Below, in pieces: positions 1 through 64,000 of a stretch of 64,000 nucleotides of DNA (position 1 is its first letter; the number at the start of each line of letters is the position of its first letter). Location of the stretch: NCBI GenBank assembly GCA_017466695.1, contig JAFTTR010000016.1:130015-194014 (forward strand), in the 5' to 3' direction. The position numbers and the translations under genes were made by a program. Source of the DNA: Alphaproteobacteria bacterium (GTDB taxonomy: Bacteria > Pseudomonadota > Alphaproteobacteria > CAAHEQ01 > UBA3637). The notes under the pieces are model-generated. The model searched no databases. It was not told where the DNA came from and saw nothing but the letters and a program-made list of their open reading frames with translations.

Positions 1-648
1 CATTTGAACAACGGTTTCACCTGTCATCAAACTATCGGCATCTAGAACAATCATAAAATCATAATGGTAGCCCCATCTCACACAAAAATCTTCAATATTA
101 CCACTTTTCCGAGCTATATTTTTAGGCCGGTGCCGATAATAAATTGAAACATTTTTAGGAAATTTCTTTTTAATTTCTAGCCACAAGGCCTCTTCTTGAA
201 CCCAAACATCTGGTTTTGTTGTGTCACTTAACACAAAAAAATCAAATGCACTTTCTTGCCCTGTTTTTTCTAAATCACGTGCCATCGCTAATAAATTAGC
301 ATATACATTTAAGGGATTTTCATTATAAACAGGCATTAAAATAGCTGTTTTTGTTGTCAATTTTTTATGTGTTGAAACTCTTTTTATTCCAGGCATTTTT
401 TTTCGTCTTAGCAACTCAACAAAGCCAAAAATACTGGACCAAAAATAAAGAGAAATCCAGCCAAATGTGGCTGAAAATAAAAAGATTAAACCATACCGAA
501 CAAACAAACTCAAATCACTTGGGATAAATAGGGCCCATTTAAATGTTGCAAAAACAACACTCGCAAGTACCAAACCAAAAAGCACTATTCTTCTAAGCAA
601 TACTTGTCTTTTTGTAATGTTTGATAAAATAATATATTCGTTATCCAT
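1..648 (-). CDS. opgH: Glucan biosynthesis glucosyltransferase H (partial, cut by window edge)
   Basis: Inner-membrane GT2-type glucosyltransferase that makes the beta-glucan backbone of osmoregulated periplasmic glucans. Only the N-terminal 216 codons are inside the window. Visible are two hydrophobic segments (about residues 20-70), a PVYNE motif at the start of the GT2 domain, LSDTTKPDVW, then KSGNIEDFCVRWG and the metal-binding VLDADSLMTG, all typical of OpgH. The ATG at 648 overlaps the stop of the preceding 167-aa gene by 8 bases, so the genes are translationally coupled. The N-terminal cytoplasmic part is much shorter than in enterobacterial OpgH. opgG lies upstream on the same strand, which supports the assignment. 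Confidence 0.93.
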   Translation of the reverse strand, partial: MDNEYIILSNITKRQVLLRRIVLFGLVLASVVFATFKWALFIPSDLSLFVRYGLIFLFSATFGWISLYFWSSIFGFVELLRRKKMPGIKRVSTHKKLTTKTAILMPVYNENPLNVYANLLAMARDLEKTGQESAFDFFVLSDTTKPDVWVQEEALWLEIKKKFPKNVSIYYRHRPKNIARKSGNIEDFCVRWGYHYDFMIVLDADSLMTGETVVQM

Positions 649-1144
649 TATCAACTCCCGTTTTTAGAGTTTTTTTCTTTTTCTTAGGGGATCGAATCAC
701 CTTTTGCACCCCTTTTGCAACCACTTTTTTTATCTGCCAAATTGGATGGAATGTTTTGATACTTTGTCTAAACATATTTGCAGGAATAATATCTGGCGTG
801 ATAAGATATTTTTCTTTTTCAAAACAACTTCTTAAAAAATTTATTTCTTCTTGAGAAAGTTCAGCAAAAAGTTGACATTTTTTATAAACTTTATGCATCA
901 AAAAAATCATTTTAAAATAACTTAATTTTTGAACATCTGATAGATTCATATCTAAATTCTTTTCTAAATAGCGCATCACATAAGAATCTAAATAATTCAT
1001 CACATATTCAGGCGAAATATTCTTCACACCTTTTGCTTTTATTTCGTCATAAATTTTTTGAACAAGCTTATCGTCATCATACCCCCATGATTTTAAATAT
1101 GCTTTAATCCAATCATCAACTTGATAAAGTTTTATTACTTCCAT
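641..1144 (-). CDS. Uncharacterised protein encoded between opgG and opgH
   Basis: 167-aa protein that I do not recognise. It has no signal peptide or clear membrane segment. It is rich in Lys, Tyr and Phe, has a helical acidic/basic character, and ends in a strongly basic tail with RSPKKKKKTLK. It starts 9 bases after the opgG stop and overlaps the opgH start by 8 bases, so it belongs to the same transcript and is probably a cytoplasmic protein acting with the glucan synthase. One possibility is that it replaces the long cytoplasmic N-terminal domain of OpgH seen in other proteobacteria. That is inference from position and size only. Confidence 0.7.
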   Translation of the reverse strand: MEVIKLYQVDDWIKAYLKSWGYDDDKLVQKIYDEIKAKGVKNISPEYVMNYLDSYVMRYLEKNLDMNLSDVQKLSYFKMIFLMHKVYKKCQLFAELSQEEINFLRSCFEKEKYLITPDIIPANMFRQSIKTFHPIWQIKKVVAKGVQKVIRSPKKKKKTLKTGVDNG

Positions 1145-1153
1145 TTTGTTATC

Positions 1154-2683
1154 CTATGGTAAAAATTGATATGACCAAATTTCTGTTACAACTAAACCTT
1201 TATCCTCTTCTTTTTGTGACACAAGAGAAGCTCTTAATTCAGCTGTTTTTTCATCTGGTTTATAATCAAAAAAGAGGCGATATCCTCCTGAAATTGTATT
1301 TTTTTGAACAACAACGTTGTTAATATGTCCAGATGAGGCTGACACAACAGGTTTTAAGTCTTTTTCATTTTCTATTTTTTCTAATTTTCCACCTTTAAAA
1401 TCAATAACAAATTTTGTAAATGTCTCACTTGGACTCCCAGCAACACCACCTACACCTGAATATGTTGAATCAATATAGGCTTTATCTGAAAATTCAGGCA
1501 CTTCATCACTCATCCAATACATCCGATATTTAAACAAATATTCCATACCTTTTTGTATTTTTTTATCTGGCCAGAAAAATGCAACAACGTTATCATGAAT
1601 TTCTTTATCTGATGGAATTTCAACTAAATGCACACTGCCTTTTGTAAATCCAATTAAAGGTTCAATCCAAACACTTGGCCTTTGTTCATAGTATGCTTCC
1701 ATATCCTGATAGTGTTCTGCGTTTCTGTCACGTTGAAACAACCCAAAACCTTTGACTTTATGATCAACAAAAGAACTCATCCTTAATTGTTTGGAATTAT
1801 CCAATGGACGCCACAACCATTCGTTATTTCCATTAAAAACAAGCAACCCATCACTATCATGGACTTCGGGTCTATAATCAAAAAATTTTGTTTTTGTATT
1901 TTCTCCAAATAAATACATACTTGTCAAAGGGGCAACACCTAACTTTTTAATGTCTTCTCGAGGGAAAATGGTTGCTGTTACATCTACTTTTGTTGTTTTT
2001 CCTGGTTGAATGAAAAACTCATAAGCGCCTGTTACACTTTTACTATCTAATAAGGCGTAAATTGTTATATTTCTATTGCGTTGAGCTGGTTTTTTAATCC
2101 AAAATTCTTTAAAAATTGGAAATTCCTCTCCTGTTTGCAGCCCTGTATCAATAGCTAATCCTCGAGCTGAAATACCATATTTTTGCCCCTGTCCTAACGC
2201 TCTAAAATAACTGGCCCCTAAAAATGTAATCAATTCATCATAATAATCTGGCGTATTTAAAGGATAATGTAATCTAAAACCAGCATAATCTATATCACCA
2301 AATTCTTTTGAATTAAATGGCTTATCTTTGTTTGTAAATGCATGCGATTCATATGGAATATATCGAGGTTTACCTCCAACAATTTCATTTACTCGCACAG
2401 AATTTTTAAAAATTGAGCCCATGTGGAAAAATTGAATTTCAAAAGGAATATTCTTCCCATACCAAGGACCTTCTTCCCTCACATATCTCACATTTCTAAA
2501 GGCATCATAATCCATTGACAAAAGTTCTTGAGGCAATTTCAAATCTTGTGGTTTATATTTTTTTGATGCTAATTCTCTTGCCTTAACAACCACATTGTTA
2601 TACTTAAATGAAGGAATTTCTTCGCTCATCGCTATACCAGAAAAAAAACACATCATCAATCCCACTATAAAGTATTTTTTCAT
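1154..2683 (-). CDS. opgG: Periplasmic glucan biosynthesis protein G
   Basis: 509 aa, close to the usual ~510 residues of OpgG/MdoG. The N-terminus (about residues 1-20, KKYFIVGLMMCFFSGIAMS) is a Sec signal peptide, so the protein is periplasmic. The body shows family signatures such as IQFFHMGSIFK, YAGFRLHYPLN, FLGASYFRALG and GEEFPIFKEFW, and later the DPQ-like beta-sandwich region ending in WSYQFLP. OpgG is needed for branching or processing of the glucan backbone made by OpgH. It is the first gene of an opgG-unknown-opgH unit on the minus strand. A terminator for the upstream mscL transcript lies just ahead of it, so the unit probably has its own promoter between 2684 and 2710. Confidence 0.95.
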   Translation of the reverse strand: MKKYFIVGLMMCFFSGIAMSEEIPSFKYNNVVVKARELASKKYKPQDLKLPQELLSMDYDAFRNVRYVREEGPWYGKNIPFEIQFFHMGSIFKNSVRVNEIVGGKPRYIPYESHAFTNKDKPFNSKEFGDIDYAGFRLHYPLNTPDYYDELITFLGASYFRALGQGQKYGISARGLAIDTGLQTGEEFPIFKEFWIKKPAQRNRNITIYALLDSKSVTGAYEFFIQPGKTTKVDVTATIFPREDIKKLGVAPLTSMYLFGENTKTKFFDYRPEVHDSDGLLVFNGNNEWLWRPLDNSKQLRMSSFVDHKVKGFGLFQRDRNAEHYQDMEAYYEQRPSVWIEPLIGFTKGSVHLVEIPSDKEIHDNVVAFFWPDKKIQKGMEYLFKYRMYWMSDEVPEFSDKAYIDSTYSGVGGVAGSPSETFTKFVIDFKGGKLEKIENEKDLKPVVSASSGHINNVVVQKNTISGGYRLFFDYKPDEKTAELRASLVSQKEEDKGLVVTEIWSYQFLP

Positions 2684-2707
2684 TTTAATTCCCCCATGTA
2701 TTTATAT

Positions 2708-2769
2708 AAAAAAAGGACGGTTTACGTCTTAAAATGCTAATACATTTTTACAACGAAAAAACCGTCCTT
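2708..2769 (-). terminator. Rho-independent terminator after mscL
   Basis: Reading the minus strand, AAGGACGGTTT and AAACCGTCCTT form an 11-bp stem followed by a run of T. A smaller inner hairpin (AAAATG...CATTTT) lies in the loop. It sits directly after the mscL stop codon and before opgG. Confidence 0.8.
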
Positions 2770-2787
2770 GCAAGCTATTTAATTCAT

Positions 2788-3267
2788 TTATTCTTTAATA
2801 TTTGATGTGCAATTTGGACATTTTGTAGCACGAATATCAATTTTTGAAAAACAGCATGGACATTCTTTTGTCGTTGGAGCTGCTGCTGAAGCTTCTTCTT
2901 TTTCAGCTGCTTCCAATTTAGCTTGTAATGTATTCACTGCTTTTATAAGCATAAACACTGCAAAAGCAACAATTGTAAAACTGATAATTGTGTTTAAAAA
3001 CATACCCAGATTTAATGTAACAGCACCAGCTGCTTGTGCTGCTGAAAGTGAATGATATGGGCCTGTTGCACCTGTCCCATCTTTCAACACAAAAAAGAGG
3101 TTTGCAAAATCAATTTTCCCCATTGCCAACCCAATTGGAGGCATAATCACATCTTTAACAAGTGAGTCAACAATCTTTCCGAATGCTGCCCCAATGATGA
3201 TACCGACAGCCATATCCAAAACATTGCCACGCATTGCAAATTTTTTAAATTCATTTAATAACTTCAT
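2788..3267 (-). CDS. mscL: Large-conductance mechanosensitive channel with C-terminal zinc ribbon
   Basis: 159 aa. The first ~110 residues are canonical MscL: the N-terminal amphipathic helix ([20 protein letters not shown]), TM1 ([19 protein letters not shown]), the periplasmic loop and TM2 ([16 protein letters not shown]). The protein is an inner-membrane emergency valve for hypo-osmotic shock. After an Ala/Glu-rich linker it ends with two CxxC-type pairs (CPCC and CPNC), a small zinc-ribbon-like tail absent from the E. coli protein. SD AGGAG precedes the ATG. It starts 12 bases after the stop of the barrel gene, suggesting co-transcription, and lies near the opg genes, another osmotic-stress function. 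Confidence 0.96.
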
Positions 3268-3279
3268 TGTGATACTCCT

Positions 3280-4164
3280 TTATTGAAATAATTGATACAA
3301 ATTCTTATAAGCTAATGAAACACCAATCATCAAATTACTTGCATGACTGCTTGCTTCACGAGACTGCGCTAATCGATATGAAATATATGGACCAAATGTT
3401 AATGTTTCAGTAATATCCACATCCATTCTTGCCGTTACATTTAAATCATATTTCAAATCCGTTCCAACATATTGGCTATATGTAAAATATTTTCTAAAAT
3501 AACCATCTGTTGATACTTGAACACCTTCACGTAATTGATGTTCTAAACGCCAACCTGTTTCTGCTGCAAATTTACTAATATGATCACTATATGTGATATC
3601 ATATTCACCAACACCTGCAACATATAAATCTTTAATAACTTTTCCACTAAAAAGTTTTAAACCACTTTTCGCACGAAAGACTTTCATTCTTGGAGCATCT
3701 TCATTCCGTGTAAATTCCGTTTGATAGGCAATACTTGCAAATGGGCCTAAATCCATTTCACGGACTTTCCACATTTTGTAAGCATAATCGGATGTCAATA
3801 AAATCTTATCTTCATTTTCACTTGTTTCAGAAACATCCCCGTCTTCATGTCCTTTGATTTTTGTGCGTCCATAGTTCATAAACAAAGAATTATCCCAACG
3901 CATATCTGTGTTATCATATTCTAATACAAAATCAAAAACGCCCTTAATCAAACTTTGATTATCAGCATTTAATTGTGTAACTGGAGAATTTTCATATTCC
4001 TTTGCATTTGAAACTTTCGTTGATGACATTTCAAGACCAACACGTCTAAAGTTAGCCCTCAACTCTGCCGGTTTTTGATATTCATCACCAGCGAATGCAA
4101 CCGAGCTTGAAACAACTAATGCCCCACAGGCAACAACATTTATAAATTTTGAAAAATAAGTCAT
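3280..4164 (-). CDS. Putative outer-membrane beta-barrel protein
   Basis: I chose the ATG at 4164 because AAGGAT precedes it at a good distance and the protein then begins with a signal peptide (MTYFSKFINVVACGALVVSS, cleavage near AFA-GDE). The ATG at 4209 has no such support. The mature part is about 270 residues of alternating hydrophobic/polar strands with many Tyr/Trp and aromatic turns, ending in a C-terminal phenylalanine-containing strand (KNLYQLFQ), as in outer-membrane barrels. I cannot name a family with certainty. Heterologous surface or porin-like proteins are possible. It is the first gene of a likely two-gene unit with mscL. Confidence 0.75.
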   Translation of the reverse strand: MTYFSKFINVVACGALVVSSSVAFAGDEYQKPAELRANFRRVGLEMSSTKVSNAKEYENSPVTQLNADNQSLIKGVFDFVLEYDNTDMRWDNSLFMNYGRTKIKGHEDGDVSETSENEDKILLTSDYAYKMWKVREMDLGPFASIAYQTEFTRNEDAPRMKVFRAKSGLKLFSGKVIKDLYVAGVGEYDITYSDHISKFAAETGWRLEHQLREGVQVSTDGYFRKYFTYSQYVGTDLKYDLNVTARMDVDITETLTFGPYISYRLAQSREASSHASNLMIGVSLAYKNLYQLFQ

Positions 4165-4267
4165 TTTTAAATCCTTATAATTGAAACATACAAAAATATG
4201 TACCTTCATACATAGACGATAAAAGCTCTTTTGTAAAGAACTTTTATCATTCTACATCCTAAGGCAT

Positions 4268-4849
4268 TTAGTTCGTTGCCTTTATAGGTTCTTTATTTTG
4301 AATAGGAGCACTTTCTTTATTTTCTGTCTCTGGTTTTACTTCAACTTTTTTTCCACTAGCAGCAGCTGCTTCATCATCCATCATTTTTTTTGTTTTAGCT
4401 GCAACCAAATTATCCATATCAAAAGTCATATCCAAAATCAAAGTTCCAGCTTCATCATAAATAAGCGCTTTGCCATTCTTTTTACCTTCTTTAAAATGAG
4501 AAACACTTCTTAACACACCATTTTCATAATATGTTTTACTTTCTCCTTCTAACAAATCATTTTGATAAAAATCTTCACTTTGAAGTTTCCCCGTATTGTA
4601 GTAAATTTTTTGTTTTCCATTCAACTTACCATCAATATACGCCCCTTCAACATTCACCTGACCGTTTGGATAATACTGCTTAAACTCCCCATGAGGTTTG
4701 TCATTTTTGAACATAGTACGTGTACTTTGAGAACCATCTTCATAAAAATTTGCAAACTCGCCTTCTTTCTTCCCATCTTTAAAAATAGTTGCCATTTTTT
4801 TCTTACCATTTTCATAGTAAGCAATAACAGGACCATCTTCCAATCCCAT
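4268..4849 (-). pseudogene. Downstream half of a MORN-repeat protein, separated by an in-frame stop
   Basis: 193 codons with about six 24-residue repeats of the form G..K.YYENG.L....Y..G (MORN/YwqK-like), then an Ala/Glu/Lys-rich tail. It is in the same reading frame as the gene ending at 4862, with only TAA and four sense codons between them. The repeat spacing continues across the stop. The stop occupies the position held by Glu in the neighbouring repeats, so one GAA to TAA change explains the split. The ATG at 4849 is an internal Met with no signal peptide and no good Shine-Dalgarno, so a separate cytoplasmic product is unlikely but not excluded. Confidence 0.7.
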
Positions 4850-4861
4850 TTTGTAATTTTT

Positions 4862-5908
4862 TTATAAAGCAAGCTGTCCATTTTCATAATATTCAACAAC
4901 TTTTCCGTTCAACTTACCCTCAACCATTTCAACATTTGTTTGAATGTTGCCATCAAGGAAATAAGTTGTCAATTTTCCATGAGGAAGATCATTTTTATAA
5001 ACAGCATCCAATTTAAGTTGACCCGTGTTATAGTAAACTTTCAAAGGTCCTTCTTGCTTACCCATTTTATAGGAAATTTCTTTTTCAACATGGCCATCCT
5101 CATAATAATTTTTAGCAAGCCCTGTTAACAAATCATTTTCATAATTTTCTTCTTGCATTAACTGACCAAAATCATAATACGATTTTGAAGGTCCTTGTTT
5201 TTTCCCTTTTACATATGTTTCTTCTGTTCGTAACTTACCATTTTCATAATATGTTTTTACGATACCTTCAGGACCATCTTTTTTAAACAAGCCCTCCCCT
5301 TTTAAATTTCCATTTTCATAATATTCTTTTACAGGACCATCTAAAACACCATCAGTATAGTGGCGCATCAACATGGGTTTCCCTTTTTCAAAAAAGGCTT
5401 TATCATCCCCATTTTTCTTGCCATTTTTATACATTGTTTCAAATTTTACAGTCCCATCTTCATAATAAACTGTGGATTTACCTTCTGGTCGTCCCATATA
5501 AAAATAGGATTCGTTTAAAAGTTTACCACTTTCATAATAAGAAACAGATTTTCCATGCAAACGGCCTTGATTATATTTTTCATGCGTTTTTGGTTTTCCA
5601 TTTTCATAAAATGTCACACTTTCCCCATGAGGCATACCATTATAAAAAAATGTCTGAGCTAACAATTTACCATTTTCAGATTTTGCTTGAAGGACCCCAT
5701 TTACCGGTTGCTTATCTGTTTTCTTCAAAAACAAACCTTCATGAAAAATAACATCATCTTTTGTATAAACAGGAACTTGTATTGTTTTTTTTTGTTCTGT
5801 TTGTGTTGCTGAAGTTGGATTTGTTTGAGTTGCAACAGCAGGCACTAAAGAAACCAATGATAAACCAGAACAGAAAGCGCTCAATAAAAATGCACGAAAT
5901 TTAGTCAT
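4862..5908 (-). CDS. MORN-repeat exported protein (truncated by nonsense codon)
   Basis: 348 aa. Residues 1-26 form a Sec signal peptide (FRAFLLSAFCSGLSLVSLV, cleavage after AVA). After a Gln/Thr-rich linker come about eleven tandem 24-residue units with the consensus (G/H)G..K.YYENGKL..E..Y..GK, the MORN_2/YwqK-type repeat, which folds as a beta-hairpin solenoid. The last unit stops at LAL, four codons before the in-frame ATG of the next reading frame, which carries on the repeat pattern. The original protein would therefore have been about 546 aa with about 17 repeats. Function of such secreted MORN solenoids is usually unknown; binding of membranes or partner proteins is assumed. Confidence 0.85.
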   Translation of the reverse strand: MTKFRAFLLSAFCSGLSLVSLVPAVATQTNPTSATQTEQKKTIQVPVYTKDDVIFHEGLFLKKTDKQPVNGVLQAKSENGKLLAQTFFYNGMPHGESVTFYENGKPKTHEKYNQGRLHGKSVSYYESGKLLNESYFYMGRPEGKSTVYYEDGTVKFETMYKNGKKNGDDKAFFEKGKPMLMRHYTDGVLDGPVKEYYENGNLKGEGLFKKDGPEGIVKTYYENGKLRTEETYVKGKKQGPSKSYYDFGQLMQEENYENDLLTGLAKNYYEDGHVEKEISYKMGKQEGPLKVYYNTGQLKLDAVYKNDLPHGKLTTYFLDGNIQTNVEMVEGKLNGKVVEYYENGQLAL

Positions 5909-5994
5909 AAAAAACCTCTTTTAAAATTAATTTTATCTTTTTTAAGAGTACCAAAATTAGATTATAAAATCAATTTATTTTTCAAAATTCAAAC

Positions 5995-6029
5995 AAAAAA
6001 ACAGACAAGAAAAAGCCTGTCTGTTTTTT
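5995..6029 (-). terminator. Terminator after the LuxR-type gene
   Basis: Stem AACAGACA / TGTCTGTT with T-runs on both sides, so it can act in both directions. On the minus strand it directly follows the regulator gene ending at 6048. Confidence 0.75.
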
Positions 6030-6047
6030 AATAATTTTAAAAAGAAC

Positions 6048-6293
6048 TTATACAAAATGCATTTCTTTTGCTTTTAACAAAATTTGAACTCTGTTTTGCA
6101 CTTTAAACGCTCGAAGTAATGAACTTACATGCATTTTTATTGTAGGTTCAGCCACACCTAAAACATGCGCAATTTGTTTATTCGATAACCCTTGTGCTAG
6201 CTGGTTTAAAACAGCGACTTGCCGTTCTGACAAAAATGTTCCATCTCCAAGTGCATAAGCTTCTTTTTGATAATTTTTTTCATTTTGATCCAT
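6048..6293 (-). CDS. Small LuxR/GerE-type DNA-binding regulator
   Basis: 81 aa, consisting almost only of a LuxR C-terminal helix-turn-helix: LSERQVAVLNQLAQGLSNKQ, then a recognition helix in AEPTIKMHVSSLL and a closing helix NRVQILLKA. There is no receiver or autoinducer domain, so it resembles stand-alone GerE-like regulators. A strong SD (AAAGGAGG) precedes the ATG. It follows a small gene ending at 6308 with 14 bases between them, so the two are probably one transcript, closed by the terminator near 6010. Targets are unknown. Confidence 0.88.
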   Translation of the reverse strand: MDQNEKNYQKEAYALGDGTFLSERQVAVLNQLAQGLSNKQIAHVLGVAEPTIKMHVSSLLRAFKVQNRVQILLKAKEMHFV

Positions 6294-6307
6294 ATATCCT
6301 CCTTTAA

Positions 6308-6568
6308 CTATATTGAGGATTCCATTTTTTGAACAACCTCTTCTTTATGAGCGATCTTGCGAGAAACCAAATCAAGCATTGTTTCATGATTTTCTTTCTT
6401 TGCCCAATCTTGCAACATATAAAGTGTTTTTAGATTTTGTTGCATCGCTTCAACAATAAATTGCTTCAATTCAACAGGTAATTCCGGCCAAGCTAGTTTA
6501 ATTTCTTCTTTCAAAATTTTTCTTTCTTCAACACTTAAACATGTTGTGTCATTCATTTCTTTTTTCAT
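6308..6568 (-). CDS. Small uncharacterised protein upstream of the LuxR-type gene
   Basis: 86 aa from the ATG at 6568, chosen because AGGGGGT lies just upstream; the ATG at 6607 has no such site. The protein is predicted helical and charged (VEERKILKEEIKLAWPELPV, then QQNLKTLYMLQDWAKK), with no membrane segment, and I do not recognise a family. It is co-directional and close to the 81-aa LuxR-type regulator, so it may be a partner or a co-regulated small protein. It lies directly downstream of mnmG on the same strand, with about 140 bases between them. Confidence 0.65.
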   Translation of the reverse strand: MKKEMNDTTCLSVEERKILKEEIKLAWPELPVELKQFIVEAMQQNLKTLYMLQDWAKKENHETMLDLVSRKIAHKEEVVQKMESSI

Positions 6569-6706
6569 ATTACCCCCTAAGTAAATGTTAATTTTACACA
6601 AAAGCACCGTTTATCTCAACGATACCCTAGCTAAATCACTCTTATAGGTGTGTTTAATTTAAGGGTTTGTCAAGAGAGAAAAATTTTAAATAAATACTTA
6701 TGTTTC

Positions 6707-8554
6707 TTACTTTTTCTTCAAATATGCTATCACAGCTGTTACAGCTGCAGGGGTTATTCCCATCATTCTTGTCATGGCTCCAATTGTTAATGGTTTTGTC
6801 CTTGTTAAACGTGTGACAATTTCATTGGAAAGTCCTCCAATCTTTGAATAATCAATATTTTCAGGAATTTTGAGAGCTTCATCTTTTTTAAAAGCATCAA
6901 TATCTGATTTTTGCCTTGATAAATACCCATGATATCGCCCTTCAATTTCTAATTGTTCAGCAATATCTTTTCTAATATTTAACAAAACAGGCCATACTTT
7001 TACCACATCTGCCCAAACAATTCCTTGACAAGAAAGCAAATCATATGGACCTCTTTTTTGTCCATCAAGATTGATATTGTATCCCAAATCATTTAACTCT
7101 TTAGGCGTGCGATACAACGTGGAAACCACATCTCTTGCTTCTTCCATCAAACGCTTTTTTTCCAAAAAACAAGCCTTTCGTTTTTCCCCTACACAACCTG
7201 CATTTATCCCTTGCATTGTCAAACGTAAATCAGCATTATCTGCCCTCATTGTTAAACGATATTCTGCCCTAGAAGTAAACAAACGATAAGGTTCATCAAT
7301 TCCATGTGTCGTAATATCATCAATCATCACACCCAAATAAGAATCTGATCGATCAAAAATAAGCGTCTTTCCTGTTTTTAATGCTAGATGCGCAGCATTC
7401 ACCCCTGCTAACAATCCTTGGCCTGCAGCTTCTTCATATCCCGTTGTTCCATTGATTTGTCCAGCCAAAAACAACCCTTTTATCTTTTTTGTTTCAAGCG
7501 TTAATTTGAGTTCTCTTGGATCAACAAAATCATATTCAATTGCATAGGCATATCGCAAAATTTTCACATTTTCAAGACCTGGAATAGTTTTTAAAAAAGC
7601 TTCTTGAACATCTTTTGGCAAAGATGTTGAAATCCCATTTGGATAAATGCTGATACCCTCTTTTGTTTCTGGCTCTAAAAAAATATGATGAGAATCTCTT
7701 CCTTGAAAACGAACTAATTTATCCTCAATACTCGGACAATATCTTGGACCAATAGAGTTGATCTGACCACTATATAACGGAGCTCGATCTAAATTATCCA
7801 AAATAACTTTATGTGTTTCAGGCGTTGTATGCGTAATATAGCATGATTCTTGAATAGGCTCAAAATCCGTTGTCATAAAAGAAAATGGTTTAGGATCACT
7901 ATCCCCTTTTTGCTCTTCTAAACAACTCCAATTAATCGAATCTTTATCCAATCGTGCAGGCGTTCCTGTTTTTAAACGTCCCAATTGAAAACCCATTTTT
8001 TTCAAAGACGGGGTAATTCCTTTAGAGGCTTCTTCTCCAAATCGACCACCTTCAACTTTTTCAGTCCCAATATGCATCAATCCATTTAAAAATGTTCCTG
8101 TGGTAATAACCAAACTATCAGTTAAAATAGCTTCATCAGATACAACGATTCCTGTTATTTGATTGTCTTCATATAAAATCTCTTGAGCATCGCCCTCTAA
8201 AATATCTAAATTAGGATATGAAAGCAAAATTTCTTGCATATACTTTTTATAAGCATCTTTATCAGCTTGAGCTCTTGGGCCTTGAACAGCTGGTCCTTTT
8301 GATTGATTCAAGATTCGAAATTGGATACCTGTTTTGTCAATCACGCGTCCCATTAATCCATCTAATGCGTCAACTTCTCGAACCAAAGTTCCTTTTCCCA
8401 ATCCACCAATAGCTGGGTTACACGACATATCTGCAATTGTTGAAATATGATGTGTTATTAAAAGTGTTTTAGCCCCAACACGTGCAGCTGCTGCACAGGC
8501 TTCACATCCTGCATGTCCGCCCCCAATAACAATAACATCATACTTTTTACTCAT
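6707..8554 (-). CDS. mnmG: tRNA uridine-5-carboxymethylaminomethyl modification enzyme, FAD subunit
   Basis: 615 aa, the usual size. The N-terminal Rossmann motif [14 protein letters not shown] binds FAD. The GidA signatures [22 protein letters not shown] and [10 protein letters not shown] are present, with the C-terminal [13 protein letters not shown] and DLRLT. MnmG works with MnmE to install the cmnm5/nm5 group on wobble U34 of several tRNAs. The gene follows mnmE with a 25-base gap on the same strand. Unlike many alphaproteobacteria, no rsmG-parA-parB cluster follows it inside the window. Confidence 0.98.
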
Positions 8555-8579
8555 ACCTATATCCTTTTACTAATCGATT

Positions 8580-9905
8580 TTATTTCCCAATACAAAAATC
8601 TCTAAAAACAACGTCTAACAATTCTTCTGTTTCAATTTTTCCAACAATACGCCCCAATGCTCTAGAAGCCAATCTTAAATCTTCTGCTTTTAATTCTAAT
8701 TCATATGAATGCAAAGAACTTTTCAATGACAGAACACAATCTTCCAATGCTTTTCTATATCTTTCTCTTGTGATAACCCCAGTTGTATCTGGTGAAAAAT
8801 TTTCCATCAAAAAGGAGGCTATTTGACTCTTTAATGTAGAAAATCCTTCTTTTGTTTTTGCACTCATAGCTATTTCATTTTCATCAACTTTTCGATGCAC
8901 AACGTCTAATTTATTCCAAACAACAATTGATGGAATATCTTTTAAATTTTCTGGCAAAGAATCTTTATTTGGATAATTTTTAATATCACACACATGCAAA
9001 ATCAAATCAGATTCCTCAGCTTTTCTAACAGCTCTTTTAATACCTTCAGCTTCAATTTCTTCAGCATTATCTCTCAAACCGGCAGTATCAGCCAATACAA
9101 CAGGGAAACCTTCAATATCCAAATACGTTTCAACAACATCTCTCGTTGTCCCTGCAATATTTGAAACAATTGCCACATCTTTTTCACTCAGCAGATTAAT
9201 TAAACTTGATTTACCAACATTTGGCTCCCCAATAATTGCTATTTGAAAACCATCTCTTAATCTTTGTCCTTTTTTATTATCACTTAAATGATTTTCTATT
9301 TTTGAAATAAGGTCTGAAACACCTTGATCGATTAATTGCATTTTTTCAGGTGGAATGTCTTCTTCTGGAAAATCAATAAAAGCTTCCAAATAAGCCATAT
9401 CTTTAACTAACAATTGACGCCATCCTTCATATAAAGAGCCCAACTTCCCTTCCATTTGTGTCAAGGCTTGTCTTCGTTGCCATTCAGTTTGAGCATCAAT
9501 TAAATCCATTAAACCTTCAGCACTTGTAAGATCCATTTTCCCATGAACAACAGCTCGTCTTGAAAATTCACCAGGCTCAGCAGGTCTTGTATTTTCAAAT
9601 TGAGAAAGAGCTAAAAACACTCCTTCAATAACACTTCGGCCACCATGCACTTGAAACTCAACAACATCTTCACCCGTGAAGCTGTTTGGCCCTTTAAAAT
9701 AAAGAACAAGCGCATGATCAATGTTTCTATTTTCTTTTGTTTTTAGAGGTGTAAAATAAGCATATCTAGGTTTTGGATTTTCAATCCCAGTCATATGGGC
9801 AAGAATTTTGAGAGCCTTCGTTCCAGAAACTCTAATAACAGCGACACCTCCTTTCCCGGCTCCTGAAGAAAGAGCATAAATTGTTTCTGTCATTGAATAT
9901 GCCAT
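8580..9905 (-). CDS. mnmE: tRNA modification GTPase
   Basis: 441 aa. An N-terminal folate-binding domain (PGEFSRRAVVHGKMDLTSAE) is followed by a helical domain with an inserted G domain: G1 GEPNVGKSSLIN, G2 region AGTTRDV, G3 DTAGLR and G4 NKLD. The protein ends in the family-specific CIGK with its essential cysteine. It is the partner of MnmG in U34 modification. The start may be Met1 or Met5. It lies between engB and mnmG with a 3-base gap to engB, so the whole block is one transcript. Confidence 0.98.
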   Translation of the reverse strand: MAYSMTETIYALSSGAGKGGVAVIRVSGTKALKILAHMTGIENPKPRYAYFTPLKTKENRNIDHALVLYFKGPNSFTGEDVVEFQVHGGRSVIEGVFLALSQFENTRPAEPGEFSRRAVVHGKMDLTSAEGLMDLIDAQTEWQRRQALTQMEGKLGSLYEGWRQLLVKDMAYLEAFIDFPEEDIPPEKMQLIDQGVSDLISKIENHLSDNKKGQRLRDGFQIAIIGEPNVGKSSLINLLSEKDVAIVSNIAGTTRDVVETYLDIEGFPVVLADTAGLRDNAEEIEAEGIKRAVRKAEESDLILHVCDIKNYPNKDSLPENLKDIPSIVVWNKLDVVHRKVDENEIAMSAKTKEGFSTLKSQIASFLMENFSPDTTGVITRERYRKALEDCVLSLKSSLHSYELELKAEDLRLASRALGRIVGKIETEELLDVVFRDFCIGK

Positions 9906-9908
9906 TTT

Positions 9909-10562
9909 TTATATCCCTTTTAAAACTTTTACAAATTGAGCTCTCACAGCTTCAATACCAATATTTTTTTCAGAACTGGTCACTAAAATTTCCGGATAAG
10001 CAGCTACATGCAATTTTGCTTTTTCTACCGTTTCAGCAAAAACTTTTTCACATTGAGCTTTTGAAATTTTATCAATTTTTGTTAAAATAATCTGATAACT
10101 GACAGCAGCAGCATCTAACATTTTCATAATTTTAACATCAACCTCTTTAAGTCCATGGCGTGAATCTATTAGTAAAAACACACGTTTTAATTGAACACGC
10201 CCTCTTAAATAATCATGAATAAGACGTGTCCATGCTTGAACCATTTTTTCAGGGGCAGCTGCATAACCATACCCAGGTAAATCAACAATAAAAAATTGAT
10301 TATTCGCATCAAAGAAATTAAGTTCTTGAGTTCTTCCCGGAGTGTTTGATGCCCGTGCTAATCCTCGAACTCCTGTAACCGCATTAATCAAAGATGATTT
10401 ACCCACATTGGACCTGCCTGCAAAAGCAAACTCGGCCACATTTGTCGTTGGTAGTTGATCAACGCTTGCAACACCCCTTAAAAAAGTTGGTTTTTGAATA
10501 AAAAGATCATTTCCTTCTTTTTTTAATTTTTCGGTTTGTTCTTCTAATGTCAAAAATGTCAT
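9909..10562 (-). CDS. engB: Ribosome biogenesis GTP-binding protein EngB
   Basis: 217 aa of the YihA/YsxC type: GRSNVGKSSLIN (G1), RTQELNFF, DLPGYGYA (G3), TKIDK (G4) and TSSEKNIG (G5). It takes part in assembly of the large ribosomal subunit. Its ATG shares one base with the stop of yidC (TAATG), so translation is coupled. The position between yidC and mnmE follows the order expected for this cluster. Confidence 0.97.
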   Translation of the reverse strand: MTFLTLEEQTEKLKKEGNDLFIQKPTFLRGVASVDQLPTTNVAEFAFAGRSNVGKSSLINAVTGVRGLARASNTPGRTQELNFFDANNQFFIVDLPGYGYAAAPEKMVQAWTRLIHDYLRGRVQLKRVFLLIDSRHGLKEVDVKIMKMLDAAAVSYQIILTKIDKISKAQCEKVFAETVEKAKLHVAAYPEILVTSSEKNIGIEAVRAQFVKVLKGI

Positions 10563-12214
10563 TATTCAACCCCTACTTTTTTCATGATATATTTTTGTTG
10601 AAAAATTGATAAAATATTACTCCATGTCCAATAAATAATTAATCCTGAAGCAAAAGATCCCATCATTAACGTAAAAATAACAGGCAAAAGAAGCATCACT
10701 TTTGCTTGAGTTTTATCTGCAGGAGCTGGTGACAATTTTTGTTGAATATACATTGTCAGACCCATTAAAATTGGCCAAATTCCAATTGTTAAAAAAGCTG
10801 GTAATGCTATATCAAAATAACCAAAACCATTAAATGGAGATAATGGATCTGGCATAGATAAATCTTGTATCCAGCCAAAAAATGGGGCTTGGCGCATATT
10901 AATTGAAATTGACAACACTTTGTATAATGCAAAAAATACAGGAATTTGCAATAATAAGGGCAAACAACCAGAAGCTGGATTGATTTTTTCCCTTTTATAA
11001 AGATTGGCCATTTCTATTTGAAGTCTACGAGGATCTTTTTTAAATTTTGTTTGCAAATCTTTAATTTTAGGTTGAACTTTGCGCATTTTAGCCATGCTTT
11101 CGTATGATTTTGTAGCAATTGGCAATAAAGCAAAACGAATCAATGTTGCAAAAACCAAAATCGCAACACCCATATTTCCCAACAATGCATATAACCAATT
11201 TAAGAAATGTAAAAATGGCTGTGTTAAAAATCTAAACCATCCAAAGTCAATACTTAAATCAAAATGTGGGATCTTTAAATCTTTTTGATATGCATTAATC
11301 ACATCAATATCTTTTGCCCCAACAAACAAACGACTTGTTTTTGTAACACTTTCATTGGGTTGAATTAAGAAATTATCTGTTTCAAAAAATGCTTTATATG
11401 TTTCCTTTTGATCTGATACAAATGAAACAGAAACATTTTCATTTGGATTCAACACCATTAATGTTTGCCAATATTTATCCGTAAAACCAAACCATCCATC
11501 TTTTGTTCTATCAGAATATATTTTTTCATCTGTATCATACTTTTCTTCAACTAAATAATCATTCAAATACCCAACAAAACCTTGATGAACAGTTGATACA
11601 GGAGGGTTACTCTCCATCTTCCTAGAAATAAAACCTTCTTGGTATGTTTTAATAGGCATTTGCATTAAATTTGTAATCGTATCTTTGATAACAACCATAT
11701 ATTGATTATCAAGGGTTACTTCACGCTCAATTTTTACATCTTCATTTTGAAAGACAAAAACTTTTTTTTGTGATGTTGAACGCGTTTCATCTTCTTTCCA
11801 AAAAGAGGTTTTTGAAGGCATTTGAGCATCTCTACTTTTCCACAACAAAGACGTGAAATAATCATTATCCAAAACAGAAATATTTTTACTATCTGCCTCC
11901 AATGTTTCTTTATATTTTAATAAAGCTACCTTATTAAATCCACCTAAAGCAGGGTCAAATGATGCTTCAACAAATTCATTTTTAAGTAAAACAGGATCAG
12001 CTTTTTTTTCAACAACTACCTCTGATTGAGGAATCACATTGTTTAAATTTGTTTGTTCAACTTGACTTATTTTAACCGGTTCATTTTGCAAAGTTTCAGA
12101 AGTTTGTTTAGGTGTAGAAAACTGATTAAATGTAAACATAATAATCGTTACCAAAATCATGGCAATAATAACATTTTTAACTTCTTCATTTTGTTGTTTT
12201 TTCATTTGACTCAT
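10562..12214 (-). CDS. yidC: Membrane protein insertase
   Basis: 550 aa, a Gram-negative-type YidC. It has an N-terminal membrane anchor ([19 protein letters not shown]), a large periplasmic beta domain (about residues 50-340) and the conserved insertase core with about five membrane helices, including [35 protein letters not shown] and the C-terminal [12 protein letters not shown]. It inserts and folds inner-membrane proteins with or without Sec. It overlaps yidD by 4 bases (ATGA) and engB by one base. Confidence 0.98.
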
Positions 12215-12456
12215 TTTATTTCCCTTATATTATTTTTTGGAACCGGATCATATCCATCCCCACCCCATGGGTGACATTTTAAAATTCTTTTGAGCGTTAA
12301 AATAGCACCTTTTCTTATCCCATGCAACAAAAAAGCTTCTTTTGCATAATCAGAACAGGTTGGCTCAAAACGACAACAATGCCCTTTTAATGGAGATAAA
12401 AAAAGCTGATAAAATCGAATAAGTAACAAACAAAAATTTGTAGCCAACTTATGCAT
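12211..12456 (-). CDS. yidD: Membrane protein insertion efficiency factor
   Basis: 81 aa when started at the ATG at 12456, which gives the usual family length; the reading frame is open to 12498. Hallmarks are [24 protein letters not shown] and YDPVPK. It is a small membrane-associated protein that assists YidC. The chosen start overlaps the rnpA stop by 8 bases, the usual rnpA-yidD coupling. No strong SD is visible, consistent with reinitiation after rnpA. Confidence 0.93.
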
Positions 12457-12847
12457 CTGTTTTTTCATCTTTTTGAGCATCATCTTTTTTCTCTTCAAGA
12501 GACTTTTTAAACAATCTCATTAAATAAAGCAAATCTTTATTTAACACATCAAATGGCGCATCATAAGCTGTTTTTCTAGCAACAATCACAAAATCATACC
12601 CTAATGTTGTCTGTTTAGAAAAAACAGCCTGAGCAACAGCTTTTAATCTTCTTCTAATTCGATTTCTAACAACTGCATTTCCCATTTTTTTCGTTACAGT
12701 AAAACCAAGGCGAACACCTTCAAATTCATCTTGTTTTACAGTTTGAAGAATCATTGTTGAAGCAACAAACTTTTTCCCATTATGAGTTGCTCTCAAAAAT
12801 TGACGTCTTTTTTTTAACCGTGTCAGTTCTAAAGAAGATTTTTCCAT
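12449..12847 (-). CDS. rnpA: Ribonuclease P protein component
   Basis: 132 aa with the RnpA signature [12 protein letters not shown] and the N-terminal [16 protein letters not shown]. It binds the RNase P RNA (rnpB, here at 17861) and aids removal of tRNA 5' leaders. The C-terminus carries an extra Lys/Asp-rich tail. It is separated from rpmH by a hairpin with a T-run that would lower its expression relative to L34. Confidence 0.97.
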
Positions 12848-12861
12848 TTCAAATCCACTAT

Positions 12862-12892
12862 AAAAAAAAGGAACAATCCAAGAATCGTTCCC
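12862..12892 (-). terminator. Attenuator-like terminator between rpmH and rnpA
   Basis: On the minus strand GGAACGAT and ATTGTTCC pair (one G-U) around a TCTTGG loop, followed by a run of eight T. It lies 15 bases before the rnpA start. Partial termination here would yield much more rpmH than rnpA mRNA. Confidence 0.75.
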
Positions 12893-12960
12893 TTTGTTTA
12901 ATCTTTTTTGACTATTTGTTTTGCCTTTATTAGAGGGACAAAAGCCGATTCGCGTTTTAA

Positions 12961-13095
12961 TTATGCGCTTAAAACTTTACGACCTTTACGACGACGTGCA
13001 TTCAAAACTTTACGTCCTCCTAAAGTTGCCATTCTTGCTCTAAAACCATGACGGCGTGTCCGAACAAGCTTACTTGGTTGATATGTGCGTTTCAT
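12961..13095 (-). CDS. rpmH: 50S ribosomal protein L34
   Basis: 44 codons giving the whole L34 sequence: it begins [18 protein letters not shown], continues with [19 protein letters not shown] and ends KVLSA. Strongly basic, as expected. SD AAGGAG lies ahead of the ATG at 13095. A near-consensus promoter sits about 80-110 bases upstream. dnaA is not adjacent here, so the origin region may lie elsewhere. Confidence 0.98.
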
Positions 13096-13174
13096 TTTAT
13101 TTCTCCTTAATTTATCTAATTTATTGCATAGTCAGACCGCCTGCCTAGGGCCTGTTTTGTTTAAAGTGTTATTC

Positions 13175-13203
13175 TTTATACTGTTTTTACAAAAAAAAGT
13201 CAA
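13175..13203 (-). promoter_or_regulatory. Promoter of the rpmH operon
   Basis: Minus strand: -35 TTGACT (13203-13198), 17-base T-rich spacer, -10 TATAAA (13180-13175). Transcription would start near 13168, leaving a leader of about 70 bases before rpmH. Confidence 0.8.
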
Positions 13204-13227
13204 GCATTTTTTTATATATAAGCAAAA

Positions 13228-13875
13228 TTATTCTTTAACTCTTTCTTTTTCTTCAAGCAATCGTCTTTCAAGTCCAAGTAAGCGATTCACTTCAAGCGCA
13301 TTTAAGTTTTCTAAATTGATTTGTTCCAGATAATCAAGAGCTGCATTTACACGTCCTTCATACAAAACACGTTCATCAGCAGGAAGCTTTGCCAAATCCT
13401 TTCGTATTCTTGGTAATTCAGCCTCAATTCTCTGCATTTCTGTAGATAAATCTTTCAACAATTCACGTTGCAAAAAACTTGCTTTTACACTTAAAACACG
13501 ATCCGTATCTTTTGAACGAACACTTTCTTGTTTAGGCGCTTTTCTTCGTTGATTCGCATTTTGAATTTTAGCTCTTTCTTTTGCAAAACTCATCACTATA
13601 AAACAACGGTAAATATGACTAAGCAAGCGTTCAGCAGCCTTTTTTCTTGGCGAAGATGCAGGTATTGACGAACAAATAACTGCTGCAAGTTCGTATTCAA
13701 GCAAAATATCCCGTTCCACAACTGAAACGACACGAAGCTCTTCATCAGTTACAACACCATCTCTGAATACGTTTTTCAAAAAACCAATTAAATCTCGATA
13801 TCTACTTAAAGTTGGAAATCTTGAATTTTTACGATACTCTTGAACACCATGTGTATAAAAAGCCTCTTCACCCAT
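13228..13875 (-). CDS. Uncharacterised helical protein, paralogue of the upstream gene
   Basis: 215 aa, unknown. Mostly helical, with a basic middle (NQRRKAPKQ) and a Leu/Glu-rich C-terminal coiled-coil-like part (LLGLERRLLEEKERV). A stretch SPRKKAAERLLSHIYRC resembles DSRKKAADVLSSHLGKLY in the 296-aa protein just upstream, in both cases followed by charged KE-rich helix. The two genes thus look like diverged duplicates. Spacing between them is 11 bases, with GAGG as SD. There is no signal peptide, so the protein is probably cytoplasmic. Confidence 0.75.
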   Translation of the reverse strand: MGEEAFYTHGVQEYRKNSRFPTLSRYRDLIGFLKNVFRDGVVTDEELRVVSVVERDILLEYELAAVICSSIPASSPRKKAAERLLSHIYRCFIVMSFAKERAKIQNANQRRKAPKQESVRSKDTDRVLSVKASFLQRELLKDLSTEMQRIEAELPRIRKDLAKLPADERVLYEGRVNAALDYLEQINLENLNALEVNRLLGLERRLLEEKERVKE

Positions 13876-13886
13876 TTCATCCTCAA

Positions 13887-14777
13887 CTATGCAATATCTT
13901 TAGACCCCAAAAGATTACCCATAACTTTTGAAAGACCTTTACCTTGTAAAGCATTCAACATAGATGCTTTTCCACCCAAATTTGACAACCCTGTCACCAA
14001 TTTATCTGCCCAACCGAAAAATTGATTCTTATCATCATCACCAATTTTTCGATTAAATTCACCTAATAAATCAGGCAATTGCGCATTAAGACGTTTTTCA
14101 GGATTATTCACCAAATCCGTTAACATAGAAAACAAAGTTCCATCAGATCCACTTTTTTCAGCTGAACTTTGAGCTTTTGCTACAGCTAATGCTTTACTTC
14201 GTGTTTTAGCATTTGGATTTGTAACTGCTTCACATAATACCGGATTTGCAACAAGCGCAGATAAACCACCAGCCAACAAGAAACATACCCTCTTTAAATC
14301 ACGCCCTTGAAGCATTTCATCCGTCACAACAGTAGTTGGTTTACCAGATCCAAATTTCATTTCTCTTACATCTCTATCCAAAAGTTCTAAACTTGCCTTC
14401 TGAGCTAATTTTTCCTTTATCTTTGCTGTTTTAGAATAAAGTTTGCCTAGATGAGAAGATAAAACATCTGCCGCTTTTTTGCGACTATCTGAATTTTGCA
14501 AACTTGAAGAAAAAGAGGAAGCTGTCAAAAATTGTGCCAACAGTTCAGCCTTACAAAATTCTACATTTTGAACATCTTGCTCGGTAACATCTTCTTTTAA
14601 TAAAAGCTTTTCTAATTTTTCAATATACTGAGATTGAAGCGCCTGTTGATTAATTAACAAAGCTTCTTCAGAGGCTTTTTCATCCTTTTTTAAAGATAAA
14701 TCAGCATTTACAATTTCTTCTGCTAATTCTTCATCTTTAACAACATCTTCAACTGTTCTTTTATTTTTATCAGTCAT
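13887..14777 (-). CDS. Uncharacterised protein, first of a paralogous pair
   Basis: 296 aa from the ATG at 14777; AGGTGG just upstream supports this start over the GTG at 14786. Unknown family. The N-terminal ~60 residues are acidic. A helical middle shares the RKKAAxxLxSH motif with the next gene. A hydrophobic stretch VCFLLAGGLSALVANPVL (around residue 165) could be a membrane helix or a buried core helix. The C-terminus is Gly/Asn/Leu-rich (LSNLGGKASMLNAL). Both genes lie between DUF177 and rpmH on the same strand, which does not suggest a function. Confidence 0.72.
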   Translation of the reverse strand: MTDKNKRTVEDVVKDEELAEEIVNADLSLKKDEKASEEALLINQQALQSQYIEKLEKLLLKEDVTEQDVQNVEFCKAELLAQFLTASSFSSSLQNSDSRKKAADVLSSHLGKLYSKTAKIKEKLAQKASLELLDRDVREMKFGSGKPTTVVTDEMLQGRDLKRVCFLLAGGLSALVANPVLCEAVTNPNAKTRSKALAVAKAQSSAEKSGSDGTLFSMLTDLVNNPEKRLNAQLPDLLGEFNRKIGDDDKNQFFGWADKLVTGLSNLGGKASMLNALQGKGLSKVMGNLLGSKDIA

Positions 14778-14827
14778 TGAAACCACCTATACTTTCACTA
14801 CCCTACCTTTTATTCTAACACATTTAT

Positions 14828-15358
14828 TTATTTTGTCAAGTGTTTCAAAACAGCAAATGGATTTTCCTTTACATCTTCAACTTTTTCCTCATAATAAGCA
14901 AAAGGTTCCTCCGTTTTTTTAGGAAAAGGATTTAATGATAATCCAAATTGTTCACGAACGATCTCTGAAAAATATATCCGTCCATTTTTAATAAGCTCAA
15001 TACACTCGTCATCTGGCGAAAAATCTATTTTATTTTCTTGTGTTAAAACAACATTTTCATCTTCTGAAAACAACAACACAAATGGATAATTAATATTTTC
15101 TTCAAATTCTTCTGAAGTTACAACACATGTTTGAACAATATTTGCTTTTAAAACACCCGTCAACTCAATAACATCATCTTCCAAACAAGCATTAAACTCA
15201 AAAGAAAGATTTTTAACTGCTGGTAATTCATAAAATTCAGCCAACTCTTGACATTGCGATTTGTTCGCAAGCAATAAAAAATCTCTCCCTTGTTTTGTCA
15301 CCGTTCTTGCATCTAAAACAAATGAGATATCTTTTTCTTTTTTTGCTGTTTTTTCCAT
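14828..15358 (-). CDS. DUF177 (YceD-like) protein
   Basis: 176 aa from the ATG at 15358, chosen because AAAGGG lies upstream; the longer frame to 15430 would run across the divergent gene start. DUF177 features are present: a beta-rich domain with LTGVLKANIVQTCVVTSEEF and the C-terminal NPFAVLKHL motif. Relatives affect 23S rRNA or L32 accumulation, and rpmF often follows them, but it does not here. It is divergent from the bamE-like gene with a 64-base gap that must hold both promoters. Confidence 0.88.
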   Translation of the reverse strand: MEKTAKKEKDISFVLDARTVTKQGRDFLLLANKSQCQELAEFYELPAVKNLSFEFNACLEDDVIELTGVLKANIVQTCVVTSEEFEENINYPFVLLFSEDENVVLTQENKIDFSPDDECIELIKNGRIYFSEIVREQFGLSLNPFPKKTEEPFAYYEEKVEDVKENPFAVLKHLTK

Positions 15359-15422
15359 TGACGAATACCCTTTCTTCTGCTTATATATACAATTAGAAAT
15401 GATTATATCAAAGAAGGAAAAA

Positions 15423-15881
15423 ATGTTCAAGAAACTTATTTATTCATCCCTATTATCAAGTATTGTTTTATTAAATTCTTGTGGATTAGAAACATATCAA
15501 AGTGGTGATTTACCCTCTCAACAAAGATTAAATATGATTCAAGCTGGTATGCCTGAGGAAAAAGTAATCGATCTTCTTGGAAAGCCCCTTTTTGAAAATA
15601 AAATTGGAAGCGATTCTTTTTATATTTATTTTAAATCTAAAAAAGAAAATAGAGCATTTTATCACCCTGAAGAAATTGAACGTGATGTCTACGTTGTATC
15701 ATTCAACCAAAATAAAACTGTTCGCAATATAAGGCATTTAACTTTAAATGATGCGAATGACGTTGAATATGATAACGCCCATACTCAAGTAACTGGCAAA
15801 GAGTTATCCGTTCTTGAACAATTGGTTAAAAACTTTGGCCGTTATGATGCTGGTGGACGTGATAGTTCACAAAGACAATAA
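15423..15881 (+). CDS. bamE: Outer-membrane assembly lipoprotein, BamE/SmpA family
   Basis: 152 aa from the ATG at 15423, with GAAGGA upstream. The N-terminal signal ends in a lipobox LLNSC (Cys about residue 20). The mature part has the SmpA/OmlA core: LNMIQAGMPEEKVIDLLGKP, then YFKSKKENRAFYHPEEIERD and VVSFNQNKTVRNI. BamE is a lipoprotein of the BAM complex that inserts beta-barrels. It faces the DUF177 gene, a common alphaproteobacterial pairing. A terminator follows. Confidence 0.9.
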   Translation: MFKKLIYSSLLSSIVLLNSCGLETYQSGDLPSQQRLNMIQAGMPEEKVIDLLGKPLFENKIGSDSFYIYFKSKKENRAFYHPEEIERDVYVVSFNQNKTVRNIRHLTLNDANDVEYDNAHTQVTGKELSVLEQLVKNFGRYDAGGRDSSQRQ

Positions 15882-15900
15882 AATCTGAATAACACACACA

Positions 15901-15933
15901 AAAAAAAGAACACAAAGACGTGTTCTTTTTTTT
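15901..15933. terminator. Bidirectional terminator after bamE
   Basis: AAAAAGAACAC and GTGTTCTTTTT form a stem flanked by A- and T-runs, suited to stopping both the bamE transcript and read-through from rpsI. Confidence 0.75.
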
Positions 15934-15959
15934 ATTATTAAATATCTAAAAATATTCAA

Positions 15960-15994
15960 AAAAAAATCTCCACCAAATGGTAGAGATTTTTTTT
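15960..15994 (-). terminator. Terminator of the rplM-rpsI operon
   Basis: On the minus strand AAAATCTC and GAGATTTT pair, with a further ACC/GGT in the loop, followed by a long T-run. It lies directly after the rpsI stop. Confidence 0.78.
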
Positions 15995-16008
15995 GAATTT
16001 GAAACCAA

Positions 16009-16488
16009 TTAACGTTTTGAGAATTGGAAACGTTTTCTTGCTTTTGACAAACCTGGTTTTTTACGTTCAACGATACGTGAATCACGTGTTAAGAAACCAG
16101 CTTTCTTAAGAGCTGTGTGCAATTCTGGTTCAAACATATCTAAGCAACGGCTGATACCATGGCGAACAGCATAAGCTTGACCTGATAAACCACCACCACA
16201 AACATTACATTGAACATCAAATTGACCTTCACGGTTTGTAACAGCAAATGGTTGATTGATAATCATTTGCAACACAGGACGTGGGAAGTAATTTTCAATA
16301 CTTCTGCCATTAACTGTGATTTTGCCTGAGCCTAATTTAATAATGACACGAGCAATTGCATTTTTCTTTTTACCAACAGATTGTGAACGACCTAAAGCAT
16401 CTTTTTTTGGTGTTCTTGGTGCAACTTCAACAGCTGTTGCTGTTTCTTGTTTCAAATCTTCTAAAGTTGTTGTTTTCTTGCTAACCAT
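16009..16488 (-). CDS. rpsI: 30S ribosomal protein S9
   Basis: 159 aa. The core begins at about residue 36 ([19 protein letters not shown]) and ends with the S9 tail [18 protein letters not shown]. Roughly 30 extra N-terminal residues precede it, a feature common in alphaproteobacterial S9. The ATG shares one base with the rplM stop, so the two are coupled. Confidence 0.98.
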
Positions 16489-16958
16489 TATGCACCTCTT
16501 TTATTCTTTGGATTTTTAGCAGCAATATCCAAAACAATTGGATTTTGAGCTTGATGTGTGTGTTCAGGTCCGACAAAAACACGTAATTTTTTCATTTGTT
16601 TACGACCTAAAGCATTTCTTGAAATCATTCTTTCAACAGCTTTTTGTAAAACACGTTCTGGGTGTTCTTCTAATTGTTTTGCAACTGAAACACCTTTAAT
16701 ACCACCAACATAACCTGTGTGATGATAATATGTTTTTTGTTCCAATTTGCGACCTGTTAATTGAACTTTTTCTGCATTAACGACAACTACATAGTCACCG
16801 CAATCTTGGTTTGGAGAATAGCATGGTTTGTTTTTTCCACGTAAGATTGTTGCAATTTGGCTTGCTAAACGACCTAAAACCAAATCTGTAGCATCAATAA
16901 CGTACCATTTGATATCGCTATTTTCCGGATTAATTGTTTTTGTTGTTTTCATTGTCAT
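16488..16958 (-). CDS. rplM: 50S ribosomal protein L13
   Basis: 156 aa with L13 signatures [37 protein letters not shown] and [17 protein letters not shown]. First gene of the rplM-rpsI operon. AAGGA lies about 10 bases ahead of the ATG at 16958. The leader is short and begins at a consensus promoter. Confidence 0.98.
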
Positions 16959-16993
16959 GTTATTTAATCCTTGTTATTTTTTAAAGACACACA

Positions 16994-17022
16994 CTTATAC
17001 AATAAAAAAAATGCATTGTCAA
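16994..17022 (-). promoter_or_regulatory. Promoter of rplM-rpsI
   Basis: Minus strand: -35 TTGACA (17022-17017), 17-base spacer, -10 TATAAG (16999-16994). The spacer is T-rich, as in the rpmH and rnpB promoters. Confidence 0.82.
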
Positions 17023-17092
17023 CACCTTTTTCATTGTTTTTTAATATTTTTTTGAGATGGTAATATAATACCCTCTTCAAAACACTTGAAAA

Positions 17093-17746
17093 TTAAGGGA
17101 TAAGAGAATTAAAGTATCTATCACCAGCATCTCCAAGACCTGGAACAATATAAGCATTGTTATTCAAACACTTATCCACATCCCCTGTTACTATTTTTAA
17201 ATCAGGATAAGCTGTTTTCAATGTTTTTATTCCTTCTGGCGCACTTAAAACAGAAATAAAAACTATATCTTTTATATTCACACCTTTTTTTTGAAACAAT
17301 TCCACACTCGCCAACGCAGACCCACCAGTTGCCAGCATCGGATCTAAGATAAAAACCTTTGTCTTTTGTGGCAATTCATCAGGGGTCTTGTCATAATACC
17401 AAACAGGTTTCTTTGTTTTTTCATCTCGGTACATGCCAACATGCAATACATGCGCCTGAGGCAACAACTCAATAGCCGTCTCCGTCAAAGCAAGACCTGC
17501 TCTTAATATTGGTGCTATAATATAAGTATACTTTTCATCAATAACTTTTGTTTTCATTGTTTCAAGAGGAGTCTCAATTAAAACTGTTTTTGTTGGCAAT
17601 TTTAAAAATGCCGTTTCAAGCAAAAAATAACTAATCTTTTTAAAAGCTGATAAAAATTGTTCTCTGGTTGTTGTTTTATTCCTTATAACAGCAAGGTTAT
17701 GTTTAAGAACAGGATGATTTACAACTGTTACATTTTTCATTATCAT
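17093..17746 (-). CDS. upp: Uracil phosphoribosyltransferase
   Basis: 217 aa from the ATG at 17746, which has AGGAGG five bases upstream. The PRPP-binding loop DPMLATGGSA and the C-terminal uracil-binding YIVPGLGDAGDRYF are intact. It converts uracil and PRPP to UMP in pyrimidine salvage. Apparently monocistronic, divergent from rnpB. Confidence 0.97.
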   Translation of the reverse strand: MIMKNVTVVNHPVLKHNLAVIRNKTTTREQFLSAFKKISYFLLETAFLKLPTKTVLIETPLETMKTKVIDEKYTYIIAPILRAGLALTETAIELLPQAHVLHVGMYRDEKTKKPVWYYDKTPDELPQKTKVFILDPMLATGGSALASVELFQKKGVNIKDIVFISVLSAPEGIKTLKTAYPDLKIVTGDVDKCLNNNAYIVPGLGDAGDRYFNSLIP

Positions 17747-17769
17747 CGACACCTCCTTTATTTTTCTTT

Positions 17770-17798
17770 ATTGTATACAAAAAAGAAAATATACGCAA
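17770..17798 (-). promoter_or_regulatory. Possible upp promoter
   Basis: Minus strand TTGCGT, 17-base spacer, TACAAT, 24 bases before the chosen upp ATG. The -35 is only moderate. Confidence 0.5.
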
Positions 17799-17824
17799 TA
17801 TCATTTTATATCAACGGCTTTTTA

Positions 17825-17853
17825 TTGACATTTCGTCTTTTTTTTGATATAAA
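17825..17853 (+). promoter_or_regulatory. rnpB promoter
   Basis: TTGACA (17825-17830), 17-base spacer, TATAAA (17848-17853). The predicted start 7-8 bases downstream coincides with the 5' end of the P1 helix of RNase P RNA. Confidence 0.88.
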
Positions 17854-17860
17854 ATATCTC

Positions 17861-18221
17861 GTCAGATGATCGGATAATCGCTGAAGGCAACTTTGGAGGA
17901 AAGTCCGGGCTTCACGGAAACACGATACTGGATAACGTCCAGCTGGGGTGACCCACGGGATAGCGCCATAGAAAACAAACCGCCAATTTTTAATTGGTAA
18001 GGGTGAAACGGCGAGGTAAGAGCTCACCGCATTTTAAGCAATTAAAATGGCACGGCAAGCCCTATCGGAAGCAAGACCAAGTGAAGAGAGCCAAAGATTT
18101 TCTTTGTAAAAAGAGCGTTTCTGATCTGCTCTCAAGAGGTAGGTCGCTAGAGGTAAACAGCAATGTTTATCCCAGACGAATGATTATCGATTACAAAACC
18201 CGGCTTATAGATTGTCTGACA
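17861..18221 (+). ncRNA. rnpB: RNase P RNA (type A)
   Basis: About 361 nt. The conserved 5' core GAGGAAAGTCCGGGC lies at about 17893 and the 3' core ACAAAACCCGGCTTAT at about 18193. The ends pair as P1: GTCAGATGATC with GATTGTCTGAC (all positions paired when G-U is allowed). A T-rich stretch follows and probably ends transcription. It is the catalytic partner of RnpA. It lies between its own promoter and tRNA-Pro. Confidence 0.96.
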
Positions 18222-18247
18222 TTTTTTTATTTTTTTTAATTTTTTAC

Positions 18248-18276
18248 TTGCAATTCATTTTTTTTTAGTGTATATA
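18248..18276 (+). promoter_or_regulatory. tRNA-Pro promoter
   Basis: TTGCAA (18248-18253), 17-base spacer, TATATA (18271-18276), 18 bases before the mature tRNA 5' end. Confidence 0.75.
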
Positions 18277-18293
18277 GTTAACTACTCAATCAT

Positions 18294-18370
18294 CGGGGCG
18301 TAGCTCAGCCTGGTAGAGTACTTGGTTTGGGACCAAGGTGTCGCATGTTCGAATCATGTCGCCCCGACCA
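18294..18370 (+). tRNA. tRNA-Pro (anticodon UGG)
   Basis: 77 nt with encoded CCA. Acceptor stem CGGGGCG/CGCCCCG, D-arm TAGCTCAGCCTGGTAGAG, anticodon stem CTTGG/CCAAG with loop TTTGGGA (anticodon TGG), T-loop GTTCGAATC. The defence island starts a few hundred bases downstream. Confidence 0.97.
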
Positions 18371-18375
18371 ATATC

Positions 18376-18407
18376 AAAAAGCGGAAGAATATACTTTCGC
18401 TTTTTTT
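18376..18407 (+). terminator. Terminator after tRNA-Pro
   Basis: AAAAAGCGGAAG pairs with CTTTCGCTTTTT (one G-T) and ends in a T-run. Confidence 0.78.
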
Positions 18408-18791
18408 GTTGTCCAATTCCCCTGCAAAGCCCTAGGACAGCCAACTGTTAAAAAGTGATTTTATACCAAAATCGATGTGGTTGTTCTCTTTTCTCTTAAA
18501 AGATATATACTTTTGCCCAAATATATATACCTTGTGCAATGTGATTTTTTCGCCAGAGCCACTTGACTGTAAGTTATTGTTTTTGAATAATTGATTATAG
18601 TGGTATGACATTAACTTTCCGAATCTTGCCAAGCAGTGGTTGGTTTAGAAGCCCAAAAACTGATACCACAATTTGCACACACCTCTAAAAGCCTTATTTT
18701 ATAAGGAGTTTAAATTTTTTATAACTTACACACATGGTGTTTGAGGCATATAAAGAGATTTTCATTTTTTTTGAAAAAAATGACTATTTTC
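18408..18791. other. Gene-free AT-rich stretch between tRNA-Pro and mod
   Basis: About 380 bases with no credible gene. A 66-codon open frame on the minus strand has no ribosome binding site and no recognisable protein. No copy of the tRNA 3' end was found here. Confidence 0.5.
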
Positions 18792-18820
18792 TTGCAATTT
18801 TAGGTAGAAGTCGTTAAAAT
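18792..18820 (+). promoter_or_regulatory. Promoter of the restriction-modification operon
   Basis: TTGCAA (18792-18797), 17-base spacer, TAAAAT (18815-18820), about 40 bases before the mod ATG at 18862, which has GAGGTG as SD. Confidence 0.68.
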
Positions 18821-18861
18821 GTGATGGATTATAATTTTATGCTGATAAATGAGGTGTTTTC

Positions 18862-20721
18862 ATGGCAGACGATATTCAAATTCAAAAAATGGACGGCAAA
18901 AGCCTTGATGTGACGGGCGTAAACAAGGAAAAGTTGAAAACGGTTTTTCCTGAGTGTTTTACCGAGGGTAATTTGGATATTGATAAACTATTGTCGCTTT
19001 GTGGCGAATATATTGATAATGATTTTGAAAAGTATAAATTTGAATGGAAAGGCAAATCTGAATGCTATCGGATTGCCGGTAAGCGTTCAACCGGAACACT
19101 CCGTCCTTGTCCGGAAGAGAGCGTTGATTTTGAAAATACCAATAATCTGTATATTGAAGGCGATAATTTGGAAGTTTTGAAACTTTTGCAAACAGCCTAT
19201 TATCGCAAAGTTAAGATGATTTACATTGATCCTCCGTATAACACCGGCAATGATTTTGTTTATGAAGATGATTTTAAAGACCCGATGGCAAAATATAAAG
19301 AAATTACAAGCCAAACAACAAAATCAAATCCCGAAACAATGGGCAGATATCATACCAACTGGTTGAATATGATGTATCCTCGCTTGCGTTTAGCCTCTAA
19401 CTTACTTCGTGATGATGGTGTGATTTTTATCAGCATTGATGAACGGGAAATTGATAATCTTAAGAAAGTATGTAACGAAGTGTTTGGAGAAGAAAATTTT
19501 ATAGGATCGTTTGTTTGGCGTAAAAAAGATGGAGGAGGACAAGCAAAAGAATATTTTGCTATAGAACATGAATATATTGTTGTTTATCGTAAAACAGAGC
19601 AATTATATTGGATTGATAAAACTGAAGAACGAAATATTTCACAATATAATAAAAAAGATGAACGTGGCAACTTTAAGGTTACTAAACTTGCTAAATGGGG
19701 AAATACTGCACGCCGAGAAGATAGACCCTCCATGTACTTTCCTTTAATCGCACCAGATGGAAAAGAAGCGTATCCCATCGCTCCCGATGGAAATGATGGC
19801 CGTTGGAGAGTTGGTAAAGAGAGGATGAATGAACTAAAATCTTTAGATTTGATATACTGGGATAAAAAGGGCGATAGATGGATACCATACGAAAAAGAAT
19901 ATTTTGATAATCAAGTTAAAGTTATTAAAAAAAGAAGTATTTTGTACGATGTAGCCAATACAGGAGATGGCTCTAACGTACTAACTGAAATGTTTGGTAG
20001 AAAGGATGTTTTTGAAAATCCTAAGCCACTAGAAGTAATTAGGGAATTTGTAGAGTCCTCATCAGAAAATGACGATATTGTCCTCGACTTTTTCTCAGGC
20101 TCTGCAACTACGGCTCATGCAGTTATGCAATTAAATGCTGAAGATGGAGGAAAACGTCAATTTATTATGGTGCAATTACCGGAGGTAACCGATGAAAAGT
20201 CGGAAGCATTCAAAGCCGGATATAAAAACATTTGTGAAATCGGTAAAGAACGTATCCGTCGTGCCGGTAGCAAGATTAAAGAGCAAAACGCCGATGTGGA
20301 TGTCGGATTTAAGGTTTTGAAATTGGATACATCAAACTTGGTAAAATGGGATGATACACCGGTCAGCGAAACAGAAGTGTTGAGAGAACGCTTTGACTCT
20401 GTTGTCAAAACACTTAAATTTGACCGCTCTGAATTAGATGTCGTTTATGAAGTGATGTTAAAATTGGGTATCCCTGTTACCTATAAAGTCAATTTAACAG
20501 ATATCAACGGTCGTAAAGTCTACTCCATTGGCGAAGACGGATTGATTTTGGTATGTTTGGACGGCTCTAACGGAGGTATTACACCGGAAGACATTTCGGC
20601 TATGTGTGATTTAACACCTGCCAAAATCGTTGCCGCCGAAGAAGCTTTCAAAGACGATGTCGCTCTGTCAAACGCTTACTACATCTCAAAAGACAAAGGC
20701 GTGGAAATAGAATTGTTGTAG
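18862..20721 (+). CDS. mod: Type III restriction-modification methyltransferase (Mod)
   Basis: 619 aa. It has beta-class DNA methyltransferase order: motif IV DPPYNTGN at about residue 123, then the large variable target-recognition region (about 210-390), then the SAM-binding motif I DFFSGSATTAHAV at about residue 410. This is the architecture of type III Mod N6-adenine methyltransferases, which also provide target specificity for Res. The middle of the gene is more AT-rich than its ends, as expected for an exchanged recognition domain. First gene of a four-gene run. Confidence 0.95.
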   Translation: MADDIQIQKMDGKSLDVTGVNKEKLKTVFPECFTEGNLDIDKLLSLCGEYIDNDFEKYKFEWKGKSECYRIAGKRSTGTLRPCPEESVDFENTNNLYIEGDNLEVLKLLQTAYYRKVKMIYIDPPYNTGNDFVYEDDFKDPMAKYKEITSQTTKSNPETMGRYHTNWLNMMYPRLRLASNLLRDDGVIFISIDEREIDNLKKVCNEVFGEENFIGSFVWRKKDGGGQAKEYFAIEHEYIVVYRKTEQLYWIDKTEERNISQYNKKDERGNFKVTKLAKWGNTARREDRPSMYFPLIAPDGKEAYPIAPDGNDGRWRVGKERMNELKSLDLIYWDKKGDRWIPYEKEYFDNQVKVIKKRSILYDVANTGDGSNVLTEMFGRKDVFENPKPLEVIREFVESSSENDDIVLDFFSGSATTAHAVMQLNAEDGGKRQFIMVQLPEVTDEKSEAFKAGYKNICEIGKERIRRAGSKIKEQNADVDVGFKVLKLDTSNLVKWDDTPVSETEVLRERFDSVVKTLKFDRSELDVVYEVMLKLGIPVTYKVNLTDINGRKVYSIGEDGLILVCLDGSNGGITPEDISAMCDLTPAKIVAAEEAFKDDVALSNAYYISKDKGVEIELL

Positions 20722-20732
20722 AGGTGTTGGGG

Positions 20733-21635
20733 ATGACAAAAGCAGGAACTGAGTATGAAATTTTCGTTCAAACTTTGATGCAGGCTATTATTAACTCCGA
20801 AAATCAAGGAGGACAAAAAAACATAAAAGTTCGGCATAATGAAAAAATAGCTGATAGATTTGGCATTGAGCGACAATTTGATGTTCTTTGGGATTATGAG
20901 CAAGCAGGAATAGTTTATAATACAATCATTGAATGTAAAGATTATAACACACCTGTTTCTATTGAAAAAATAGATGCATTAGTTGGAAAGTTGAAAGACT
21001 TTCCAACTGTTCGTGGCATTATTGCTACAACACAAGGATTTCAATCAGGGGCGAAGGACAAAGCAAAAAATAATGGAATTGAGATATTGTGTATTAGAAA
21101 ATCTAATGACAGTGATTGGGTTGATGAAAATGGAACACCATTAATTAAAAAGGTTGTTCTAAATATGACAATGTTATCGCCACCAGAAATAATCCAGTGC
21201 AATACTTTTATTGATGAAAAATATTTGGTGGATAACGGTATAGATGTCCACGCAGTTAATTTTTCTAATTCATTTAACGTAGATGTTTTTGTTGAGGATG
21301 TTTCCCGAAAAGAAAAATATTCCCTTTATGAGTTACAATCAAAAATTGCTGATAAAGATGACGATTATGGAATACATGAAAAAGAGTTTCTTTTTGATGA
21401 AGCATATATTTTCAATAAAGAAATCCGAGTAAAATTAAAAAAACTGAAAATAAAATATCGTTTAAATCCACCAACAACAATGACTCATGAAATAAATGCA
21501 GAAGCTTATGTCTTAGGGGTGGTGGAATACTTAAATCGTGGAGAAAAAAAGAAGGTATTTAGCACTCCCCATTCAGGTATAGTGGTAAATAATCACAAAT
21601 TATCCGAAAGGAAAATAAATGAAACTAAAATTTAA
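20733..21635 (+). CDS. Mrr-like restriction endonuclease-fold protein
   Basis: 300 aa from the ATG at 20733 (12 bases after mod, GAGG-type SD). The N-terminal ~130 residues look like an Mrr/PD-(D/E)xK domain: QFDVLWDYEQAGIVYNTI followed by IECKDYNTPVSIEKIDALVG, where E-C-K is the catalytic ExK and the D in QFDVLW the metal-binding Asp. The C-terminal half (about 130-300) is unrecognised. It overlaps res by 17 bases. Its own AT content is higher than that of mod and res. It is an additional nuclease inside a type III locus, perhaps type IV-like or a helper of the system. Confidence 0.82.
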   Translation: MTKAGTEYEIFVQTLMQAIINSENQGGQKNIKVRHNEKIADRFGIERQFDVLWDYEQAGIVYNTIIECKDYNTPVSIEKIDALVGKLKDFPTVRGIIATTQGFQSGAKDKAKNNGIEILCIRKSNDSDWVDENGTPLIKKVVLNMTMLSPPEIIQCNTFIDEKYLVDNGIDVHAVNFSNSFNVDVFVEDVSRKEKYSLYELQSKIADKDDDYGIHEKEFLFDEAYIFNKEIRVKLKKLKIKYRLNPPTTMTHEINAEAYVLGVVEYLNRGEKKKVFSTPHSGIVVNNHKLSERKINETKI

Positions 21636-24600
21636 GAAACAGGAATTTCAAGAAAAGGCAGTTAATGCTGTTGCTGATTTATTCAAAGGACAAGAAAAAG
21701 CCGGAACAACTTTTTCTATCGTTGATAATTCGGCTCAATTCAGTTTATTGCAAAATGATTTTGGTTTTGGTAACAAACTTCTGCTTGATAAAGAAACGCT
21801 TGTTTCTAATTTGAAAAATATTCAAAAAGGTCAATCTCTCCCACAAACCGATATTGAATCCGACAAAGCCTTGCCCATTTCCATTGAAATGGAAACTGGA
21901 ACCGGTAAAACCTATGTTTATACAAAAACAATTTTGGAACTCAATAAACGTTATGGTTTTACAAAATTTATCATTGTTGTGCCAAGTATTGCTATTCGTG
22001 AAGGTGTGAATAAATCTTTCCAAATAACCGAAGAACACTTTAAAAATCAATATGACAGCGTGCCTTACAGATATTTTATCTATAATTCGGCTAAACTGTC
22101 TGATGTTCGGGCTTTTGCGACTTCCAGCAACATTGAAATTATGATTATCAACATTGATGCTTTCAAAAAAGCCGAAAATATCATCAATCAAGAGCAAGAC
22201 AAGCTCAATGGCGAAACCGCTATGAGATATATTCAAGACACAAATCCGGTTGTGATTATTGATGAACCACAAAGCGTTGACAATACGCCAAAAGCAAAAG
22301 AAGCCATTGCTACCTTAAATCCTTTGTGCGTTTTGCGTTATTCTGCAACCCACAGAGAAAAGCAAAACCTTGTCTATCGTTTAACACCGGTTGATGCCTA
22401 TCAAATGGGATTGGTTAAGCAGATTTGTGTTATTTCAAACTCGGTCATCAACGATTCAAACAAACCTTATATTGCGTTAAAATCCGTTTCCAACAGCGGT
22501 GGTTTTAGTGCAAAAGTTGAAATTGATGTTGAAGGTAAAGACGGTAAAGTGTCCCGTAAAACAATAACCGTTAAGCCGGGAGATGATCTATACTTAAAAT
22601 CAGGACATCGTCAATTATACGAAGGCTATGTCGTAGCCGGTATTGATTGCACAAGCGGTTATGAGTGTATTGAATTTTCTAATGCAGAATGTTTGAATTT
22701 AGGTAAAATCATCGGTAGTGTTGATGAAAATATCATTAAACGAGCTCAGATTTATCACACTATCAAAACACATTTGGAAAAGGAAATCCGCCTGTTTGAC
22801 AAAGGAATTAAGGTATTGTCCTTGTTCTTTATTGATGAAGTTAAAAAATATCGTTTAGAGGATGGCGGACAAGGTATTTATGCCAAAATGTTTGAAGAAT
22901 GCTATAACGAGTTGATCAACAGTCCCCGTTATGCTGTTTTAAAAGAAAAGTTTAATACGGATGTTACCAAGGCTCATGACGGATATTTCTCTCAGGATAA
23001 AAAAGGTAAATATAAAGATACCAAGGGGGATACGCAGGCCGATGATGACACCTATAACACCATTATGAAAGACAAAGAAAAACTGCTGTCTTTTGAATGT
23101 CCGTTAAGGTTTATCTTCTCGCACTCCGCCCTAAAAGAAGGTTGGGATAACCCGAACGTTTTCCAAGTTTGCACTTTAATCGAGCAAAAATCGGTTTTTA
23201 CCTGTCGTCAAAAGGTTGGTCGAGGACTTCGTTTATGTGTTAATCAAGATGGCGAACGCATTGAAGATAAAGACGTCAATATCTTACATGTCATTGCGAA
23301 TGAAAGTTTTGCCGAATTTGCCGATAAACTGCAAAAAGAAATTGAAGAAGAAACCGGCGTTAAGTTTGGTGTTTTGGAAATCGGGATGTTGACGGGCTTG
23401 ACTTACGAAGAAGAAGTCAAGGTTGAAAAACAAATCTCTCAAGAAACAGCCGAAACAGTTGTTCAAGAACTGCAAAAGACTGGCATTATTGATGATTGTG
23501 GGGCGGTTAATAAAGAAGTGTCCGTTGAAGCAATTGAGCTTTCAAGTGTGCCGGAGCCTGTTAAAAAAGAAATTATTGAAACGATAAGGCAGGAAAAACC
23601 CGTAACAGTTGCTGCTCTTTCACAGACAACCTATACCGAAACAAAGGTTGAAAAAGTTTCTGTCAGCTATGAAGAAGCCGTTCAAATCATGGAAGATTTA
23701 AAAGGCACTCAGGTCATTGACAGTAAAGGTAAAATCAAAGATACCATGAAGGCAGAACTGGCCGCCGGTACTTTGAATTTAAGCGACAGATGGTCAAAGG
23801 CAAAACAACGTGCTGTTTTACAGGCCTTAAATAAAGCCGATAATAAACCAGTTATTCGGGATGCAAGCAAAGAAGTGACTGTTAAATTAAAGAAAAAAGC
23901 AATCCTTAGTCCCGAATTTATGGAATTGTGGAATAAAATCAAGCAAAAGACCACTTATCGTGTTCAATTTGATTTGGATACCTTGGTTGCAAACAGCATT
24001 AAAGAAATTAAGGAAATGCCCGAAATTGGGACGGCTCGTTTACTCAGTCAAACAGCCAGTGTTAATATTGAAAAATCAGGTGTTTCACACCAAGCAGGAA
24101 GAACATTTATTCAAGATTTAACCCGAAACTATGAAACATTGCCGGATATTTTACGCCTGATTTCCACCAAGACGCTTTTGAAACGGTCAACGGTTAATCG
24201 TATTTTACAAGAAAGTGGTCGTATGGCAGACTTTTTGAAGAATCCGCAAGAGTTTTATGAAAAAACATTGGAAATTATTGAACGCAATCGTCATAAATTG
24301 GCTATTGACGGTATTAAGTATATTAAACTCGCCGATGAAGAATACTATGTTCAAGAAATTTTTGACAGTACTGAGTTGATTGCCAACCTTGATAAGAATG
24401 CAGTTGCTGTTGAAAACAGTGTTTATGACCATGTCATTTATGATAGCGGTATTGAAAGCAAATTTGCTGTTGCCTTGGATAAAGATCCGGATGTTAAAAT
24501 GTTCTTTAAAATCCCAAGCCGATTTAAAATTGAAACACCTATCGGAACCTATAATCCGGACTGGGCAGTTTATTTGGAAAAGAACGGCGAGCAAAAACTC

Positions 24601-24762
24601 TACTTTGTGTTAGAAACCAAAGGAACGGATAATTTATTCTTGCTCAGAGAAGAAGAAAAATTGAAAATCATGTGCGGAGCCGAACACTTTAAGGCTTTGG
24701 GTGGCGTTGGTTTTTCAAAAAATCCAGTCAGAGAATGGCAAGAATTTAAGCAAACGGTGTAA
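21619..24762 (+). CDS. res: Type III restriction enzyme, helicase-nuclease subunit (Res)
   Basis: 1047 aa. Superfamily 2 motor: Walker A ETGTGKTY (Lys at about residue 97), DEPQSVD box at about 215, and a motif VI-like QKVGRGLRLCVN. The C-terminal PD-(D/E)xK nuclease contains NPDWAVYL and VLETKG (about residues 980-1002). With Mod it forms a complex that translocates or slides on DNA and cuts when two unmethylated sites meet. The gene is intact. It is followed after 3 bases by a second helicase gene. Confidence 0.95.
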   Translation: MKLKFKKQEFQEKAVNAVADLFKGQEKAGTTFSIVDNSAQFSLLQNDFGFGNKLLLDKETLVSNLKNIQKGQSLPQTDIESDKALPISIEMETGTGKTYVYTKTILELNKRYGFTKFIIVVPSIAIREGVNKSFQITEEHFKNQYDSVPYRYFIYNSAKLSDVRAFATSSNIEIMIINIDAFKKAENIINQEQDKLNGETAMRYIQDTNPVVIIDEPQSVDNTPKAKEAIATLNPLCVLRYSATHREKQNLVYRLTPVDAYQMGLVKQICVISNSVINDSNKPYIALKSVSNSGGFSAKVEIDVEGKDGKVSRKTITVKPGDDLYLKSGHRQLYEGYVVAGIDCTSGYECIEFSNAECLNLGKIIGSVDENIIKRAQIYHTIKTHLEKEIRLFDKGIKVLSLFFIDEVKKYRLEDGGQGIYAKMFEECYNELINSPRYAVLKEKFNTDVTKAHDGYFSQDKKGKYKDTKGDTQADDDTYNTIMKDKEKLLSFECPLRFIFSHSALKEGWDNPNVFQVCTLIEQKSVFTCRQKVGRGLRLCVNQDGERIEDKDVNILHVIANESFAEFADKLQKEIEEETGVKFGVLEIGMLTGLTYEEEVKVEKQISQETAETVVQELQKTGIIDDCGAVNKEVSVEAIELSSVPEPVKKEIIETIRQEKPVTVAALSQTTYTETKVEKVSVSYEEAVQIMEDLKGTQVIDSKGKIKDTMKAELAAGTLNLSDRWSKAKQRAVLQALNKADNKPVIRDASKEVTVKLKKKAILSPEFMELWNKIKQKTTYRVQFDLDTLVANSIKEIKEMPEIGTARLLSQTASVNIEKSGVSHQAGRTFIQDLTRNYETLPDILRLISTKTLLKRSTVNRILQESGRMADFLKNPQEFYEKTLEIIERNRHKLAIDGIKYIKLADEEYYVQEIFDSTELIANLDKNAVAVENSVYDHVIYDSGIESKFAVALDKDPDVKMFFKIPSRFKIETPIGTYNPDWAVYLEKNGEQKLYFVLETKGTDNLFLLREEEKLKIMCGAEHFKALGGVGFSKNPVREWQEFKQTV

Positions 24763-24765
24763 ACA

Positions 24766-27393
24766 ATGAGTGGGGCTTCACGTTTTCAATCCTCGTTTGA
24801 AGCGGTTTGGACGGCAAGATGTTTAGCCGGTCTTGTTGATGATGAAAATTTAGTGCCTGCATTTGCCTCTGCTAACATTAAGATTTTGCCATATCAAATA
24901 GCGGCGGCCCGTTTTGCTTTGCGATCTGCAAACTTAAAAGGCTGTATTTTATGTGATGAAGGCAGTCTTGGTAAAACTTATGAGGCTTTGTTGGTTGTAT
25001 CGCAACGTTGGTATGAAGGTAAAGAACGGATTTTAATCGTTTTGCCCCAAAACCTTAAAAGTCAATGGCAAGAAAAATTAACCAAAGAGTTTACTTTACC
25101 GCTAACCGATTGGAACGAATATACGCAAGAGACCAAAGGCCTGTGTCTGATGACGTATGATGAAGTCATTAAAAATGAAGAAAAAGTCGGCCAAATTGTT
25201 TGGGATTTAGCTGTTTTTGATGAGGCAGACTTTCTATTTAAACCGGACAACAAGTCAGTTGCCACGATTAAAAAAGCGGTTGGCAATGCATTTAAATTAC
25301 TTTTAACTCCGACCCCCATTACATTAAGCATCATGGATATTTATGGACTTATCCATTTTATTGATGAAACTTTGTTGCCCGATGCTGACAGTTTTTATAA
25401 AAGATATTTTAGAAAGCCCGAAAACTATCCTGAACTTTCATCGTGGGTATCTAAGTTTGCGTTTAGAACTTTAAAAAGACAGGTTGAACCTTATGTTAAT
25501 TTTACCAAACGTTTGCCGGTTGTTCTAAATTACACGCCACAAGATGACGAGAAAAAGCTCTATGATTTAACCGAAAAATATTTGGCTCTTGATAACAAAA
25601 CTGCTTATCCGCAAATGGATAATTATCAGTTAGCATTACAGTTTTATAGAACTCTTTCTTCCTCTCCTCAGGCTTTTGCGAATATGCTGTCGGCTCCGAT
25701 TGAACGAGCTTCATCAGATGAACGCATTATTTTACAGACAATGCAAAAAATGGCTTTAGATGTTTCCGTTTCGGCTAAAATGGAAGAATTATTAAAGGCA
25801 CTAAAAACAACATTTACGCATTTAAAATCACGCAAAGAAGTGCAAAAAGCCATCATTTTTGTTGATAATCTGACCACTTTATCCGTTTTATCAGAGTTAT
25901 TAAAGGAACATTATTCGATTATAAAACACACAGATGATAATGCTTTGAACATTTTTAGAGAAGATAAAAATATTCAAATTCTCATCACAAACGATGCAAC
26001 TGCCAAAGGCTTAGACATAGAATATTGCCCCATTGTCGTGAACTATGATTTACTTTATAATGCCGTTGAAATGGAACAACGAATTTGTCGTTGCCACCGC
26101 CAAGGACAACAATCCGATGTGTTGGTTATCAATTTGCTCAGTCAGGAAAATATGTCTGATGTGCGTATTTTGGAATTGATTAACAAACGAACTTTACAAT
26201 TTCAGGGTATTTTCGGCATGTCGGACGATATTGTCGGCCATTTTGATGAAACTTTGGAGGCTGTTTTACAAAAACGCCGAACCTTGCCCGATATTCAAAG
26301 GGATTTTGCACAGAATTTAGAGATAAATAAAGATGCCAACGCACAAGTTGTTTCGGATGCCGAAAGTGTTTTATTTACGACATTTACAAAAGATGTAGCC
26401 GAAAAAGTACAAGTTTCACCGCAGTATATTCAAGAACAGGCCGAATTCATCAATCGGGACTTGTGGGAAGTTGTAAAGTTTTATTTTGAAAAGCATCATC
26501 CTCAATATATTATTGATGACATCAATCAAACATTAACTTTACCGGATAATTGTGAACAACCGCATATGTTCTATTATTGGACTGGGACGAGAAACAGCCC
26601 TTATATAGGAAAACGTCAGTATGGTATGGCCAAAGATTTTAAACCGGTAAGCGGAAGAATTACCTTAACTTCTATTTTAGCCAAGGGAATTTTTAGTGAA
26701 ATTGAATGTGCTACAGAGGGTGAAATAAACCTTGAAATAGGTACTGAACCTTGCCAAATTAGTATGTACAATGTTGAATTACGCCGAAAGGGAAAGTTTC
26801 TTAAAAGTTATGATGTTTTAACCGGCAAAACAGAAGATGACAAGATTTTAACCCAAGAAGAATGTGTCAAAATTTTATCACAGCCAATTAAATCTGTTGA
26901 AAATAAGGATAGAGAACGGTCTTATTGGCTTGCAAACAGTTCGTTTTCTGATAGGTTACCATTAGCTTTAGAAGATGAGTTGAAAAACAACTATATCAAG
27001 CAACAAGAAAATTGTTTTAATGCTGATATTGATATTATTAAAATGCGTTCCTCTCGTCAAAAAGCCGTATTGGAACAAACTCTTGAAGCCTTGCGACAAG
27101 AAACATCAAAAATTAAGGACAGCCTCGGCAATGCCAAAGACCGCTTAGAAGAACTTAAAATTCAAAAGCAAATCAACGAAATGGAAAAACAACTCCGCAA
27201 AAAAGAAGAAGGCTTGTTTTTTGAACAAATGCGGATTGAGGCTGAGGCCGAAAAGAAAATTGAGGAATTAAAAGACACGGATAATTTAAGAGTTGATATG
27301 TATCGCCTGTTTCATGTTCAAGTATGGGGGAAAGATGGTCCTGATCCGGTTTACTCAGAGGAAAATCAAACAGGCCAAATAAGTTTTTTATAG
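24766..27393 (+). CDS. SNF2-type DEAD-box helicase linked to the type III system
   Basis: 875 aa. SF2/SNF2 motor in the first ~500 residues: a modified P-loop DEGSLGKTYEA (about 64-74), DEAD box VFDEADF (about 152), a TP-TP motif III-like LLTPTPIT, and motif VI QRICRCHRQGQ (about 438), which is close to the SNF2 form. The part from about 500 to 720 is unrecognised. A charged coiled coil follows (about 750-840, LRKKEEGLFFEQMRIEAE). It starts 3 bases after res, so it is very likely part of the same operon and defence function. No methyltransferase or nuclease domain is visible in it. Confidence 0.88.
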   Translation: MSGASRFQSSFEAVWTARCLAGLVDDENLVPAFASANIKILPYQIAAARFALRSANLKGCILCDEGSLGKTYEALLVVSQRWYEGKERILIVLPQNLKSQWQEKLTKEFTLPLTDWNEYTQETKGLCLMTYDEVIKNEEKVGQIVWDLAVFDEADFLFKPDNKSVATIKKAVGNAFKLLLTPTPITLSIMDIYGLIHFIDETLLPDADSFYKRYFRKPENYPELSSWVSKFAFRTLKRQVEPYVNFTKRLPVVLNYTPQDDEKKLYDLTEKYLALDNKTAYPQMDNYQLALQFYRTLSSSPQAFANMLSAPIERASSDERIILQTMQKMALDVSVSAKMEELLKALKTTFTHLKSRKEVQKAIIFVDNLTTLSVLSELLKEHYSIIKHTDDNALNIFREDKNIQILITNDATAKGLDIEYCPIVVNYDLLYNAVEMEQRICRCHRQGQQSDVLVINLLSQENMSDVRILELINKRTLQFQGIFGMSDDIVGHFDETLEAVLQKRRTLPDIQRDFAQNLEINKDANAQVVSDAESVLFTTFTKDVAEKVQVSPQYIQEQAEFINRDLWEVVKFYFEKHHPQYIIDDINQTLTLPDNCEQPHMFYYWTGTRNSPYIGKRQYGMAKDFKPVSGRITLTSILAKGIFSEIECATEGEINLEIGTEPCQISMYNVELRRKGKFLKSYDVLTGKTEDDKILTQEECVKILSQPIKSVENKDRERSYWLANSSFSDRLPLALEDELKNNYIKQQENCFNADIDIIKMRSSRQKAVLEQTLEALRQETSKIKDSLGNAKDRLEELKIQKQINEMEKQLRKKEEGLFFEQMRIEAEAEKKIEELKDTDNLRVDMYRLFHVQVWGKDGPDPVYSEENQTGQISFL

Positions 27394-27426
27394 AAAAAAT
27401 ACCCGTCAATGTTGTTGGCGGGTATT
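27394..27426. terminator. Terminator at the end of the defence island
   Basis: AATACCCG / CGGGTATT stem with a 13-base loop. The T-run is on the minus-strand side, so it was probably the terminator of the HU gene whose remnant lies next to it; it may also stop the plus-strand operon. Confidence 0.65.
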
Positions 27427-27450
27427 AGGTTTAAAACTGAACTATTTATT

Positions 27451-27555
27451 TTACAGCCTCTTTTAAAACTTTTCCCGCTTTGAACTTCGGGGCTTTAGAC
27501 GCAGCGATTTTGATTGTTTTACCCGTAGCAGGGTTGTGGCTTATTTTTAAAGGTT
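27451..27555 (-). pseudogene. C-terminal fragment of an HU-family DNA-binding protein gene
   Basis: On the minus strand the frame reads ISHNPATGKTIKIAASKAPK, then FKAGKVLKEAVK and a stop, which is the C-terminal third of HU/IHF-type proteins. Upstream of ISHNP the similarity ends abruptly and no start codon or DNA-binding arm precedes it. It keeps its downstream terminator. It is a remnant left where foreign DNA joined the chromosome or where a rearrangement occurred. Confidence 0.85.
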
Positions 27556-27657
27556 GGCATATCACAAATATATGTTAAAAATTCAAATTGTTACTGATAA
27601 AAAAAGTTTTTTCTAATGGATTTAATATATAACTTCATCAAAAATATTTTTCTTATC

Positions 27658-27686
27658 TTGATTTTTGGAGTTAAAGATGGTATAAT
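27658..27686 (+). promoter_or_regulatory. lysS promoter
   Basis: TTGATT (27658-27663), 17-base spacer, TATAAT (27681-27686), about 60 bases before the ATG. Confidence 0.8.
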
Positions 27687-27744
27687 CACGCCAATATGTA
27701 TCGATTGATTTAAATAGAAGTTCCATGAGTAAATAGGAGGAAAT

Positions 27745-29250
27745 ATGTCAGAAGAACAAGATCTTTCTTTAAGAAATATACGTTTAAATAAGTTAAAATA
27801 TTTTCAGGAAAAAGGTGTGAATCCGTATCCGCATATTTTTAAGCCCTCTTCTTCTTCGCTATCATTAAAGGAAGCCTTTAAAAATTTACCAAACGGAGAA
27901 GAAAGTAGTGCAGTTGTAAAAGTTGCCGGTAGAATTCGAGCAATGCGTAATTCTGGGATGTTTATTGATATTGATGACGGAGATGGTAAAATTCAAATCT
28001 ACACTGATATTCACTCACAAACCCCTTCTAAACAAATGTTGAAGCTATTGGATATTGGTGATATTATCGGTGTTGAAGGAACTATCAAAAGAACAAAACG
28101 AGGGGAGTTATCGGTTGTTGCTCGAGAAACTACCATGTTGTCAAAATCATTATTACCTCTACCGGAAAAATGGCACGGATTAAAAGATAAAGAGGCCTGT
28201 TATCGTCAAAGATATTTAGATATTATTGTTAATCCAAGCTCCAAAGATGTCTTGTTGAAGCGAAGCCGGGCCGTGCATGCAATTCGTGAAGTAATGTCAG
28301 AAGAAAAATTTATTGAGGTTGAAACCCCGATTTTACACCCGATTAAGTCAGGGGCTAATGCCCGTCCGTTTACGACGAAATACAATGCATTGGATGCTGA
28401 GTTTTATCTTAGAATCGCTTCAGAACTTTATTTGAAACGATTAATTGTTGGAGGTATTCCTCGAGTATTTGAAATTGCTAAAACATTTAGAAATGAAGGA
28501 ATTGATGCCTCTCATTTGCCTGAATTCACTATGCTGGATTTATATCAATCATATGCTGATTATAATGATATGATGAAATTATCTGAAAAATTATTACGTC
28601 AGACGGCTTTAGCTGCAACGGGTTCACTCGTCTTACCATGGAATAAAAAACAAATTGACTTGTCTGAATCATTTAAAAAATTGCCAATTGTACAGGCTGT
28701 TAGCGACGAATTAAACTGTGATTTTATGACAGTTTATGAGGATAGTGAAGCAGTTCGGGTTGCTAAATCACAGGGAATTCAATTAAAGGGAGATGAAAGT
28801 TGGGGAAAAGTTATCGAAGAGGTATTTAATCAACGTATTGAAGAACGCATTATTCAGCCAACGTTCGTCATGGATATTCCTCGTGATATATCTCCTTTGG
28901 CAAAAGAGCATCGCGTTAGCTCCAGACTTTCTGAAAGATTTATGTTGTTCGTAGGTGGAATGGAGTTTGGTGAAGCGTATTCAGAGCTGTCGAATCCCTT
29001 AGATCAACGAGCACGTTTCGAAGAACAGGTCGCTCATTCAAATGATCCGGAAGCGCAGCAGATGGATGAGGATTTTTTAACTGCCCTTGAGCATGGTATG
29101 CCACCAACAGGTGGAATGGGAATAGGGATTGATCGCTTGGCTATGATGTTAACGGATTCTCCTGCTATTCGAGATGTTCTAACTTTTCCAACATTAAAAA
29201 TAGCGCATAAAGCTCCTCGGTTAAAAATAGACAACCAAAATCAAAGATGA
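27745..29250 (+). CDS. lysS: Lysyl-tRNA synthetase, class II
   Basis: 501 aa, full length. The N-terminal OB-fold (VAGRIRAMRNSGMFIDIDDG) is followed by the catalytic core: motif 1 region EVETPILHPIKSGANARPF, motif 2 FEIAKTFRNEGID and motif 3 GMGIGIDRLAMML, all intact. SD AGGAGG. Many alphaproteobacteria use a class I LysRS instead, so this may be the housekeeping enzyme of an unusual lineage or an acquired second copy. A degenerate paralogue lies 3.4 kb downstream in the six-gene operon, which makes a specialised role conceivable. It has its own promoter. Confidence 0.95.
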   Translation: MSEEQDLSLRNIRLNKLKYFQEKGVNPYPHIFKPSSSSLSLKEAFKNLPNGEESSAVVKVAGRIRAMRNSGMFIDIDDGDGKIQIYTDIHSQTPSKQMLKLLDIGDIIGVEGTIKRTKRGELSVVARETTMLSKSLLPLPEKWHGLKDKEACYRQRYLDIIVNPSSKDVLLKRSRAVHAIREVMSEEKFIEVETPILHPIKSGANARPFTTKYNALDAEFYLRIASELYLKRLIVGGIPRVFEIAKTFRNEGIDASHLPEFTMLDLYQSYADYNDMMKLSEKLLRQTALAATGSLVLPWNKKQIDLSESFKKLPIVQAVSDELNCDFMTVYEDSEAVRVAKSQGIQLKGDESWGKVIEEVFNQRIEERIIQPTFVMDIPRDISPLAKEHRVSSRLSERFMLFVGGMEFGEAYSELSNPLDQRARFEEQVAHSNDPEAQQMDEDFLTALEHGMPPTGGMGIGIDRLAMMLTDSPAIRDVLTFPTLKIAHKAPRLKIDNQNQR

Positions 29251-29451
29251 GAATGTAACGCTACCTCGGCAATCTAATTCATAAAAGTAGGAAATATTTT
29301 TGCTACAGTTTTCCTTTTTTGGAGTAATTCGAGTGTTTTCTCTGAAAGATATAGAAAAGATATTTGGTACAAATGTTGTTGAAATGCCAAATCCGTTGAT
29401 GTTAGTCAGGCATCACTTCTAAAGCCCAAATCGTATTTAGAAGAAAATCCT
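29251..29451. other. Non-coding gap with possible gene remnant
   Basis: About 200 bases between convergent lysS and the S51 peptidase gene. A GTG-started frame of 29 codons (29333-29422, VFSLKDIEKIFG) is followed in another frame by YLEENPLLWNNE. They could be pieces of one decayed gene, but I cannot name it. Confidence 0.35.
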
Positions 29452-30183
29452 TTATTGTGGAATAATGAATGACACTTTTTTGTTATCTTTAGATGAAAGC
29501 GAAAAAGATTTATTCGAATTATAAAAGTATGCAGAACATTCGTCAATGGTTACACCAGATAAGCCTTTTTGGGTTAAGACTTCATATATTTTCTGTTTTA
29601 ATTCTTGGGACAAACAATCGTAATGTGGAACACCAAAACCTTTGATTAGTCCCAGCCCTTTTAACAATTTGAATTTTTTGATGTCGCCATTTGTGTAATC
29701 CATATTATCATAAAACTCAAACCAACAAATCGCACCTGCACTTATTCCACATAAAACGGCCCCATTTTTGTATGCTTTTTTCAGTAAGGGGATAACTTTT
29801 TTTTTCTTCCAAACATTTAACATGTAGAGCGTATCACCACTACCCACATAAATGATGTCAGCAGTTAATATTTTATTTTTTATAGTACTGTAGGTTGGCC
29901 TACCCGAAGATAATTTTAAAAAAGTAACTCGGCAATTAAAATTGTTTTCATAATATTGTTTTATGGTGTCAATATAGCTTTGTCTGTCTCTTGTTGCAGT
30001 TCCCAAAAATAAAAGCTTTGGCCTTTTTTTATTGGGTAACTGAGATATTTTTTCATCAATGCATAAGGTTTCGATGGGGTATTTTTTGATTTTTCCGTCT
30101 GGATATACCTTTGTTCGTCCCATTTCACCGCCACCAATTGCGACAACAAACCCCATTTTAGATTGTCGCTTTTTTCTCATCAT
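29452..30183 (-). CDS. Peptidase E-like (family S51) serine peptidase
   Basis: About 243 aa from the ATG at 30183, with GGAG nine bases upstream; starts at 30198 or 30156 are also possible because the 5' end contains an imperfect 41-bp tandem duplication that repeats the sequence around the start. S51 features: FVVAIGGGEMG, a central LFLGTATRD, IIYVGSGDTLYML, the nucleophile elbow CGISAGAICWF, and GFGVPHYD. Such enzymes are cytoplasmic dipeptidases or cyanophycinase relatives acting on Asp/Arg-type substrates. It is divergent from the six-gene operon and may serve the same pathway (inference). Confidence 0.85.
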   Translation of the reverse strand: MMRKKRQSKMGFVVAIGGGEMGRTKVYPDGKIKKYPIETLCIDEKISQLPNKKRPKLLFLGTATRDRQSYIDTIKQYYENNFNCRVTFLKLSSGRPTYSTIKNKILTADIIYVGSGDTLYMLNVWKKKKVIPLLKKAYKNGAVLCGISAGAICWFEFYDNMDYTNGDIKKFKLLKGLGLIKGFGVPHYDCLSQELKQKIYEVLTQKGLSGVTIDECSAYFYNSNKSFSLSSKDNKKVSFIIPQ

Positions 30184-30226
30184 GATAACAAACTCCATTT
30201 TAGATTATTACTTTTTCTTATAATAA

Positions 30227-30255
30227 GATTTATCAAATATTTTTGTTCTTGTCAA
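30227..30255 (-). promoter_or_regulatory. Promoter of the S51 peptidase gene
   Basis: Minus strand TTGACA (30255-30250), 17-base spacer, TAAATC (or ATAAAT with 16). The divergent operon promoter must lie between here and 30338; only weak candidates (TTGAAA...TATAAC) are visible there. Confidence 0.6.
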
Positions 30256-30337
30256 GAATGATAAAAAAATAACTTGAAATTTTTTTTAAAGTCGTATAAC
30301 ATCTAAAATATAAAATATATGTTTGTTGGGATAAAAT

Positions 30338-30877
30338 ATGATATTTGGTGTTTTTGGACGTTCAAATGGCAATATTTGTGAGGCTCAGATAAATGGTGGG
30401 GCTGCGATTGGTGAGGTAATTGCTAAAAGTGGAGTTGTTTTGTTAACTGGCGGATGTTGTGGTGTGCCAGAAGTAGCGGCAATAGCTGCCCGTAAAAATG
30501 GGGGATGTGTCGTTGGAGTTTCTCCAGCAATGAATCAAAAGGAACATATTGAAAGATATTATCAATCCAAAGAAATAGATATTAATATTTATACAGGTAT
30601 GGGAGATACTGGTAGGATTCCTATTAATGTCAGGTCTGTTGATGCCGCTGTTTTTGTTGGTGGCGGTTATGGTACACTAGCGGAGTTTGGGTGTGCTTGT
30701 GCAGATAAAAAAATAATAGGCGTTTTAACTGGTATTGGTGGAATCAGCGATATTATTCCCGATATTATTGATAAGTTGGGTTTTGCTCCTAAATCTAAGA
30801 TTTTTTATAGTTCAAATCCACAAGAGTTGATCAATATGCTTATCGACGAGGTTCGTAAACAATATGCACAAGATTAA
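30338..30877 (+). CDS. LOG-like (SLOG superfamily) putative nucleotide phosphoribohydrolase
   Basis: 179 aa. Rossmann-type SLOG fold with VLLTGGCCGVPEVAAIAARK and the active-site loop FVGGGYGTLAEFG, the form seen in the TIGR00725 branch rather than the plant-type PGGxGTxxE. Relatives cleave the N-glycosidic bond of nucleotide monophosphates or bind nucleotide ligands. First gene of a tightly packed operon: its 3' end overlaps the next start by 14 bases. Next to a HisG-like phosphoribosyltransferase, a role in handling a phosphoribosyl nucleotide is a reasonable inference. Confidence 0.85.
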   Translation: MIFGVFGRSNGNICEAQINGGAAIGEVIAKSGVVLLTGGCCGVPEVAAIAARKNGGCVVGVSPAMNQKEHIERYYQSKEIDINIYTGMGDTGRIPINVRSVDAAVFVGGGYGTLAEFGCACADKKIIGVLTGIGGISDIIPDIIDKLGFAPKSKIFYSSNPQELINMLIDEVRKQYAQD

Positions 30878-31517
30878 ATTTGGTATTCCCAAAGGGAGCT
30901 TGTTTGAAATCACATCGAAAATGTTGTGTGAAACTAATTTTTTTTCGTTAAATCATGATAGTTCTTTAAAAAGCTTAAATGAAAATATTATGCCTATTTT
31001 TATGAGGGCTCAGGAAATCGGTACCTTTGTTGATAAAGGTTTTTTGGATTTTGGTATTACCGGATTGGATTGGATTAAGGAAACAAAGGCCAATGTTGAG
31101 TTGTTGTTGCCGTTGATATATTCTCGTGAAACCAATCAAAAATTGAAATGGGTTGTCGCAGTTAAAGATGATGGCCCGATTCATAGTATTTTTGATTTAA
31201 ATAGACGTGTTGTTTATTCGGAATTATTAAATGTCACGCGTGATTTTTTTAAGGCTAAAGGGATCGATCCTGTTGTAAAATATTCATGGGGTGCAACCGA
31301 AACAAAAATTTTATTAGGTGCTTGTGATGGAATTGTTGATTGTATGGAGACTGGTCGTACTTTAAAAGGAAATCATCTGAAAGAAATTTTAACTATTTTT
31401 GAATCTCAACCTTTCATTGTGGTTAACAAAAAGGTTTTAAAATGTGCTGATAAAATGGATGTGATTTTATCTCTATGTGAAAAAATTAAAATGACGAATT
31501 TTTATGATAGGAAATAA
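30864..31517 (+). CDS. Short-form HisG-like ATP phosphoribosyltransferase
   Basis: 217 aa, the length of the short HisG type that lacks the C-terminal regulatory domain. N-terminal KIKFGIPKGSLFEIT and FGITGLDWIKE, and the PRPP-loop region DGIVDCMETGRTLKGNHL (about residues 155-172) match the family. HisG condenses ATP with PRPP. Short HisG enzymes normally need HisZ, a catalytically dead class II synthetase paralogue. No his genes are nearby; instead a degenerate class II (LysRS-type) paralogue sits two genes downstream. A role in histidine synthesis is therefore doubtful, and use of the reaction in a specialised pathway is more likely (inference). Confidence 0.85.
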   Translation: MHKIKFGIPKGSLFEITSKMLCETNFFSLNHDSSLKSLNENIMPIFMRAQEIGTFVDKGFLDFGITGLDWIKETKANVELLLPLIYSRETNQKLKWVVAVKDDGPIHSIFDLNRRVVYSELLNVTRDFFKAKGIDPVVKYSWGATETKILLGACDGIVDCMETGRTLKGNHLKEILTIFESQPFIVVNKKVLKCADKMDVILSLCEKIKMTNFYDRK

Positions 31518-32694
31518 AACGAAATTAAGGTGTGTTTTGATTGCTGGGGGCGTGAATCCAAACATGGTCGGTGGAGCTCCGATTTCAATATTGGCATGGG
31601 TTAAGGCTATGGGAGCTGATAAATATTGGTTAGTTTGTTCTAAAGATTCTCCACGTATAAAAAACGGTGTATCATTTGCTTCTCTTGGACATATCAGTTT
31701 TAATCCGTTATTTATGGATTTTTCAATTGGATCTACAGTTAAAAATTGGATTGATGCGTTTAAGGTTTTAAAATATGTAGCGTTTAACCATTTGGGGTTA
31801 CGCAAAAAGAAATTTCATAACACTATAAAAATAAATCATGGTCACTGGTATATTGGTGCCAATATTATTGTGGTGAGGTTTTTGTTGAAAAGTTATTTAC
31901 AAAAGCTTGATGAAGTTGGCATGGCTAAAAATAAATTAGCTCGATTTTTAGATTTGAAAACAAGAGTCTTGTTATGGATTGAAAAACTGATGTTTTCTTC
32001 AAAGAAAACATCATATATCATTGCTTTGTCTCATATTGGAGCCAATGAAGTTAAAACAATGTATCACCCAAGCGGGGATATTCGTGTTATTGAAAACGGT
32101 ATAGATAAGGATAAATTTATTTTTCAGCCAAATGTGCGAGAAAAGTTGCGTGCCAAATTTGGAATAAAAAAGAAAGATATTTGTGTATTATTCCCTGGTG
32201 GAAATATGTTAAGAAAAAATGTTAAGATTTTTTTAGCTGTTGCTAATAAAAACATACAAAAAAATATTCATTTTTTTATTGTGGCAAAAGATTCAGAAAA
32301 GGCATTGTTAGAGAAAGAACATACTTTGGACAAAGTTTCATTTTTACCCTGGACGAGTAATTTTGTAGATTATTTATCTTTTGCCGATATTATGATTTTC
32401 CCATCTATCTATGATACTGGTCCCAAAACAGTTCCCGAAGCAATAGAAACGGGTATGTATGTTATTACGACTGCCAATTGTGGTATCAGTGAAAAAATGA
32501 CGTTGTTGCATGGTCATGTCGTACATAACGTGTGTTGTGTTGATGAGTATATATCTGCATGTCAATACTTCAAAAAAATGGTTAGATTGAACAAATTTAA
32601 AAGAAGGAACGTTCCAAGCATTTGTAAAACTTGGGATGAGGTTCTTGTTGAAATTAAAAAACTGTGTACCGAAATTGAAGGGAAAATGAAATGA
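31504..32694 (+). CDS. GT4-family glycosyltransferase
   Basis: 396 aa with GT-B architecture. The N-terminal acceptor domain begins LIAGGVNPNMVGGAPISIL. The C-terminal donor domain shows VIENGIDKDKF, VLFPGGNMLRKN and the GT4 motif PSIYDTGPKTVPEAIETG (about residues 300-317, the E-x7-E-like site being altered). No signal peptide, so it is cytoplasmic or membrane-associated. It overlaps the preceding gene by 14 and the following by 4 bases. Donor sugar and acceptor are unknown. Confidence 0.88.
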   Translation: MIGNKTKLRCVLIAGGVNPNMVGGAPISILAWVKAMGADKYWLVCSKDSPRIKNGVSFASLGHISFNPLFMDFSIGSTVKNWIDAFKVLKYVAFNHLGLRKKKFHNTIKINHGHWYIGANIIVVRFLLKSYLQKLDEVGMAKNKLARFLDLKTRVLLWIEKLMFSSKKTSYIIALSHIGANEVKTMYHPSGDIRVIENGIDKDKFIFQPNVREKLRAKFGIKKKDICVLFPGGNMLRKNVKIFLAVANKNIQKNIHFFIVAKDSEKALLEKEHTLDKVSFLPWTSNFVDYLSFADIMIFPSIYDTGPKTVPEAIETGMYVITTANCGISEKMTLLHGHVVHNVCCVDEYISACQYFKKMVRLNKFKRRNVPSICKTWDEVLVEIKKLCTEIEGKMK

Positions 32695-33920
32695 TGAGTT
32701 TTTTTGTTGAATCTGAAGAATATTTTTCTACTCCTTTTAATGAACGCTCTGAAAAATATAAAGCCAATGAAGAGTCAATTTGTGGGCGGCTTATGTTTTC
32801 TCGGGGTAATTTTTTTGATATTTCCTCCGCAGATGAAAGAATACAATTGTTTGTCCCAAAGGAATTATTACACGCTGGTAAAAATGATTTAAAAATGGGC
32901 AATATTGTTAAGGTAAGTGGGGTTAGAACAAAAAGTAAAGCTGGCAAAGATATCATATCTATTCATTCATATAATATTTTATCCAGAGCTTATAGACATG
33001 TTAAGATGAATGATGAATATGCGGAGCTACATCCTTTTTTAGATGCTGTTCGCAATCTTGAAAATCAAGAAAAAATAATTCAACAAGGGCTACTAATTCA
33101 ATCTATGCAAAATTTTTTTCAAGAAAAAGGTATTATTCCCATTTATACCAGTCCAATTGAAAACATGGAGACTGGATTAACAGCTTCGGCCTTTTATCTT
33201 AAAAATGATGGTAGGATGTTGCGACGGGAATTTGAAATTCCATCAAGGGCTTATTTACTCTTTGGTCGTGATGTGTATCAGTTGGGAACAGTGTTTCGCA
33301 ACCATGGTACAACTTCGAAAAATAGAAATGATTTTTTTGTAGCTAACATTTATTTGTTTTACAAGGATATTAATGATTGTAAAAAGTTTTGTGTGGATTT
33401 TTTTAATTCTCTTCGTAAACAAGTGAATATGCAGGAATTAACTCTACCCGAAGCTGACTTTAGAAGTAGAGTAGCCGTTATAGGGGAACAGTCGGTTCGC
33501 TCACAATGGAAAGCAGTCAAGAAGATTACAGAAGAACCTATTATATATAAAGGTTTTTCTCCAGAAATGGTTCCTTTTGGTCAATTGGAAAACAATAATG
33601 AAGATCAGGTTAAAGATTTTGCATTGGTGTGGCAAGGACGTACGATTTTAAAGGCGACAGAAGAGATAACTGATTATTTCGTACAGAGAGAACGATATCG
33701 AAAGATTTATGGTGAAAATTTTAATCAAAAATTATCAGACGGAGAAAAAAGATATTTGTCTTTATTACAATATGGTATTCCTCCGTTTGTTAGCATTACT
33801 ATCAGTGTAGATTTGTTATCGCAAATGTTGCTTAGAATTCCTAATGTTAATTCTTTACGTCCAACAGTTACTCAGCGCATCTCTCAATCTCAAACTCAAG
33901 GTAGGCAGAGAGGAGATTAA
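32691..33920 (+). CDS. Degenerate class IIb aminoacyl-tRNA synthetase paralogue (LysRS-like)
   Basis: 409 aa, about 90 residues shorter than LysS. Residues ~25-100 look like the LysRS OB-fold (CGRLMFSRGNFFDISSADER, then GNIVKVSGVRTKSKAGKDII). The core aligns with LysS: FEIPSRAYLLFGRDVYQLG / TVFRNHG (motif 2, about residue 200) and LQYGIPPFVSITISVDLL (motif 3, about 369-377). Motif 3 has lost the glycines and the ATP-binding arginine (IDRL in LysS, VDLL here). Motif 2 has FRNHG in place of FRNEG. Canonical amino-acid activation is therefore unlikely. It may act as a ligand-binding or regulatory subunit, or bind a tRNA or an aminoacyl group. It is coupled to its neighbours by a 4-base overlap and a 2-base gap. 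Confidence 0.85.
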   Translation: MMSFFVESEEYFSTPFNERSEKYKANEESICGRLMFSRGNFFDISSADERIQLFVPKELLHAGKNDLKMGNIVKVSGVRTKSKAGKDIISIHSYNILSRAYRHVKMNDEYAELHPFLDAVRNLENQEKIIQQGLLIQSMQNFFQEKGIIPIYTSPIENMETGLTASAFYLKNDGRMLRREFEIPSRAYLLFGRDVYQLGTVFRNHGTTSKNRNDFFVANIYLFYKDINDCKKFCVDFFNSLRKQVNMQELTLPEADFRSRVAVIGEQSVRSQWKAVKKITEEPIIYKGFSPEMVPFGQLENNNEDQVKDFALVWQGRTILKATEEITDYFVQRERYRKIYGENFNQKLSDGEKRYLSLLQYGIPPFVSITISVDLLSQMLLRIPNVNSLRPTVTQRISQSQTQGRQRGD

Positions 33921-33922
33921 TA

Positions 33923-34858
33923 ATGGAATTTGTATATGAATCAAAGAAAGTATTATTAGGGCAATTGGCATTTAATCAAAAATATTTAAATGGAAGCAAT
34001 GGTTCTCTAAGTGTTATGATTAGAAATACACATCGGTTGGAAAAAGGGTTAATTGTTTCTAAGCGCAAAAAGATCTTTGGTGTGGATTATATTTTTGATT
34101 TGGTGGAAGCTTATTGTTATCAAATTTTAAAGTGTCCTCATAATCTTCAAATAAAGTGGACACATGATGTTTTGGAAGAATATTTTAAAAGTGTACAAAT
34201 TGAGTCTCATGAAAATATTCAAAAAGCGTATGATTTGTTTTTGAAAACACCTTACTTTTTTGGAAAAAACAAAACAAAATTTTTACCGAAACCATTGGAA
34301 AAATTTTCGTTATCTTATGATCTGTTATTGAGTTTTTTCCAATCACGCCATTGCGTGCGTTCGTATCAAAAGAAAAAAGTTCCCTTATCAACTATTAAAA
34401 AGGCGCTGAAATTAGCATTAACTTCACCCAGCGGATGTAACAGGCAACCGTTTCGGGTTATTTTTATTAATAATTCCAAAATGCTAAAATCGATGTCCTC
34501 TTTATTAATGGGGATGGAAACTTTTAGAGATGAAGTACGTTCATTGATGTTCATTATTGGGGATTTTAGTTATTTTTCGCAAGTTCGGGATAGGCATTTA
34601 ATATATGTTGATAGTGGAATGTTTTGTATGTCATTTATGATGGCTTTGGAATCTTTAGGGTTGTCTTCTTGCCCTCTTCATTGGCCATCTTTAGGAGAAC
34701 GTGATATGGTTTTAGAGGGAAAATTAAAATTAAAGCCCTTTGAACAATGTGTGTTGGCGCTGGCAATCGGCTATGCAAAAAAGGGCTGTTATGTGTTGCA
34801 CTCTCAAAGAAAACAAGTTGATGATATTTTGAGGTATAATGATGTTTGTATTGATTGA
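33923..34858 (+). CDS. Nitroreductase-family flavoprotein
   Basis: 311 aa. An N-terminal ~140-residue extension of unknown fold is followed by a nitroreductase domain: QSRHCVRSYQKKKVPLSTIK, then ALTSPSGCNRQPFRVIFI (FMN phosphate site) and LGLSSCPLHWPSLGERDMV, ending VLALAIGYAK. FMN-dependent oxidoreductases of this fold reduce nitro or enone groups, or oxidise thiazoline/oxazoline rings and peptides. They also occur in surface-polysaccharide loci near pyruvyl transferases. SD AGAGGAG precedes the ATG, two bases after the previous stop. Confidence 0.87.
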   Translation: MEFVYESKKVLLGQLAFNQKYLNGSNGSLSVMIRNTHRLEKGLIVSKRKKIFGVDYIFDLVEAYCYQILKCPHNLQIKWTHDVLEEYFKSVQIESHENIQKAYDLFLKTPYFFGKNKTKFLPKPLEKFSLSYDLLLSFFQSRHCVRSYQKKKVPLSTIKKALKLALTSPSGCNRQPFRVIFINNSKMLKSMSSLLMGMETFRDEVRSLMFIIGDFSYFSQVRDRHLIYVDSGMFCMSFMMALESLGLSSCPLHWPSLGERDMVLEGKLKLKPFEQCVLALAIGYAKKGCYVLHSQRKQVDDILRYNDVCID

Positions 34859-35981
34859 TAAAGTCAATTTTGAGAATAAAGGTGCTGAATTGATGCTTTA
34901 CGCTATTGAAGATAAGCTAAAAGAGCATTTTAAAAAAGATATTAATGTTGTATTAACGTGCGAAATTCCAGTCAATAAAAAAAAATATTTTCGTATTGCT
35001 CCAAAATCATGGGAATTTTTGGGAAGTTTTATCTTATCCAAATTGGGATATGTGAAATTAAAAGATATCACTTTGGTATTGAATGCAGCAGGTTTTTATT
35101 TTTCGGATCAATGGATTTGGGTAAAGGATTATTATGATGAAGATGTTCATCATTATGTATTGAATCAAAAAACATATTTTAGTTTATTAAAAAAATATGG
35201 TGCCAAACAAATTCTTTTACCCCAAGCTTTTGGCCCTTTTAAAAAAATTCAAGCTCTGCGAACGATTAAGGCTGTTTTTCCGTACTTTGATTTGGTTTTT
35301 ATACGGGATGATTCTTCCTGCCAATACTTGATCGAAGCCGTTGGAAAACATGAAAATATTCAACATGCTCCAGATTTTACTTCTCTTTATAAACCACCAG
35401 TGTTTGAAAAATTTAAAAATATTGCTGAAGGTGCAATTGTTATTATTGCGAATTCTAAAATGCTGATAAACGTAAAAAAAAATGAGGCAAATAATTATTT
35501 CCCATTTATGGTAAAATTAATCAAATGGGCGTTGGCAACACAAAGAAATGTTTTGTTGTTGAATCACGAAGGAAAAAGAGATGAAAATTTAATTATGGAT
35601 TTATATCGAACATGTAAAGTTGAAGGGGATAAGTTGCATATGTATCCAAATTTAGATGCACCAACTTTAAAATACATTATCGGGTTAGCATATATTGTTT
35701 TTTCATCAAGATATCATGGTGTTATTAGCGCCCTTTCACAAGAAGTGCCAACTTTATGTGTCGGATGGAGTCATAAGTATCAATCGGTATTTAATGATTA
35801 TAAGTTTGCCGAAGGTTATTTAGATACATGTGATGAAGGATTATTGTTAAAACAATTAGATTATGTATTTGATGCAAAAAATAATCAAAAAATAAGAGCT
35901 CATTTAAAAAAACAAGCTGAGGTACAAAAACAATTAACAGAACAAATGTGGCAAAAAGTTTTCGATATATTCTATAAATAG
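34839..35981 (+). CDS. Polysaccharide pyruvyl transferase-family protein
   Basis: 380 aa. Starts NFENKGAELMLYAIEDKL, has LLPQAFGPFKK and HAPDFTSLY in the centre, and the C-terminal FSSRYHGVISALSQEVPTL followed by VGWSHKYQSVF. These are the signatures of the WcaK/CsaB-type family that transfers pyruvate ketal from PEP to sugars. Other members of the fold are glycosyltransferase-like. Its start overlaps the nitroreductase gene by 20 bases (GAGG SD inside that gene). Last gene of the operon; 168 AT-rich bases without a clear terminator separate it from the prophage lysis genes. Confidence 0.9.
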   Translation: MMFVLIDKVNFENKGAELMLYAIEDKLKEHFKKDINVVLTCEIPVNKKKYFRIAPKSWEFLGSFILSKLGYVKLKDITLVLNAAGFYFSDQWIWVKDYYDEDVHHYVLNQKTYFSLLKKYGAKQILLPQAFGPFKKIQALRTIKAVFPYFDLVFIRDDSSCQYLIEAVGKHENIQHAPDFTSLYKPPVFEKFKNIAEGAIVIIANSKMLINVKKNEANNYFPFMVKLIKWALATQRNVLLLNHEGKRDENLIMDLYRTCKVEGDKLHMYPNLDAPTLKYIIGLAYIVFSSRYHGVISALSQEVPTLCVGWSHKYQSVFNDYKFAEGYLDTCDEGLLLKQLDYVFDAKNNQKIRAHLKKQAEVQKQLTEQMWQKVFDIFYK

Positions 35982-36149
35982 ATTCTTTTAAAATAATTAT
36001 GGTTATTTCTTAATAGACTATTGTTGCCTAATTACATGTTGTTTTTTTATTTGAGATCTATAGAATAAATTAAATTATATGAGACAGTATAAATATTTTT
36101 TGTTTTATCGGAATATTCGGCTACTTTTATTATAATTTTTCCATAAATT

Positions 36150-36347
36150 TTATTTTTCTATACAAATTTCATCATAAACAAGGTTATTTCGGTCAATTTG
36201 CCGGATTGTTTCCGGAGTGTCATGTTCATAATCGGCGTAAATTGGTTCGTAAATCAGGCAAAAATCACCGTTTATATTTGTCGTGCAACCGGCGGATGCG
36301 GTCAATATCAACAACATTATTCCGTATCGTTTTAGCTTTTTGAACAT
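36150..36347 (-). CDS. Rz1-like outer-membrane spanin lipoprotein
   Basis: 65 aa: signal MFKKLKRYGIMLLILTASAG followed by the lipobox cysteine (SAGC, Cys about residue 21), then a short periplasmic part. It overlaps the 3' part of the upstream 73-aa gene in another frame, the arrangement typical of Rz/Rz1 pairs. It would reach from the outer membrane to the Rz-like partner and fuse the two membranes in the last step of lysis. It is the last visible gene of the prophage on this side. Confidence 0.8.
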   Translation of the reverse strand: MFKKLKRYGIMLLILTASAGCTTNINGDFCLIYEPIYADYEHDTPETIRQIDRNNLVYDEICIEK

Positions 36348-36486
36348 TTTCCAAGGTTCCTTTCATTGTTTTGACTTGTTCTTTATGTTTTCCTTTTTGG
36401 TAGCCCAGCAGGTATAAAATTGCCAAACCACCGCCGATAATCCAATATTTTGCTTTATTCCAAGCCGTTGTTATGAGTGTCCACAT
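36265..36486 (-). CDS. Rz-like inner-membrane spanin
   Basis: 73 aa: N-terminal membrane anchor (AKYWIIGGGLAILYLLGYQ) and a charged helical periplasmic tail (KEQVKTMKGTLENVQKAK) as in small Rz or DUF2681-type spanins. The Rz1-like lipoprotein starts inside it. Position after holin and endolysin supports the call. Confidence 0.72.
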   Translation of the reverse strand: MWTLITTAWNKAKYWIIGGGLAILYLLGYQKGKHKEQVKTMKGTLENVQKAKTIRNNVVDIDRIRRLHDKYKR

Positions 36487-36667
36487 TATTTTTTCCTTTC
36501 TTCAACCCAATATCTCGTACTCCGCTTACGCCAAGCACAATACCTAGTCCCATCAGCAGATATTCCCAATCCACGTTTGGGACACTAAAAAACGGGACAA
36601 CCACACAATTGTGGAATATCCCGTAGCACAAAATCCAACCTATTGTTGGTATCCATTTCCGTTTCAT
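36455..36667 (-). CDS. Putative holin
   Basis: 70 aa with two hydrophobic helices (TIGWILCYGIFHNCVVVPFF and WEYLLMGLGIVLGVSGVRD) and a charged C-terminus, resembling short HP1-like phage holins. It overlaps the endolysin gene by 4 bases and the Rz-like gene by 32. A holin permeabilises the inner membrane and times lysis. Confidence 0.72.
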   Translation of the reverse strand: MKRKWIPTIGWILCYGIFHNCVVVPFFSVPNVDWEYLLMGLGIVLGVSGVRDIGLKKGKNNVDTHNNGLE

Positions 36668-37077
36668 AGCAAAGCAATTCCTTTCTGAATGGTTTCGTTT
36701 GAATAAGGTTGCATTCCGTTTTCATGACGAATTATGGCCTTGATAAACACAGTTAAAGTACCGATTTCGGTCAAATCAACTTTACCATCCGGTGTGATAC
36801 CAAGCTGAGCGGACACACTTTGGATGTAGGCTTGTGTTTGGTTTTCATTCGGCGGAGCGTATCGGCTGATTATCTTTCTAGGTGTATCAAGGCCGTAGAG
36901 TTTTTGATAATTTTGCAAAAGTCTTGCCAACGCTCGGATACCATAAACGGCCGATATAAATACACAAAAGGACGGATCTTGTTCTTTCCCGTCCTGTTTT
37001 AATCCTAGCCAATTTTCTCCCCATCTGATGTTTCCAGGGTTATTGTTTCGAATGCCTCTTGGTAGTGTTTGGTTCAT
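36664..37077 (-). CDS. Phage endolysin (RGIRNNNPGNIR-type lytic enzyme)
   Basis: 137 aa. Begins with RGIRNNNPGNIRWGENW, the characteristic N-terminus of a family of phage structural/lytic proteins related to PRD1 P5-type muramidases, followed by SAVYGIRALARLLQNY and IISRYAPPNEN. No signal peptide, so release needs the adjacent holin. SD GGAG precedes the ATG. Confidence 0.8.
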   Translation of the reverse strand: MNQTLPRGIRNNNPGNIRWGENWLGLKQDGKEQDPSFCVFISAVYGIRALARLLQNYQKLYGLDTPRKIISRYAPPNENQTQAYIQSVSAQLGITPDGKVDLTEIGTLTVFIKAIIRHENGMQPYSNETIQKGIALL

Positions 37078-37291
37078 GATGTAAACTCCATATCATTTCT
37101 CTTAAGTCATCAATTTTTGTTTCTAATCGGGCAATGTGCGTTTGAGTTGCGTACTCTTTTGCCACCGCTACTTTGAATTCGTTTAAATCTCTTTCAACAC
37201 TTTTGATTTCCCTCCGTTGTTCTCCCAGTTTATAAAAAAACCAACCAAAGGCTGGCACACAAATGATTTGTAGGAATTGTATCCAATCCAT
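37040..37291 (-). CDS. Small membrane-anchored phage protein
   Basis: 83 aa: one N-terminal hydrophobic helix (FLQIICVPAFGWFFYKLG), then a coiled coil (IKSVERDLNEFKVAVAKEY and ARLETKIDDLREMIW). Similar small proteins accompany lysis genes in tailed phages, often as antiholin candidates. The function is not established. It overlaps the endolysin gene by 38 bases. Confidence 0.65.
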   Translation of the reverse strand: MDWIQFLQIICVPAFGWFFYKLGEQRREIKSVERDLNEFKVAVAKEYATQTHIARLETKIDDLREMIWSLHHEPNTTKRHSKQ

Positions 37292-37300
37292 GTCTTTCTC

Positions 37301-39529
37301 CTATTGATGTACTCGGCTATCTTCAATAACCGCTGTTATTTCTACCTTGGTGGAGCGTGGATGAATTCCCGTTACACGAGCAAGTACGCTCCATTTATCG
37401 GCTGTTCCAAAGGCAAAATGCGTTCTTTCCGCATCAGTGCCTGTTAAAATGTCAATGTCCGGTTCTTCAGATAAGACAACTTCGGTCGTCAATGCTCCGG
37501 GAGTGACGACAAAAGGTCCTGATAAAGACCCGTTTTTCTTTCTTAATGCCAAATAATGCGTTTGTCCTTCTTCAAACTTAACCGGTTCGGACAGGCTTAG
37601 TGTCAGACCTTTCTTTTCCGTCACTTCACCACCTTGGCCCCATTTAGCCATATCGTGAGTGATAGCGATCAGATCTCCATAACTCGGCACCAGTCCTTCC
37701 AGTTCTGTTGTGAAGTTGACAATACGTCTGCGGTATCGGTTGGCCAACGCCATATAAGTTGCTTCTCTTAATGCTTGGTCTTTGTTTGTACATCCAAATA
37801 GTTCAACTGTCGCTGTTTTATCAGAAGAAGAGCCTTCAAATGAACCCACAATTTCGGATGTTTTCCATGTCTTTTCCGAAAAATACTGAACGCAAACACT
37901 GTCGGCTGTGTCCTCTGAAGGCATGACATATTGTATAGACAAGCTGTTCTTTACAATATTTCGTGGTCCGAAGAGTGCCACCGGTATGTTTTTCGGCTCG
38001 TCTCGGACGAAACGAACGATGCCACCTTGAATAAAAGGTATGGCACGCCCAACTCGGGCTGTTCGTGATAAAGCCTCATAAACCGTCAGTTTGCTATCAA
38101 ACACACCGTTAAATGTATCGCCTCGAGCAGACCAAGTCTGATCCAAGTTATAAAGGGCCTGAATATCTATGGATTTATCTCGAAGATCGGCACCATAAGA
38201 TGCTTTCAATATGTCTGCTAACGCCCAAGCAATTGAACATGTTGGTTCTGCTGAAACTGTCCATCCTGATAATGGATGCCATTTTTTAAGCCTTCGTGTT
38301 ACAATGCAATTTACCATACGAGATGAACGCTGTGACAGATTATCGGTAGCTCTCATCGTAATAGCAAGCAAGGTTACATTGCCATAGTCTTTTTCTGAAA
38401 CAACATACCCTTTGCAACTGGCCCAACGGATTTCATGACCGGCACGAGATGATGTATCTTTTGTGTCTGTTCTGGTGGCACGAACCTCGTATCGTCCTTG
38501 AGGAACGTCGTAGGTATATGTCTTATACATAGCGTTGTGATTATTGCTTGTAATTGTCTCATTTCCCAATGTATACCACTCTCCGTATGGTGCGTCATAA
38601 TCATCAATTGCACGCACTTCTATAGTCCAATTTATTGTTTTATTAGACATAGAACCATCGTCATTTGCATAGTAACAGCCTCTTTGAAAGGCCACATCAA
38701 TTTCTATCTGGTTTATTTTTGTTTCTGATGGATTTAAAATAAATGGTCCACATATTTTATCTAACAGTAATTCTTGGCCTGATACTTCTGTTGATGTTAC
38801 AACGTCTTCATTAAAAAGAGTATTTTTTTCTCCCGGTTTAATTATTTGACAGTTAATTTCTTCAAATGAACTAATTGGTGTATCCTCAATACGAATTTGT
38901 TCTACATCATACTCACCTTGCCCTATACAGTGCAATTGATAGACATATTGTTCGTTATCAATATATTTATAATAAGGCTGGCTGGCAAAATCCGGATAAA
39001 TCAAGTGCCGTCCATAAATAACCGGAATAGGATTACCAAGGCGAGCTTGATTACCTTGAGCCTGTAAGGAATAAGTTGGGCTTTGCGTTAGACTTGATGA
39101 AGTCATACCATTTAAGGAGGCCTTTGGCGTAGGCACAAAGGTGTTGATTAAAATTCCACCACCGACAGAAACAGCTGCTGCTGCAACTCCACCCCAAACG
39201 GCACCATATGCGGCTCCCACCGCACCGCCAGTATAAACAGTAGCAACAATCAAAGCTACAGTTAAAACAACTTGTAATGGATTTGAGCTTTTACCACCTC
39301 CGCCACCCAGCGGCAGAGCAACAAAACTTACCACCGATTTTTGATGTAGGGTTATGTTCCAGTCTTTCCGAAGTTTTGCTACACCGTCAACAAGGCAGAC
39401 TGTTGGGCGAGTTAAATCTATCTTCTGCTCTTTGACGATTTGCCAAACGGTCTGTTTTCCGGACAAGGCTTTGCTTATCCGTCCTTTGTTTGGATTAAAC
39501 GGATTTGTTAGATAATTAAAATAAACCAT
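37301..39529 (-). CDS. Tail tip / host-specificity protein (lambda J-like)
   Basis: 742 aa. An N-terminal region with a hydrophobic Gly/Ala-rich stretch (about residues 85-140) is followed by a central tail-tip domain (PVIYGRHLIYPDF, GQGEYDVEQIRIEDT) and beta-rich domains (LVPSYGDLIAITHD). Position after the NlpC/P60 protein and before the lysis genes matches lambda J. It would form the central tip and contact the host receptor. Confidence 0.88.
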   Translation of the reverse strand: MVYFNYLTNPFNPNKGRISKALSGKQTVWQIVKEQKIDLTRPTVCLVDGVAKLRKDWNITLHQKSVVSFVALPLGGGGGKSSNPLQVVLTVALIVATVYTGGAVGAAYGAVWGGVAAAAVSVGGGILINTFVPTPKASLNGMTSSSLTQSPTYSLQAQGNQARLGNPIPVIYGRHLIYPDFASQPYYKYIDNEQYVYQLHCIGQGEYDVEQIRIEDTPISSFEEINCQIIKPGEKNTLFNEDVVTSTEVSGQELLLDKICGPFILNPSETKINQIEIDVAFQRGCYYANDDGSMSNKTINWTIEVRAIDDYDAPYGEWYTLGNETITSNNHNAMYKTYTYDVPQGRYEVRATRTDTKDTSSRAGHEIRWASCKGYVVSEKDYGNVTLLAITMRATDNLSQRSSRMVNCIVTRRLKKWHPLSGWTVSAEPTCSIAWALADILKASYGADLRDKSIDIQALYNLDQTWSARGDTFNGVFDSKLTVYEALSRTARVGRAIPFIQGGIVRFVRDEPKNIPVALFGPRNIVKNSLSIQYVMPSEDTADSVCVQYFSEKTWKTSEIVGSFEGSSSDKTATVELFGCTNKDQALREATYMALANRYRRRIVNFTTELEGLVPSYGDLIAITHDMAKWGQGGEVTEKKGLTLSLSEPVKFEEGQTHYLALRKKNGSLSGPFVVTPGALTTEVVLSEEPDIDILTGTDAERTHFAFGTADKWSVLARVTGIHPRSTKVEITAVIEDSRVHQ

Positions 39530-39534
39530 TGTTT

Positions 39535-39939
39535 TTAACTTTCTTTCACTCGGTAATAACTGTCAAGGAACCAACCGCAGGTGTTTAATGAACGGACATT
39601 TTGAAAAACAACACCGCTGTCTCTGACACAGTGCAAAACGCCACCGCCGTCTATGTCTAACCATAAACCGGCATGAACGGGGTTTTTCGACTGCCTCATT
39701 AAAACAACATCCCCGTTTTGAGGGGATGATACTTCGATAAAGGCTCTAAATGCTAAATCTGTTCGAAATGCATGAAGGACATCTCTTAGGTTATTCGGAT
39801 TGATGTTGACGGGTGGCACATCATAGCCAAACTCGTGTAACAGCACATAACGGACAAAGCCCCAACAATCAAATTCGTCAGGGCCTTGACAACCTGCAAC
39901 CCATGGTCGCCCGATATATTTTAATGCAAAATGTGTCAT
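39535..39939 (-). CDS. NlpC/P60-family tail assembly peptidase (lambda K-like)
   Basis: 134 aa with the catalytic cysteine in GPDEFDCWGFVRYV and the histidine in VHAGLWL, the NlpC/P60 signature. Lambda K-type proteins are tail-tip components that can cut peptidoglycan stems. Overlaps the DUF1833 gene by 4 bases. Confidence 0.9.
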   Translation of the reverse strand: MTHFALKYIGRPWVAGCQGPDEFDCWGFVRYVLLHEFGYDVPPVNINPNNLRDVLHAFRTDLAFRAFIEVSSPQNGDVVLMRQSKNPVHAGLWLDIDGGGVLHCVRDSGVVFQNVRSLNTCGWFLDSYYRVKES

Positions 39940-40478
39940 CTCGATAATCCCGGATATTTTTTAACGGTGTAGTTTTCAGCAGGAAACGACTTGTTGCCGA
40001 TGTCCATCATGCGAGCTGTGGCCGATATTTTAGAAATGTCTGCCGAAACCTCGGTAATGACCAAAGTAATCGGTGGATCCATCTGCGGATAGCTACAATC
40101 TGTAGATAAATAAGGGCGATAAGTCATTTCGATCATTTCTTGTGTTTCAATAGCTCGATCCAAATACTGCATGAGTTCTGTTGAAACATTATCCAAAGTT
40201 AATGTAATTTCAGGTACTGGTATAGCTTCAACAGGAGGTAATTCAAGATCAAAAGCCATAGATACAAACTCAACATATTCTCCGGCATTCATGGGTGCGT
40301 TTTTTTCTAAAGCACAAGCATGACTGATATTATCTCTAACAACCCGAATGGCTGTAGGTTTTCCATCTTCATCCACAAAGGATGGATGCCTTAATTCTAA
40401 TGTATGTAAGATTGTCGTATTACTTGGAGCTGAAGCATACGCTTCTTGAAGTGCCTCTGATAAAGTAGTATCTGTCAT
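39936..40478 (-). CDS. DUF1833-family phage tail protein (lambda L position)
   Basis: 180 aa; HTLELRHPSFVDEDGKPTAI, FVSMAFDLELPPVE and ISKISATARMMDIGNKSFP are typical of the DUF1833 tail proteins that accompany NlpC/P60 and J-like genes. Probably a tail-tip ring component equivalent to lambda L. Confidence 0.82.
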   Translation of the reverse strand: MTDTTLSEALQEAYASAPSNTTILHTLELRHPSFVDEDGKPTAIRVVRDNISHACALEKNAPMNAGEYVEFVSMAFDLELPPVEAIPVPEITLTLDNVSTELMQYLDRAIETQEMIEMTYRPYLSTDCSYPQMDPPITLVITEVSADISKISATARMMDIGNKSFPAENYTVKKYPGLSR

Positions 40479-41177
40479 TTATGATTTTCCTTGATAAATT
40501 ATTTTTACATAACCTGCTGAACCATACGAATGAGAAAAACCTGCTACAGTATTTCTATAATAACGAGTTGTTGCAGAGCCTCCAGACCCGGCACCATATG
40601 GTGGATATGGAGATGCCACAGTACTAACAGAAACTGTTCCGTCTTTATTTCCTGTCCACCAACGGTTATAAGTTCCTGCTGTACCACTACTTATTTTTAT
40701 TGAAGATGTTAATGCTGAGCTATCGTATGAAGCCACTGTACCTCCAGCTCCTCCTTCTTGGGTCACTGGATTTCCAAAGCCTGCAAGTCCACGTCCACCT
40801 CCATTTACACTACAGAGCAAACCTACGCTTGTTGAACCACCAGCTGTAGAAGCCGCAACACCGGCAGCAGCCATTGTTGCAGATGTCCCTAAAGCACCCA
40901 CAATTACGGATTGAGTTCCTGCATTTACTTTAAAAATTCCATGCACAACAGCTCCGGAACCACCACTTGCTGCCACAGCGATGGTATATTGCTGACCACC
41001 AATAGCCATCAAACCTGCACCACCACCGCCACCAACAGCGATAATTTCATATAACCCGTCTTCCGACAAGTCTACGGAATACATCCCAGCGGTTGCAGAT
41101 TCAAATATGACAGTTCCTTTGGGAATTCCTCCTGCATCAGTTGAAGCCATCAATAACTGTTTTGAAAATATTTTCAT
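40479..41177 (-). CDS. Glycine-rich tail fibre/tip accessory protein
   Basis: 232 aa, very rich in Gly, Ala, Ser and Thr, with AVGGGGGAGLMAIGG, VNGGGRGLAGFGN and GAGSGGSATTRY, and a C-terminal YGSAGYVKIIYQGKS. The pattern matches glycine-rich domains at the distal end of phage fibres that form polyglycine sandwiches and determine receptor binding. It directly follows three repeat-bearing fibre genes. Confidence 0.75.
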   Translation of the reverse strand: MKIFSKQLLMASTDAGGIPKGTVIFESATAGMYSVDLSEDGLYEIIAVGGGGGAGLMAIGGQQYTIAVAASGGSGAVVHGIFKVNAGTQSVIVGALGTSATMAAAGVAASTAGGSTSVGLLCSVNGGGRGLAGFGNPVTQEGGAGGTVASYDSSALTSSIKISSGTAGTYNRWWTGNKDGTVSVSTVASPYPPYGAGSGGSATTRYYRNTVAGFSHSYGSAGYVKIIYQGKS

Positions 41178-41732
41178 TTATTCTACTCCAATAGCAATAG
41201 CCCCAACAACCCATTCACTACCGTTATGTTCATAGACGATATTGTATTTCCCGGTTTCAAATGTTGGAGCTTTTTTAGAAAAATAAGTTGAAGTTCCCAA
41301 ATTAATTGTTTGAGCTGATGTTAAATTTACTTGCACTAGAATTTGATGAAAAACAGTATGAGTAGTTATGTTTGGCAATGAAAAAGTAACTGTCCCTGTT
41401 GGAGATATTCTATTTACAGAATTGTCTGCCAATGAGACCGTCCCACTAGATGCCAACGTTGTTACGCTTTGATTTTTCAGAGCATAAGTTGAACTGATAT
41501 TATTTCCATTGGCATCTGCTGTTGCTTTATTTGCGGTTGCCGTTACATCCAATTTACCAGAAAGGGCGGAATAAACCGCCCCTGAAGTAATGGCTTTTTC
41601 AGAACCGGAAACCGGCGAACTTTCTAATTTTACAGTTCCATTGGTGCTTGATGTCGCCTCTGGAAGATTTTCAGTATATGGATATAAATAATCTCCATCT
41701 AAATTCTTCAATTTCACATTTCTGTTTACCAT
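41178..41732 (-). CDS. Tail fibre segment with shared repeat module
   Basis: 184 aa. Begins with NVKLKNLDGDYLYPYTENLP, then TNGTVKLESSPVSGSEKAIT and KATADANGNNISSTYAL, a module also present in the next two genes upstream. The C-terminal ~80 residues form a beta-rich domain (VHQILVQVNLTSAQTINLG). Probably a distal fibre subunit. Confidence 0.75.
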   Translation of the reverse strand: MVNRNVKLKNLDGDYLYPYTENLPEATSSTNGTVKLESSPVSGSEKAITSGAVYSALSGKLDVTATANKATADANGNNISSTYALKNQSVTTLASSGTVSLADNSVNRISPTGTVTFSLPNITTHTVFHQILVQVNLTSAQTINLGTSTYFSKKAPTFETGKYNIVYEHNGSEWVVGAIAIGVE

Positions 41733-41744
41733 TTTGTTTTTCCT

Positions 41745-42515
41745 TTACATTTCTTCGTATGAAATTACATCACTTAATTTGGCATAGGTTGAAGATATCT
41801 CATTACCTTCCGCATCTGCTGTTGCTTTTGCAGCTGTTCCGGTCAAAGATAAAGCACCAATATCGGAAGCTGTTAAAGATATGTTTTCTGCTAACGATTT
41901 ATTATTAATCGTTCTAGAAGATGGAACATAATCTGTTAAATCTAATTTTTGAGCCTCCATAATGGATACTTTAAAGTAGCCGATTTGAATACTTCCATTC
42001 TGATTAATTTCGCTAATAAAGTTATCATCTGTTGTGTAACTGTATTGAACCGTATTTGCCTCAACAGTATAAATCCACAAATCAGGAACATTTAAAGCCT
42101 GAATAAAGAGGTTATCTCCAATCTTATAAGCATCTTTTGAAACAGTATTTAATGCTGAAATCAAATCAGAATAAGAAGAAAAAGAAGAAGCTCTTGAACG
42201 ACCTTCAGCAATACTTTTTGCATTTGTTGCAATACTTTCAACCTCTGATAATTCTGTTTTTGTTGCATAGGTTGTTGTGATAACATTACCTTCTGCATCT
42301 GCTGTTGCTTTTGAAGCTGTTCCTGTTTTATCAAGTTTTGCATCAAAAGCTGTTTTGGCCGCACCTGAGGTTAATGCATTTGTTGAATTTTCAGTTGGTG
42401 TCTTATCCAATTGAACAACACCTTTAGCTGTTTCTGTGGCCGTTGGTAAGTTTTCCGTATAGGGATATAAATAATCACCAGCAGCGTTTTTGAGTTTGAT
42501 TTTTTTTGTTGCCAT
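41745..42515 (-). CDS. Tail fibre protein with duplicated TADAEGN module
   Basis: 256 aa. N-terminal KIKLKNAAGDYLYPYTENLP and GVVQLDKTPTENSTNALTSG. The element KATADAEGN(V/E)I appears twice (about residues 68 and 236) around a ~130-residue middle domain (LFIQALNVPDLWIYTVEAN). Contains the typical phage fibre repeat A.G.V.L. Located between related fibre genes. Confidence 0.75.
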   Translation of the reverse strand: MATKKIKLKNAAGDYLYPYTENLPTATETAKGVVQLDKTPTENSTNALTSGAAKTAFDAKLDKTGTASKATADAEGNVITTTYATKTELSEVESIATNAKSIAEGRSRASSFSSYSDLISALNTVSKDAYKIGDNLFIQALNVPDLWIYTVEANTVQYSYTTDDNFISEINQNGSIQIGYFKVSIMEAQKLDLTDYVPSSRTINNKSLAENISLTASDIGALSLTGTAAKATADAEGNEISSTYAKLSDVISYEEM

Positions 42516-42530
42516 GTTTGTCTCCTAAGG

Positions 42531-42767
42531 CTAGTTTGTTTCTTCATAAAAAATTACGTCATTAATTTTGGCGTAAGTTTCACTAATAATGTTGCCCGAA
42601 GCATCTGCAGAAGCTCGAGCAGCGGTATCAGTAGCACCAAGTTTTTTCTCCAAAGCAGAATAAACAGCACCGGAAGAAATAATATTGTCGCTACCTGATT
42701 GCGGTTGGGCATCAAAGGATTTCTGATTTAATCTTGATGCCGGAATTTTACTTGTATCAGTTGTCAT
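42531..42767 (-). CDS. Short tail fibre module protein
   Basis: 78 aa consisting of essentially one module: SDNIISSGAVYSALEKKL and ARASADASGNIISETYAKIN, then VIFYEETN, which resembles the C-termini of its neighbours (VISYEEM, IVYEDM). It looks like a duplicated and shortened fibre unit. Confidence 0.68.
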   Translation of the reverse strand: MTTDTSKIPASRLNQKSFDAQPQSGSDNIISSGAVYSALEKKLGATDTAARASADASGNIISETYAKINDVIFYEETN

Positions 42768-42777
42768 CTTTCACTCC

Positions 42778-43437
42778 TTACATATCTTCATAGACAATTG
42801 CCCCAACTAAAGTGGATAATGTTTGGATATCGTGTAAATATTTTACACTCCATCGTTCTCCTGAACTTAACGGATTAACAAGAACAACCGACTTTCCATC
42901 GCTGGATAGACGATAGTTTTCTGGCAAAAGAGCGGTATTTTCTATGATAACAGATAAGATCTGATTATCCGTTCCTAACACATCATTTGATAAAGGTAAT
43001 AAAACTTGGTTAGCTATAGCTATACCATTTATTGTTGTTGGATAACTACCAATCGTACTTTTTCTTGCTAATTCTACCCAGCCTCTAGCTGAGTGTGTTC
43101 CTCCTTCCTTTGCTACTTCTTCATCTGATCCTTCAGCCCAAATTTTAGCATTGTCAGCAATAAGAACTTTTTCAGACACTATTTTTTCAGATTCTTGGCA
43201 AATTATTGCTTTTTCACGAGCAATTTCAGCAGATGTTTGTGCAATTTCTACGATATCATTACTATCAGATGTGATTGAAACTCTAATATCCTTTATGGCT
43301 TTAGCAACAGTGGGAACTTCTCCATTTTCTGTATTAACAGTAGATAATTCATCACCATGAACAATAGCGTGAAAGAGCGATGAATCGTTTTCTGTTATAT
43401 CAACAGCTTGATTTAATCTTTTTTGTATATCAGACAT
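42778..43437 (-). CDS. Proximal tail fibre protein
   Basis: 219 aa. An N-terminal helical part (ITSDSNDIVEIAQTSAEIAR) is followed by WAEGSDEEVAKEGGTHSARG, the motif common in proximal phage tail fibres, then a beta domain ending in VGAIVYEDM. Likely the fibre that attaches to the tail tip. Confidence 0.78.
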   Translation of the reverse strand: MSDIQKRLNQAVDITENDSSLFHAIVHGDELSTVNTENGEVPTVAKAIKDIRVSITSDSNDIVEIAQTSAEIAREKAIICQESEKIVSEKVLIADNAKIWAEGSDEEVAKEGGTHSARGWVELARKSTIGSYPTTINGIAIANQVLLPLSNDVLGTDNQILSVIIENTALLPENYRLSSDGKSVVLVNPLSSGERWSVKYLHDIQTLSTLVGAIVYEDM

Positions 43438-43447
43438 TGGAAACCTC

Positions 43448-43924
43448 TTAATTTAGATTTATGGGTAAAATATTGTGAACTAAAACATGAAGACGAGAAT
43501 TCATAATCTCTAAATCTCGCATATTTATTTCTGATAAAATATCCATTTCAGCTTCGGATAATGTTGGCCTATCACGTATTTCAAGCTCTGAAGATACTAT
43601 CCATAAAAGACCATTTAGTAAGCTCGCTTCAAACTGTTGTGTGAAACGTGCTTCCTGCTCTATCAAGCCTAATCCTCCTAAAAGAGTGATATAAAACCAT
43701 TCAGCTCCTTCCTGTGAGTGGTACTTATACCATGCTTCAAAAAGTGAAAATTGTTCATGATTCATAGTCCATTTAACCGTAATTTTAGACGGCGTTTGGG
43801 TGTAACGCCGTCTTTGTCTTGCCGGTCCTGATTCCATTTCTGTGCGAATAATTGCTTCATCAGGTTTGATGGAATATCCTTCAACCGTTGGATATGGTAA
43901 TTTTTTAGGAAAATATACTGTCAT
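43448..43924 (-). CDS. Minor tail protein (lambda M position)
   Basis: 158 aa: KLPYPTVEGYSIKPDEAIIR, RTEMESGPARQRRRYTQTP and FEAWYKYHSQEGAEWFYITL, a pattern frequent in siphophage tail proteins encoded just after the tape measure gene. Overlaps the tape measure gene by 4 bases. Confidence 0.75.
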   Translation of the reverse strand: MTVYFPKKLPYPTVEGYSIKPDEAIIRTEMESGPARQRRRYTQTPSKITVKWTMNHEQFSLFEAWYKYHSQEGAEWFYITLLGGLGLIEQEARFTQQFEASLLNGLLWIVSSELEIRDRPTLSEAEMDILSEINMRDLEIMNSRLHVLVHNILPINLN

Positions 43925-46539
43925 CGATAACTCCCAAATGCCGGATTAAGGGCATAGCGTTGTTCCAAAATCGGCGATAGACCTTCGCCTTTAGAGATAT
44001 TTTTACCAATAGAGCTTTCAATTTGCTCCACAATAACATCAATTGACACGTTGCCTTGAGCATCTTTATTGGCAGATGCAGAAGCCTTTGTGCCTGATGC
44101 GTTGTTATGAACATTAACATTGACATTGACGGGATTTTTTGAGTTTAACTCTGTCCCGAGTGCGTCCATTTGTCCTTTTGTGAAGACGGTTTCTCCACGT
44201 TTTGCGATGATCGGGATTTCGTCTCCGACCAAACCGCCGGTATGATAGCGAGGAGCACCTTCAAAAACATCAGGACTAATCTGCCGAGAAGATAAAGTAT
44301 CCGTACCAATTACACCTCCCGTATGGGCCATAGGCACGCCAAAGTATCCCATTATCCCACTCATGATGGGTTTGATAACGGCATATTGAATGGCCATCCG
44401 GACCATACCTTCAACAATAGAATTAACAAAATCCGAAAAACTGGCTTTTCCGGTCATGACGAACTCGGTCAAGGTGTCCTCCATGGCGGTAAAAGAGTTT
44501 TTTACAATGTTCTCGGTTGCATTTGCCATGTCGGTTACATCAGCATACGAGCTTTGCAAGCTACGAGTGAGACCGTCTTTCCAATTGGTTGAGCTTTTCA
44601 AGGCGGCATCACTTGCTTTTGTGACCATATCATCATAAACACGATTAACATCAGCCTTGAAATCTTCATAGCCGGCCTTAGTACTGTCAAGGTTAGCCAA
44701 AGCATTATCACGCCATTCGGCCGCTTTTTGCATAGCCTGATCATATGGATCCTGAAGTTCAAAGACTTTCTTTTTTATGTCCTCTATGTTTTTCTCATAG
44801 GCTGAAGTATCAACTGTCGGCAGTTGCTCTGTCTGTTGTTCCAGTTCTTTTTTAGGTCGAAGCTCCGGATTGTTGATATATTCCAGTTCCTTTCGGGCAT
44901 CCCAAGCATCTTGTCGAGCCGCCTTTAAGAGCAACAACTTTTCCTGAATGGCATCAGCCTGTGGCTTGAAGTCCGGATATTCTGCCGCCAGCTCCCAAAC
45001 CTTTTTCTCATATTCATCAAGGTTATACTTTGATTCCGAGAGGATTTCAGCCAAGTCATTGGCAAAAATCTCGTATTCATCAAGCATAAAGTTCGGAGCA
45101 TGACGTTTGAAAAACGAGATGCCGCCGGTGTTTTTTAGCTCTTTTTCAAGATCTTTGACGTTCTTTTCGGCGATTTTCAGCTTGTGCGACCATTCAGCAA
45201 TGGCTTGGTTTTTCGACAGAGTGTTCATATAGGTCGAGGTTTCCTTGACGGTTTCTGCCATTTGGTCTTTGAGTTTTTGCAATGTGTCGGCATGATCATT
45301 GGCGGCACGCTTTGCCACATCGTGACTATCCACGAGCTTATAAAGACCATAAGCCAGTGCTAAAACAAGGCCGGCAGGACCACCAAGAAGAGCCAATGCA
45401 CCTTTCAAAACATTGGCAGCAACAGTTGTTGCATACATCTGAACGGCGGCCAGTTTTGAAACCTGCCACATCATACGAAGACCGAGCGTTGCTGTAGCTC
45501 CAGCTGTCCCGGTTCCAAGAAGAGCGGCATTCAGAGCTAAAACTGAACCTTTAAGAAGTGTCCAAGTTTTGACGATAGCAGCTGCACCCAACCGAACGGT
45601 CAAAAGTGTGATAATCGGTTCGATATTATTGGCCAAAGCAAAAAAGGCTTTGCCTGCTACATTTACAGCCGTTGCCAAAGCACCACCGATAGATTTTGCG
45701 GTACTGTTTGAACCGGATACAAGCGTGTTAAATTGTTCCAACACACCTTTAATGGCATCATTTAGTCCGCTTTCACCAATGGTTCGGGCAACTTTTGCCA
45801 TGGCATCTTCAATGTTTGACATCGTTCCGCCCATGGTGTTCATCTGTTCAGCCATAGCTCCACCGAAGTTAATGTTTCCGATAGATCGCAAATATCGTTC
45901 GATTTCGGTCGCATTTTTAGCCACTTCTGTTGTAACGCCTTGGAAGATGAACTTAACCGTTTCACCTTCAACTTTGGCTTTGATACCAAAGGTTTTCAGT
46001 CTTTCAAACTCGCCAACGGTTGCAGAAGTTACTGCAGAAACAAACTCCAAGATGTTCTTACCAAAGGCTGATGCCGTATTACCATAAGAGGTTAAGGCTT
46101 CCATTGAGGGTTCCAAGCCCATCGCCTTTAATCGGATAAAGCTATCAACGATTTTATCAAGTTGATACGGGGTTGATGTGGCAAAGTCTTCAATTAAAGA
46201 AAATGCTTCCTTTGCCGCTTTTGCCGAACCGGTCACCGTTTTTAATGAACCTGATAATCTTTCAAATTCGGCATTAACTCCGACAATTGACTTAAATGTT
46301 GAGGTTAAACCACGTAAACCAAGATAGGCTCCGGCAAGTCCAGCCGCTTGTTTGAGAACGCCATTAAAGGTTTTGGCCGTTTCATTTATGACTTTCAGAT
46401 TGTCATTGGCAGGTGTGATGACATTTGTAATCTGCCGAAAAGCCTTTGTGCCGTCCGTCCCAATGGACTTAAACTCCTGACGGACTTTATCACCGCCAAC
46501 TGCCTCAAGTCTGATGGATAGTTTCTTTGCTGCTCCCAT
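43921..46539 (-). CDS. Tail tape measure protein (lambda H-like)
   Basis: 872 aa. N-terminal tape-measure domain (FERLSGSLKTVTGSAKAAKE), hydrophobic helices around 320-400 (GGPAGLVLALAYGLYKLV), long coiled coils, and a C-terminal FSDFVNSIVEGMVRMAIQYA / KPIMSGIMGYFG followed by HTGGLVGDEIPIIAKRGE. The protein fixes tail length and forms the DNA-ejection channel. At 872 codons it implies a tail similar to that of lambda. Confidence 0.93.
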   Translation of the reverse strand: MGAAKKLSIRLEAVGGDKVRQEFKSIGTDGTKAFRQITNVITPANDNLKVINETAKTFNGVLKQAAGLAGAYLGLRGLTSTFKSIVGVNAEFERLSGSLKTVTGSAKAAKEAFSLIEDFATSTPYQLDKIVDSFIRLKAMGLEPSMEALTSYGNTASAFGKNILEFVSAVTSATVGEFERLKTFGIKAKVEGETVKFIFQGVTTEVAKNATEIERYLRSIGNINFGGAMAEQMNTMGGTMSNIEDAMAKVARTIGESGLNDAIKGVLEQFNTLVSGSNSTAKSIGGALATAVNVAGKAFFALANNIEPIITLLTVRLGAAAIVKTWTLLKGSVLALNAALLGTGTAGATATLGLRMMWQVSKLAAVQMYATTVAANVLKGALALLGGPAGLVLALAYGLYKLVDSHDVAKRAANDHADTLQKLKDQMAETVKETSTYMNTLSKNQAIAEWSHKLKIAEKNVKDLEKELKNTGGISFFKRHAPNFMLDEYEIFANDLAEILSESKYNLDEYEKKVWELAAEYPDFKPQADAIQEKLLLLKAARQDAWDARKELEYINNPELRPKKELEQQTEQLPTVDTSAYEKNIEDIKKKVFELQDPYDQAMQKAAEWRDNALANLDSTKAGYEDFKADVNRVYDDMVTKASDAALKSSTNWKDGLTRSLQSSYADVTDMANATENIVKNSFTAMEDTLTEFVMTGKASFSDFVNSIVEGMVRMAIQYAVIKPIMSGIMGYFGVPMAHTGGVIGTDTLSSRQISPDVFEGAPRYHTGGLVGDEIPIIAKRGETVFTKGQMDALGTELNSKNPVNVNVNVHNNASGTKASASANKDAQGNVSIDVIVEQIESSIGKNISKGEGLSPILEQRYALNPAFGSYR

Positions 46540-46816
46540 GTATTCCTTCTTTCATGCCATGTATGGCTGTGGGTAAGAGTTCTGTCATTATTGCCATATC
46601 AAATCCAAGGTTTTGAGCAATTTCAAAAGCCGTTTTTAGGTCAGGCTCGGAGAGTTTAAGCAAAACTTCCCAAGCCTGATAACCTTCCGCTGTTTTTAAG
46701 CTTGTTTCGACGTATCGGCACTTGTGGATTGGGCAGTTTGTTTTTTCGCCACATCCTTGGCAGTAGGTTCGTCCGTCTCCGAAGTGCCATTTTGAGCGGA
46801 CGTAAAGGCGTTTTTT
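46505..46816 (-). CDS. Tail assembly chaperone, frameshift extension (T-like part of GT)
   Basis: Open frame reached from the G-like gene by a -1 shift at 46810-46816. It encodes RLYVRSKWHFGDGRTYCQG with two Cys pairs (YCQGCG, CPIHKC), then YQAWEVLLKLSEPDLKTAFE, IAQNLGFDMAIMTELLP and a short tail. It overlaps the tape measure start by 35 bases. An independent start upstream (46879) has no ribosome site and lies inside the G frame, so expression as a fusion is preferred. GT-type chaperones bind the tape measure protein during tail assembly. Confidence 0.75.
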   Translation of the reverse strand, partial: KKRLYVRSKWHFGDGRTYCQGCGEKTNCPIHKCRYVETSLKTAEGYQAWEVLLKLSEPDLKTAFEIAQNLGFDMAIMTELLPTAIHGMKEGIHGSSKETIHQT

Positions 46817-47229
46817 TCGGCCTCTAAAATCTCCTGAATGCCACAGTATTGTTGACGGAAGTTCTCTGCCACCACCCAAAAGTTTGAAAAGAGTTCTTCA
46901 ATCTTTTCAGGTGTAAGCGGTGCTTTTTCATCACTTTCTGCTTCCAAAACACCGTCCCATTCTATGATGCCGGCCAACGCTAAACCGAGGATTAGGTTCT
47001 GATCGGCGAAGGCTTCACGTTTTGAAACATCTTCCAAATTCGGAATGGACGGATCTATGATACCGTTTTCTTTATTGCTTTTGTAAAGTTTCGCTGTTTC
47101 AGATACTCGGTTGTTCATGAAGGCTTTAGCTTCGTAAAACACAGCTGAAGTACAAGGTTTTACTTTAACCTTTACACCGGAGCCGAGTTCTAACCAGTAA
47201 GGTTCTTTTTGAATTTTAAGTTTTAACAT
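46696..47229 (-). CDS. Tail assembly chaperone (lambda G-like)
   Basis: 177 aa: KIQKEPYWLELGSGVKVKVK, AFADQNLILGLALAGIIEW and LFSNFWVVAENFRQQYCGIQ, then a low-complexity Thr/Ser/Lys tail after the frameshift site. Position between major tail protein and tape measure is that of lambda G. It contains the slippery heptamer about 40 codons before its stop. Confidence 0.82.
   Translation of the reverse strand: MLKLKIQKEPYWLELGSGVKVKVKPCTSAVFYEAKAFMNNRVSETAKLYKSNKENGIIDPSIPNLEDVSKREAFADQNLILGLALAGIIEWDGVLEAESDEKAPLTPEKIEELFSNFWVVAENFRQQYCGIQEILEAEKNAFTSAQNGTSETDEPTAKDVAKKQTAQSTSADTSKQA
46810..46816 (-). promoter_or_regulatory. Programmed -1 frameshift site A-AAA-AAC
   Basis: Minus strand reads GAA AAA AAC in the G frame, giving the canonical slippery heptamer A AAA AAC. 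A -1 slip enters the frame that continues to 46505. A second weaker A-run (GCG AAA AAA C, about 46753) lies 60 bases on. Confidence 0.8.
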
Positions 47230-48170
47230 TAGTATGCCTCCACATCATTAACGAGTGAAACAGTAATCATTTTGCCGAGTGTCGGTTCTTTAGCTCCTTG
47301 AAAATCATAGGAACACTCAACACCGCCCGGACCGTTAACCGAACGTTTCGGTTTGGGCAGATAAACCTCATGACAGGTTATGACCAGTTTTTGAGTGTCT
47401 GAAATTTGATAGCCGAGTTCTAAATCAACCGGAGTACCGGCACGAGCCTTATCCATTAAGGCATTGTCACCATACCTGACCGAAATCGAACCGGACAAAG
47501 AGGCAACGCCCAAGTCAATGGCTTCTACTTTTCCGTCATTTCGGATTGTTTCAATCTTTTCAAGGTTATTTGAGTAAGTAACGCTTGCCGATGTAATATT
47601 GGCCAATGCTTTACCTTCAGACTTGATGAAGCCTTGGAATTGAGAAAAACGGGTGTAAGAAAGCACATCGGGACTTGCCGCAATAGTTGTGTTTGAGGCT
47701 GTTTCACCTTGGGCCAATAAGGACACCGTTACTTGGGCTTCACCGGATCGGGCGAAGTTAAAGGCGATGCTGTCAGCCTTGACACCCAAGAAACGAATAA
47801 ACTCCGGTACTTCGGGTAAGCCAACTTCTAACGTATAACTGGGCAGAGAAACCTTGCCACTTTCAAATGTATGCGTAAAAGCACTACCATCTTCGGCTGT
47901 TGTTGGTGTCCCAAAGATAGCCTTGAGCCAAATACCGATGTTTCTTAAATCCACCGGTACCGCCAGTTCGCCACCAACGTTGATGACATCTTGAAAAGGT
48001 GTTGTCGGGTCTCGACCCAATCCCAACACGTTAGATGAAATCAAACCTTGCTCACTATCTATGGTGCTTGATGCAAACGGCACTTGCGTGTATTTACCGT
48101 CCGAAAGTGTGCCGTAGGTACTTTCTTCAGCAATTAATAATTTGGCATTCCAGCCATAAGCTCTAGCCAT
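47229..48170 (-). CDS. Major tail (tube) protein, lambda V-like
   Basis: 313 aa. N-terminal tube domain (LLIAEESTYGTLSDGKYTQV, DVINVGGELAVPVDLRNIG), SYTLEVGLPEVPEFIRFLGV, and a C-terminal LELGYQISDTQKLVITCHEV. Position between terminator-type genes and chaperones matches lambda V. It stacks in rings to form the tail tube. Confidence 0.88.
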   Translation of the reverse strand: MARAYGWNAKLLIAEESTYGTLSDGKYTQVPFASSTIDSEQGLISSNVLGLGRDPTTPFQDVINVGGELAVPVDLRNIGIWLKAIFGTPTTAEDGSAFTHTFESGKVSLPSYTLEVGLPEVPEFIRFLGVKADSIAFNFARSGEAQVTVSLLAQGETASNTTIAASPDVLSYTRFSQFQGFIKSEGKALANITSASVTYSNNLEKIETIRNDGKVEAIDLGVASLSGSISVRYGDNALMDKARAGTPVDLELGYQISDTQKLVITCHEVYLPKPKRSVNGPGGVECSYDFQGAKEPTLGKMITVSLVNDVEAY

Positions 48171-48295
48171 CTTTGATTTCCTTTCGTTTTCATAGAGTTT
48201 GATTTTAAATTTTTATAAAAATCCACGTAATTGAACCGGTATTGCTAATTTCCTCACTAACAACGTTCGTCAATAAGCAATTACCTCGTTCAGTT

Positions 48296-48721
48296 TCATT
48301 TTAATGCGTTTGTTGTTGAATACTGTAAAACCACTGGGATAACAGCCGCCTTAATTAACGGAGCACCTTCTATATACTCCTCAATAATTTCGGGCGGTTT
48401 GGGATAAATAAAGTCCGTCAAACCGGTCAGGTTTACATCTGATGAGAGCAACTCACCAATTTTTTCGAGTAGTTCATCCAAGAGTTTATCTCTGTCTTCG
48501 GATTTAACCGCTTGGACAATGACCTCGACTTCGGCCTCGTGATTAAACAAACAAATTGGCGGAGACAGAAGTATTTCCGGAACACCTTGCTTGCCGTCAC
48601 GCATAATCACAAGACCTGATGCCGGTATTTTTTGCGGAGCGATTTCGTTCCTTTTAACCACAACATCTAGTGTTTTAAGCCTTGCAAATAAGGCATTTAG
48701 TATCATTTCTCGTTTAGTCAT
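48296..48721 (-). CDS. Tail terminator/minor tail protein (lambda U position)
   Basis: 141 aa from the ATG at 48721, which overlaps the previous stop by 8 bases. MILNALFARLKTLDVVVKRN and FNHEAEVEVIVQAVKSEDRD, then VIPVVLQYSTT are typical of tail terminator (U/Z-like) proteins. Probably caps the tail tube and joins it to the head. Confidence 0.75.
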   Translation of the reverse strand: MTKREMILNALFARLKTLDVVVKRNEIAPQKIPASGLVIMRDGKQGVPEILLSPPICLFNHEAEVEVIVQAVKSEDRDKLLDELLEKIGELLSSDVNLTGLTDFIYPKPPEIIEEYIEGAPLIKAAVIPVVLQYSTTNALK

Positions 48722-49289
48722 CTTCACTCCAATTCTGAACGATGAGTGACGGGACTTTTTCCTGCCACTTTTTGCTTTCTGTTTCAAAGTTGATGATTTT
48801 GGGCATCTTGACCTGAGGGACTAGAATAAAGGCGATGATCGTCTTTTTCCGTTGTTCATGAACCAAGAACGAAGCACCTCGTGAACGATAAACAAATCTT
48901 AGTTTTACACCTTTAGACCTCTCATAAAGTGCCGGTGTCATCCGTTTTCCATAGGCTCTTTTCTTAATTGCCGTTGTTGGGACGGCAAGCCAAAAGCCAT
49001 TGGGCGAGCGAATGACACTTGCAAATTCAAAGCCTTCCATAATTTTAGGTGCTTTGGTATAAACGACACCTGCGGCAGAGATACTTTTCTTAGATTTAGG
49101 ATAAGTATCACCACGCCAAGTATTAGCCAACCGATTACCTAAACCGGCGGATTTGATTTGATTTCTCATCGTGGTTTTTAGCCCATCGGTCGCTTGCCTG
49201 ATACCGTTTGTGACAGCTTCAGCTCCGGACCGATAATGCTCTTCCATATATTCTTCCAAATTTCCCTCTAATGCCGCTTTTAGTCGCAT
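48714..49289 (-). CDS. Phage structural protein, DUF6441-like (lambda Z position)
   Basis: 191 aa from the ATG at 49289. MRLKAALEGNLEEYMEEHY, RLANTWRGDTYPKSKKSISA and GVVYTKAPKIMEGFEFASVI fit a family found between head-tail connector and tail terminator genes. Strongly basic. Likely a head-tail or tail completion protein. Confidence 0.75.
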   Translation of the reverse strand: MRLKAALEGNLEEYMEEHYRSGAEAVTNGIRQATDGLKTTMRNQIKSAGLGNRLANTWRGDTYPKSKKSISAAGVVYTKAPKIMEGFEFASVIRSPNGFWLAVPTTAIKKRAYGKRMTPALYERSKGVKLRFVYRSRGASFLVHEQRKKTIIAFILVPQVKMPKIINFETESKKWQEKVPSLIVQNWSEDD

Positions 49290-49579
49290 GATACCTCCGC
49301 ACGCCACACAAGTCGGTGTTGTTCTCGTCTTGGGTCTGACATAATACGATATGTCGCACCGCCACATTCAAATGTGTCGCCAACGGCCAAATCAGGTGCA
49401 TCAGAAACCCTTACTCTGATTAAAGTTGTGGGAGAAATGGTATTCGCAAAACCAACTTCTCCCATTTCATCAGGTGCAAAGACTAAGATCGGAACGGTCT
49501 TGCCGTTATACTCCGCCGGTTGCCCCAGTCTCAGGAACAGACTGTCCACCGCTTTTGCTATCATCGGGTTTATTGTCAT
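49280..49579 (-). CDS. Head-tail joining protein (lambda FII-like position)
   Basis: 99 aa, beta-rich: QPAEYNGKTVPILVFAPDEM, LIRVRVSDAPDLAVGDTFEC and YRIMSDPRREQHRLVWRAEV. Resembles small head-tail connector proteins of the lambda FII type. Overlaps both neighbours. Confidence 0.7.
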   Translation of the reverse strand: MTINPMIAKAVDSLFLRLGQPAEYNGKTVPILVFAPDEMGEVGFANTISPTTLIRVRVSDAPDLAVGDTFECGGATYRIMSDPRREQHRLVWRAEVSCD

Positions 49580-49784
49580 TGTTTGCTCCTTGCTTTTCTT
49601 CAGGTTTTACTTGAGGTTTTTGGGGTGGCGTTTGAGGTGCCGGAGCCTTTTTAACTCTTTCGGCAAACCCTAAAGATATCAAACGTTTTGCTTCCTCATC
49701 AGAAACTTCACACTCTTGCCCAGGAGCGAACTCCTGAGCTTTTCCAACCACAAGCGTAATTAACGCCTTTACTTTTACTGCCAT
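49506..49784 (-). CDS. Small head protein (lambda FI-like position)
   Basis: 92 aa. The N-terminal half (KVKALITLVVGKAQEFAPGQ, DEEAKRLISLGFAERVKKA) resembles small phage proteins with a short beta-helix core. The C-terminal half is a Pro/Gln/Lys-rich disordered tail. Overlaps the next gene by 74 bases. Position suggests a role in DNA packaging or head completion. Confidence 0.65.
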   Translation of the reverse strand: MAVKVKALITLVVGKAQEFAPGQECEVSDEEAKRLISLGFAERVKKAPAPQTPPQKPQVKPEEKQGANNDNKPDDSKSGGQSVPETGATGGV

Positions 49785-49793
49785 GAAAACCTC

Positions 49794-50822
49794 CTAGCCA
49801 ATGGTTGCACACAATACCGCATTCGGACGGTATGGAACGACTAATGGTGCTGACTGCAACAATAACCAACGAACGGAAGGATCTTCTTCCAACCAAGATT
49901 TTGTAAAGTAGCGAGTAGCCGTCCAGTTGGCTTTTTCGTCGTGGATTGCACCATAGCAACGTGTTCCATCTAAGCCATCACGAGAACCGAGGATGACAGT
50001 TTTTGAAGGCAATAAGTTTGTGGTTTGACCGGCATCATTGATATAACTGTCATTATAAACATAGATATCAAAGTCACCGATAGTCCCAACATAACGAGCC
50101 TTGCTGTCTTTACCACGAGTAATCGGGTCAGCATTTAAGGTGTTGTTGGTGCCTCTGCGGTAATCCAAATACTTTTCAACTGTTGAGTTAGAACGGAAGA
50201 TCTTCCAAGCATCAGGATCCATAACCACTGTTTTAGCAACAACACCGGCTTTGTTTTGAATTTCAGAAGCCCAGTCCTCAAGGTTATCAAGAGGTTTAAC
50301 ACCGGATGTAGCCCATGTGTTGGAACCAACCAAGGCCTTAGTTAAGCTGGCATCACGACCAAATGAAACCGTTGTTGATGGATAACCATCGCCCGAAACA
50401 ATCGTTTGTCCGGTTCTTAAGATTTCAGCGGCCATGACTTCCTCACGACGGGTCAGGTTTTCCAACTGGTCCTGTAATGTTGTGGCTAATGCTCGTTCAT
50501 AACGTTGAGCGTTTGATAAATTGCCACCGATGATTTCTCCGGCAACACGCTTGAACGGAATGTTCGCATCAAAGCGGCGTTTGTCTTTGACATAAGCTGG
50601 CTTGAAAGATTTGGTTGTGTAGCCTTTGTTATCGACCACTTTACCCGGAAGTAAAGGAGAAACAAAAGGTGTAATGCGTGGTTTACTGTCCGTCACATCA
50701 AAGTAGATTTCCTCTTTTTCCGATGTTTGAACATTCGGGAAGAATGTGTCCAATAAGAAAGATGAAGGGGTTGGTAAGTTTTCAACGACCTTCGATAAGA
50801 CATGAGTAGAAAAAATATCCAT
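49794..50822 (-). CDS. Major capsid protein (lambda E-like)
   Basis: 342 aa with MDIFSTHVLSKVVENLPTPS, then FLLDTFFPNVQTSEKEEIYF, PYVKDKRRF-like AYVKDKRRFDANIPFKR and the C-terminal LEEDPSVRWLLLQSAPLVVP, all characteristic of the lambda gpE family. It follows the decoration protein gene as in lambda. Confidence 0.95.
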   Translation of the reverse strand: MDIFSTHVLSKVVENLPTPSSFLLDTFFPNVQTSEKEEIYFDVTDSKPRITPFVSPLLPGKVVDNKGYTTKSFKPAYVKDKRRFDANIPFKRVAGEIIGGNLSNAQRYERALATTLQDQLENLTRREEVMAAEILRTGQTIVSGDGYPSTTVSFGRDASLTKALVGSNTWATSGVKPLDNLEDWASEIQNKAGVVAKTVVMDPDAWKIFRSNSTVEKYLDYRRGTNNTLNADPITRGKDSKARYVGTIGDFDIYVYNDSYINDAGQTTNLLPSKTVILGSRDGLDGTRCYGAIHDEKANWTATRYFTKSWLEEDPSVRWLLLQSAPLVVPYRPNAVLCATIG

Positions 50823-50825
50823 GGT

Positions 50826-51164
50826 CTATGCTCCTTGGTTTGATTTTACAAAAATGCTTTTATCTCTGAGCTTATCTGTCAGAGTTGCCACATCAACAGA
50901 GGCTTTCAAAGCCGATAAGTTAAATTCGCCGGTTAAATAGATAACGGCTTGTTTATCTTCGGCTGAAGCATCAACGGTTTCGGCTAAAATTGCCTCAGGC
51001 TCAGTTGAACAGATGGTGTATTTACCGTCTGATTTACTCAATACTGTTCCTTTTTCATAGGAACCACCTGTGATTGTGGCTAAAATGCCAACTCTTGGAA
51101 ACTCGCCGGCGAGTAAGTTATCGACCGTTGAAGTTCCTAAATCCTTAAATCCTTGTACTGTCAT
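50826..51164 (-). CDS. Head decoration protein (lambda D-like)
   Basis: 112 aa: FPRVGILATITGGSYEKGTV, EPEAILAETVDASAEDKQAV and YLTGEFNLSAL match gpD, the trimeric protein that stabilises the expanded capsid. One base overlaps the protease gene stop (TAATG). Confidence 0.9.
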   Translation of the reverse strand: MTVQGFKDLGTSTVDNLLAGEFPRVGILATITGGSYEKGTVLSKSDGKYTICSTEPEAILAETVDASAEDKQAVIYLTGEFNLSALKASVDVATLTDKLRDKSIFVKSNQGA

Positions 51165-51481
51165 TATTTGACCTCCATAGTATATGATGCAATACGAGCA
51201 GCGACCATATCCGGTGTTTCTTCCTGTTCTTCAACAGAAGGCGAAATGTTCGGATTTGGCACGCTTGCCATGGCTTTTTCAAAGTCTGTTGATTTTTGGG
51301 CTGTCGGAATAGTTCCTAAAACAGCCAAGATGTCAGAAGCTGACATATCTGTTTTTGCGAGCAACATCTGAGCGGTTTCTTCTTTACCTTTTACAAGTTC
51401 GGAAGCAAACACTTGGCTCATGCGTTCACGCTCGGCCATCTTAATATCCTCGGCCGAAAAGGTGGGTTTTTGTTCATTCAT
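51164..51481 (-). CDS. Candidate internal scaffold protein (lambda Nu3-like)
   Basis: In-frame internal ATG at 51481 in the protease gene, preceded by GGAG nine bases upstream. The product would be the last 105 residues (MNEQKPTFSAEDIKMAERER onward), a charged helical scaffold-like segment. Lambda makes Nu3 from within gene C in this way. The expression is inferred. Confidence 0.5.
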   Translation of the reverse strand: MNEQKPTFSAEDIKMAERERMSQVFASELVKGKEETAQMLLAKTDMSASDILAVLGTIPTAQKSTDFEKAMASVPNPNISPSVEEQEETPDMVAARIASYTMEVK

Positions 51482-52276
51482 GAATGATTTCTCCATAGGG
51501 TTAAGGTCTGACACCAATTCCTCGAATGAGGACAAGCCGTCCGCCAGACCGATACTGACGGCTTTTTGCCCAACAAAGACATCTCCACCACCGAAGTTTT
51601 CGATAACTTCCTTCGGGGAGATGTCCCTGTTAAGTGCAACTTTATTGATAAAAACATCAGCCAACGCATCAACGTGCTCTTGAATTTTGGCTTTACCTTC
51701 TTCGGTTTCCACGTTTGGTCGTTTGTTCGGGCTTTGCGATGAAACAATCTCTATGGTTTTGTTTTCATCATCCTTTTCAAAAATGGAAACGACACCGATT
51801 GAACCGATGACAGCTGTATCGGTTGCATAAATCTTATCACAGGCGGAAGCAATCCAGTAAGCACCCGAGCAACAGTAACCGGATGCATAAGCGATAATCG
51901 GCTTTGTGCCACGAGCCTTATAAATCATATCGGCTACTTCAGAGCATCCGTTCACTTCGCCACCCGAACTGTCCACGTCAAGCAAGATGGCTTGAACGGT
52001 TGGGTCTTTAAGGGCTTTGTTAAAGTCCTGAGCGAACAGTTCATAAGAGGTCGCTCCACAAATGCGAGTGAACAGGTTTGCATACCTGAACAACGGGCCG
52101 GTTACCCTGATAACAGCAACGCCGTCTCGGATAGAAACGGCGTTTGTGTTTTTCATCTCTTTACCTAACTGACTGGCGACTGCTTCAGGGCTTTTGTTGT
52201 TCTGCCTCGCTATCGTCATCATCGTCTGCAACATCTCGGGCGTTATTGCCCAAACGGTCTTGTTTAATAGTTTCAT
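51164..52276 (-). CDS. Capsid maturation protease, S49/SppA-like (lambda C-like)
   Basis: 370 aa. Signature start VWAITPEMLQTMMTIARQ, protease core AILLDVDSSGGEVNGCSEVA with the nucleophile serine in YCCSGAYWIAS (about residue 138) and AVIGSIGVV. The C-terminal third is charged and helical and probably carries the scaffold function. AGGAG precedes the ATG at 52276, which lies 92 bases inside the portal gene. Confidence 0.92.
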   Translation of the reverse strand: MKLLNKTVWAITPEMLQTMMTIARQNNKSPEAVASQLGKEMKNTNAVSIRDGVAVIRVTGPLFRYANLFTRICGATSYELFAQDFNKALKDPTVQAILLDVDSSGGEVNGCSEVADMIYKARGTKPIIAYASGYCCSGAYWIASACDKIYATDTAVIGSIGVVSIFEKDDENKTIEIVSSQSPNKRPNVETEEGKAKIQEHVDALADVFINKVALNRDISPKEVIENFGGGDVFVGQKAVSIGLADGLSSFEELVSDLNPMEKSFMNEQKPTFSAEDIKMAERERMSQVFASELVKGKEETAQMLLAKTDMSASDILAVLGTIPTAQKSTDFEKAMASVPNPNISPSVEEQEETPDMVAARIASYTMEVK

Positions 52277-53693
52277 GGTTTTCTCCTAATGTTAAACCTA
52301 ATTCGGCAAGTTTGGCTTTTTCTCTTGCTCTTTGTTCTAAAACTTCTTCCCAGTCTAAGCCTTGACCGGCACATTCAGCCTCTAAGGTTGAAAGTCCTAT
52401 CTCCATTCGGATTTGGCAGGCTTGGGCTTCCTTAACCGGATCAACCCAGCCACGACCCGGACCGATCCACTTACATCTTGTGTATGCATAGCGGTTCTCA
52501 TAAAAGTCCGGAGCATCAACCAGTCCTTTGTTAACGGCTTCTTCAAGCCAAAGCTCATAAACCGGTGTAGCCCAATAATCCGAAAGCCATTGACGGCGAC
52601 CGTTAAAATATCGCCAAGCTTCCAATAGGGCTGAACGAGCGGACGAGTAATTGGTCTTTGAAAAGTCCTTCAACAAAAGCTCATACGGAATGTTTAATCC
52701 GGTTCCGATGTGTCGGAGCAAGTTTTCAACGAAAGCACCATATGCCGAGTTCGGGCGAGACGGGGTAAATGGGGCGACCTTATCTCCGGGGAATATCGGA
52801 ATAATCGAGCCACCCTCTAACTTGACCTGCCAGTCCTTTTTGGCATTTAAGTATTCATCGCTTGAACCACCGAACAGTTCGTTAAGGCTTTCATTATCCA
52901 TCGGCGTTTCAATAAATGCGGCAATCATTGCGTTTACAATGGCGGCTTGCAGTTCTGACCGCTCATAATGATCGAGCATTTTGAACATCGGCATTATGGA
53001 ACTGAGGACAGGCTTTCCACGATTTTGACCTATGCGGCTGATGTCGTGAACGTGTAGAACTCGTCTTCGGCCAAAAGGAGTAAAAGCCGAAACACGCTCC
53101 CAAGACGCAGTTCCTGTCCAATAATCGCCCGGATGGTCTTTTTGAATGTGATAGGCAATGGGGGCTCCATACTTATCAATTTCAATACCACCTCGGAGTG
53201 TTTTGGTATCGCTGACATTGTTGGGGTTTGATAATCTGTCAGGCTCTACCAACTGTATGGCCGTTGAAAAAGGTCTGTCTTTCAACCATAACGGCAACGC
53301 CAAAGCCTCGCCATTGATAAGGCAGGACTTGAAAACTTGTGTCGTTAGGCCATGAAAGTTTAACTTCTTGGCGGCATCGCAGTTAAATGTTTCTGCCCAC
53401 GATCGCCAAAGACCTTCCACCTTTACTTGCCATTCTTCTTCCCATTCCTTGGTTTTGCCTAATGCTTTATAATCCGGCTTGACCGACAAGCGAAACCCTG
53501 TGCCGACAATGTTATCGGATAAGGTTTGCATGGCACCCGAAGCCACACCATGGTTACGGGCCAAATCCCTTGAACGGGCAACAATTGTATTTAATTCCGG
53601 AAGTAAGTCGCTGTCCGCCGACCCACGTCCGGGTTGCCAAGATGCAATCTCTCTTAAAGAGTGCGAGGCTGATTTATGTGATGTGTCTGTCAT
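52185..53693 (-). CDS. Portal protein (lambda B-like)
   Basis: 502 aa: ARSRDLARNHGVASGAMQTL, SDNIVGTGFRLSVKPD, ALPLWLKDRPFSTAIQLVEP and LNIPYELLLKDFSKTNYSSA are typical of lambda-family portals. It forms the ring at the capsid vertex for DNA entry and exit. The acidic C-terminus (VADDDDDSEAEQQK) overlaps the protease gene. Confidence 0.95.
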   Translation of the reverse strand: MTDTSHKSASHSLREIASWQPGRGSADSDLLPELNTIVARSRDLARNHGVASGAMQTLSDNIVGTGFRLSVKPDYKALGKTKEWEEEWQVKVEGLWRSWAETFNCDAAKKLNFHGLTTQVFKSCLINGEALALPLWLKDRPFSTAIQLVEPDRLSNPNNVSDTKTLRGGIEIDKYGAPIAYHIQKDHPGDYWTGTASWERVSAFTPFGRRRVLHVHDISRIGQNRGKPVLSSIMPMFKMLDHYERSELQAAIVNAMIAAFIETPMDNESLNELFGGSSDEYLNAKKDWQVKLEGGSIIPIFPGDKVAPFTPSRPNSAYGAFVENLLRHIGTGLNIPYELLLKDFSKTNYSSARSALLEAWRYFNGRRQWLSDYWATPVYELWLEEAVNKGLVDAPDFYENRYAYTRCKWIGPGRGWVDPVKEAQACQIRMEIGLSTLEAECAGQGLDWEEVLEQRAREKAKLAELGLTLGENHETIKQDRLGNNARDVADDDDDSEAEQQKP

Positions 53694-53932
53694 TAGAATG
53701 CCACCTTTATCATACGTCTGCGAGAGGTTGTCGTTTTACCTTCGGCTGCCGCAATTTGAGATTTTAGACCTGAGATATAACTTTCCAAAGCCGCTCGTGA
53801 GGTTTGGTTATAAGTTACCGAACCGAAATTGCCGACATTAACCGAAACTTCCTTGGCTCCAATGAGCAGTTTATGGTAGGCTTCTTCTGCCTCAGCCAAT
53901 CGTGTTTTGAGTATTTCTTTATCTATAACCAT
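53693..53932 (-). CDS. Head-tail joining protein W
   Basis: 79 aa: KTRLAEAEEAYHKLLIGAKE, VNVGNFGSVTYNQTSRAALE and YISGLKSQIAAAEG match the gpW family, which binds the portal to prepare for tail attachment. Overlaps the terminase gene by 10 bases and the portal start by one. Confidence 0.93.
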   Translation of the reverse strand: MVIDKEILKTRLAEAEEAYHKLLIGAKEVSVNVGNFGSVTYNQTSRAALESYISGLKSQIAAAEGKTTTSRRRMIKVAF

Positions 53933-55866
53933 GGATTATCCACCTTTGTTGGTTGCATTTGAATAAATCGTTTTTTCTTTTGAACCGGAACAGCCGAGCT
54001 TTGGGCCGGAATAACGGCTTCTAACTCTTGCCATGCCTTTTCACTTAATCGGTCTAGGCCATAAATTGCAGCTCCGGCACGAGCATAAACTCGGCAGTCT
54101 AAGGCTTCGTTTCGTCTTGCCGGGTCTTTTTCCCATACAGGTTTTGGATAGCCGTTACTGATTTTCACGACTTGTCGTTCAGCGGTCAGCTGTTTAAAGT
54201 ATTCCTCAGAGTATTGAGGGAAATGACATCGCCCGAAATCTGTTGCATTTTCACCAATGCGTTCCATCTGCAACCACCGGTAAAGTTCGGTCTTAACAAC
54301 CGGACCCGATACGTTCCAAACCTTCAGGCCTTTCTTTTTCGTGTCGGCCTTAGAGGTTGACAAGAGCATTGCGGTGTCTCGGCTTTGACCTTTAATGGCC
54401 ACAACGGTATGAGCCTGACTGGCTCTTGCACCGGAGCCACCCCAAACGGCTTGGTTAAAGTTTTTGACGAAGTTATAAACGTCTTGGGTTGCGTAACCGG
54501 AGTCAACACACATCACCCGAATAGGCATCGTGATACCGCTTTCGTGTGGGTAGTCCTTATGAAGCACATTTTGTAATTGCCACCATACGTCAGGTTTTGC
54601 CGTATCGCCGTCAAGAACAAAATACTCCACCGACCAACTTTGCTTTTGTCGTCCCCAAGCCACAACCTCGCATTCGATACGGTCTTTTTGAATATCCACA
54701 CCGGCGGTCAGGAATAGGCCACCGCTTGGAACCGTTCCAATCGGGTATGTTTCCCTTGTTTCATACAGGCGTTGCCATTCAGGTGCATCACTTTCTTGTT
54801 CAAATGTTTCACCCAAGATGGTGTTTTGAAAACCTTGTATTAAACTCGGGTTTTTCTTGGTCTTTTCGTAGATGTCCACACATTCTTTCCACGACAGCCA
54901 CCCAACCGGAGAGTAAAGCGATGACAAGTGAAATCCTGCCGTTATACCATCGCTTTGGGCGGTTGCCTGCCAATGGCCATTTGCCAGCATCTGCGTTTTA
55001 TAATGCTCGCCGATGAGCTTATTACAATGTTCGCACTCATAATAAACATTATCGCCTTCAGCTCGTATCTGTGACCATTCCAACTTTTGAAATCCGCCAC
55101 AGTAAGGGCAAGGCACCACATAATAGCGTTTGTCCGATGTTTCGAATTCACGCTCGATATTTGATAATCCCTTGATGGTCGGGGTGGACACCAAAAATAT
55201 CTTTTTCCTTTTATTAAAGGTTGCTGTTCTTCGTTCGGCTAAAAGTATTGGATCACCTTCGCCGTCAATGTCCTGAGGGTAACCGTCCACTTCATCCATA
55301 AACAGGTATCGAGCCGGCATGGAACGAAGTCCAACGGCCGAGTTTGCACCGGTCATCACAAGCACACCGCCTTGAAAATCCTTTGAAAGCATCGTGTTGC
55401 CTTTATCACGAGAGCGAGGCGAACTGACCAGATTTTTTAACGCCGGACAGTCCTCGATCAACGGGTCGATACGCTGACGGGAGTTTCGCTTGGCCATTTC
55501 CACAGTCGGTGACACCGCCATTATCGGACCGGGAGCCTTGTGCATGATGTATCCGATCCAGTTATTGCCACATTCGGTTCCGCCGATTTGGGCTCCTTTC
55601 ATAAAGACAACTTTCTGTATTGGGCTCTTGGGCGATAAACAGTCCATAATCTCTCTTAAATAAGGCGTTCTTGATGTTCGCCAACGTCCGGGTTCGGATG
55701 CCGATTTACTGGACAGGACACGATATTCATCGGCCCAGTCTGAGACCGACATATATGAATCCGGTTCAACACCACGAAAAAACTCGCTTTCAATATAATC
55801 TGCCGCATCAAAGTTCTCGGTCGATAACGTCCTTGCTTTCTGATAAGAGTTTTCGGATATATTCAT
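53923..55866 (-). CDS. Terminase large subunit (GpA-type)
   Basis: 647 aa. ATPase part with KVVFMKGAQIGGTECGNNWI (Walker A-like) and YLFMDEVDGYPQDIDGEGD (Walker B), a zinc-binding CPYCGG...CEHC pair (about residues 255-285), and the nuclease part FLTAGVDIQKDRIECEVVAW and GYATQDVYNF. It cuts concatemers and packages DNA. The terminase type implies cohesive-end packaging as in lambda. Confidence 0.95.
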   Translation of the reverse strand: MNISENSYQKARTLSTENFDAADYIESEFFRGVEPDSYMSVSDWADEYRVLSSKSASEPGRWRTSRTPYLREIMDCLSPKSPIQKVVFMKGAQIGGTECGNNWIGYIMHKAPGPIMAVSPTVEMAKRNSRQRIDPLIEDCPALKNLVSSPRSRDKGNTMLSKDFQGGVLVMTGANSAVGLRSMPARYLFMDEVDGYPQDIDGEGDPILLAERRTATFNKRKKIFLVSTPTIKGLSNIEREFETSDKRYYVVPCPYCGGFQKLEWSQIRAEGDNVYYECEHCNKLIGEHYKTQMLANGHWQATAQSDGITAGFHLSSLYSPVGWLSWKECVDIYEKTKKNPSLIQGFQNTILGETFEQESDAPEWQRLYETRETYPIGTVPSGGLFLTAGVDIQKDRIECEVVAWGRQKQSWSVEYFVLDGDTAKPDVWWQLQNVLHKDYPHESGITMPIRVMCVDSGYATQDVYNFVKNFNQAVWGGSGARASQAHTVVAIKGQSRDTAMLLSTSKADTKKKGLKVWNVSGPVVKTELYRWLQMERIGENATDFGRCHFPQYSEEYFKQLTAERQVVKISNGYPKPVWEKDPARRNEALDCRVYARAGAAIYGLDRLSEKAWQELEAVIPAQSSAVPVQKKKRFIQMQPTKVDNPWL

Positions 55867-56371
55867 CTAACACCACCACCGTTTTGTGTTCGTCTGTTTC
55901 CAATGCCGCCGCAATGAGAGCTCCGTATCTTGTTGGAAACGAAACGAACAAATCTCTTAATGATCTGCCTAGGTTGAATGCGTGTAATCCTGCCTTTTTG
56001 CGGTCAATTGTTTCTCCTGTAATCATTTTGAGCTTTGCCTTGGCAAGCATAGCCCGATAATAAATGTCTGCCGTTTTTGCCTGTTGAAAGTTTGACATCC
56101 CGTTTTTGGGCATGCTACCGCCGTCAGATGTTTCAAATAATGGATCAGCTTTTCTGCTTTTGGCCGGGTCAGTGTTCATGAACCATTCCTTATTGGCTTC
56201 CTCCACATCAATTTTTCCATCAAGCGTTTTATGTATGCGACCGGAGTTAACGGCTGTCTGAACTGCATTAAGCCGAACTCCACGTATTCGGGCATATTCC
56301 CGAAGTGAAACCTTTGTCCCATTTATTTTCCCTTTTATGCAACAATTAACTGGATATAATTGTAAATCCAA
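55808..56371 (-). CDS. Terminase small subunit (Nu1-like)
   Basis: 187 codons as an open frame. A winged-helix-like N-terminal part (KVSLREYARIRGVRLNAVQT, then GKIDVEEANKEWF) and a C-terminal helical part (YYRAMLAKAKLKMITGETID, AFNLGRSLRDLFVSFPTRYG) fit Nu1-like proteins that bind cos. The only standard start in frame is TTG at 56371 without a Shine-Dalgarno. The protein would naturally begin near KGKINGTKV, where the codon is ATA, so the true start is unresolved. Overlaps the large subunit by 59 bases. Confidence 0.82.
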   Translation of the reverse strand: MDLQLYPVNCCIKGKINGTKVSLREYARIRGVRLNAVQTAVNSGRIHKTLDGKIDVEEANKEWFMNTDPAKSRKADPLFETSDGGSMPKNGMSNFQQAKTADIYYRAMLAKAKLKMITGETIDRKKAGLHAFNLGRSLRDLFVSFPTRYGALIAAALETDEHKTVVVLDEYIRKLLSESKDVIDREL

Positions 56372-56378
56372 GCATTCA
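56337..56378 (+). promoter_or_regulatory. Shared early promoter-like element, copy 1
   Basis: Contains AATTAACTGGATATAATT with -10 TATAAT at 56355-56360 and CCAAGCA downstream. The same element, oriented toward the gene, precedes two minus-strand genes (57881 and 58634). Predicted start about 52 bases before the DUF3489 ATG. Confidence 0.65.
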
Positions 56379-56418
56379 TTGTGTTGTGTTAAACCTAATC
56401 AATGAAAGGACTTATAAG

Positions 56419-56778
56419 ATGACAACACAAAAAAACAAAACCAAATCAGCCGATGTTATAACCCTTGAAGACTTGGGCAACAAACTGACCCAAACGCTCA
56501 ATGAGATAACATCACCGGATACGGACATTAAAAACACTTCCAAGCAATTCAAAACGGCAATGATGGCCGTCATGCTGACAAAGGAAGAAGGCGTTACCAT
56601 TAAAGAACTGGCCGATAAACTCGGTTGGAAAGAAAACTCCGTCCGAGGGGCCATGTCAGTCTTGGCAAGTAAGCAAGTCGGAGCCACACTTACGTCTGAA
56701 AAGAAAGACGGGGTTCGCAGATACCGACTGATCGCTATCGCACCCGAGGTTGATGAAACTCCCGAAACAATCCAGTAA
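56419..56778 (+). CDS. DUF3489-family protein, divergent from the phage operon
   Basis: 119 aa from the ATG at 56419 (AAAGGA upstream). The C-terminal ~65 residues are winged-helix-like: AMMAVMLTKEEGVTIKELAD, KLGWKENSVRGAMSVLASK and SEKKDGVRRYRLI, the DUF3489 pattern. It is the only credible plus-strand gene in the prophage and may be a small DNA-binding regulator. A terminator follows. Confidence 0.88.
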   Translation: MTTQKNKTKSADVITLEDLGNKLTQTLNEITSPDTDIKNTSKQFKTAMMAVMLTKEEGVTIKELADKLGWKENSVRGAMSVLASKQVGATLTSEKKDGVRRYRLIAIAPEVDETPETIQ

Positions 56779-56780
56779 CA

Positions 56781-56810
56781 AAAAAGGTGCGGTTAACAGC
56801 CGCACTTTTT
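56781..56810 (+). terminator. Terminator after the DUF3489 gene
   Basis: GTGCGG (56787-56792) pairs with CCGCAC (56800-56805), followed by TTTTT; preceded by an A-run. Confidence 0.8.
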
Positions 56811-56829
56811 CTTTCTCTTTTTTTAAGCC

Positions 56830-57027
56830 TTATTCGACTTCAAACCATTCCATACAGGTCATCAGCAGGTGGTCGTAATTCCCGGAAGTCGCTTCAGCAT
56901 AGAACTTATCTCGTTCTTCCTTAGATAAACCGGCTTGTCTCATAGCACGTAGGCAAATTCCTAAGATGCTGAATGCGTTTCCGTTTTGACCGATTAACTC
57001 GACTGTGATATCAGGATATTTGGGCAT
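56830..57027 (-). CDS. Small uncharacterised phage protein
   Basis: 65 aa from the ATG at 57027, chosen because GGAGGAG precedes it. PKYPDITVELIGQNGNAFSI, LGICLRAMRQAGLSKEERDK and NYDHLLMTCMEWFEVE. Similar small proteins are common in phage early regions; function unknown. Overlaps the upstream gene by 17 bases. Confidence 0.75.
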   Translation of the reverse strand: MPKYPDITVELIGQNGNAFSILGICLRAMRQAGLSKEERDKFYAEATSGNYDHLLMTCMEWFEVE

Positions 57028-57385
57028 GTTTCTCCTCCAGTTCTTTAAGTTCTTGCATAATAAGTTCTCTTTCTTTGAAACCTTCTTGGCCGATATTAAT
57101 GATAGCACCGCCTTCTTCCATAGAAATAAAGCAGACCATTAAATTGATGTCGTCTGCTTTTAGTTTCTCTTCAAATTCAATAATTCTTTCTCGTATTTTT
57201 TCTAGCCTGTCTTCAGCAACTGCCGTATATTTCTTTTTGTATTTTTGCTCGAATGGTTGGTAACCGTAGTAATCTCCGTTTATTTTGAAAACCGCTGTAT
57301 CCACAAACGCTCTTTCTTTATCAAGAAGTTGTGCGGCGGTTTTAATTTTTGCCAAATACTGTTCCGATAATGCTTTCTTTTTCAT
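57011..57385 (-). CDS. Uncharacterised helical phage protein
   Basis: 124 aa, strongly charged and mostly helical (EDRLEKIRERIIEFEEKLKA), with an amphipathic C-terminal helix (ELIMQELKELEEKHA). No family recognised. Starts 1 base after the next upstream gene's stop, so it lies in one unit with genes 57387-57881 and 56830-57027. Confidence 0.7.
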   Translation of the reverse strand: MKKKALSEQYLAKIKTAAQLLDKERAFVDTAVFKINGDYYGYQPFEQKYKKKYTAVAEDRLEKIRERIIEFEEKLKADDINLMVCFISMEEGGAIINIGQEGFKERELIMQELKELEEKHAQIS

Positions 57386-57386
57386 T

Positions 57387-57881
57387 TTAGTTCTCCTTCC
57401 AAACTGGTTCTAAATCGCCACTTTCTAAATCGGCAGTGTATCCTTTGAAGTTTTTCAAATCTTCTTGTGAGCTAAGGCTAACCCCACCGATGGACTTGAT
57501 AACGATACCGTAGGTTTTTGTTAACTTGGCTAAATCCTTTGCAAAATTCTCATACCTGCGTGTGGCCTTGGTAGGTTTGTAGGCATCCGCATCAACATAG
57601 TAATTGAAATCCCTATGTAGGCGGTCTTTCGTCATTTTTCTCTTAAAGGCCTTGATAAATGTTTCTAAGTCGCAACTGAGTTCTTCGGCGAATTCGTCTG
57701 CGGTATGGCGACCCCATCGGCTGTCCATCAAGCCTAAGGTCTCTTGAGGTGTAAACCCGGCTTTATCTTGGATAATCTTAAAGGTGGCCTCCCAAATCTC
57801 GGCCATGTTGTCTTTACCGGTGTAGTTTGAGGCTGTTCTCCAAAATCCCCATTCTTTATTTTGTGTTGGTAATGTTGTCAT
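57387..57881 (-). CDS. Uncharacterised phage protein
   Basis: 164 aa. Contains LMDSRWGRHTADEFAEELSC and MTKDRLHRDFNYYVDADAYK; no known domain seen. First gene of a three-gene early unit preceded by the shared promoter-like element. Confidence 0.7.
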   Translation of the reverse strand: MTTLPTQNKEWGFWRTASNYTGKDNMAEIWEATFKIIQDKAGFTPQETLGLMDSRWGRHTADEFAEELSCDLETFIKAFKRKMTKDRLHRDFNYYVDADAYKPTKATRRYENFAKDLAKLTKTYGIVIKSIGGVSLSSQEDLKNFKGYTADLESGDLEPVWKEN

Positions 57882-57939
57882 CGTTCATTCCTTTCCATCT
57901 TAAGTTTTGCTAGGCTATCCTTGCCTTTGCTTACACTTA

Positions 57940-57985
57940 TAGTATTGCTTGGAATTCGAATTATATCCAGTTAATTCTGCATTTA
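57940..57985 (-). promoter_or_regulatory. Shared early promoter-like element, copy 2
   Basis: Minus strand: TGCAGAATTAACTGGATATA and downstream CCAAGCAA; -10 TATAAT at 57965-57960, about 80 bases before the gene starting at 57881. No normal -35 at 17 bases, so an activator or phage factor may act on the conserved upstream part. Confidence 0.65.
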
Positions 57986-58021
57986 TTTTGAAAATAAGTG
58001 CTTGTTTTTCAATAATTTTTA

Positions 58022-58318
58022 TTATTTTATCGTAATTTCAAAACGACTGGCTTCACTTTCGGGCTTTTTAAGCAAAACTCCATGCTTTTCAAGGACTGCG
58101 GCGATTTCATCTGCATCACCGGACCATGATAAATAGCATTCGCCATATTTGAGTAGGTCAGCGTTATCTTGACTATGGTAAAAGACCACTTTGGCTTTAT
58201 CGACCGGTACCGCTCCCCAAGCACACTTTTGACAGTCTTTGAAGTTCTGTCTTGCAAAATACCCCAGTTTGCGTAACTCTTTAAAGGCGTTGTTTAAGTT
58301 TTCTTTATTGTAAAACAT
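58022..58318 (-). CDS. Small phage protein (DUF6891-like)
   Basis: 98 aa: LGYFARQNFKDCQKCAWGAV, VDKAKVVFYHSQDNADLL and CYLSWSGDADEIAAVLEKHG resemble the DUF6891-type proteins found in varied bacteria; the family call is tentative. Ten bases separate it from the preceding gene, so both are expressed from the same upstream element. Confidence 0.7.
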   Translation of the reverse strand: MFYNKENLNNAFKELRKLGYFARQNFKDCQKCAWGAVPVDKAKVVFYHSQDNADLLKYGECYLSWSGDADEIAAVLEKHGVLLKKPESEASRFEITIK

Positions 58319-58328
58319 GGTAACCTCC

Positions 58329-58634
58329 TTATTGTTTAATCCCTAAGTAACGGCAGTAAGCTGAGCCTGAAGGATCAGCGTAAAGCGTTTTATGGCCCTT
58401 GCAGGTTAAGGCGATGACCTGTCGCATCCCGTCGTCATCGTAGCCGCCTTTGCCGGTTAAAAACCCGTAATCGGCCATTGGGTTTTCACAAACCGCTTTG
58501 TAGGTTTCTTCGTCTAAGCGGATGGTTTCGGTGATCTTAACTTCGGTTGCTTCGTTACCGTATCTTTTGGTTAACTCCATGACTTCTTTTAAGTCACTTG
58601 GTTTGCGTACTAAGTAGGTTTTAACTGTTTTCAT
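58329..58634 (-). CDS. Uncharacterised small phage protein
   Basis: 101 aa: VKTYLVRKPSDLKEVMELTK, ENPMADYGFLTGKGGYDDDG and VIALTCKGHKTLYADPSGSA. No function recognised. Preceded by copy 3 of the shared promoter-like element. Confidence 0.7.
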   Translation of the reverse strand: MKTVKTYLVRKPSDLKEVMELTKRYGNEATEVKITETIRLDEETYKAVCENPMADYGFLTGKGGYDDDGMRQVIALTCKGHKTLYADPSGSAYCRYLGIKQ

Positions 58635-58689
58635 TTTAAGCTCCTTTTGTTCTTGTTTTTCAAGGCGTTATCTGCCTTTCCTTACAATT

Positions 58690-58735
58690 ACATTGTTGCT
58701 TGTTATACGAAATTTATCCAGTTAATTCTGCATCA
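58690..58735 (-). promoter_or_regulatory. Shared early promoter-like element, copy 3
   Basis: Minus strand: TGCAGAATTAACTGGATAAA, then ACAAGCAA. It overlaps the last codons and stop of the methyltransferase gene and lies about 75 bases before the gene starting at 58634. The -10 is less perfect (ATAAAT or the TATAAC a few bases on). Confidence 0.6.
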
Positions 58736-59970
58736 TTTTCGGTTATTTCTGCTTTATTTTCAATAAGTTGGGCTTTATTGCCGGTATATTCCTCCCAACG
58801 CCTGATGATGACGTCACAAAACTTCGGATCTAGCTCAATTAATCGGGCAGAACGACCCGTTTTTTCGCACGCAATCAGCGTCGAGCCGGAGCCTCCGAAA
58901 CCATCTAAAACGATATTCCCGATTTTAGAGCTGTTATTTATAGCTCTTTCCACCAGTTCAACCGGCTTCATTGTCGGGTGTAAGTCGTTTTTGACCGGTT
59001 TATTGTATTCCCAAACGTCTGCCTGATCCCGGTCACCACACCAATGATGTTTTTGTTCGGCATTCCAACCGTAAAGAATAGGCTCATATTGTCGCTGATA
59101 ATCGGCTCGGCCAAGGGTAAAGGTGTTTTTTTTCCAAATGATGAAGGTCGACCATTTGCCACCGGCATTGATGAACGAGTTATAAAGGGTATGCAGTTCA
59201 GATGAACTCATGCACACATAGGCGGCACCTTTACAATACATCATCATATTGGATAAGCTATCCGTCAGAAACTGAGCAAAACCTTCGCCAAGGTTATCGT
59301 TCATAATCTTTCGGCCACCGAGTGAACCGGCATGATAGCGAATGCTGTCTTTCATGGTGGAGCCATAGTTCACGTTATAAGGTGGGTCTGTGAAAATCAT
59401 CTCGGCAACATCGTCCTGCATCAGCTTTTTAACGTCATCTATCATGGTGGTATCGCCACAAATCAGACGGTGTCTGCCCAGTTGCCAAATATCGCCACGC
59501 TTTGTGACAGCTTCCTCGGGTGCTTCCGGAACTTCGTCATCATCGGTGCTACCGGACGACTTTACCTCTCCGAACAGTTGGATTTCGTTTAGTTCGTCCG
59601 GATTAAACCCAAGCAGGTTCAAATCAAAGTCTAATTCCGAGAGTTCTTCCATTTCAAGGTGGAGCATCTCTTCATCCCATCCGGCATTTAGAGCAATCTT
59701 ATTGTCGGCTATGACCAAGGCCCGGCGTTGTGTTTCGGTTAAGTGAGGCAACCTGATGACTGGAACCTCTGTCATGCCAAGACGTTGTGCGGCCATAAGG
59801 CGACCATGACCGGCGATTATAACATCATCATCTCCAATCAGGATTGGGTTTGTGAAACCGAACTCCTTAATGCTTGCCACAATTTGGGCGATTTGTTCAT
59901 CGTTATGTGTCCGAGAGTTTCGGGCATATGGGATGAGCTTTTCGGTAGGATATTTTTCATTAAATTCCAT
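58714..59970 (-). CDS. ParB-domain DNA methyltransferase
   Basis: 418 aa from the ATG at 59970 (GGAG upstream). An N-terminal ParB/sulfiredoxin-like domain (LIPYARNSRTHNDEQIAQIV, DDDVIIAGHGRLMAAQRLGM) is fused to a beta-type methyltransferase: HRLICGDTT, FTDPPYNVNYGS (motif IV) and VLDGFGGSGSTLIACE (motif I). Such fusions are common in prophages and probably modify adenine or cytosine-N4 in DNA to evade host restriction. The host island at 18.8 kb carries a type III system. A MetK-like gene lies upstream on the same strand. Confidence 0.93.
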   Translation of the reverse strand: MEFNEKYPTEKLIPYARNSRTHNDEQIAQIVASIKEFGFTNPILIGDDDVIIAGHGRLMAAQRLGMTEVPVIRLPHLTETQRRALVIADNKIALNAGWDEEMLHLEMEELSELDFDLNLLGFNPDELNEIQLFGEVKSSGSTDDDEVPEAPEEAVTKRGDIWQLGRHRLICGDTTMIDDVKKLMQDDVAEMIFTDPPYNVNYGSTMKDSIRYHAGSLGGRKIMNDNLGEGFAQFLTDSLSNMMMYCKGAAYVCMSSSELHTLYNSFINAGGKWSTFIIWKKNTFTLGRADYQRQYEPILYGWNAEQKHHWCGDRDQADVWEYNKPVKNDLHPTMKPVELVERAINNSSKIGNIVLDGFGGSGSTLIACEKTGRSARLIELDPKFCDVIIRRWEEYTGNKAQLIENKAEITENDAELTG

Positions 59971-60192
59971 GTAATTCTCCATAAAAAATGCAAAGTGACC
60001 AGCCAGATTTACAAGTGACCAGTCAGAAAAAACAAGACACCCTCAAACCCCAATAAACACAAGGGTTTCCGAGTATGGATGACCAGTAAAGAAAAAGGTG
60101 TTTTGCTAGAAAAATCGGGCGGCTTGCGTCCCCGCATACGAACAGAGTCCAGGAAGGACCCGTTGCCCCGGAGCTGTCCAAGATAGTATCTC

Positions 60193-60549
60193 GTTAGTAT
60201 GATACTAACCACCCAAACGGACCAAAATCCGAGAGAGTATGTAGATAGTATGATACTAACCGGGTAATCCGCCTGAAAACCGAGATACCGTCTTGATAGT
60301 ATGATACTATCTGCCTATTGTGACGGGACGGTCGGGCTATGGTTTATCATAGCGAACATATATGCAAATCTATGCGAATATATGTCCGATATATGTGCAA
60401 TATAGGGCGATATTCCGTCAGAATAGCCCACATATATGTCTTATATGTGAGGCAACACCGACATATAATGTTATATGTTCGCATAGTATGATAATATCCG
60501 GCAATTCTGCCCAAAAGTCGGGATTATATGTCGTTAGTATGATACTATC
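60193..60549. repeat. Five copies of a 17-bp operator-like palindrome
   Basis: GTTAGTATGATACTAAC at 60193-60209, GATAGTATGATACTAAC at 60244-60260, GATAGTATGATACTATC at 60295-60311, an imperfect copy at 60484-60498 and GTTAGTATGATACTATC at 60533-60549. Copies 1 and 3 are perfect dyads around a central G. The first three are spaced 51 bases apart. Confidence 0.85.
60354..60480. repeat. ACATATA/TATATGT repeat block
   Basis: Seven or more occurrences of ATATATG or CATATA, including the dyad ACATATAATGTTATATGT at 60461-60478 and CACATATATGTC at 60430-60441. It lies between operator copies 3 and 4. Confidence 0.75.
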
Positions 60550-60588
60550 GCCCAAAATCACCGGATATTCCTTTCTGAGATAGGCAAA

Positions 60589-60740
60589 TGAGATACCAAG
60601 ATTTCCGGAATCTTACTATCTCAATGTGCGATTGAGATTCCAAGATTTTGGGATATTATTTCAAGAAGTGGCGGATTTCCGGGATTCTTGGGCTCTCATT
60701 AGTGAAACAAGATAATAAGATTTTGAAAATCTCATTATCT
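60589..60740. repeat. TGAGAT/ATCTCA hairpins
   Basis: Hairpin 1: TGAGATA (60589) with TATCTCA (60617), inner AAGATT/AATCTT. Hairpin 2: AGATAAT-A-AGATTTT (60710-60724) with AAAATCT-C-ATTATCT (60726-60740), one mismatch. Confidence 0.8.
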
Positions 60741-60943
60741 CAATAGGCAATTGAGACATTAAGATTTCGGGATTTCTTATATCTTGACCGCCTTTCTTGG
60801 AATAGTCAGAAGGCACACCTTTTAACACAATTTCACCCAAAGTTGGGGAGCAGTTGTCATAGTGAACTATCACATATTTGGAGACCAACTATGACATCAA
60901 AAAGGAGGATTTGTGATAGTGAACTGCTAACCCAACTCGGGGT

Positions 60944-61147
60944 CTTGGTATCTGAAATGGGGGAACAAGATACCAAGATATCCGATTTCTGACTATCTGA
61001 ATTTCAAACTCAGATAGCAAGATTTCGGGATATTATTTTCAGAAGTGCCGGATTTCCGGGCTTCTTCGGGTCTGATATATAATTTCAGACATTCAGATTT
61101 TGGATTTCTGAAAATCTGAACCGCAAATTCAGATACTCAGATCTGAG
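60944..61147. repeat. TCAGAT/ATCTGA hairpins
   Basis: CTTGGTATCT (60944) with AGATACCAAG (60968); CTATCTGA (60993) with TCAGATAG (61010); TTCAGATTTT (61092) with AAAATCTGAA (61111); perfect 12-bp palindrome CTCAGATCTGAG at 61136-61147 next to the metK-like stop. Confidence 0.82.
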
Positions 61148-61149
61148 GG

Positions 61150-62151
61150 TTATACCAAACCATTTCGGCATAAACGGGCGAAAACCGGCTTTGTTAAATC
61201 CAATTCTTCGGCCAGTTCAATCGGGGTTTTGGCCACCGAGATGGCGGTATTTGTCTCGACACCTGACTTGATGGTCTTCACAACTGCACTTGGCAGTTCG
61301 GCTCGGCCTATACAGGAGGAGAGATAGACAAAGCACTCGTCGTTATCTTCCAAATAACGAAGAGCTAAACGGCGAGCATAGATGTTCAGGGTTACATCTG
61401 CCTTGCTGCCGTCTTTAGTCCAAGGCGAGCCACCACCGATCGGACAGGCAGTAGAGTAAAAATCACAGGCCAATTTGCGACCGGTAATGCCGCAGTCTGC
61501 GATGGAGGAATGCAATTTGAAACTTCCGGTACCGTTAACAATGATGTTGTCGGGCTTTTCTCCGAGTGTTTCAGTGATAAAATCTGTTAAATCTTCCGGT
61601 TCTTTCATCGGAATGGCAACGACAGCCGTTTCAATTCGGCCGTAGTCGTTTAAGGTTATCTGTGTTTTAATGTCAATGCCAAGGTTTTGGCTTTGACGAG
61701 CTTTAATGTACAGGGCATTATTAAGGGTGCGAGCGAGATAAAGTTCTCGGTTAATCAGTCCTTCACCTTTACAGGCATAACCGACAAATACACCTTGGTC
61801 ACCCCAACCATTGGCTACTACGCCTTGGTTGATGTCTGCGGACTGCTGACCGATGAGGTTGATGACTTCGATTTTACGAACATCTATGGCATTTTGTCCC
61901 CACACTTCGGCGTATTTTTCATCATAACCGATATCTCTCAGGGCATTTTTAACGAACTCTTTGACATCTGACAGGACAACTTTTCCTTTGATTTCGCCTC
62001 CTAAAACGACGGTGTTGTCTTTGAGCAGAACCTCAACGGCATATTTGACGTCCGGGTCTTGGGCGATCATACGGTCAAGGATATAACTGGAAATATAGTC
62101 GGCCGTTTTGTCCGGATGTCCGAGCGAAACGAACTCTGCTGTTTTTTTCAT
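61150..62151 (-). CDS. Phage-encoded S-adenosylmethionine synthetase-like protein
   Basis: 333 aa, about 50 residues shorter than the usual MetK. N-terminal SLGHPDKTADYISSYILD corresponds to the ATP-binding GHPDK motif, GVVANGWGDQGVFVGYACKG to the GAGDQG region, and CGITGRKLACDFY plus GGGSPWTKDGSKAD to the LTGRK and GGGAFSGKD segments, with substitutions. It would make SAM from ATP and methionine, which suits the adjacent DNA methyltransferase. Whether it is fully active cannot be told. SD AAGGAG. Confidence 0.88.
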   Translation of the reverse strand: MKKTAEFVSLGHPDKTADYISSYILDRMIAQDPDVKYAVEVLLKDNTVVLGGEIKGKVVLSDVKEFVKNALRDIGYDEKYAEVWGQNAIDVRKIEVINLIGQQSADINQGVVANGWGDQGVFVGYACKGEGLINRELYLARTLNNALYIKARQSQNLGIDIKTQITLNDYGRIETAVVAIPMKEPEDLTDFITETLGEKPDNIIVNGTGSFKLHSSIADCGITGRKLACDFYSTACPIGGGSPWTKDGSKADVTLNIYARRLALRYLEDNDECFVYLSSCIGRAELPSAVVKTIKSGVETNTAISVAKTPIELAEELDLTKPVFARLCRNGLV

Positions 62152-62171
62152 CTTTTCTCCTTTTTGCTTAT

Positions 62172-62203
62172 AAAAAAAGGCCCGACAGATGAACTGCCGA
62201 GCC
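62172..62203 (-). terminator. Terminator-like hairpin ahead of the metK-like gene
   Basis: Minus strand GGCTCGGCAG pairs with CTGTCGGGCC (two wobble pairs) and is followed by seven T. It lies 20 bases before the metK-like ATG, so it either ends the upstream transcript or acts as an attenuator. Confidence 0.72.
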
Positions 62204-62222
62204 GGATGCTATATGTAAAAAT

Positions 62223-62262
62223 GTATAAACGGGACGATTGCGTAGAACCATCCCGATTATAC
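62223..62262 (-). promoter_or_regulatory. Long conserved-looking RNA hairpin in the metK-like leader
   Basis: Minus strand GTATAA-T-CGGGATGGTT, loop CTACGC, AATCGTCCCG-T-TTATAC. The two non-Watson-Crick positions are G-U on the minus-strand RNA but mismatches on the plus strand, which points to RNA made in the minus direction. Confidence 0.6.
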
Positions 62263-62268
62263 CCTTAT

Positions 62269-62697
62269 TTATAGCGATTTCTTTTGAAAGTGTCCACTCA
62301 TTTTTTGCACTCTGCATTTTTCCTTTCCTTTTAGGTAAAACTCAATCTTTACAATGGCTTTATCATACTTGAGCATTAACCTTGTTCTGCAAAGGCCAAA
62401 TTCTCGGCATAAAATTTTCCAAGGAATTCGGTTGGCCCGTTTCCAAACAAGGCGGCGTTCATCAATCTCTAAAAGTGGTATCCATTCTAAAGTAACAGTC
62501 TCCCATAAACTTACCTGTGCCTGAGTTGGACGTGGCCGAACCGGTCGGCGGTCCATCAAAGCGATTTCTTGCGGCGTGTATATAATCTCGGGCATCAAAC
62601 ACCGATATTTGGGAGAACGGACAGGCGGCAACAACCGATCCACATAGGCGGCTGTTTCCAAGTTTGCTTTGATTTCTGCGATGGTTTTAGGTTTCAT
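62269..62697 (-). CDS. Phage HTH protein (DUF6362-like)
   Basis: 142 aa. The C-terminal half has a helix-turn-helix: ERRLVWKRANRIPWKILCRE followed by FGLCRTRLMLKYDKAIVKIE, a form seen in DUF6362-type phage proteins near the right end of early regions. Could regulate late transcription or act in packaging. Overlaps the next gene upstream by 11 bases. Confidence 0.78.
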   Translation of the reverse strand: MKPKTIAEIKANLETAAYVDRLLPPVRSPKYRCLMPEIIYTPQEIALMDRRPVRPRPTQAQVSLWETVTLEWIPLLEIDERRLVWKRANRIPWKILCREFGLCRTRLMLKYDKAIVKIEFYLKGKEKCRVQKMSGHFQKKSL

Positions 62698-63364
62698 CCG
62701 GCACCACCTTTACTTTGCTAAGCACATCATGACAGATGTCCGTCATAGTCTCCATTTCCGAGTAAGCGAGACCGTTTTCCTTGCAAAACCATTTCCGGAC
62801 GGCTTTACGCCAGTCAACGGCAATGTATTTCTTGCCGTTCATCCAACCACGTTCTTCGTTCCACCGAACGAAGGCTACAGGGTCAATTGTATATCCACTT
62901 CGTTTGCAGTATTCAGCCACTTCTTCAACGCTCGGAGCACCGACATATCCTGACTTATCCACATTTTCAGCCCCTTTATTTTTATTATTTTTAATAAAAA
63001 CATATCCGGACTCTTCATCTCCTTTATCCTTTTCCTTCTCCTTATCAGGTTTTTCGTTGGCGGAATTTGGTGGAGGTTCAGAAACCTTAAGGTTTTCCTT
63101 TTCACGTTTTGGCCGACCACCTTTTGAGCCGCCAGCCTTACGTTTTTCGCAGGTTTCAAAATATTTGCGATTATTTTCATCGATGCCTGCTTGCAAAAAA
63201 TTAAAACGGTCTTGAACTTTTTCCGATAAATTTTTTGTGATTTTTCCGTACAGAGCGTATTCACATAGAGCCTTAATTAAATTCGCACATTCACAATTTG
63301 TGAAATTATACACAGAAGCAAGGAACTCCGCCGGATAAAACACGAATGACGTTTTTCTATCCAT
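62687..63364 (-). CDS. Phage replication-region protein (DUF6291-like)
   Basis: 225 aa. N-terminal SFVFYPAEFLASVYNFTNCE, then LIKALCEYALYGKITKNLSE and a linker GGSKGGRPKRE, followed by a Glu/Lys-rich spacer and a C-terminal domain with DPVAFVRWNEERGWMNGKKY and VDWRKAVRKWFCKE. The latter resembles the tail of phage replication initiators or DnaD-like proteins. Probably involved in phage DNA replication (inference). Confidence 0.75.
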   Translation of the reverse strand: MDRKTSFVFYPAEFLASVYNFTNCECANLIKALCEYALYGKITKNLSEKVQDRFNFLQAGIDENNRKYFETCEKRKAGGSKGGRPKREKENLKVSEPPPNSANEKPDKEKEKDKGDEESGYVFIKNNKNKGAENVDKSGYVGAPSVEEVAEYCKRSGYTIDPVAFVRWNEERGWMNGKKYIAVDWRKAVRKWFCKENGLAYSEMETMTDICHDVLSKVKVVPDET

Positions 63365-63655
63365 TTAGTCCTCCTTTGAAAGATCTACGACCATGATAAC
63401 TGTCTTAGGAGGCATCTTTCCTGTTTTCTTATATTCAGCACTTGTTTTAATTCGACGAATACCTTGAAGCCATTTAAGTGAAAGCAAGGCTCTGCGGTAA
63501 GAACGAGTTTTTTGACGGCCGATTTCCTTCAGCTCGTCAATTTCTTCTTGTACCTCGTTTTCCCAAAAGATAAGTTGGCTGTTATCCATGCCCATTAACT
63601 TATCAACAGGAATGGTTTTAATCATTTCATAAACAGTATTTTTCGATTTTCTCAT
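63365..63655 (-). CDS. Uncharacterised small phage protein
   Basis: 96 aa, basic: TVYEMIKTIPVDKLMGMDNS, IFWENEVQEEIDELKEIG and SYRRALLSLKWLQGIRRIKT. No family recognised. Immediately upstream of the DUF6291-like gene with no gap, so co-expressed. Confidence 0.7.
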   Translation of the reverse strand: MRKSKNTVYEMIKTIPVDKLMGMDNSQLIFWENEVQEEIDELKEIGRQKTRSYRRALLSLKWLQGIRRIKTSAEYKKTGKMPPKTVIMVVDLSKED

Positions 63656-63730
63656 AGCTTTTTATCCTTTCATGTTTGGTTGCTACATGAGGTAAAAATC
63701 CACGAGAGGTCGAAAAAGTACCAAACGATA

Positions 63731-63991
63731 TCAAATTTTTTTCTTTATTTTCTCAGCAATCCTTTTTGGTGTTCCTTTTGACATTTTAAGTGATTGATAA
63801 ACATCATTTAATTTTTCTCCTTGAAATAGTCGTTTTATAAATTCCTGTTCTTTTTCTGAGAGCATTTTTAATAAATATCTTAAATCTATTTCATTTTCTA
63901 AATCCTCTAAACAAAACTTCGAAGTAAGTTCAAATCCTTTTTCTTCTGACATACGATTTAATGACTCATTAAAAAAAACTCCCGACTTCAT
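63731..63991 (-). CDS. Sigma-70 region 4-like small protein (start may lie beyond the window)
   Basis: Up to 86 aa inside the window. The C-terminal MLSEKEQEFIKRLFQGEKLN followed by VYQSLKMSKGTPKRIAEKIK resembles a region-4 helix-turn-helix. The ATG at 63991 has no visible SD and the frame stays open to the edge, so the gene may be longer. Possible phage regulator. Confidence 0.6.
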   Translation of the reverse strand: MKSGVFFNESLNRMSEEKGFELTSKFCLEDLENEIDLRYLLKMLSEKEQEFIKRLFQGEKLNDVYQSLKMSKGTPKRIAEKIKKKI

Positions 63992-64000
63992 GCTAAGTAG

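Follow-up and report, generated by a model that had tools for sequence, protein, structure and literature searches.

Within the 64,000-nucleotide stretch of DNA that we analysed (the window), six genes on the plus strand (30338-35981) form a compact operon. We read it, with a probability of roughly 0.45, as an accessory operon, acquired horizontally and co-transcribed, whose function would be to decorate a surface glycan. The best-supported anchor is a pair formed by its nitroreductase and its pyruvyl transferase, which points in the direction of glycan decoration. In the proposed scheme, a GT4 enzyme would add a sugar, and the pyruvyl-transferase-family protein and the FMN nitroreductase-family protein would act as a pair on this sugar or its substituent. 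Outside histidine biosynthesis, a HisG core and a SLOG protein would synthesise or trim a precursor of the phosphoribosyl-nucleotide type. Since the fourth gene product, a paralogue of lysyl-tRNA synthetase (LysRS), cannot form lysyl-adenylate in the way an ordinary LysRS does, it would most likely be a binding or scaffold subunit. The surface glycan is the putative product, and the roles of HisG, the SLOG protein and the LysRS paralogue are proposed ones.

Operon layout and genome setting

The operon is located in a 1.60 Mb, 98.6%-complete alphaproteobacterial genome, for whose lineage a host-associated lifestyle would be our guess from its size and kinship. The open reading frames of the window bear out the earlier note, which had described six genes overlapping or separated by at most 2 bases: in gene order, overlaps of 14, 14 and 4 bp are followed by a 2-bp gap and by a last overlap of 20 bp. 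All six frames are intact, and all six products exceed a Pfam gathering score. The overlaps suggest a common function; the genes are presumably co-transcribed, and all six may belong to one pathway. Plausible ribosome-binding sites occur at some of the genes, for example GAGGAG ahead of the nitroreductase gene, and a promoter and terminator scan gave no signal above chance. The GC content of the individual genes (29-39%) resembles that of the window's chromosomal portion and differs from that of the right-hand prophage (about 44%).

This prophage (36664-64000, minus strand) is lambda-like, with genes for tail, tape measure, capsid E, portal and terminase. It also contains an S-adenosylmethionine synthetase gene (61150-62151) and a ParB-methylase fusion (58714-59982). 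Repeats on the palindrome TAGTATGATACTA are located at 60194-60549, possibly a phage control or origin region; the same DNA was matched near a recombinase and phage-like genes of another genome of the order (G011, locus L111). On the left side of the window, a type III restriction-modification system (methyltransferase, Mrr-type nuclease and Res subunit) is followed by an SNF2/DrmD-like helicase (together 18862-27393). Both flanking genes named in the earlier note are present, namely a divergent gene for an S51 peptidase or cyanophycinase-like protein (29452-30198, minus strand), a candidate member of the system, and a full-length lysS (27745-29250, plus strand).

The order was sampled with 43 species, all in one family. 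The pyruvyl transferase was present in one of the 43 and hisG in two (the other being G015, where it stands beside hisIE); a full-length match to the extended nitroreductase was found in this genome alone. These distributions make the operon accessory, and it was probably acquired horizontally.

None of the other genomes searched contained the six-gene combination. A search of 385 alphaproteobacterial and 398 Pseudomonadota genomes that used the LysRS paralogue as probe yielded no conserved six-gene system. Searches outside Pseudomonadota covered plasmids, phages and viral contigs, together with a single scan of genome contigs for exact peptides, in which the sole match was an ordinary his operon of Allobaculum. 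The conserved co-occurrence proposed as a check was thus not observed elsewhere for HisG, for the SLOG gene or for the LysRS paralogue; because the collections searched were limited, the rarity of the operon is a statement on those collections. Phage cargo was rejected for want of relatives in viral contigs; the matches in phages were to HisG and LysRS only, and distant (18-30% identity). An anti-phage defence system was rejected as well, as neither the six genes nor the S51 gene had a match in PADLOC-DB.

The nitroreductase and pyruvyl transferase pair

Three genes of the operon kept the family identities first given to them, each with Pfam matches above the gathering score. The third gene (31504-32694, plus strand) encodes a GT4-type glycosyltransferase of 396 aa (PF00534, PF13692 and PF13439; Glycos_transf_1, 51 bits). 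The fifth (33923-34858, plus strand) encodes a nitroreductase-family protein of 311 aa (PF00881, 74.3 bits against a gathering score of 23.5) with an N-terminal extension of about 135 residues, which also occurs in relatives from polysaccharide loci. The sixth (34839-35981, plus strand) encodes a polysaccharide pyruvyl transferase family protein of 380 aa (PF04230, 93.1 against 25.3); its score is under the CsaB equivalog cut-off (57.7 against 213.1).

We compared plasmid loci that harbor a related nitroreductase. A pyruvyl transferase was found in 9 of 15 such loci, mostly among polysaccharide genes; this counts, inside the fetched stretch, genes directly next to the nitroreductase gene, genes separated from it by at least one other gene, and fusions. 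The Paracoccus, Gemmobacter and Acuticoccus loci were picked because their annotation named a pyruvyl transferase, so that the choice was partly guided by annotation and the 9 of 15 should not be read as an unbiased rate; among the six of these loci that were taken later and with less selection, three had a pyruvyl transferase. The two genes are adjacent in E. coli p30COLEC-2, Acuticoccus and Pseudorhodobacter, lie within one polysaccharide locus in L. plantarum and Allorhizobium, and are near each other in Novosphingobium and Enterococcus. On plasmids of Paracoccus (L050:5961-8510) and Gemmobacter (L051:3934-6549), a Pfam check identified a single fused pyruvyl transferase-nitroreductase protein. 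In Rhizobium, the nitroreductase also occurs in contexts other than polysaccharide loci.

The recurrence of this pair in polysaccharide loci of unrelated bacteria supports the surface-glycan alternative of the earlier note; the nucleotide- or lysine-derived decoration that the note envisaged is speculative. Against the glycan reading, the operon contains one glycosyltransferase, and the window proteins that were scanned revealed no flippase, polymerase or export gene nearby. In addition, none of the 15 nitroreductase plasmid loci had a gene related to HisG, to the SLOG protein, to the LysRS paralogue or to the GT4 enzyme (E 1e-4), so that for the first three of these it is this operon by itself that provides the link to a glycan.

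HisG core, SLOG protein and LysRS paralogue

The second gene (30864-31517, plus strand) encodes a HisG catalytic core of 217 aa (HisG Pfam, 122 bits) that passes the NCBIfam equivalog cut-off (TIGR00070, 125.9 bits against 75.75). It had been called a short HisG. Short it is, but its type is that of the long form (HisG_L) without the C-terminal regulatory domain: the best relatives are long forms with lengths of about 290-300 aa, at 31-36% identity and 105-138 bits, the next group of relatives scores about 65 bits or less, and classical HisG_S identity was rejected by this similarity. In the alignment, the protein ends where the regulatory domain of the long forms starts. Of 109 aligned positions at which 29 long forms show at least 93% conservation, it keeps 48, the motifs KGSL, TGLDW, SWGATExK and ETGxT among them; the PRPP-loop motif is kept as well. 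The SRNYFP segment is replaced, and the conserved Arg-containing stretch before Arg48 is gone. Asp32 aligns to a column that has Arg in 28 of the 29 long forms; the replaced segment has no Arg, only Lys36, which a second alignment sets beside the Arg column. Arg56 of the Psychrobacter HisG_S, which is positioned on the pyrophosphate with the help of HisZ (PMC9734150), probably corresponds to the Asp32 column, as judged from an alignment of motifs and not from a structure. In relatives, Arg or Lys aligns with this leaving-group Arg.

It had been anticipated that this gene might be the only hisG of the genome and serve histidine synthesis. The first part held, since the operon copy is the sole hisG; the second did not. 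Family searches of the genome detected no HisD, a sub-threshold match alone for HisA/HisF (21.8 bits against a cut-off of 23.6), and a HisRS-like match alone for HisZ (194.5 against 271.65). With HisD absent and neither HisA/HisF nor HisZ above the cut-off, this HisG cannot feed histidine synthesis, and a histidine operon was rejected on the same grounds.

The first gene (30338-30877, plus strand) encodes a protein of 179 aa that had been named LOG. Its membership in the SLOG superfamily was upheld, whereas LOG proper was not: it belongs to SLOG cluster 4 (LDcluster4, TIGR00725-like; PF18306, 119 bits) and falls under the LOG cut-offs (TIGR00730, 34.7 bits against 96.35; CtkRMPhLog, 25.4 against 300). 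The closest solved structures include 6y01 and the Moco carrier protein 2iz5. The protein retains GGGYGTLAE and an Arg that match in position the PGGxGTxxE motif and the Arg of LOG, so that a hydrolase activity is possible.

These two genes bear on a somewhat unlikely alternative, in which the product is a modified nucleotide or a small natural product of the nucleoside type. Here the HisG core would join a phosphoribosyl group to an adenine nucleotide, the SLOG protein would cleave the glycosidic bond, and the GT4 enzyme, nitroreductase and pyruvyl transferase would tailor the product. Such a joining has been proposed for PenA, a HisG-like key enzyme of pentostatin biosynthesis (PMC12648386), which provides, by analogy, a precedent for HisG outside histidine synthesis. 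The lack of a histidine role for the operon HisG and the Arg and Glu at LOG-like positions of the SLOG protein are in agreement with this alternative. However, the operon has no other pentostatin-type genes and no transporter gene, and the pair that recurs in polysaccharide loci accounts for two of its six genes.

The flanking lysS, an accessory gene and conceivably one for self-resistance, does not help the nucleoside alternative either. The genome has two complete LysRS genes, this one and a copy at C30:73145, which are 53% identical; a comparison of residues indicated that the flanking lysS retains the usual catalytic ones. Within the order, only G011 has a relative as close as 70%. That extra lysS is bordered by other genes, with a recombinase farther downstream; no operon gene matched the fetched surrounding stretch, and neither HisG nor the pyruvyl transferase was found in G011. 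Self-resistance was rejected because the 70% copy in this only other genome is unlinked to operon genes and G011 is without these two.

The fourth gene (32691-33920, plus strand) encodes a shortened LysRS paralogue of 409 aa with an OB domain and a class II core (tRNA-synt_2, 57.5 bits), 20-24% identical to true LysRS. The earlier description of it as dead was confirmed residue by residue: the motif-3 Arg is replaced by Leu375, the motif-2 Glu and His by His205 and Asn211, and the two metal-binding Glu by Ala and Thr, at positions whose roles are those of E. coli LysRS. With these residues lost, the protein cannot be an ordinary LysRS. A low-confidence AlphaFold model (pLDDT 61) confirms a LysRS-type fold and nothing more.

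HisZ, which is a paralogue of HisRS, has no adenylation activity and activates HisG_S (PMC9437257, PMC9734150); it offers by analogy a precedent for a dead class II synthetase partnering HisG (PMC9437257). The LysRS paralogue might therefore activate or regulate the HisG core in the manner of HisZ, in which case class II synthetases would have been recruited to ATP phosphoribosyltransferase twice independently; the operon indeed combines a dead synthetase with a HisG that is without its own regulatory domain, in a genome with no HisZ above the cut-off. We regard this as improbable: the synthetase subclass differs, the GT4 gene stands between the two genes, and no other such paralogue, nor any close relative, was detected in the 385 alphaproteobacterial and 398 Pseudomonadota genomes, or in plasmids or viral contigs. 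It is likewise improbable that the HisG core, the dead LysRS and a SLOG hydrolase together produce a decoration of phosphoribosyl or nucleoside type, to be attached to a surface glycan by the GT4 enzyme, nitroreductase and pyruvyl transferase.

The six genes may also share a promoter and not a pathway, a remnant of nitroreductase, pyruvyl transferase and glycosyltransferase having been joined by a decaying or repurposed HisG and LysRS. The missing catalytic residues of the LysRS paralogue and the domain and conserved Arg segment lost from HisG would fit such a patchwork, as would the variable stretch, with its type III restriction system and prophage, in which the operon is located, and the failure to find conserved co-occurrence in the collections searched. 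Decay is at odds with six intact frames that overlap or nearly touch, with a HisG that scores above the TIGR00070 cut-off and keeps its PRPP-loop motif, and with an OB domain and core that span the full LysRS paralogue without a stop. We consider the patchwork unlikely and retain glycan decoration as the preferred reading.

Comparison with known systems

If the six genes form one pathway, the operon would represent rare HisG chemistry outside histidine synthesis, in a glycan context unreported in the literature searched, and would add one more outcome to those seen for dead LysRS paralogues. No paper combining these gene families was found in that literature, which also does not describe the nitroreductase and pyruvyl transferase pair, recurrent as it is across unrelated bacteria. 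The operon provides a compact setting for the study of this pair.

With loci of the EPS or O-antigen type (p30COLEC-2, Acuticoccus plasmid), the operon shares an extended nitroreductase gene followed by PS_pyruv_trans, with a glycosyltransferase gene nearby. Most of those loci have several glycosyltransferases and a gene for a flippase or for ABC export, whereas HisG, the SLOG protein and the LysRS paralogue are found in this operon and in none of those loci. Compared to LOG, the SLOG protein shares the superfamily and GGGYGTLAE with a preceding Arg, but it is a cluster 4 member, nearer in sequence to the Moco carrier protein and below the LOG cut-offs. The operon HisG shares with HisG_L the catalytic core at 32-36% identity, its four motifs and a score above the TIGR00070 cut-off; it differs in having no C-terminal regulatory domain, no Arg segment before Arg48 and no histidine pathway. 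PenA of the pentostatin cluster is likened to it by description, not by sequence, as a HisG homologue outside histidine synthesis (PMC12648386); in contrast to that cluster, the operon holds no other pentostatin gene. As in the HisG_S/HisZ complex, a short HisG goes together, in one operon, with a paralogue of a class II synthetase that is catalytically dead. Here, however, the HisG resembles long forms most closely, and the paralogue derives from LysRS and not from HisRS.
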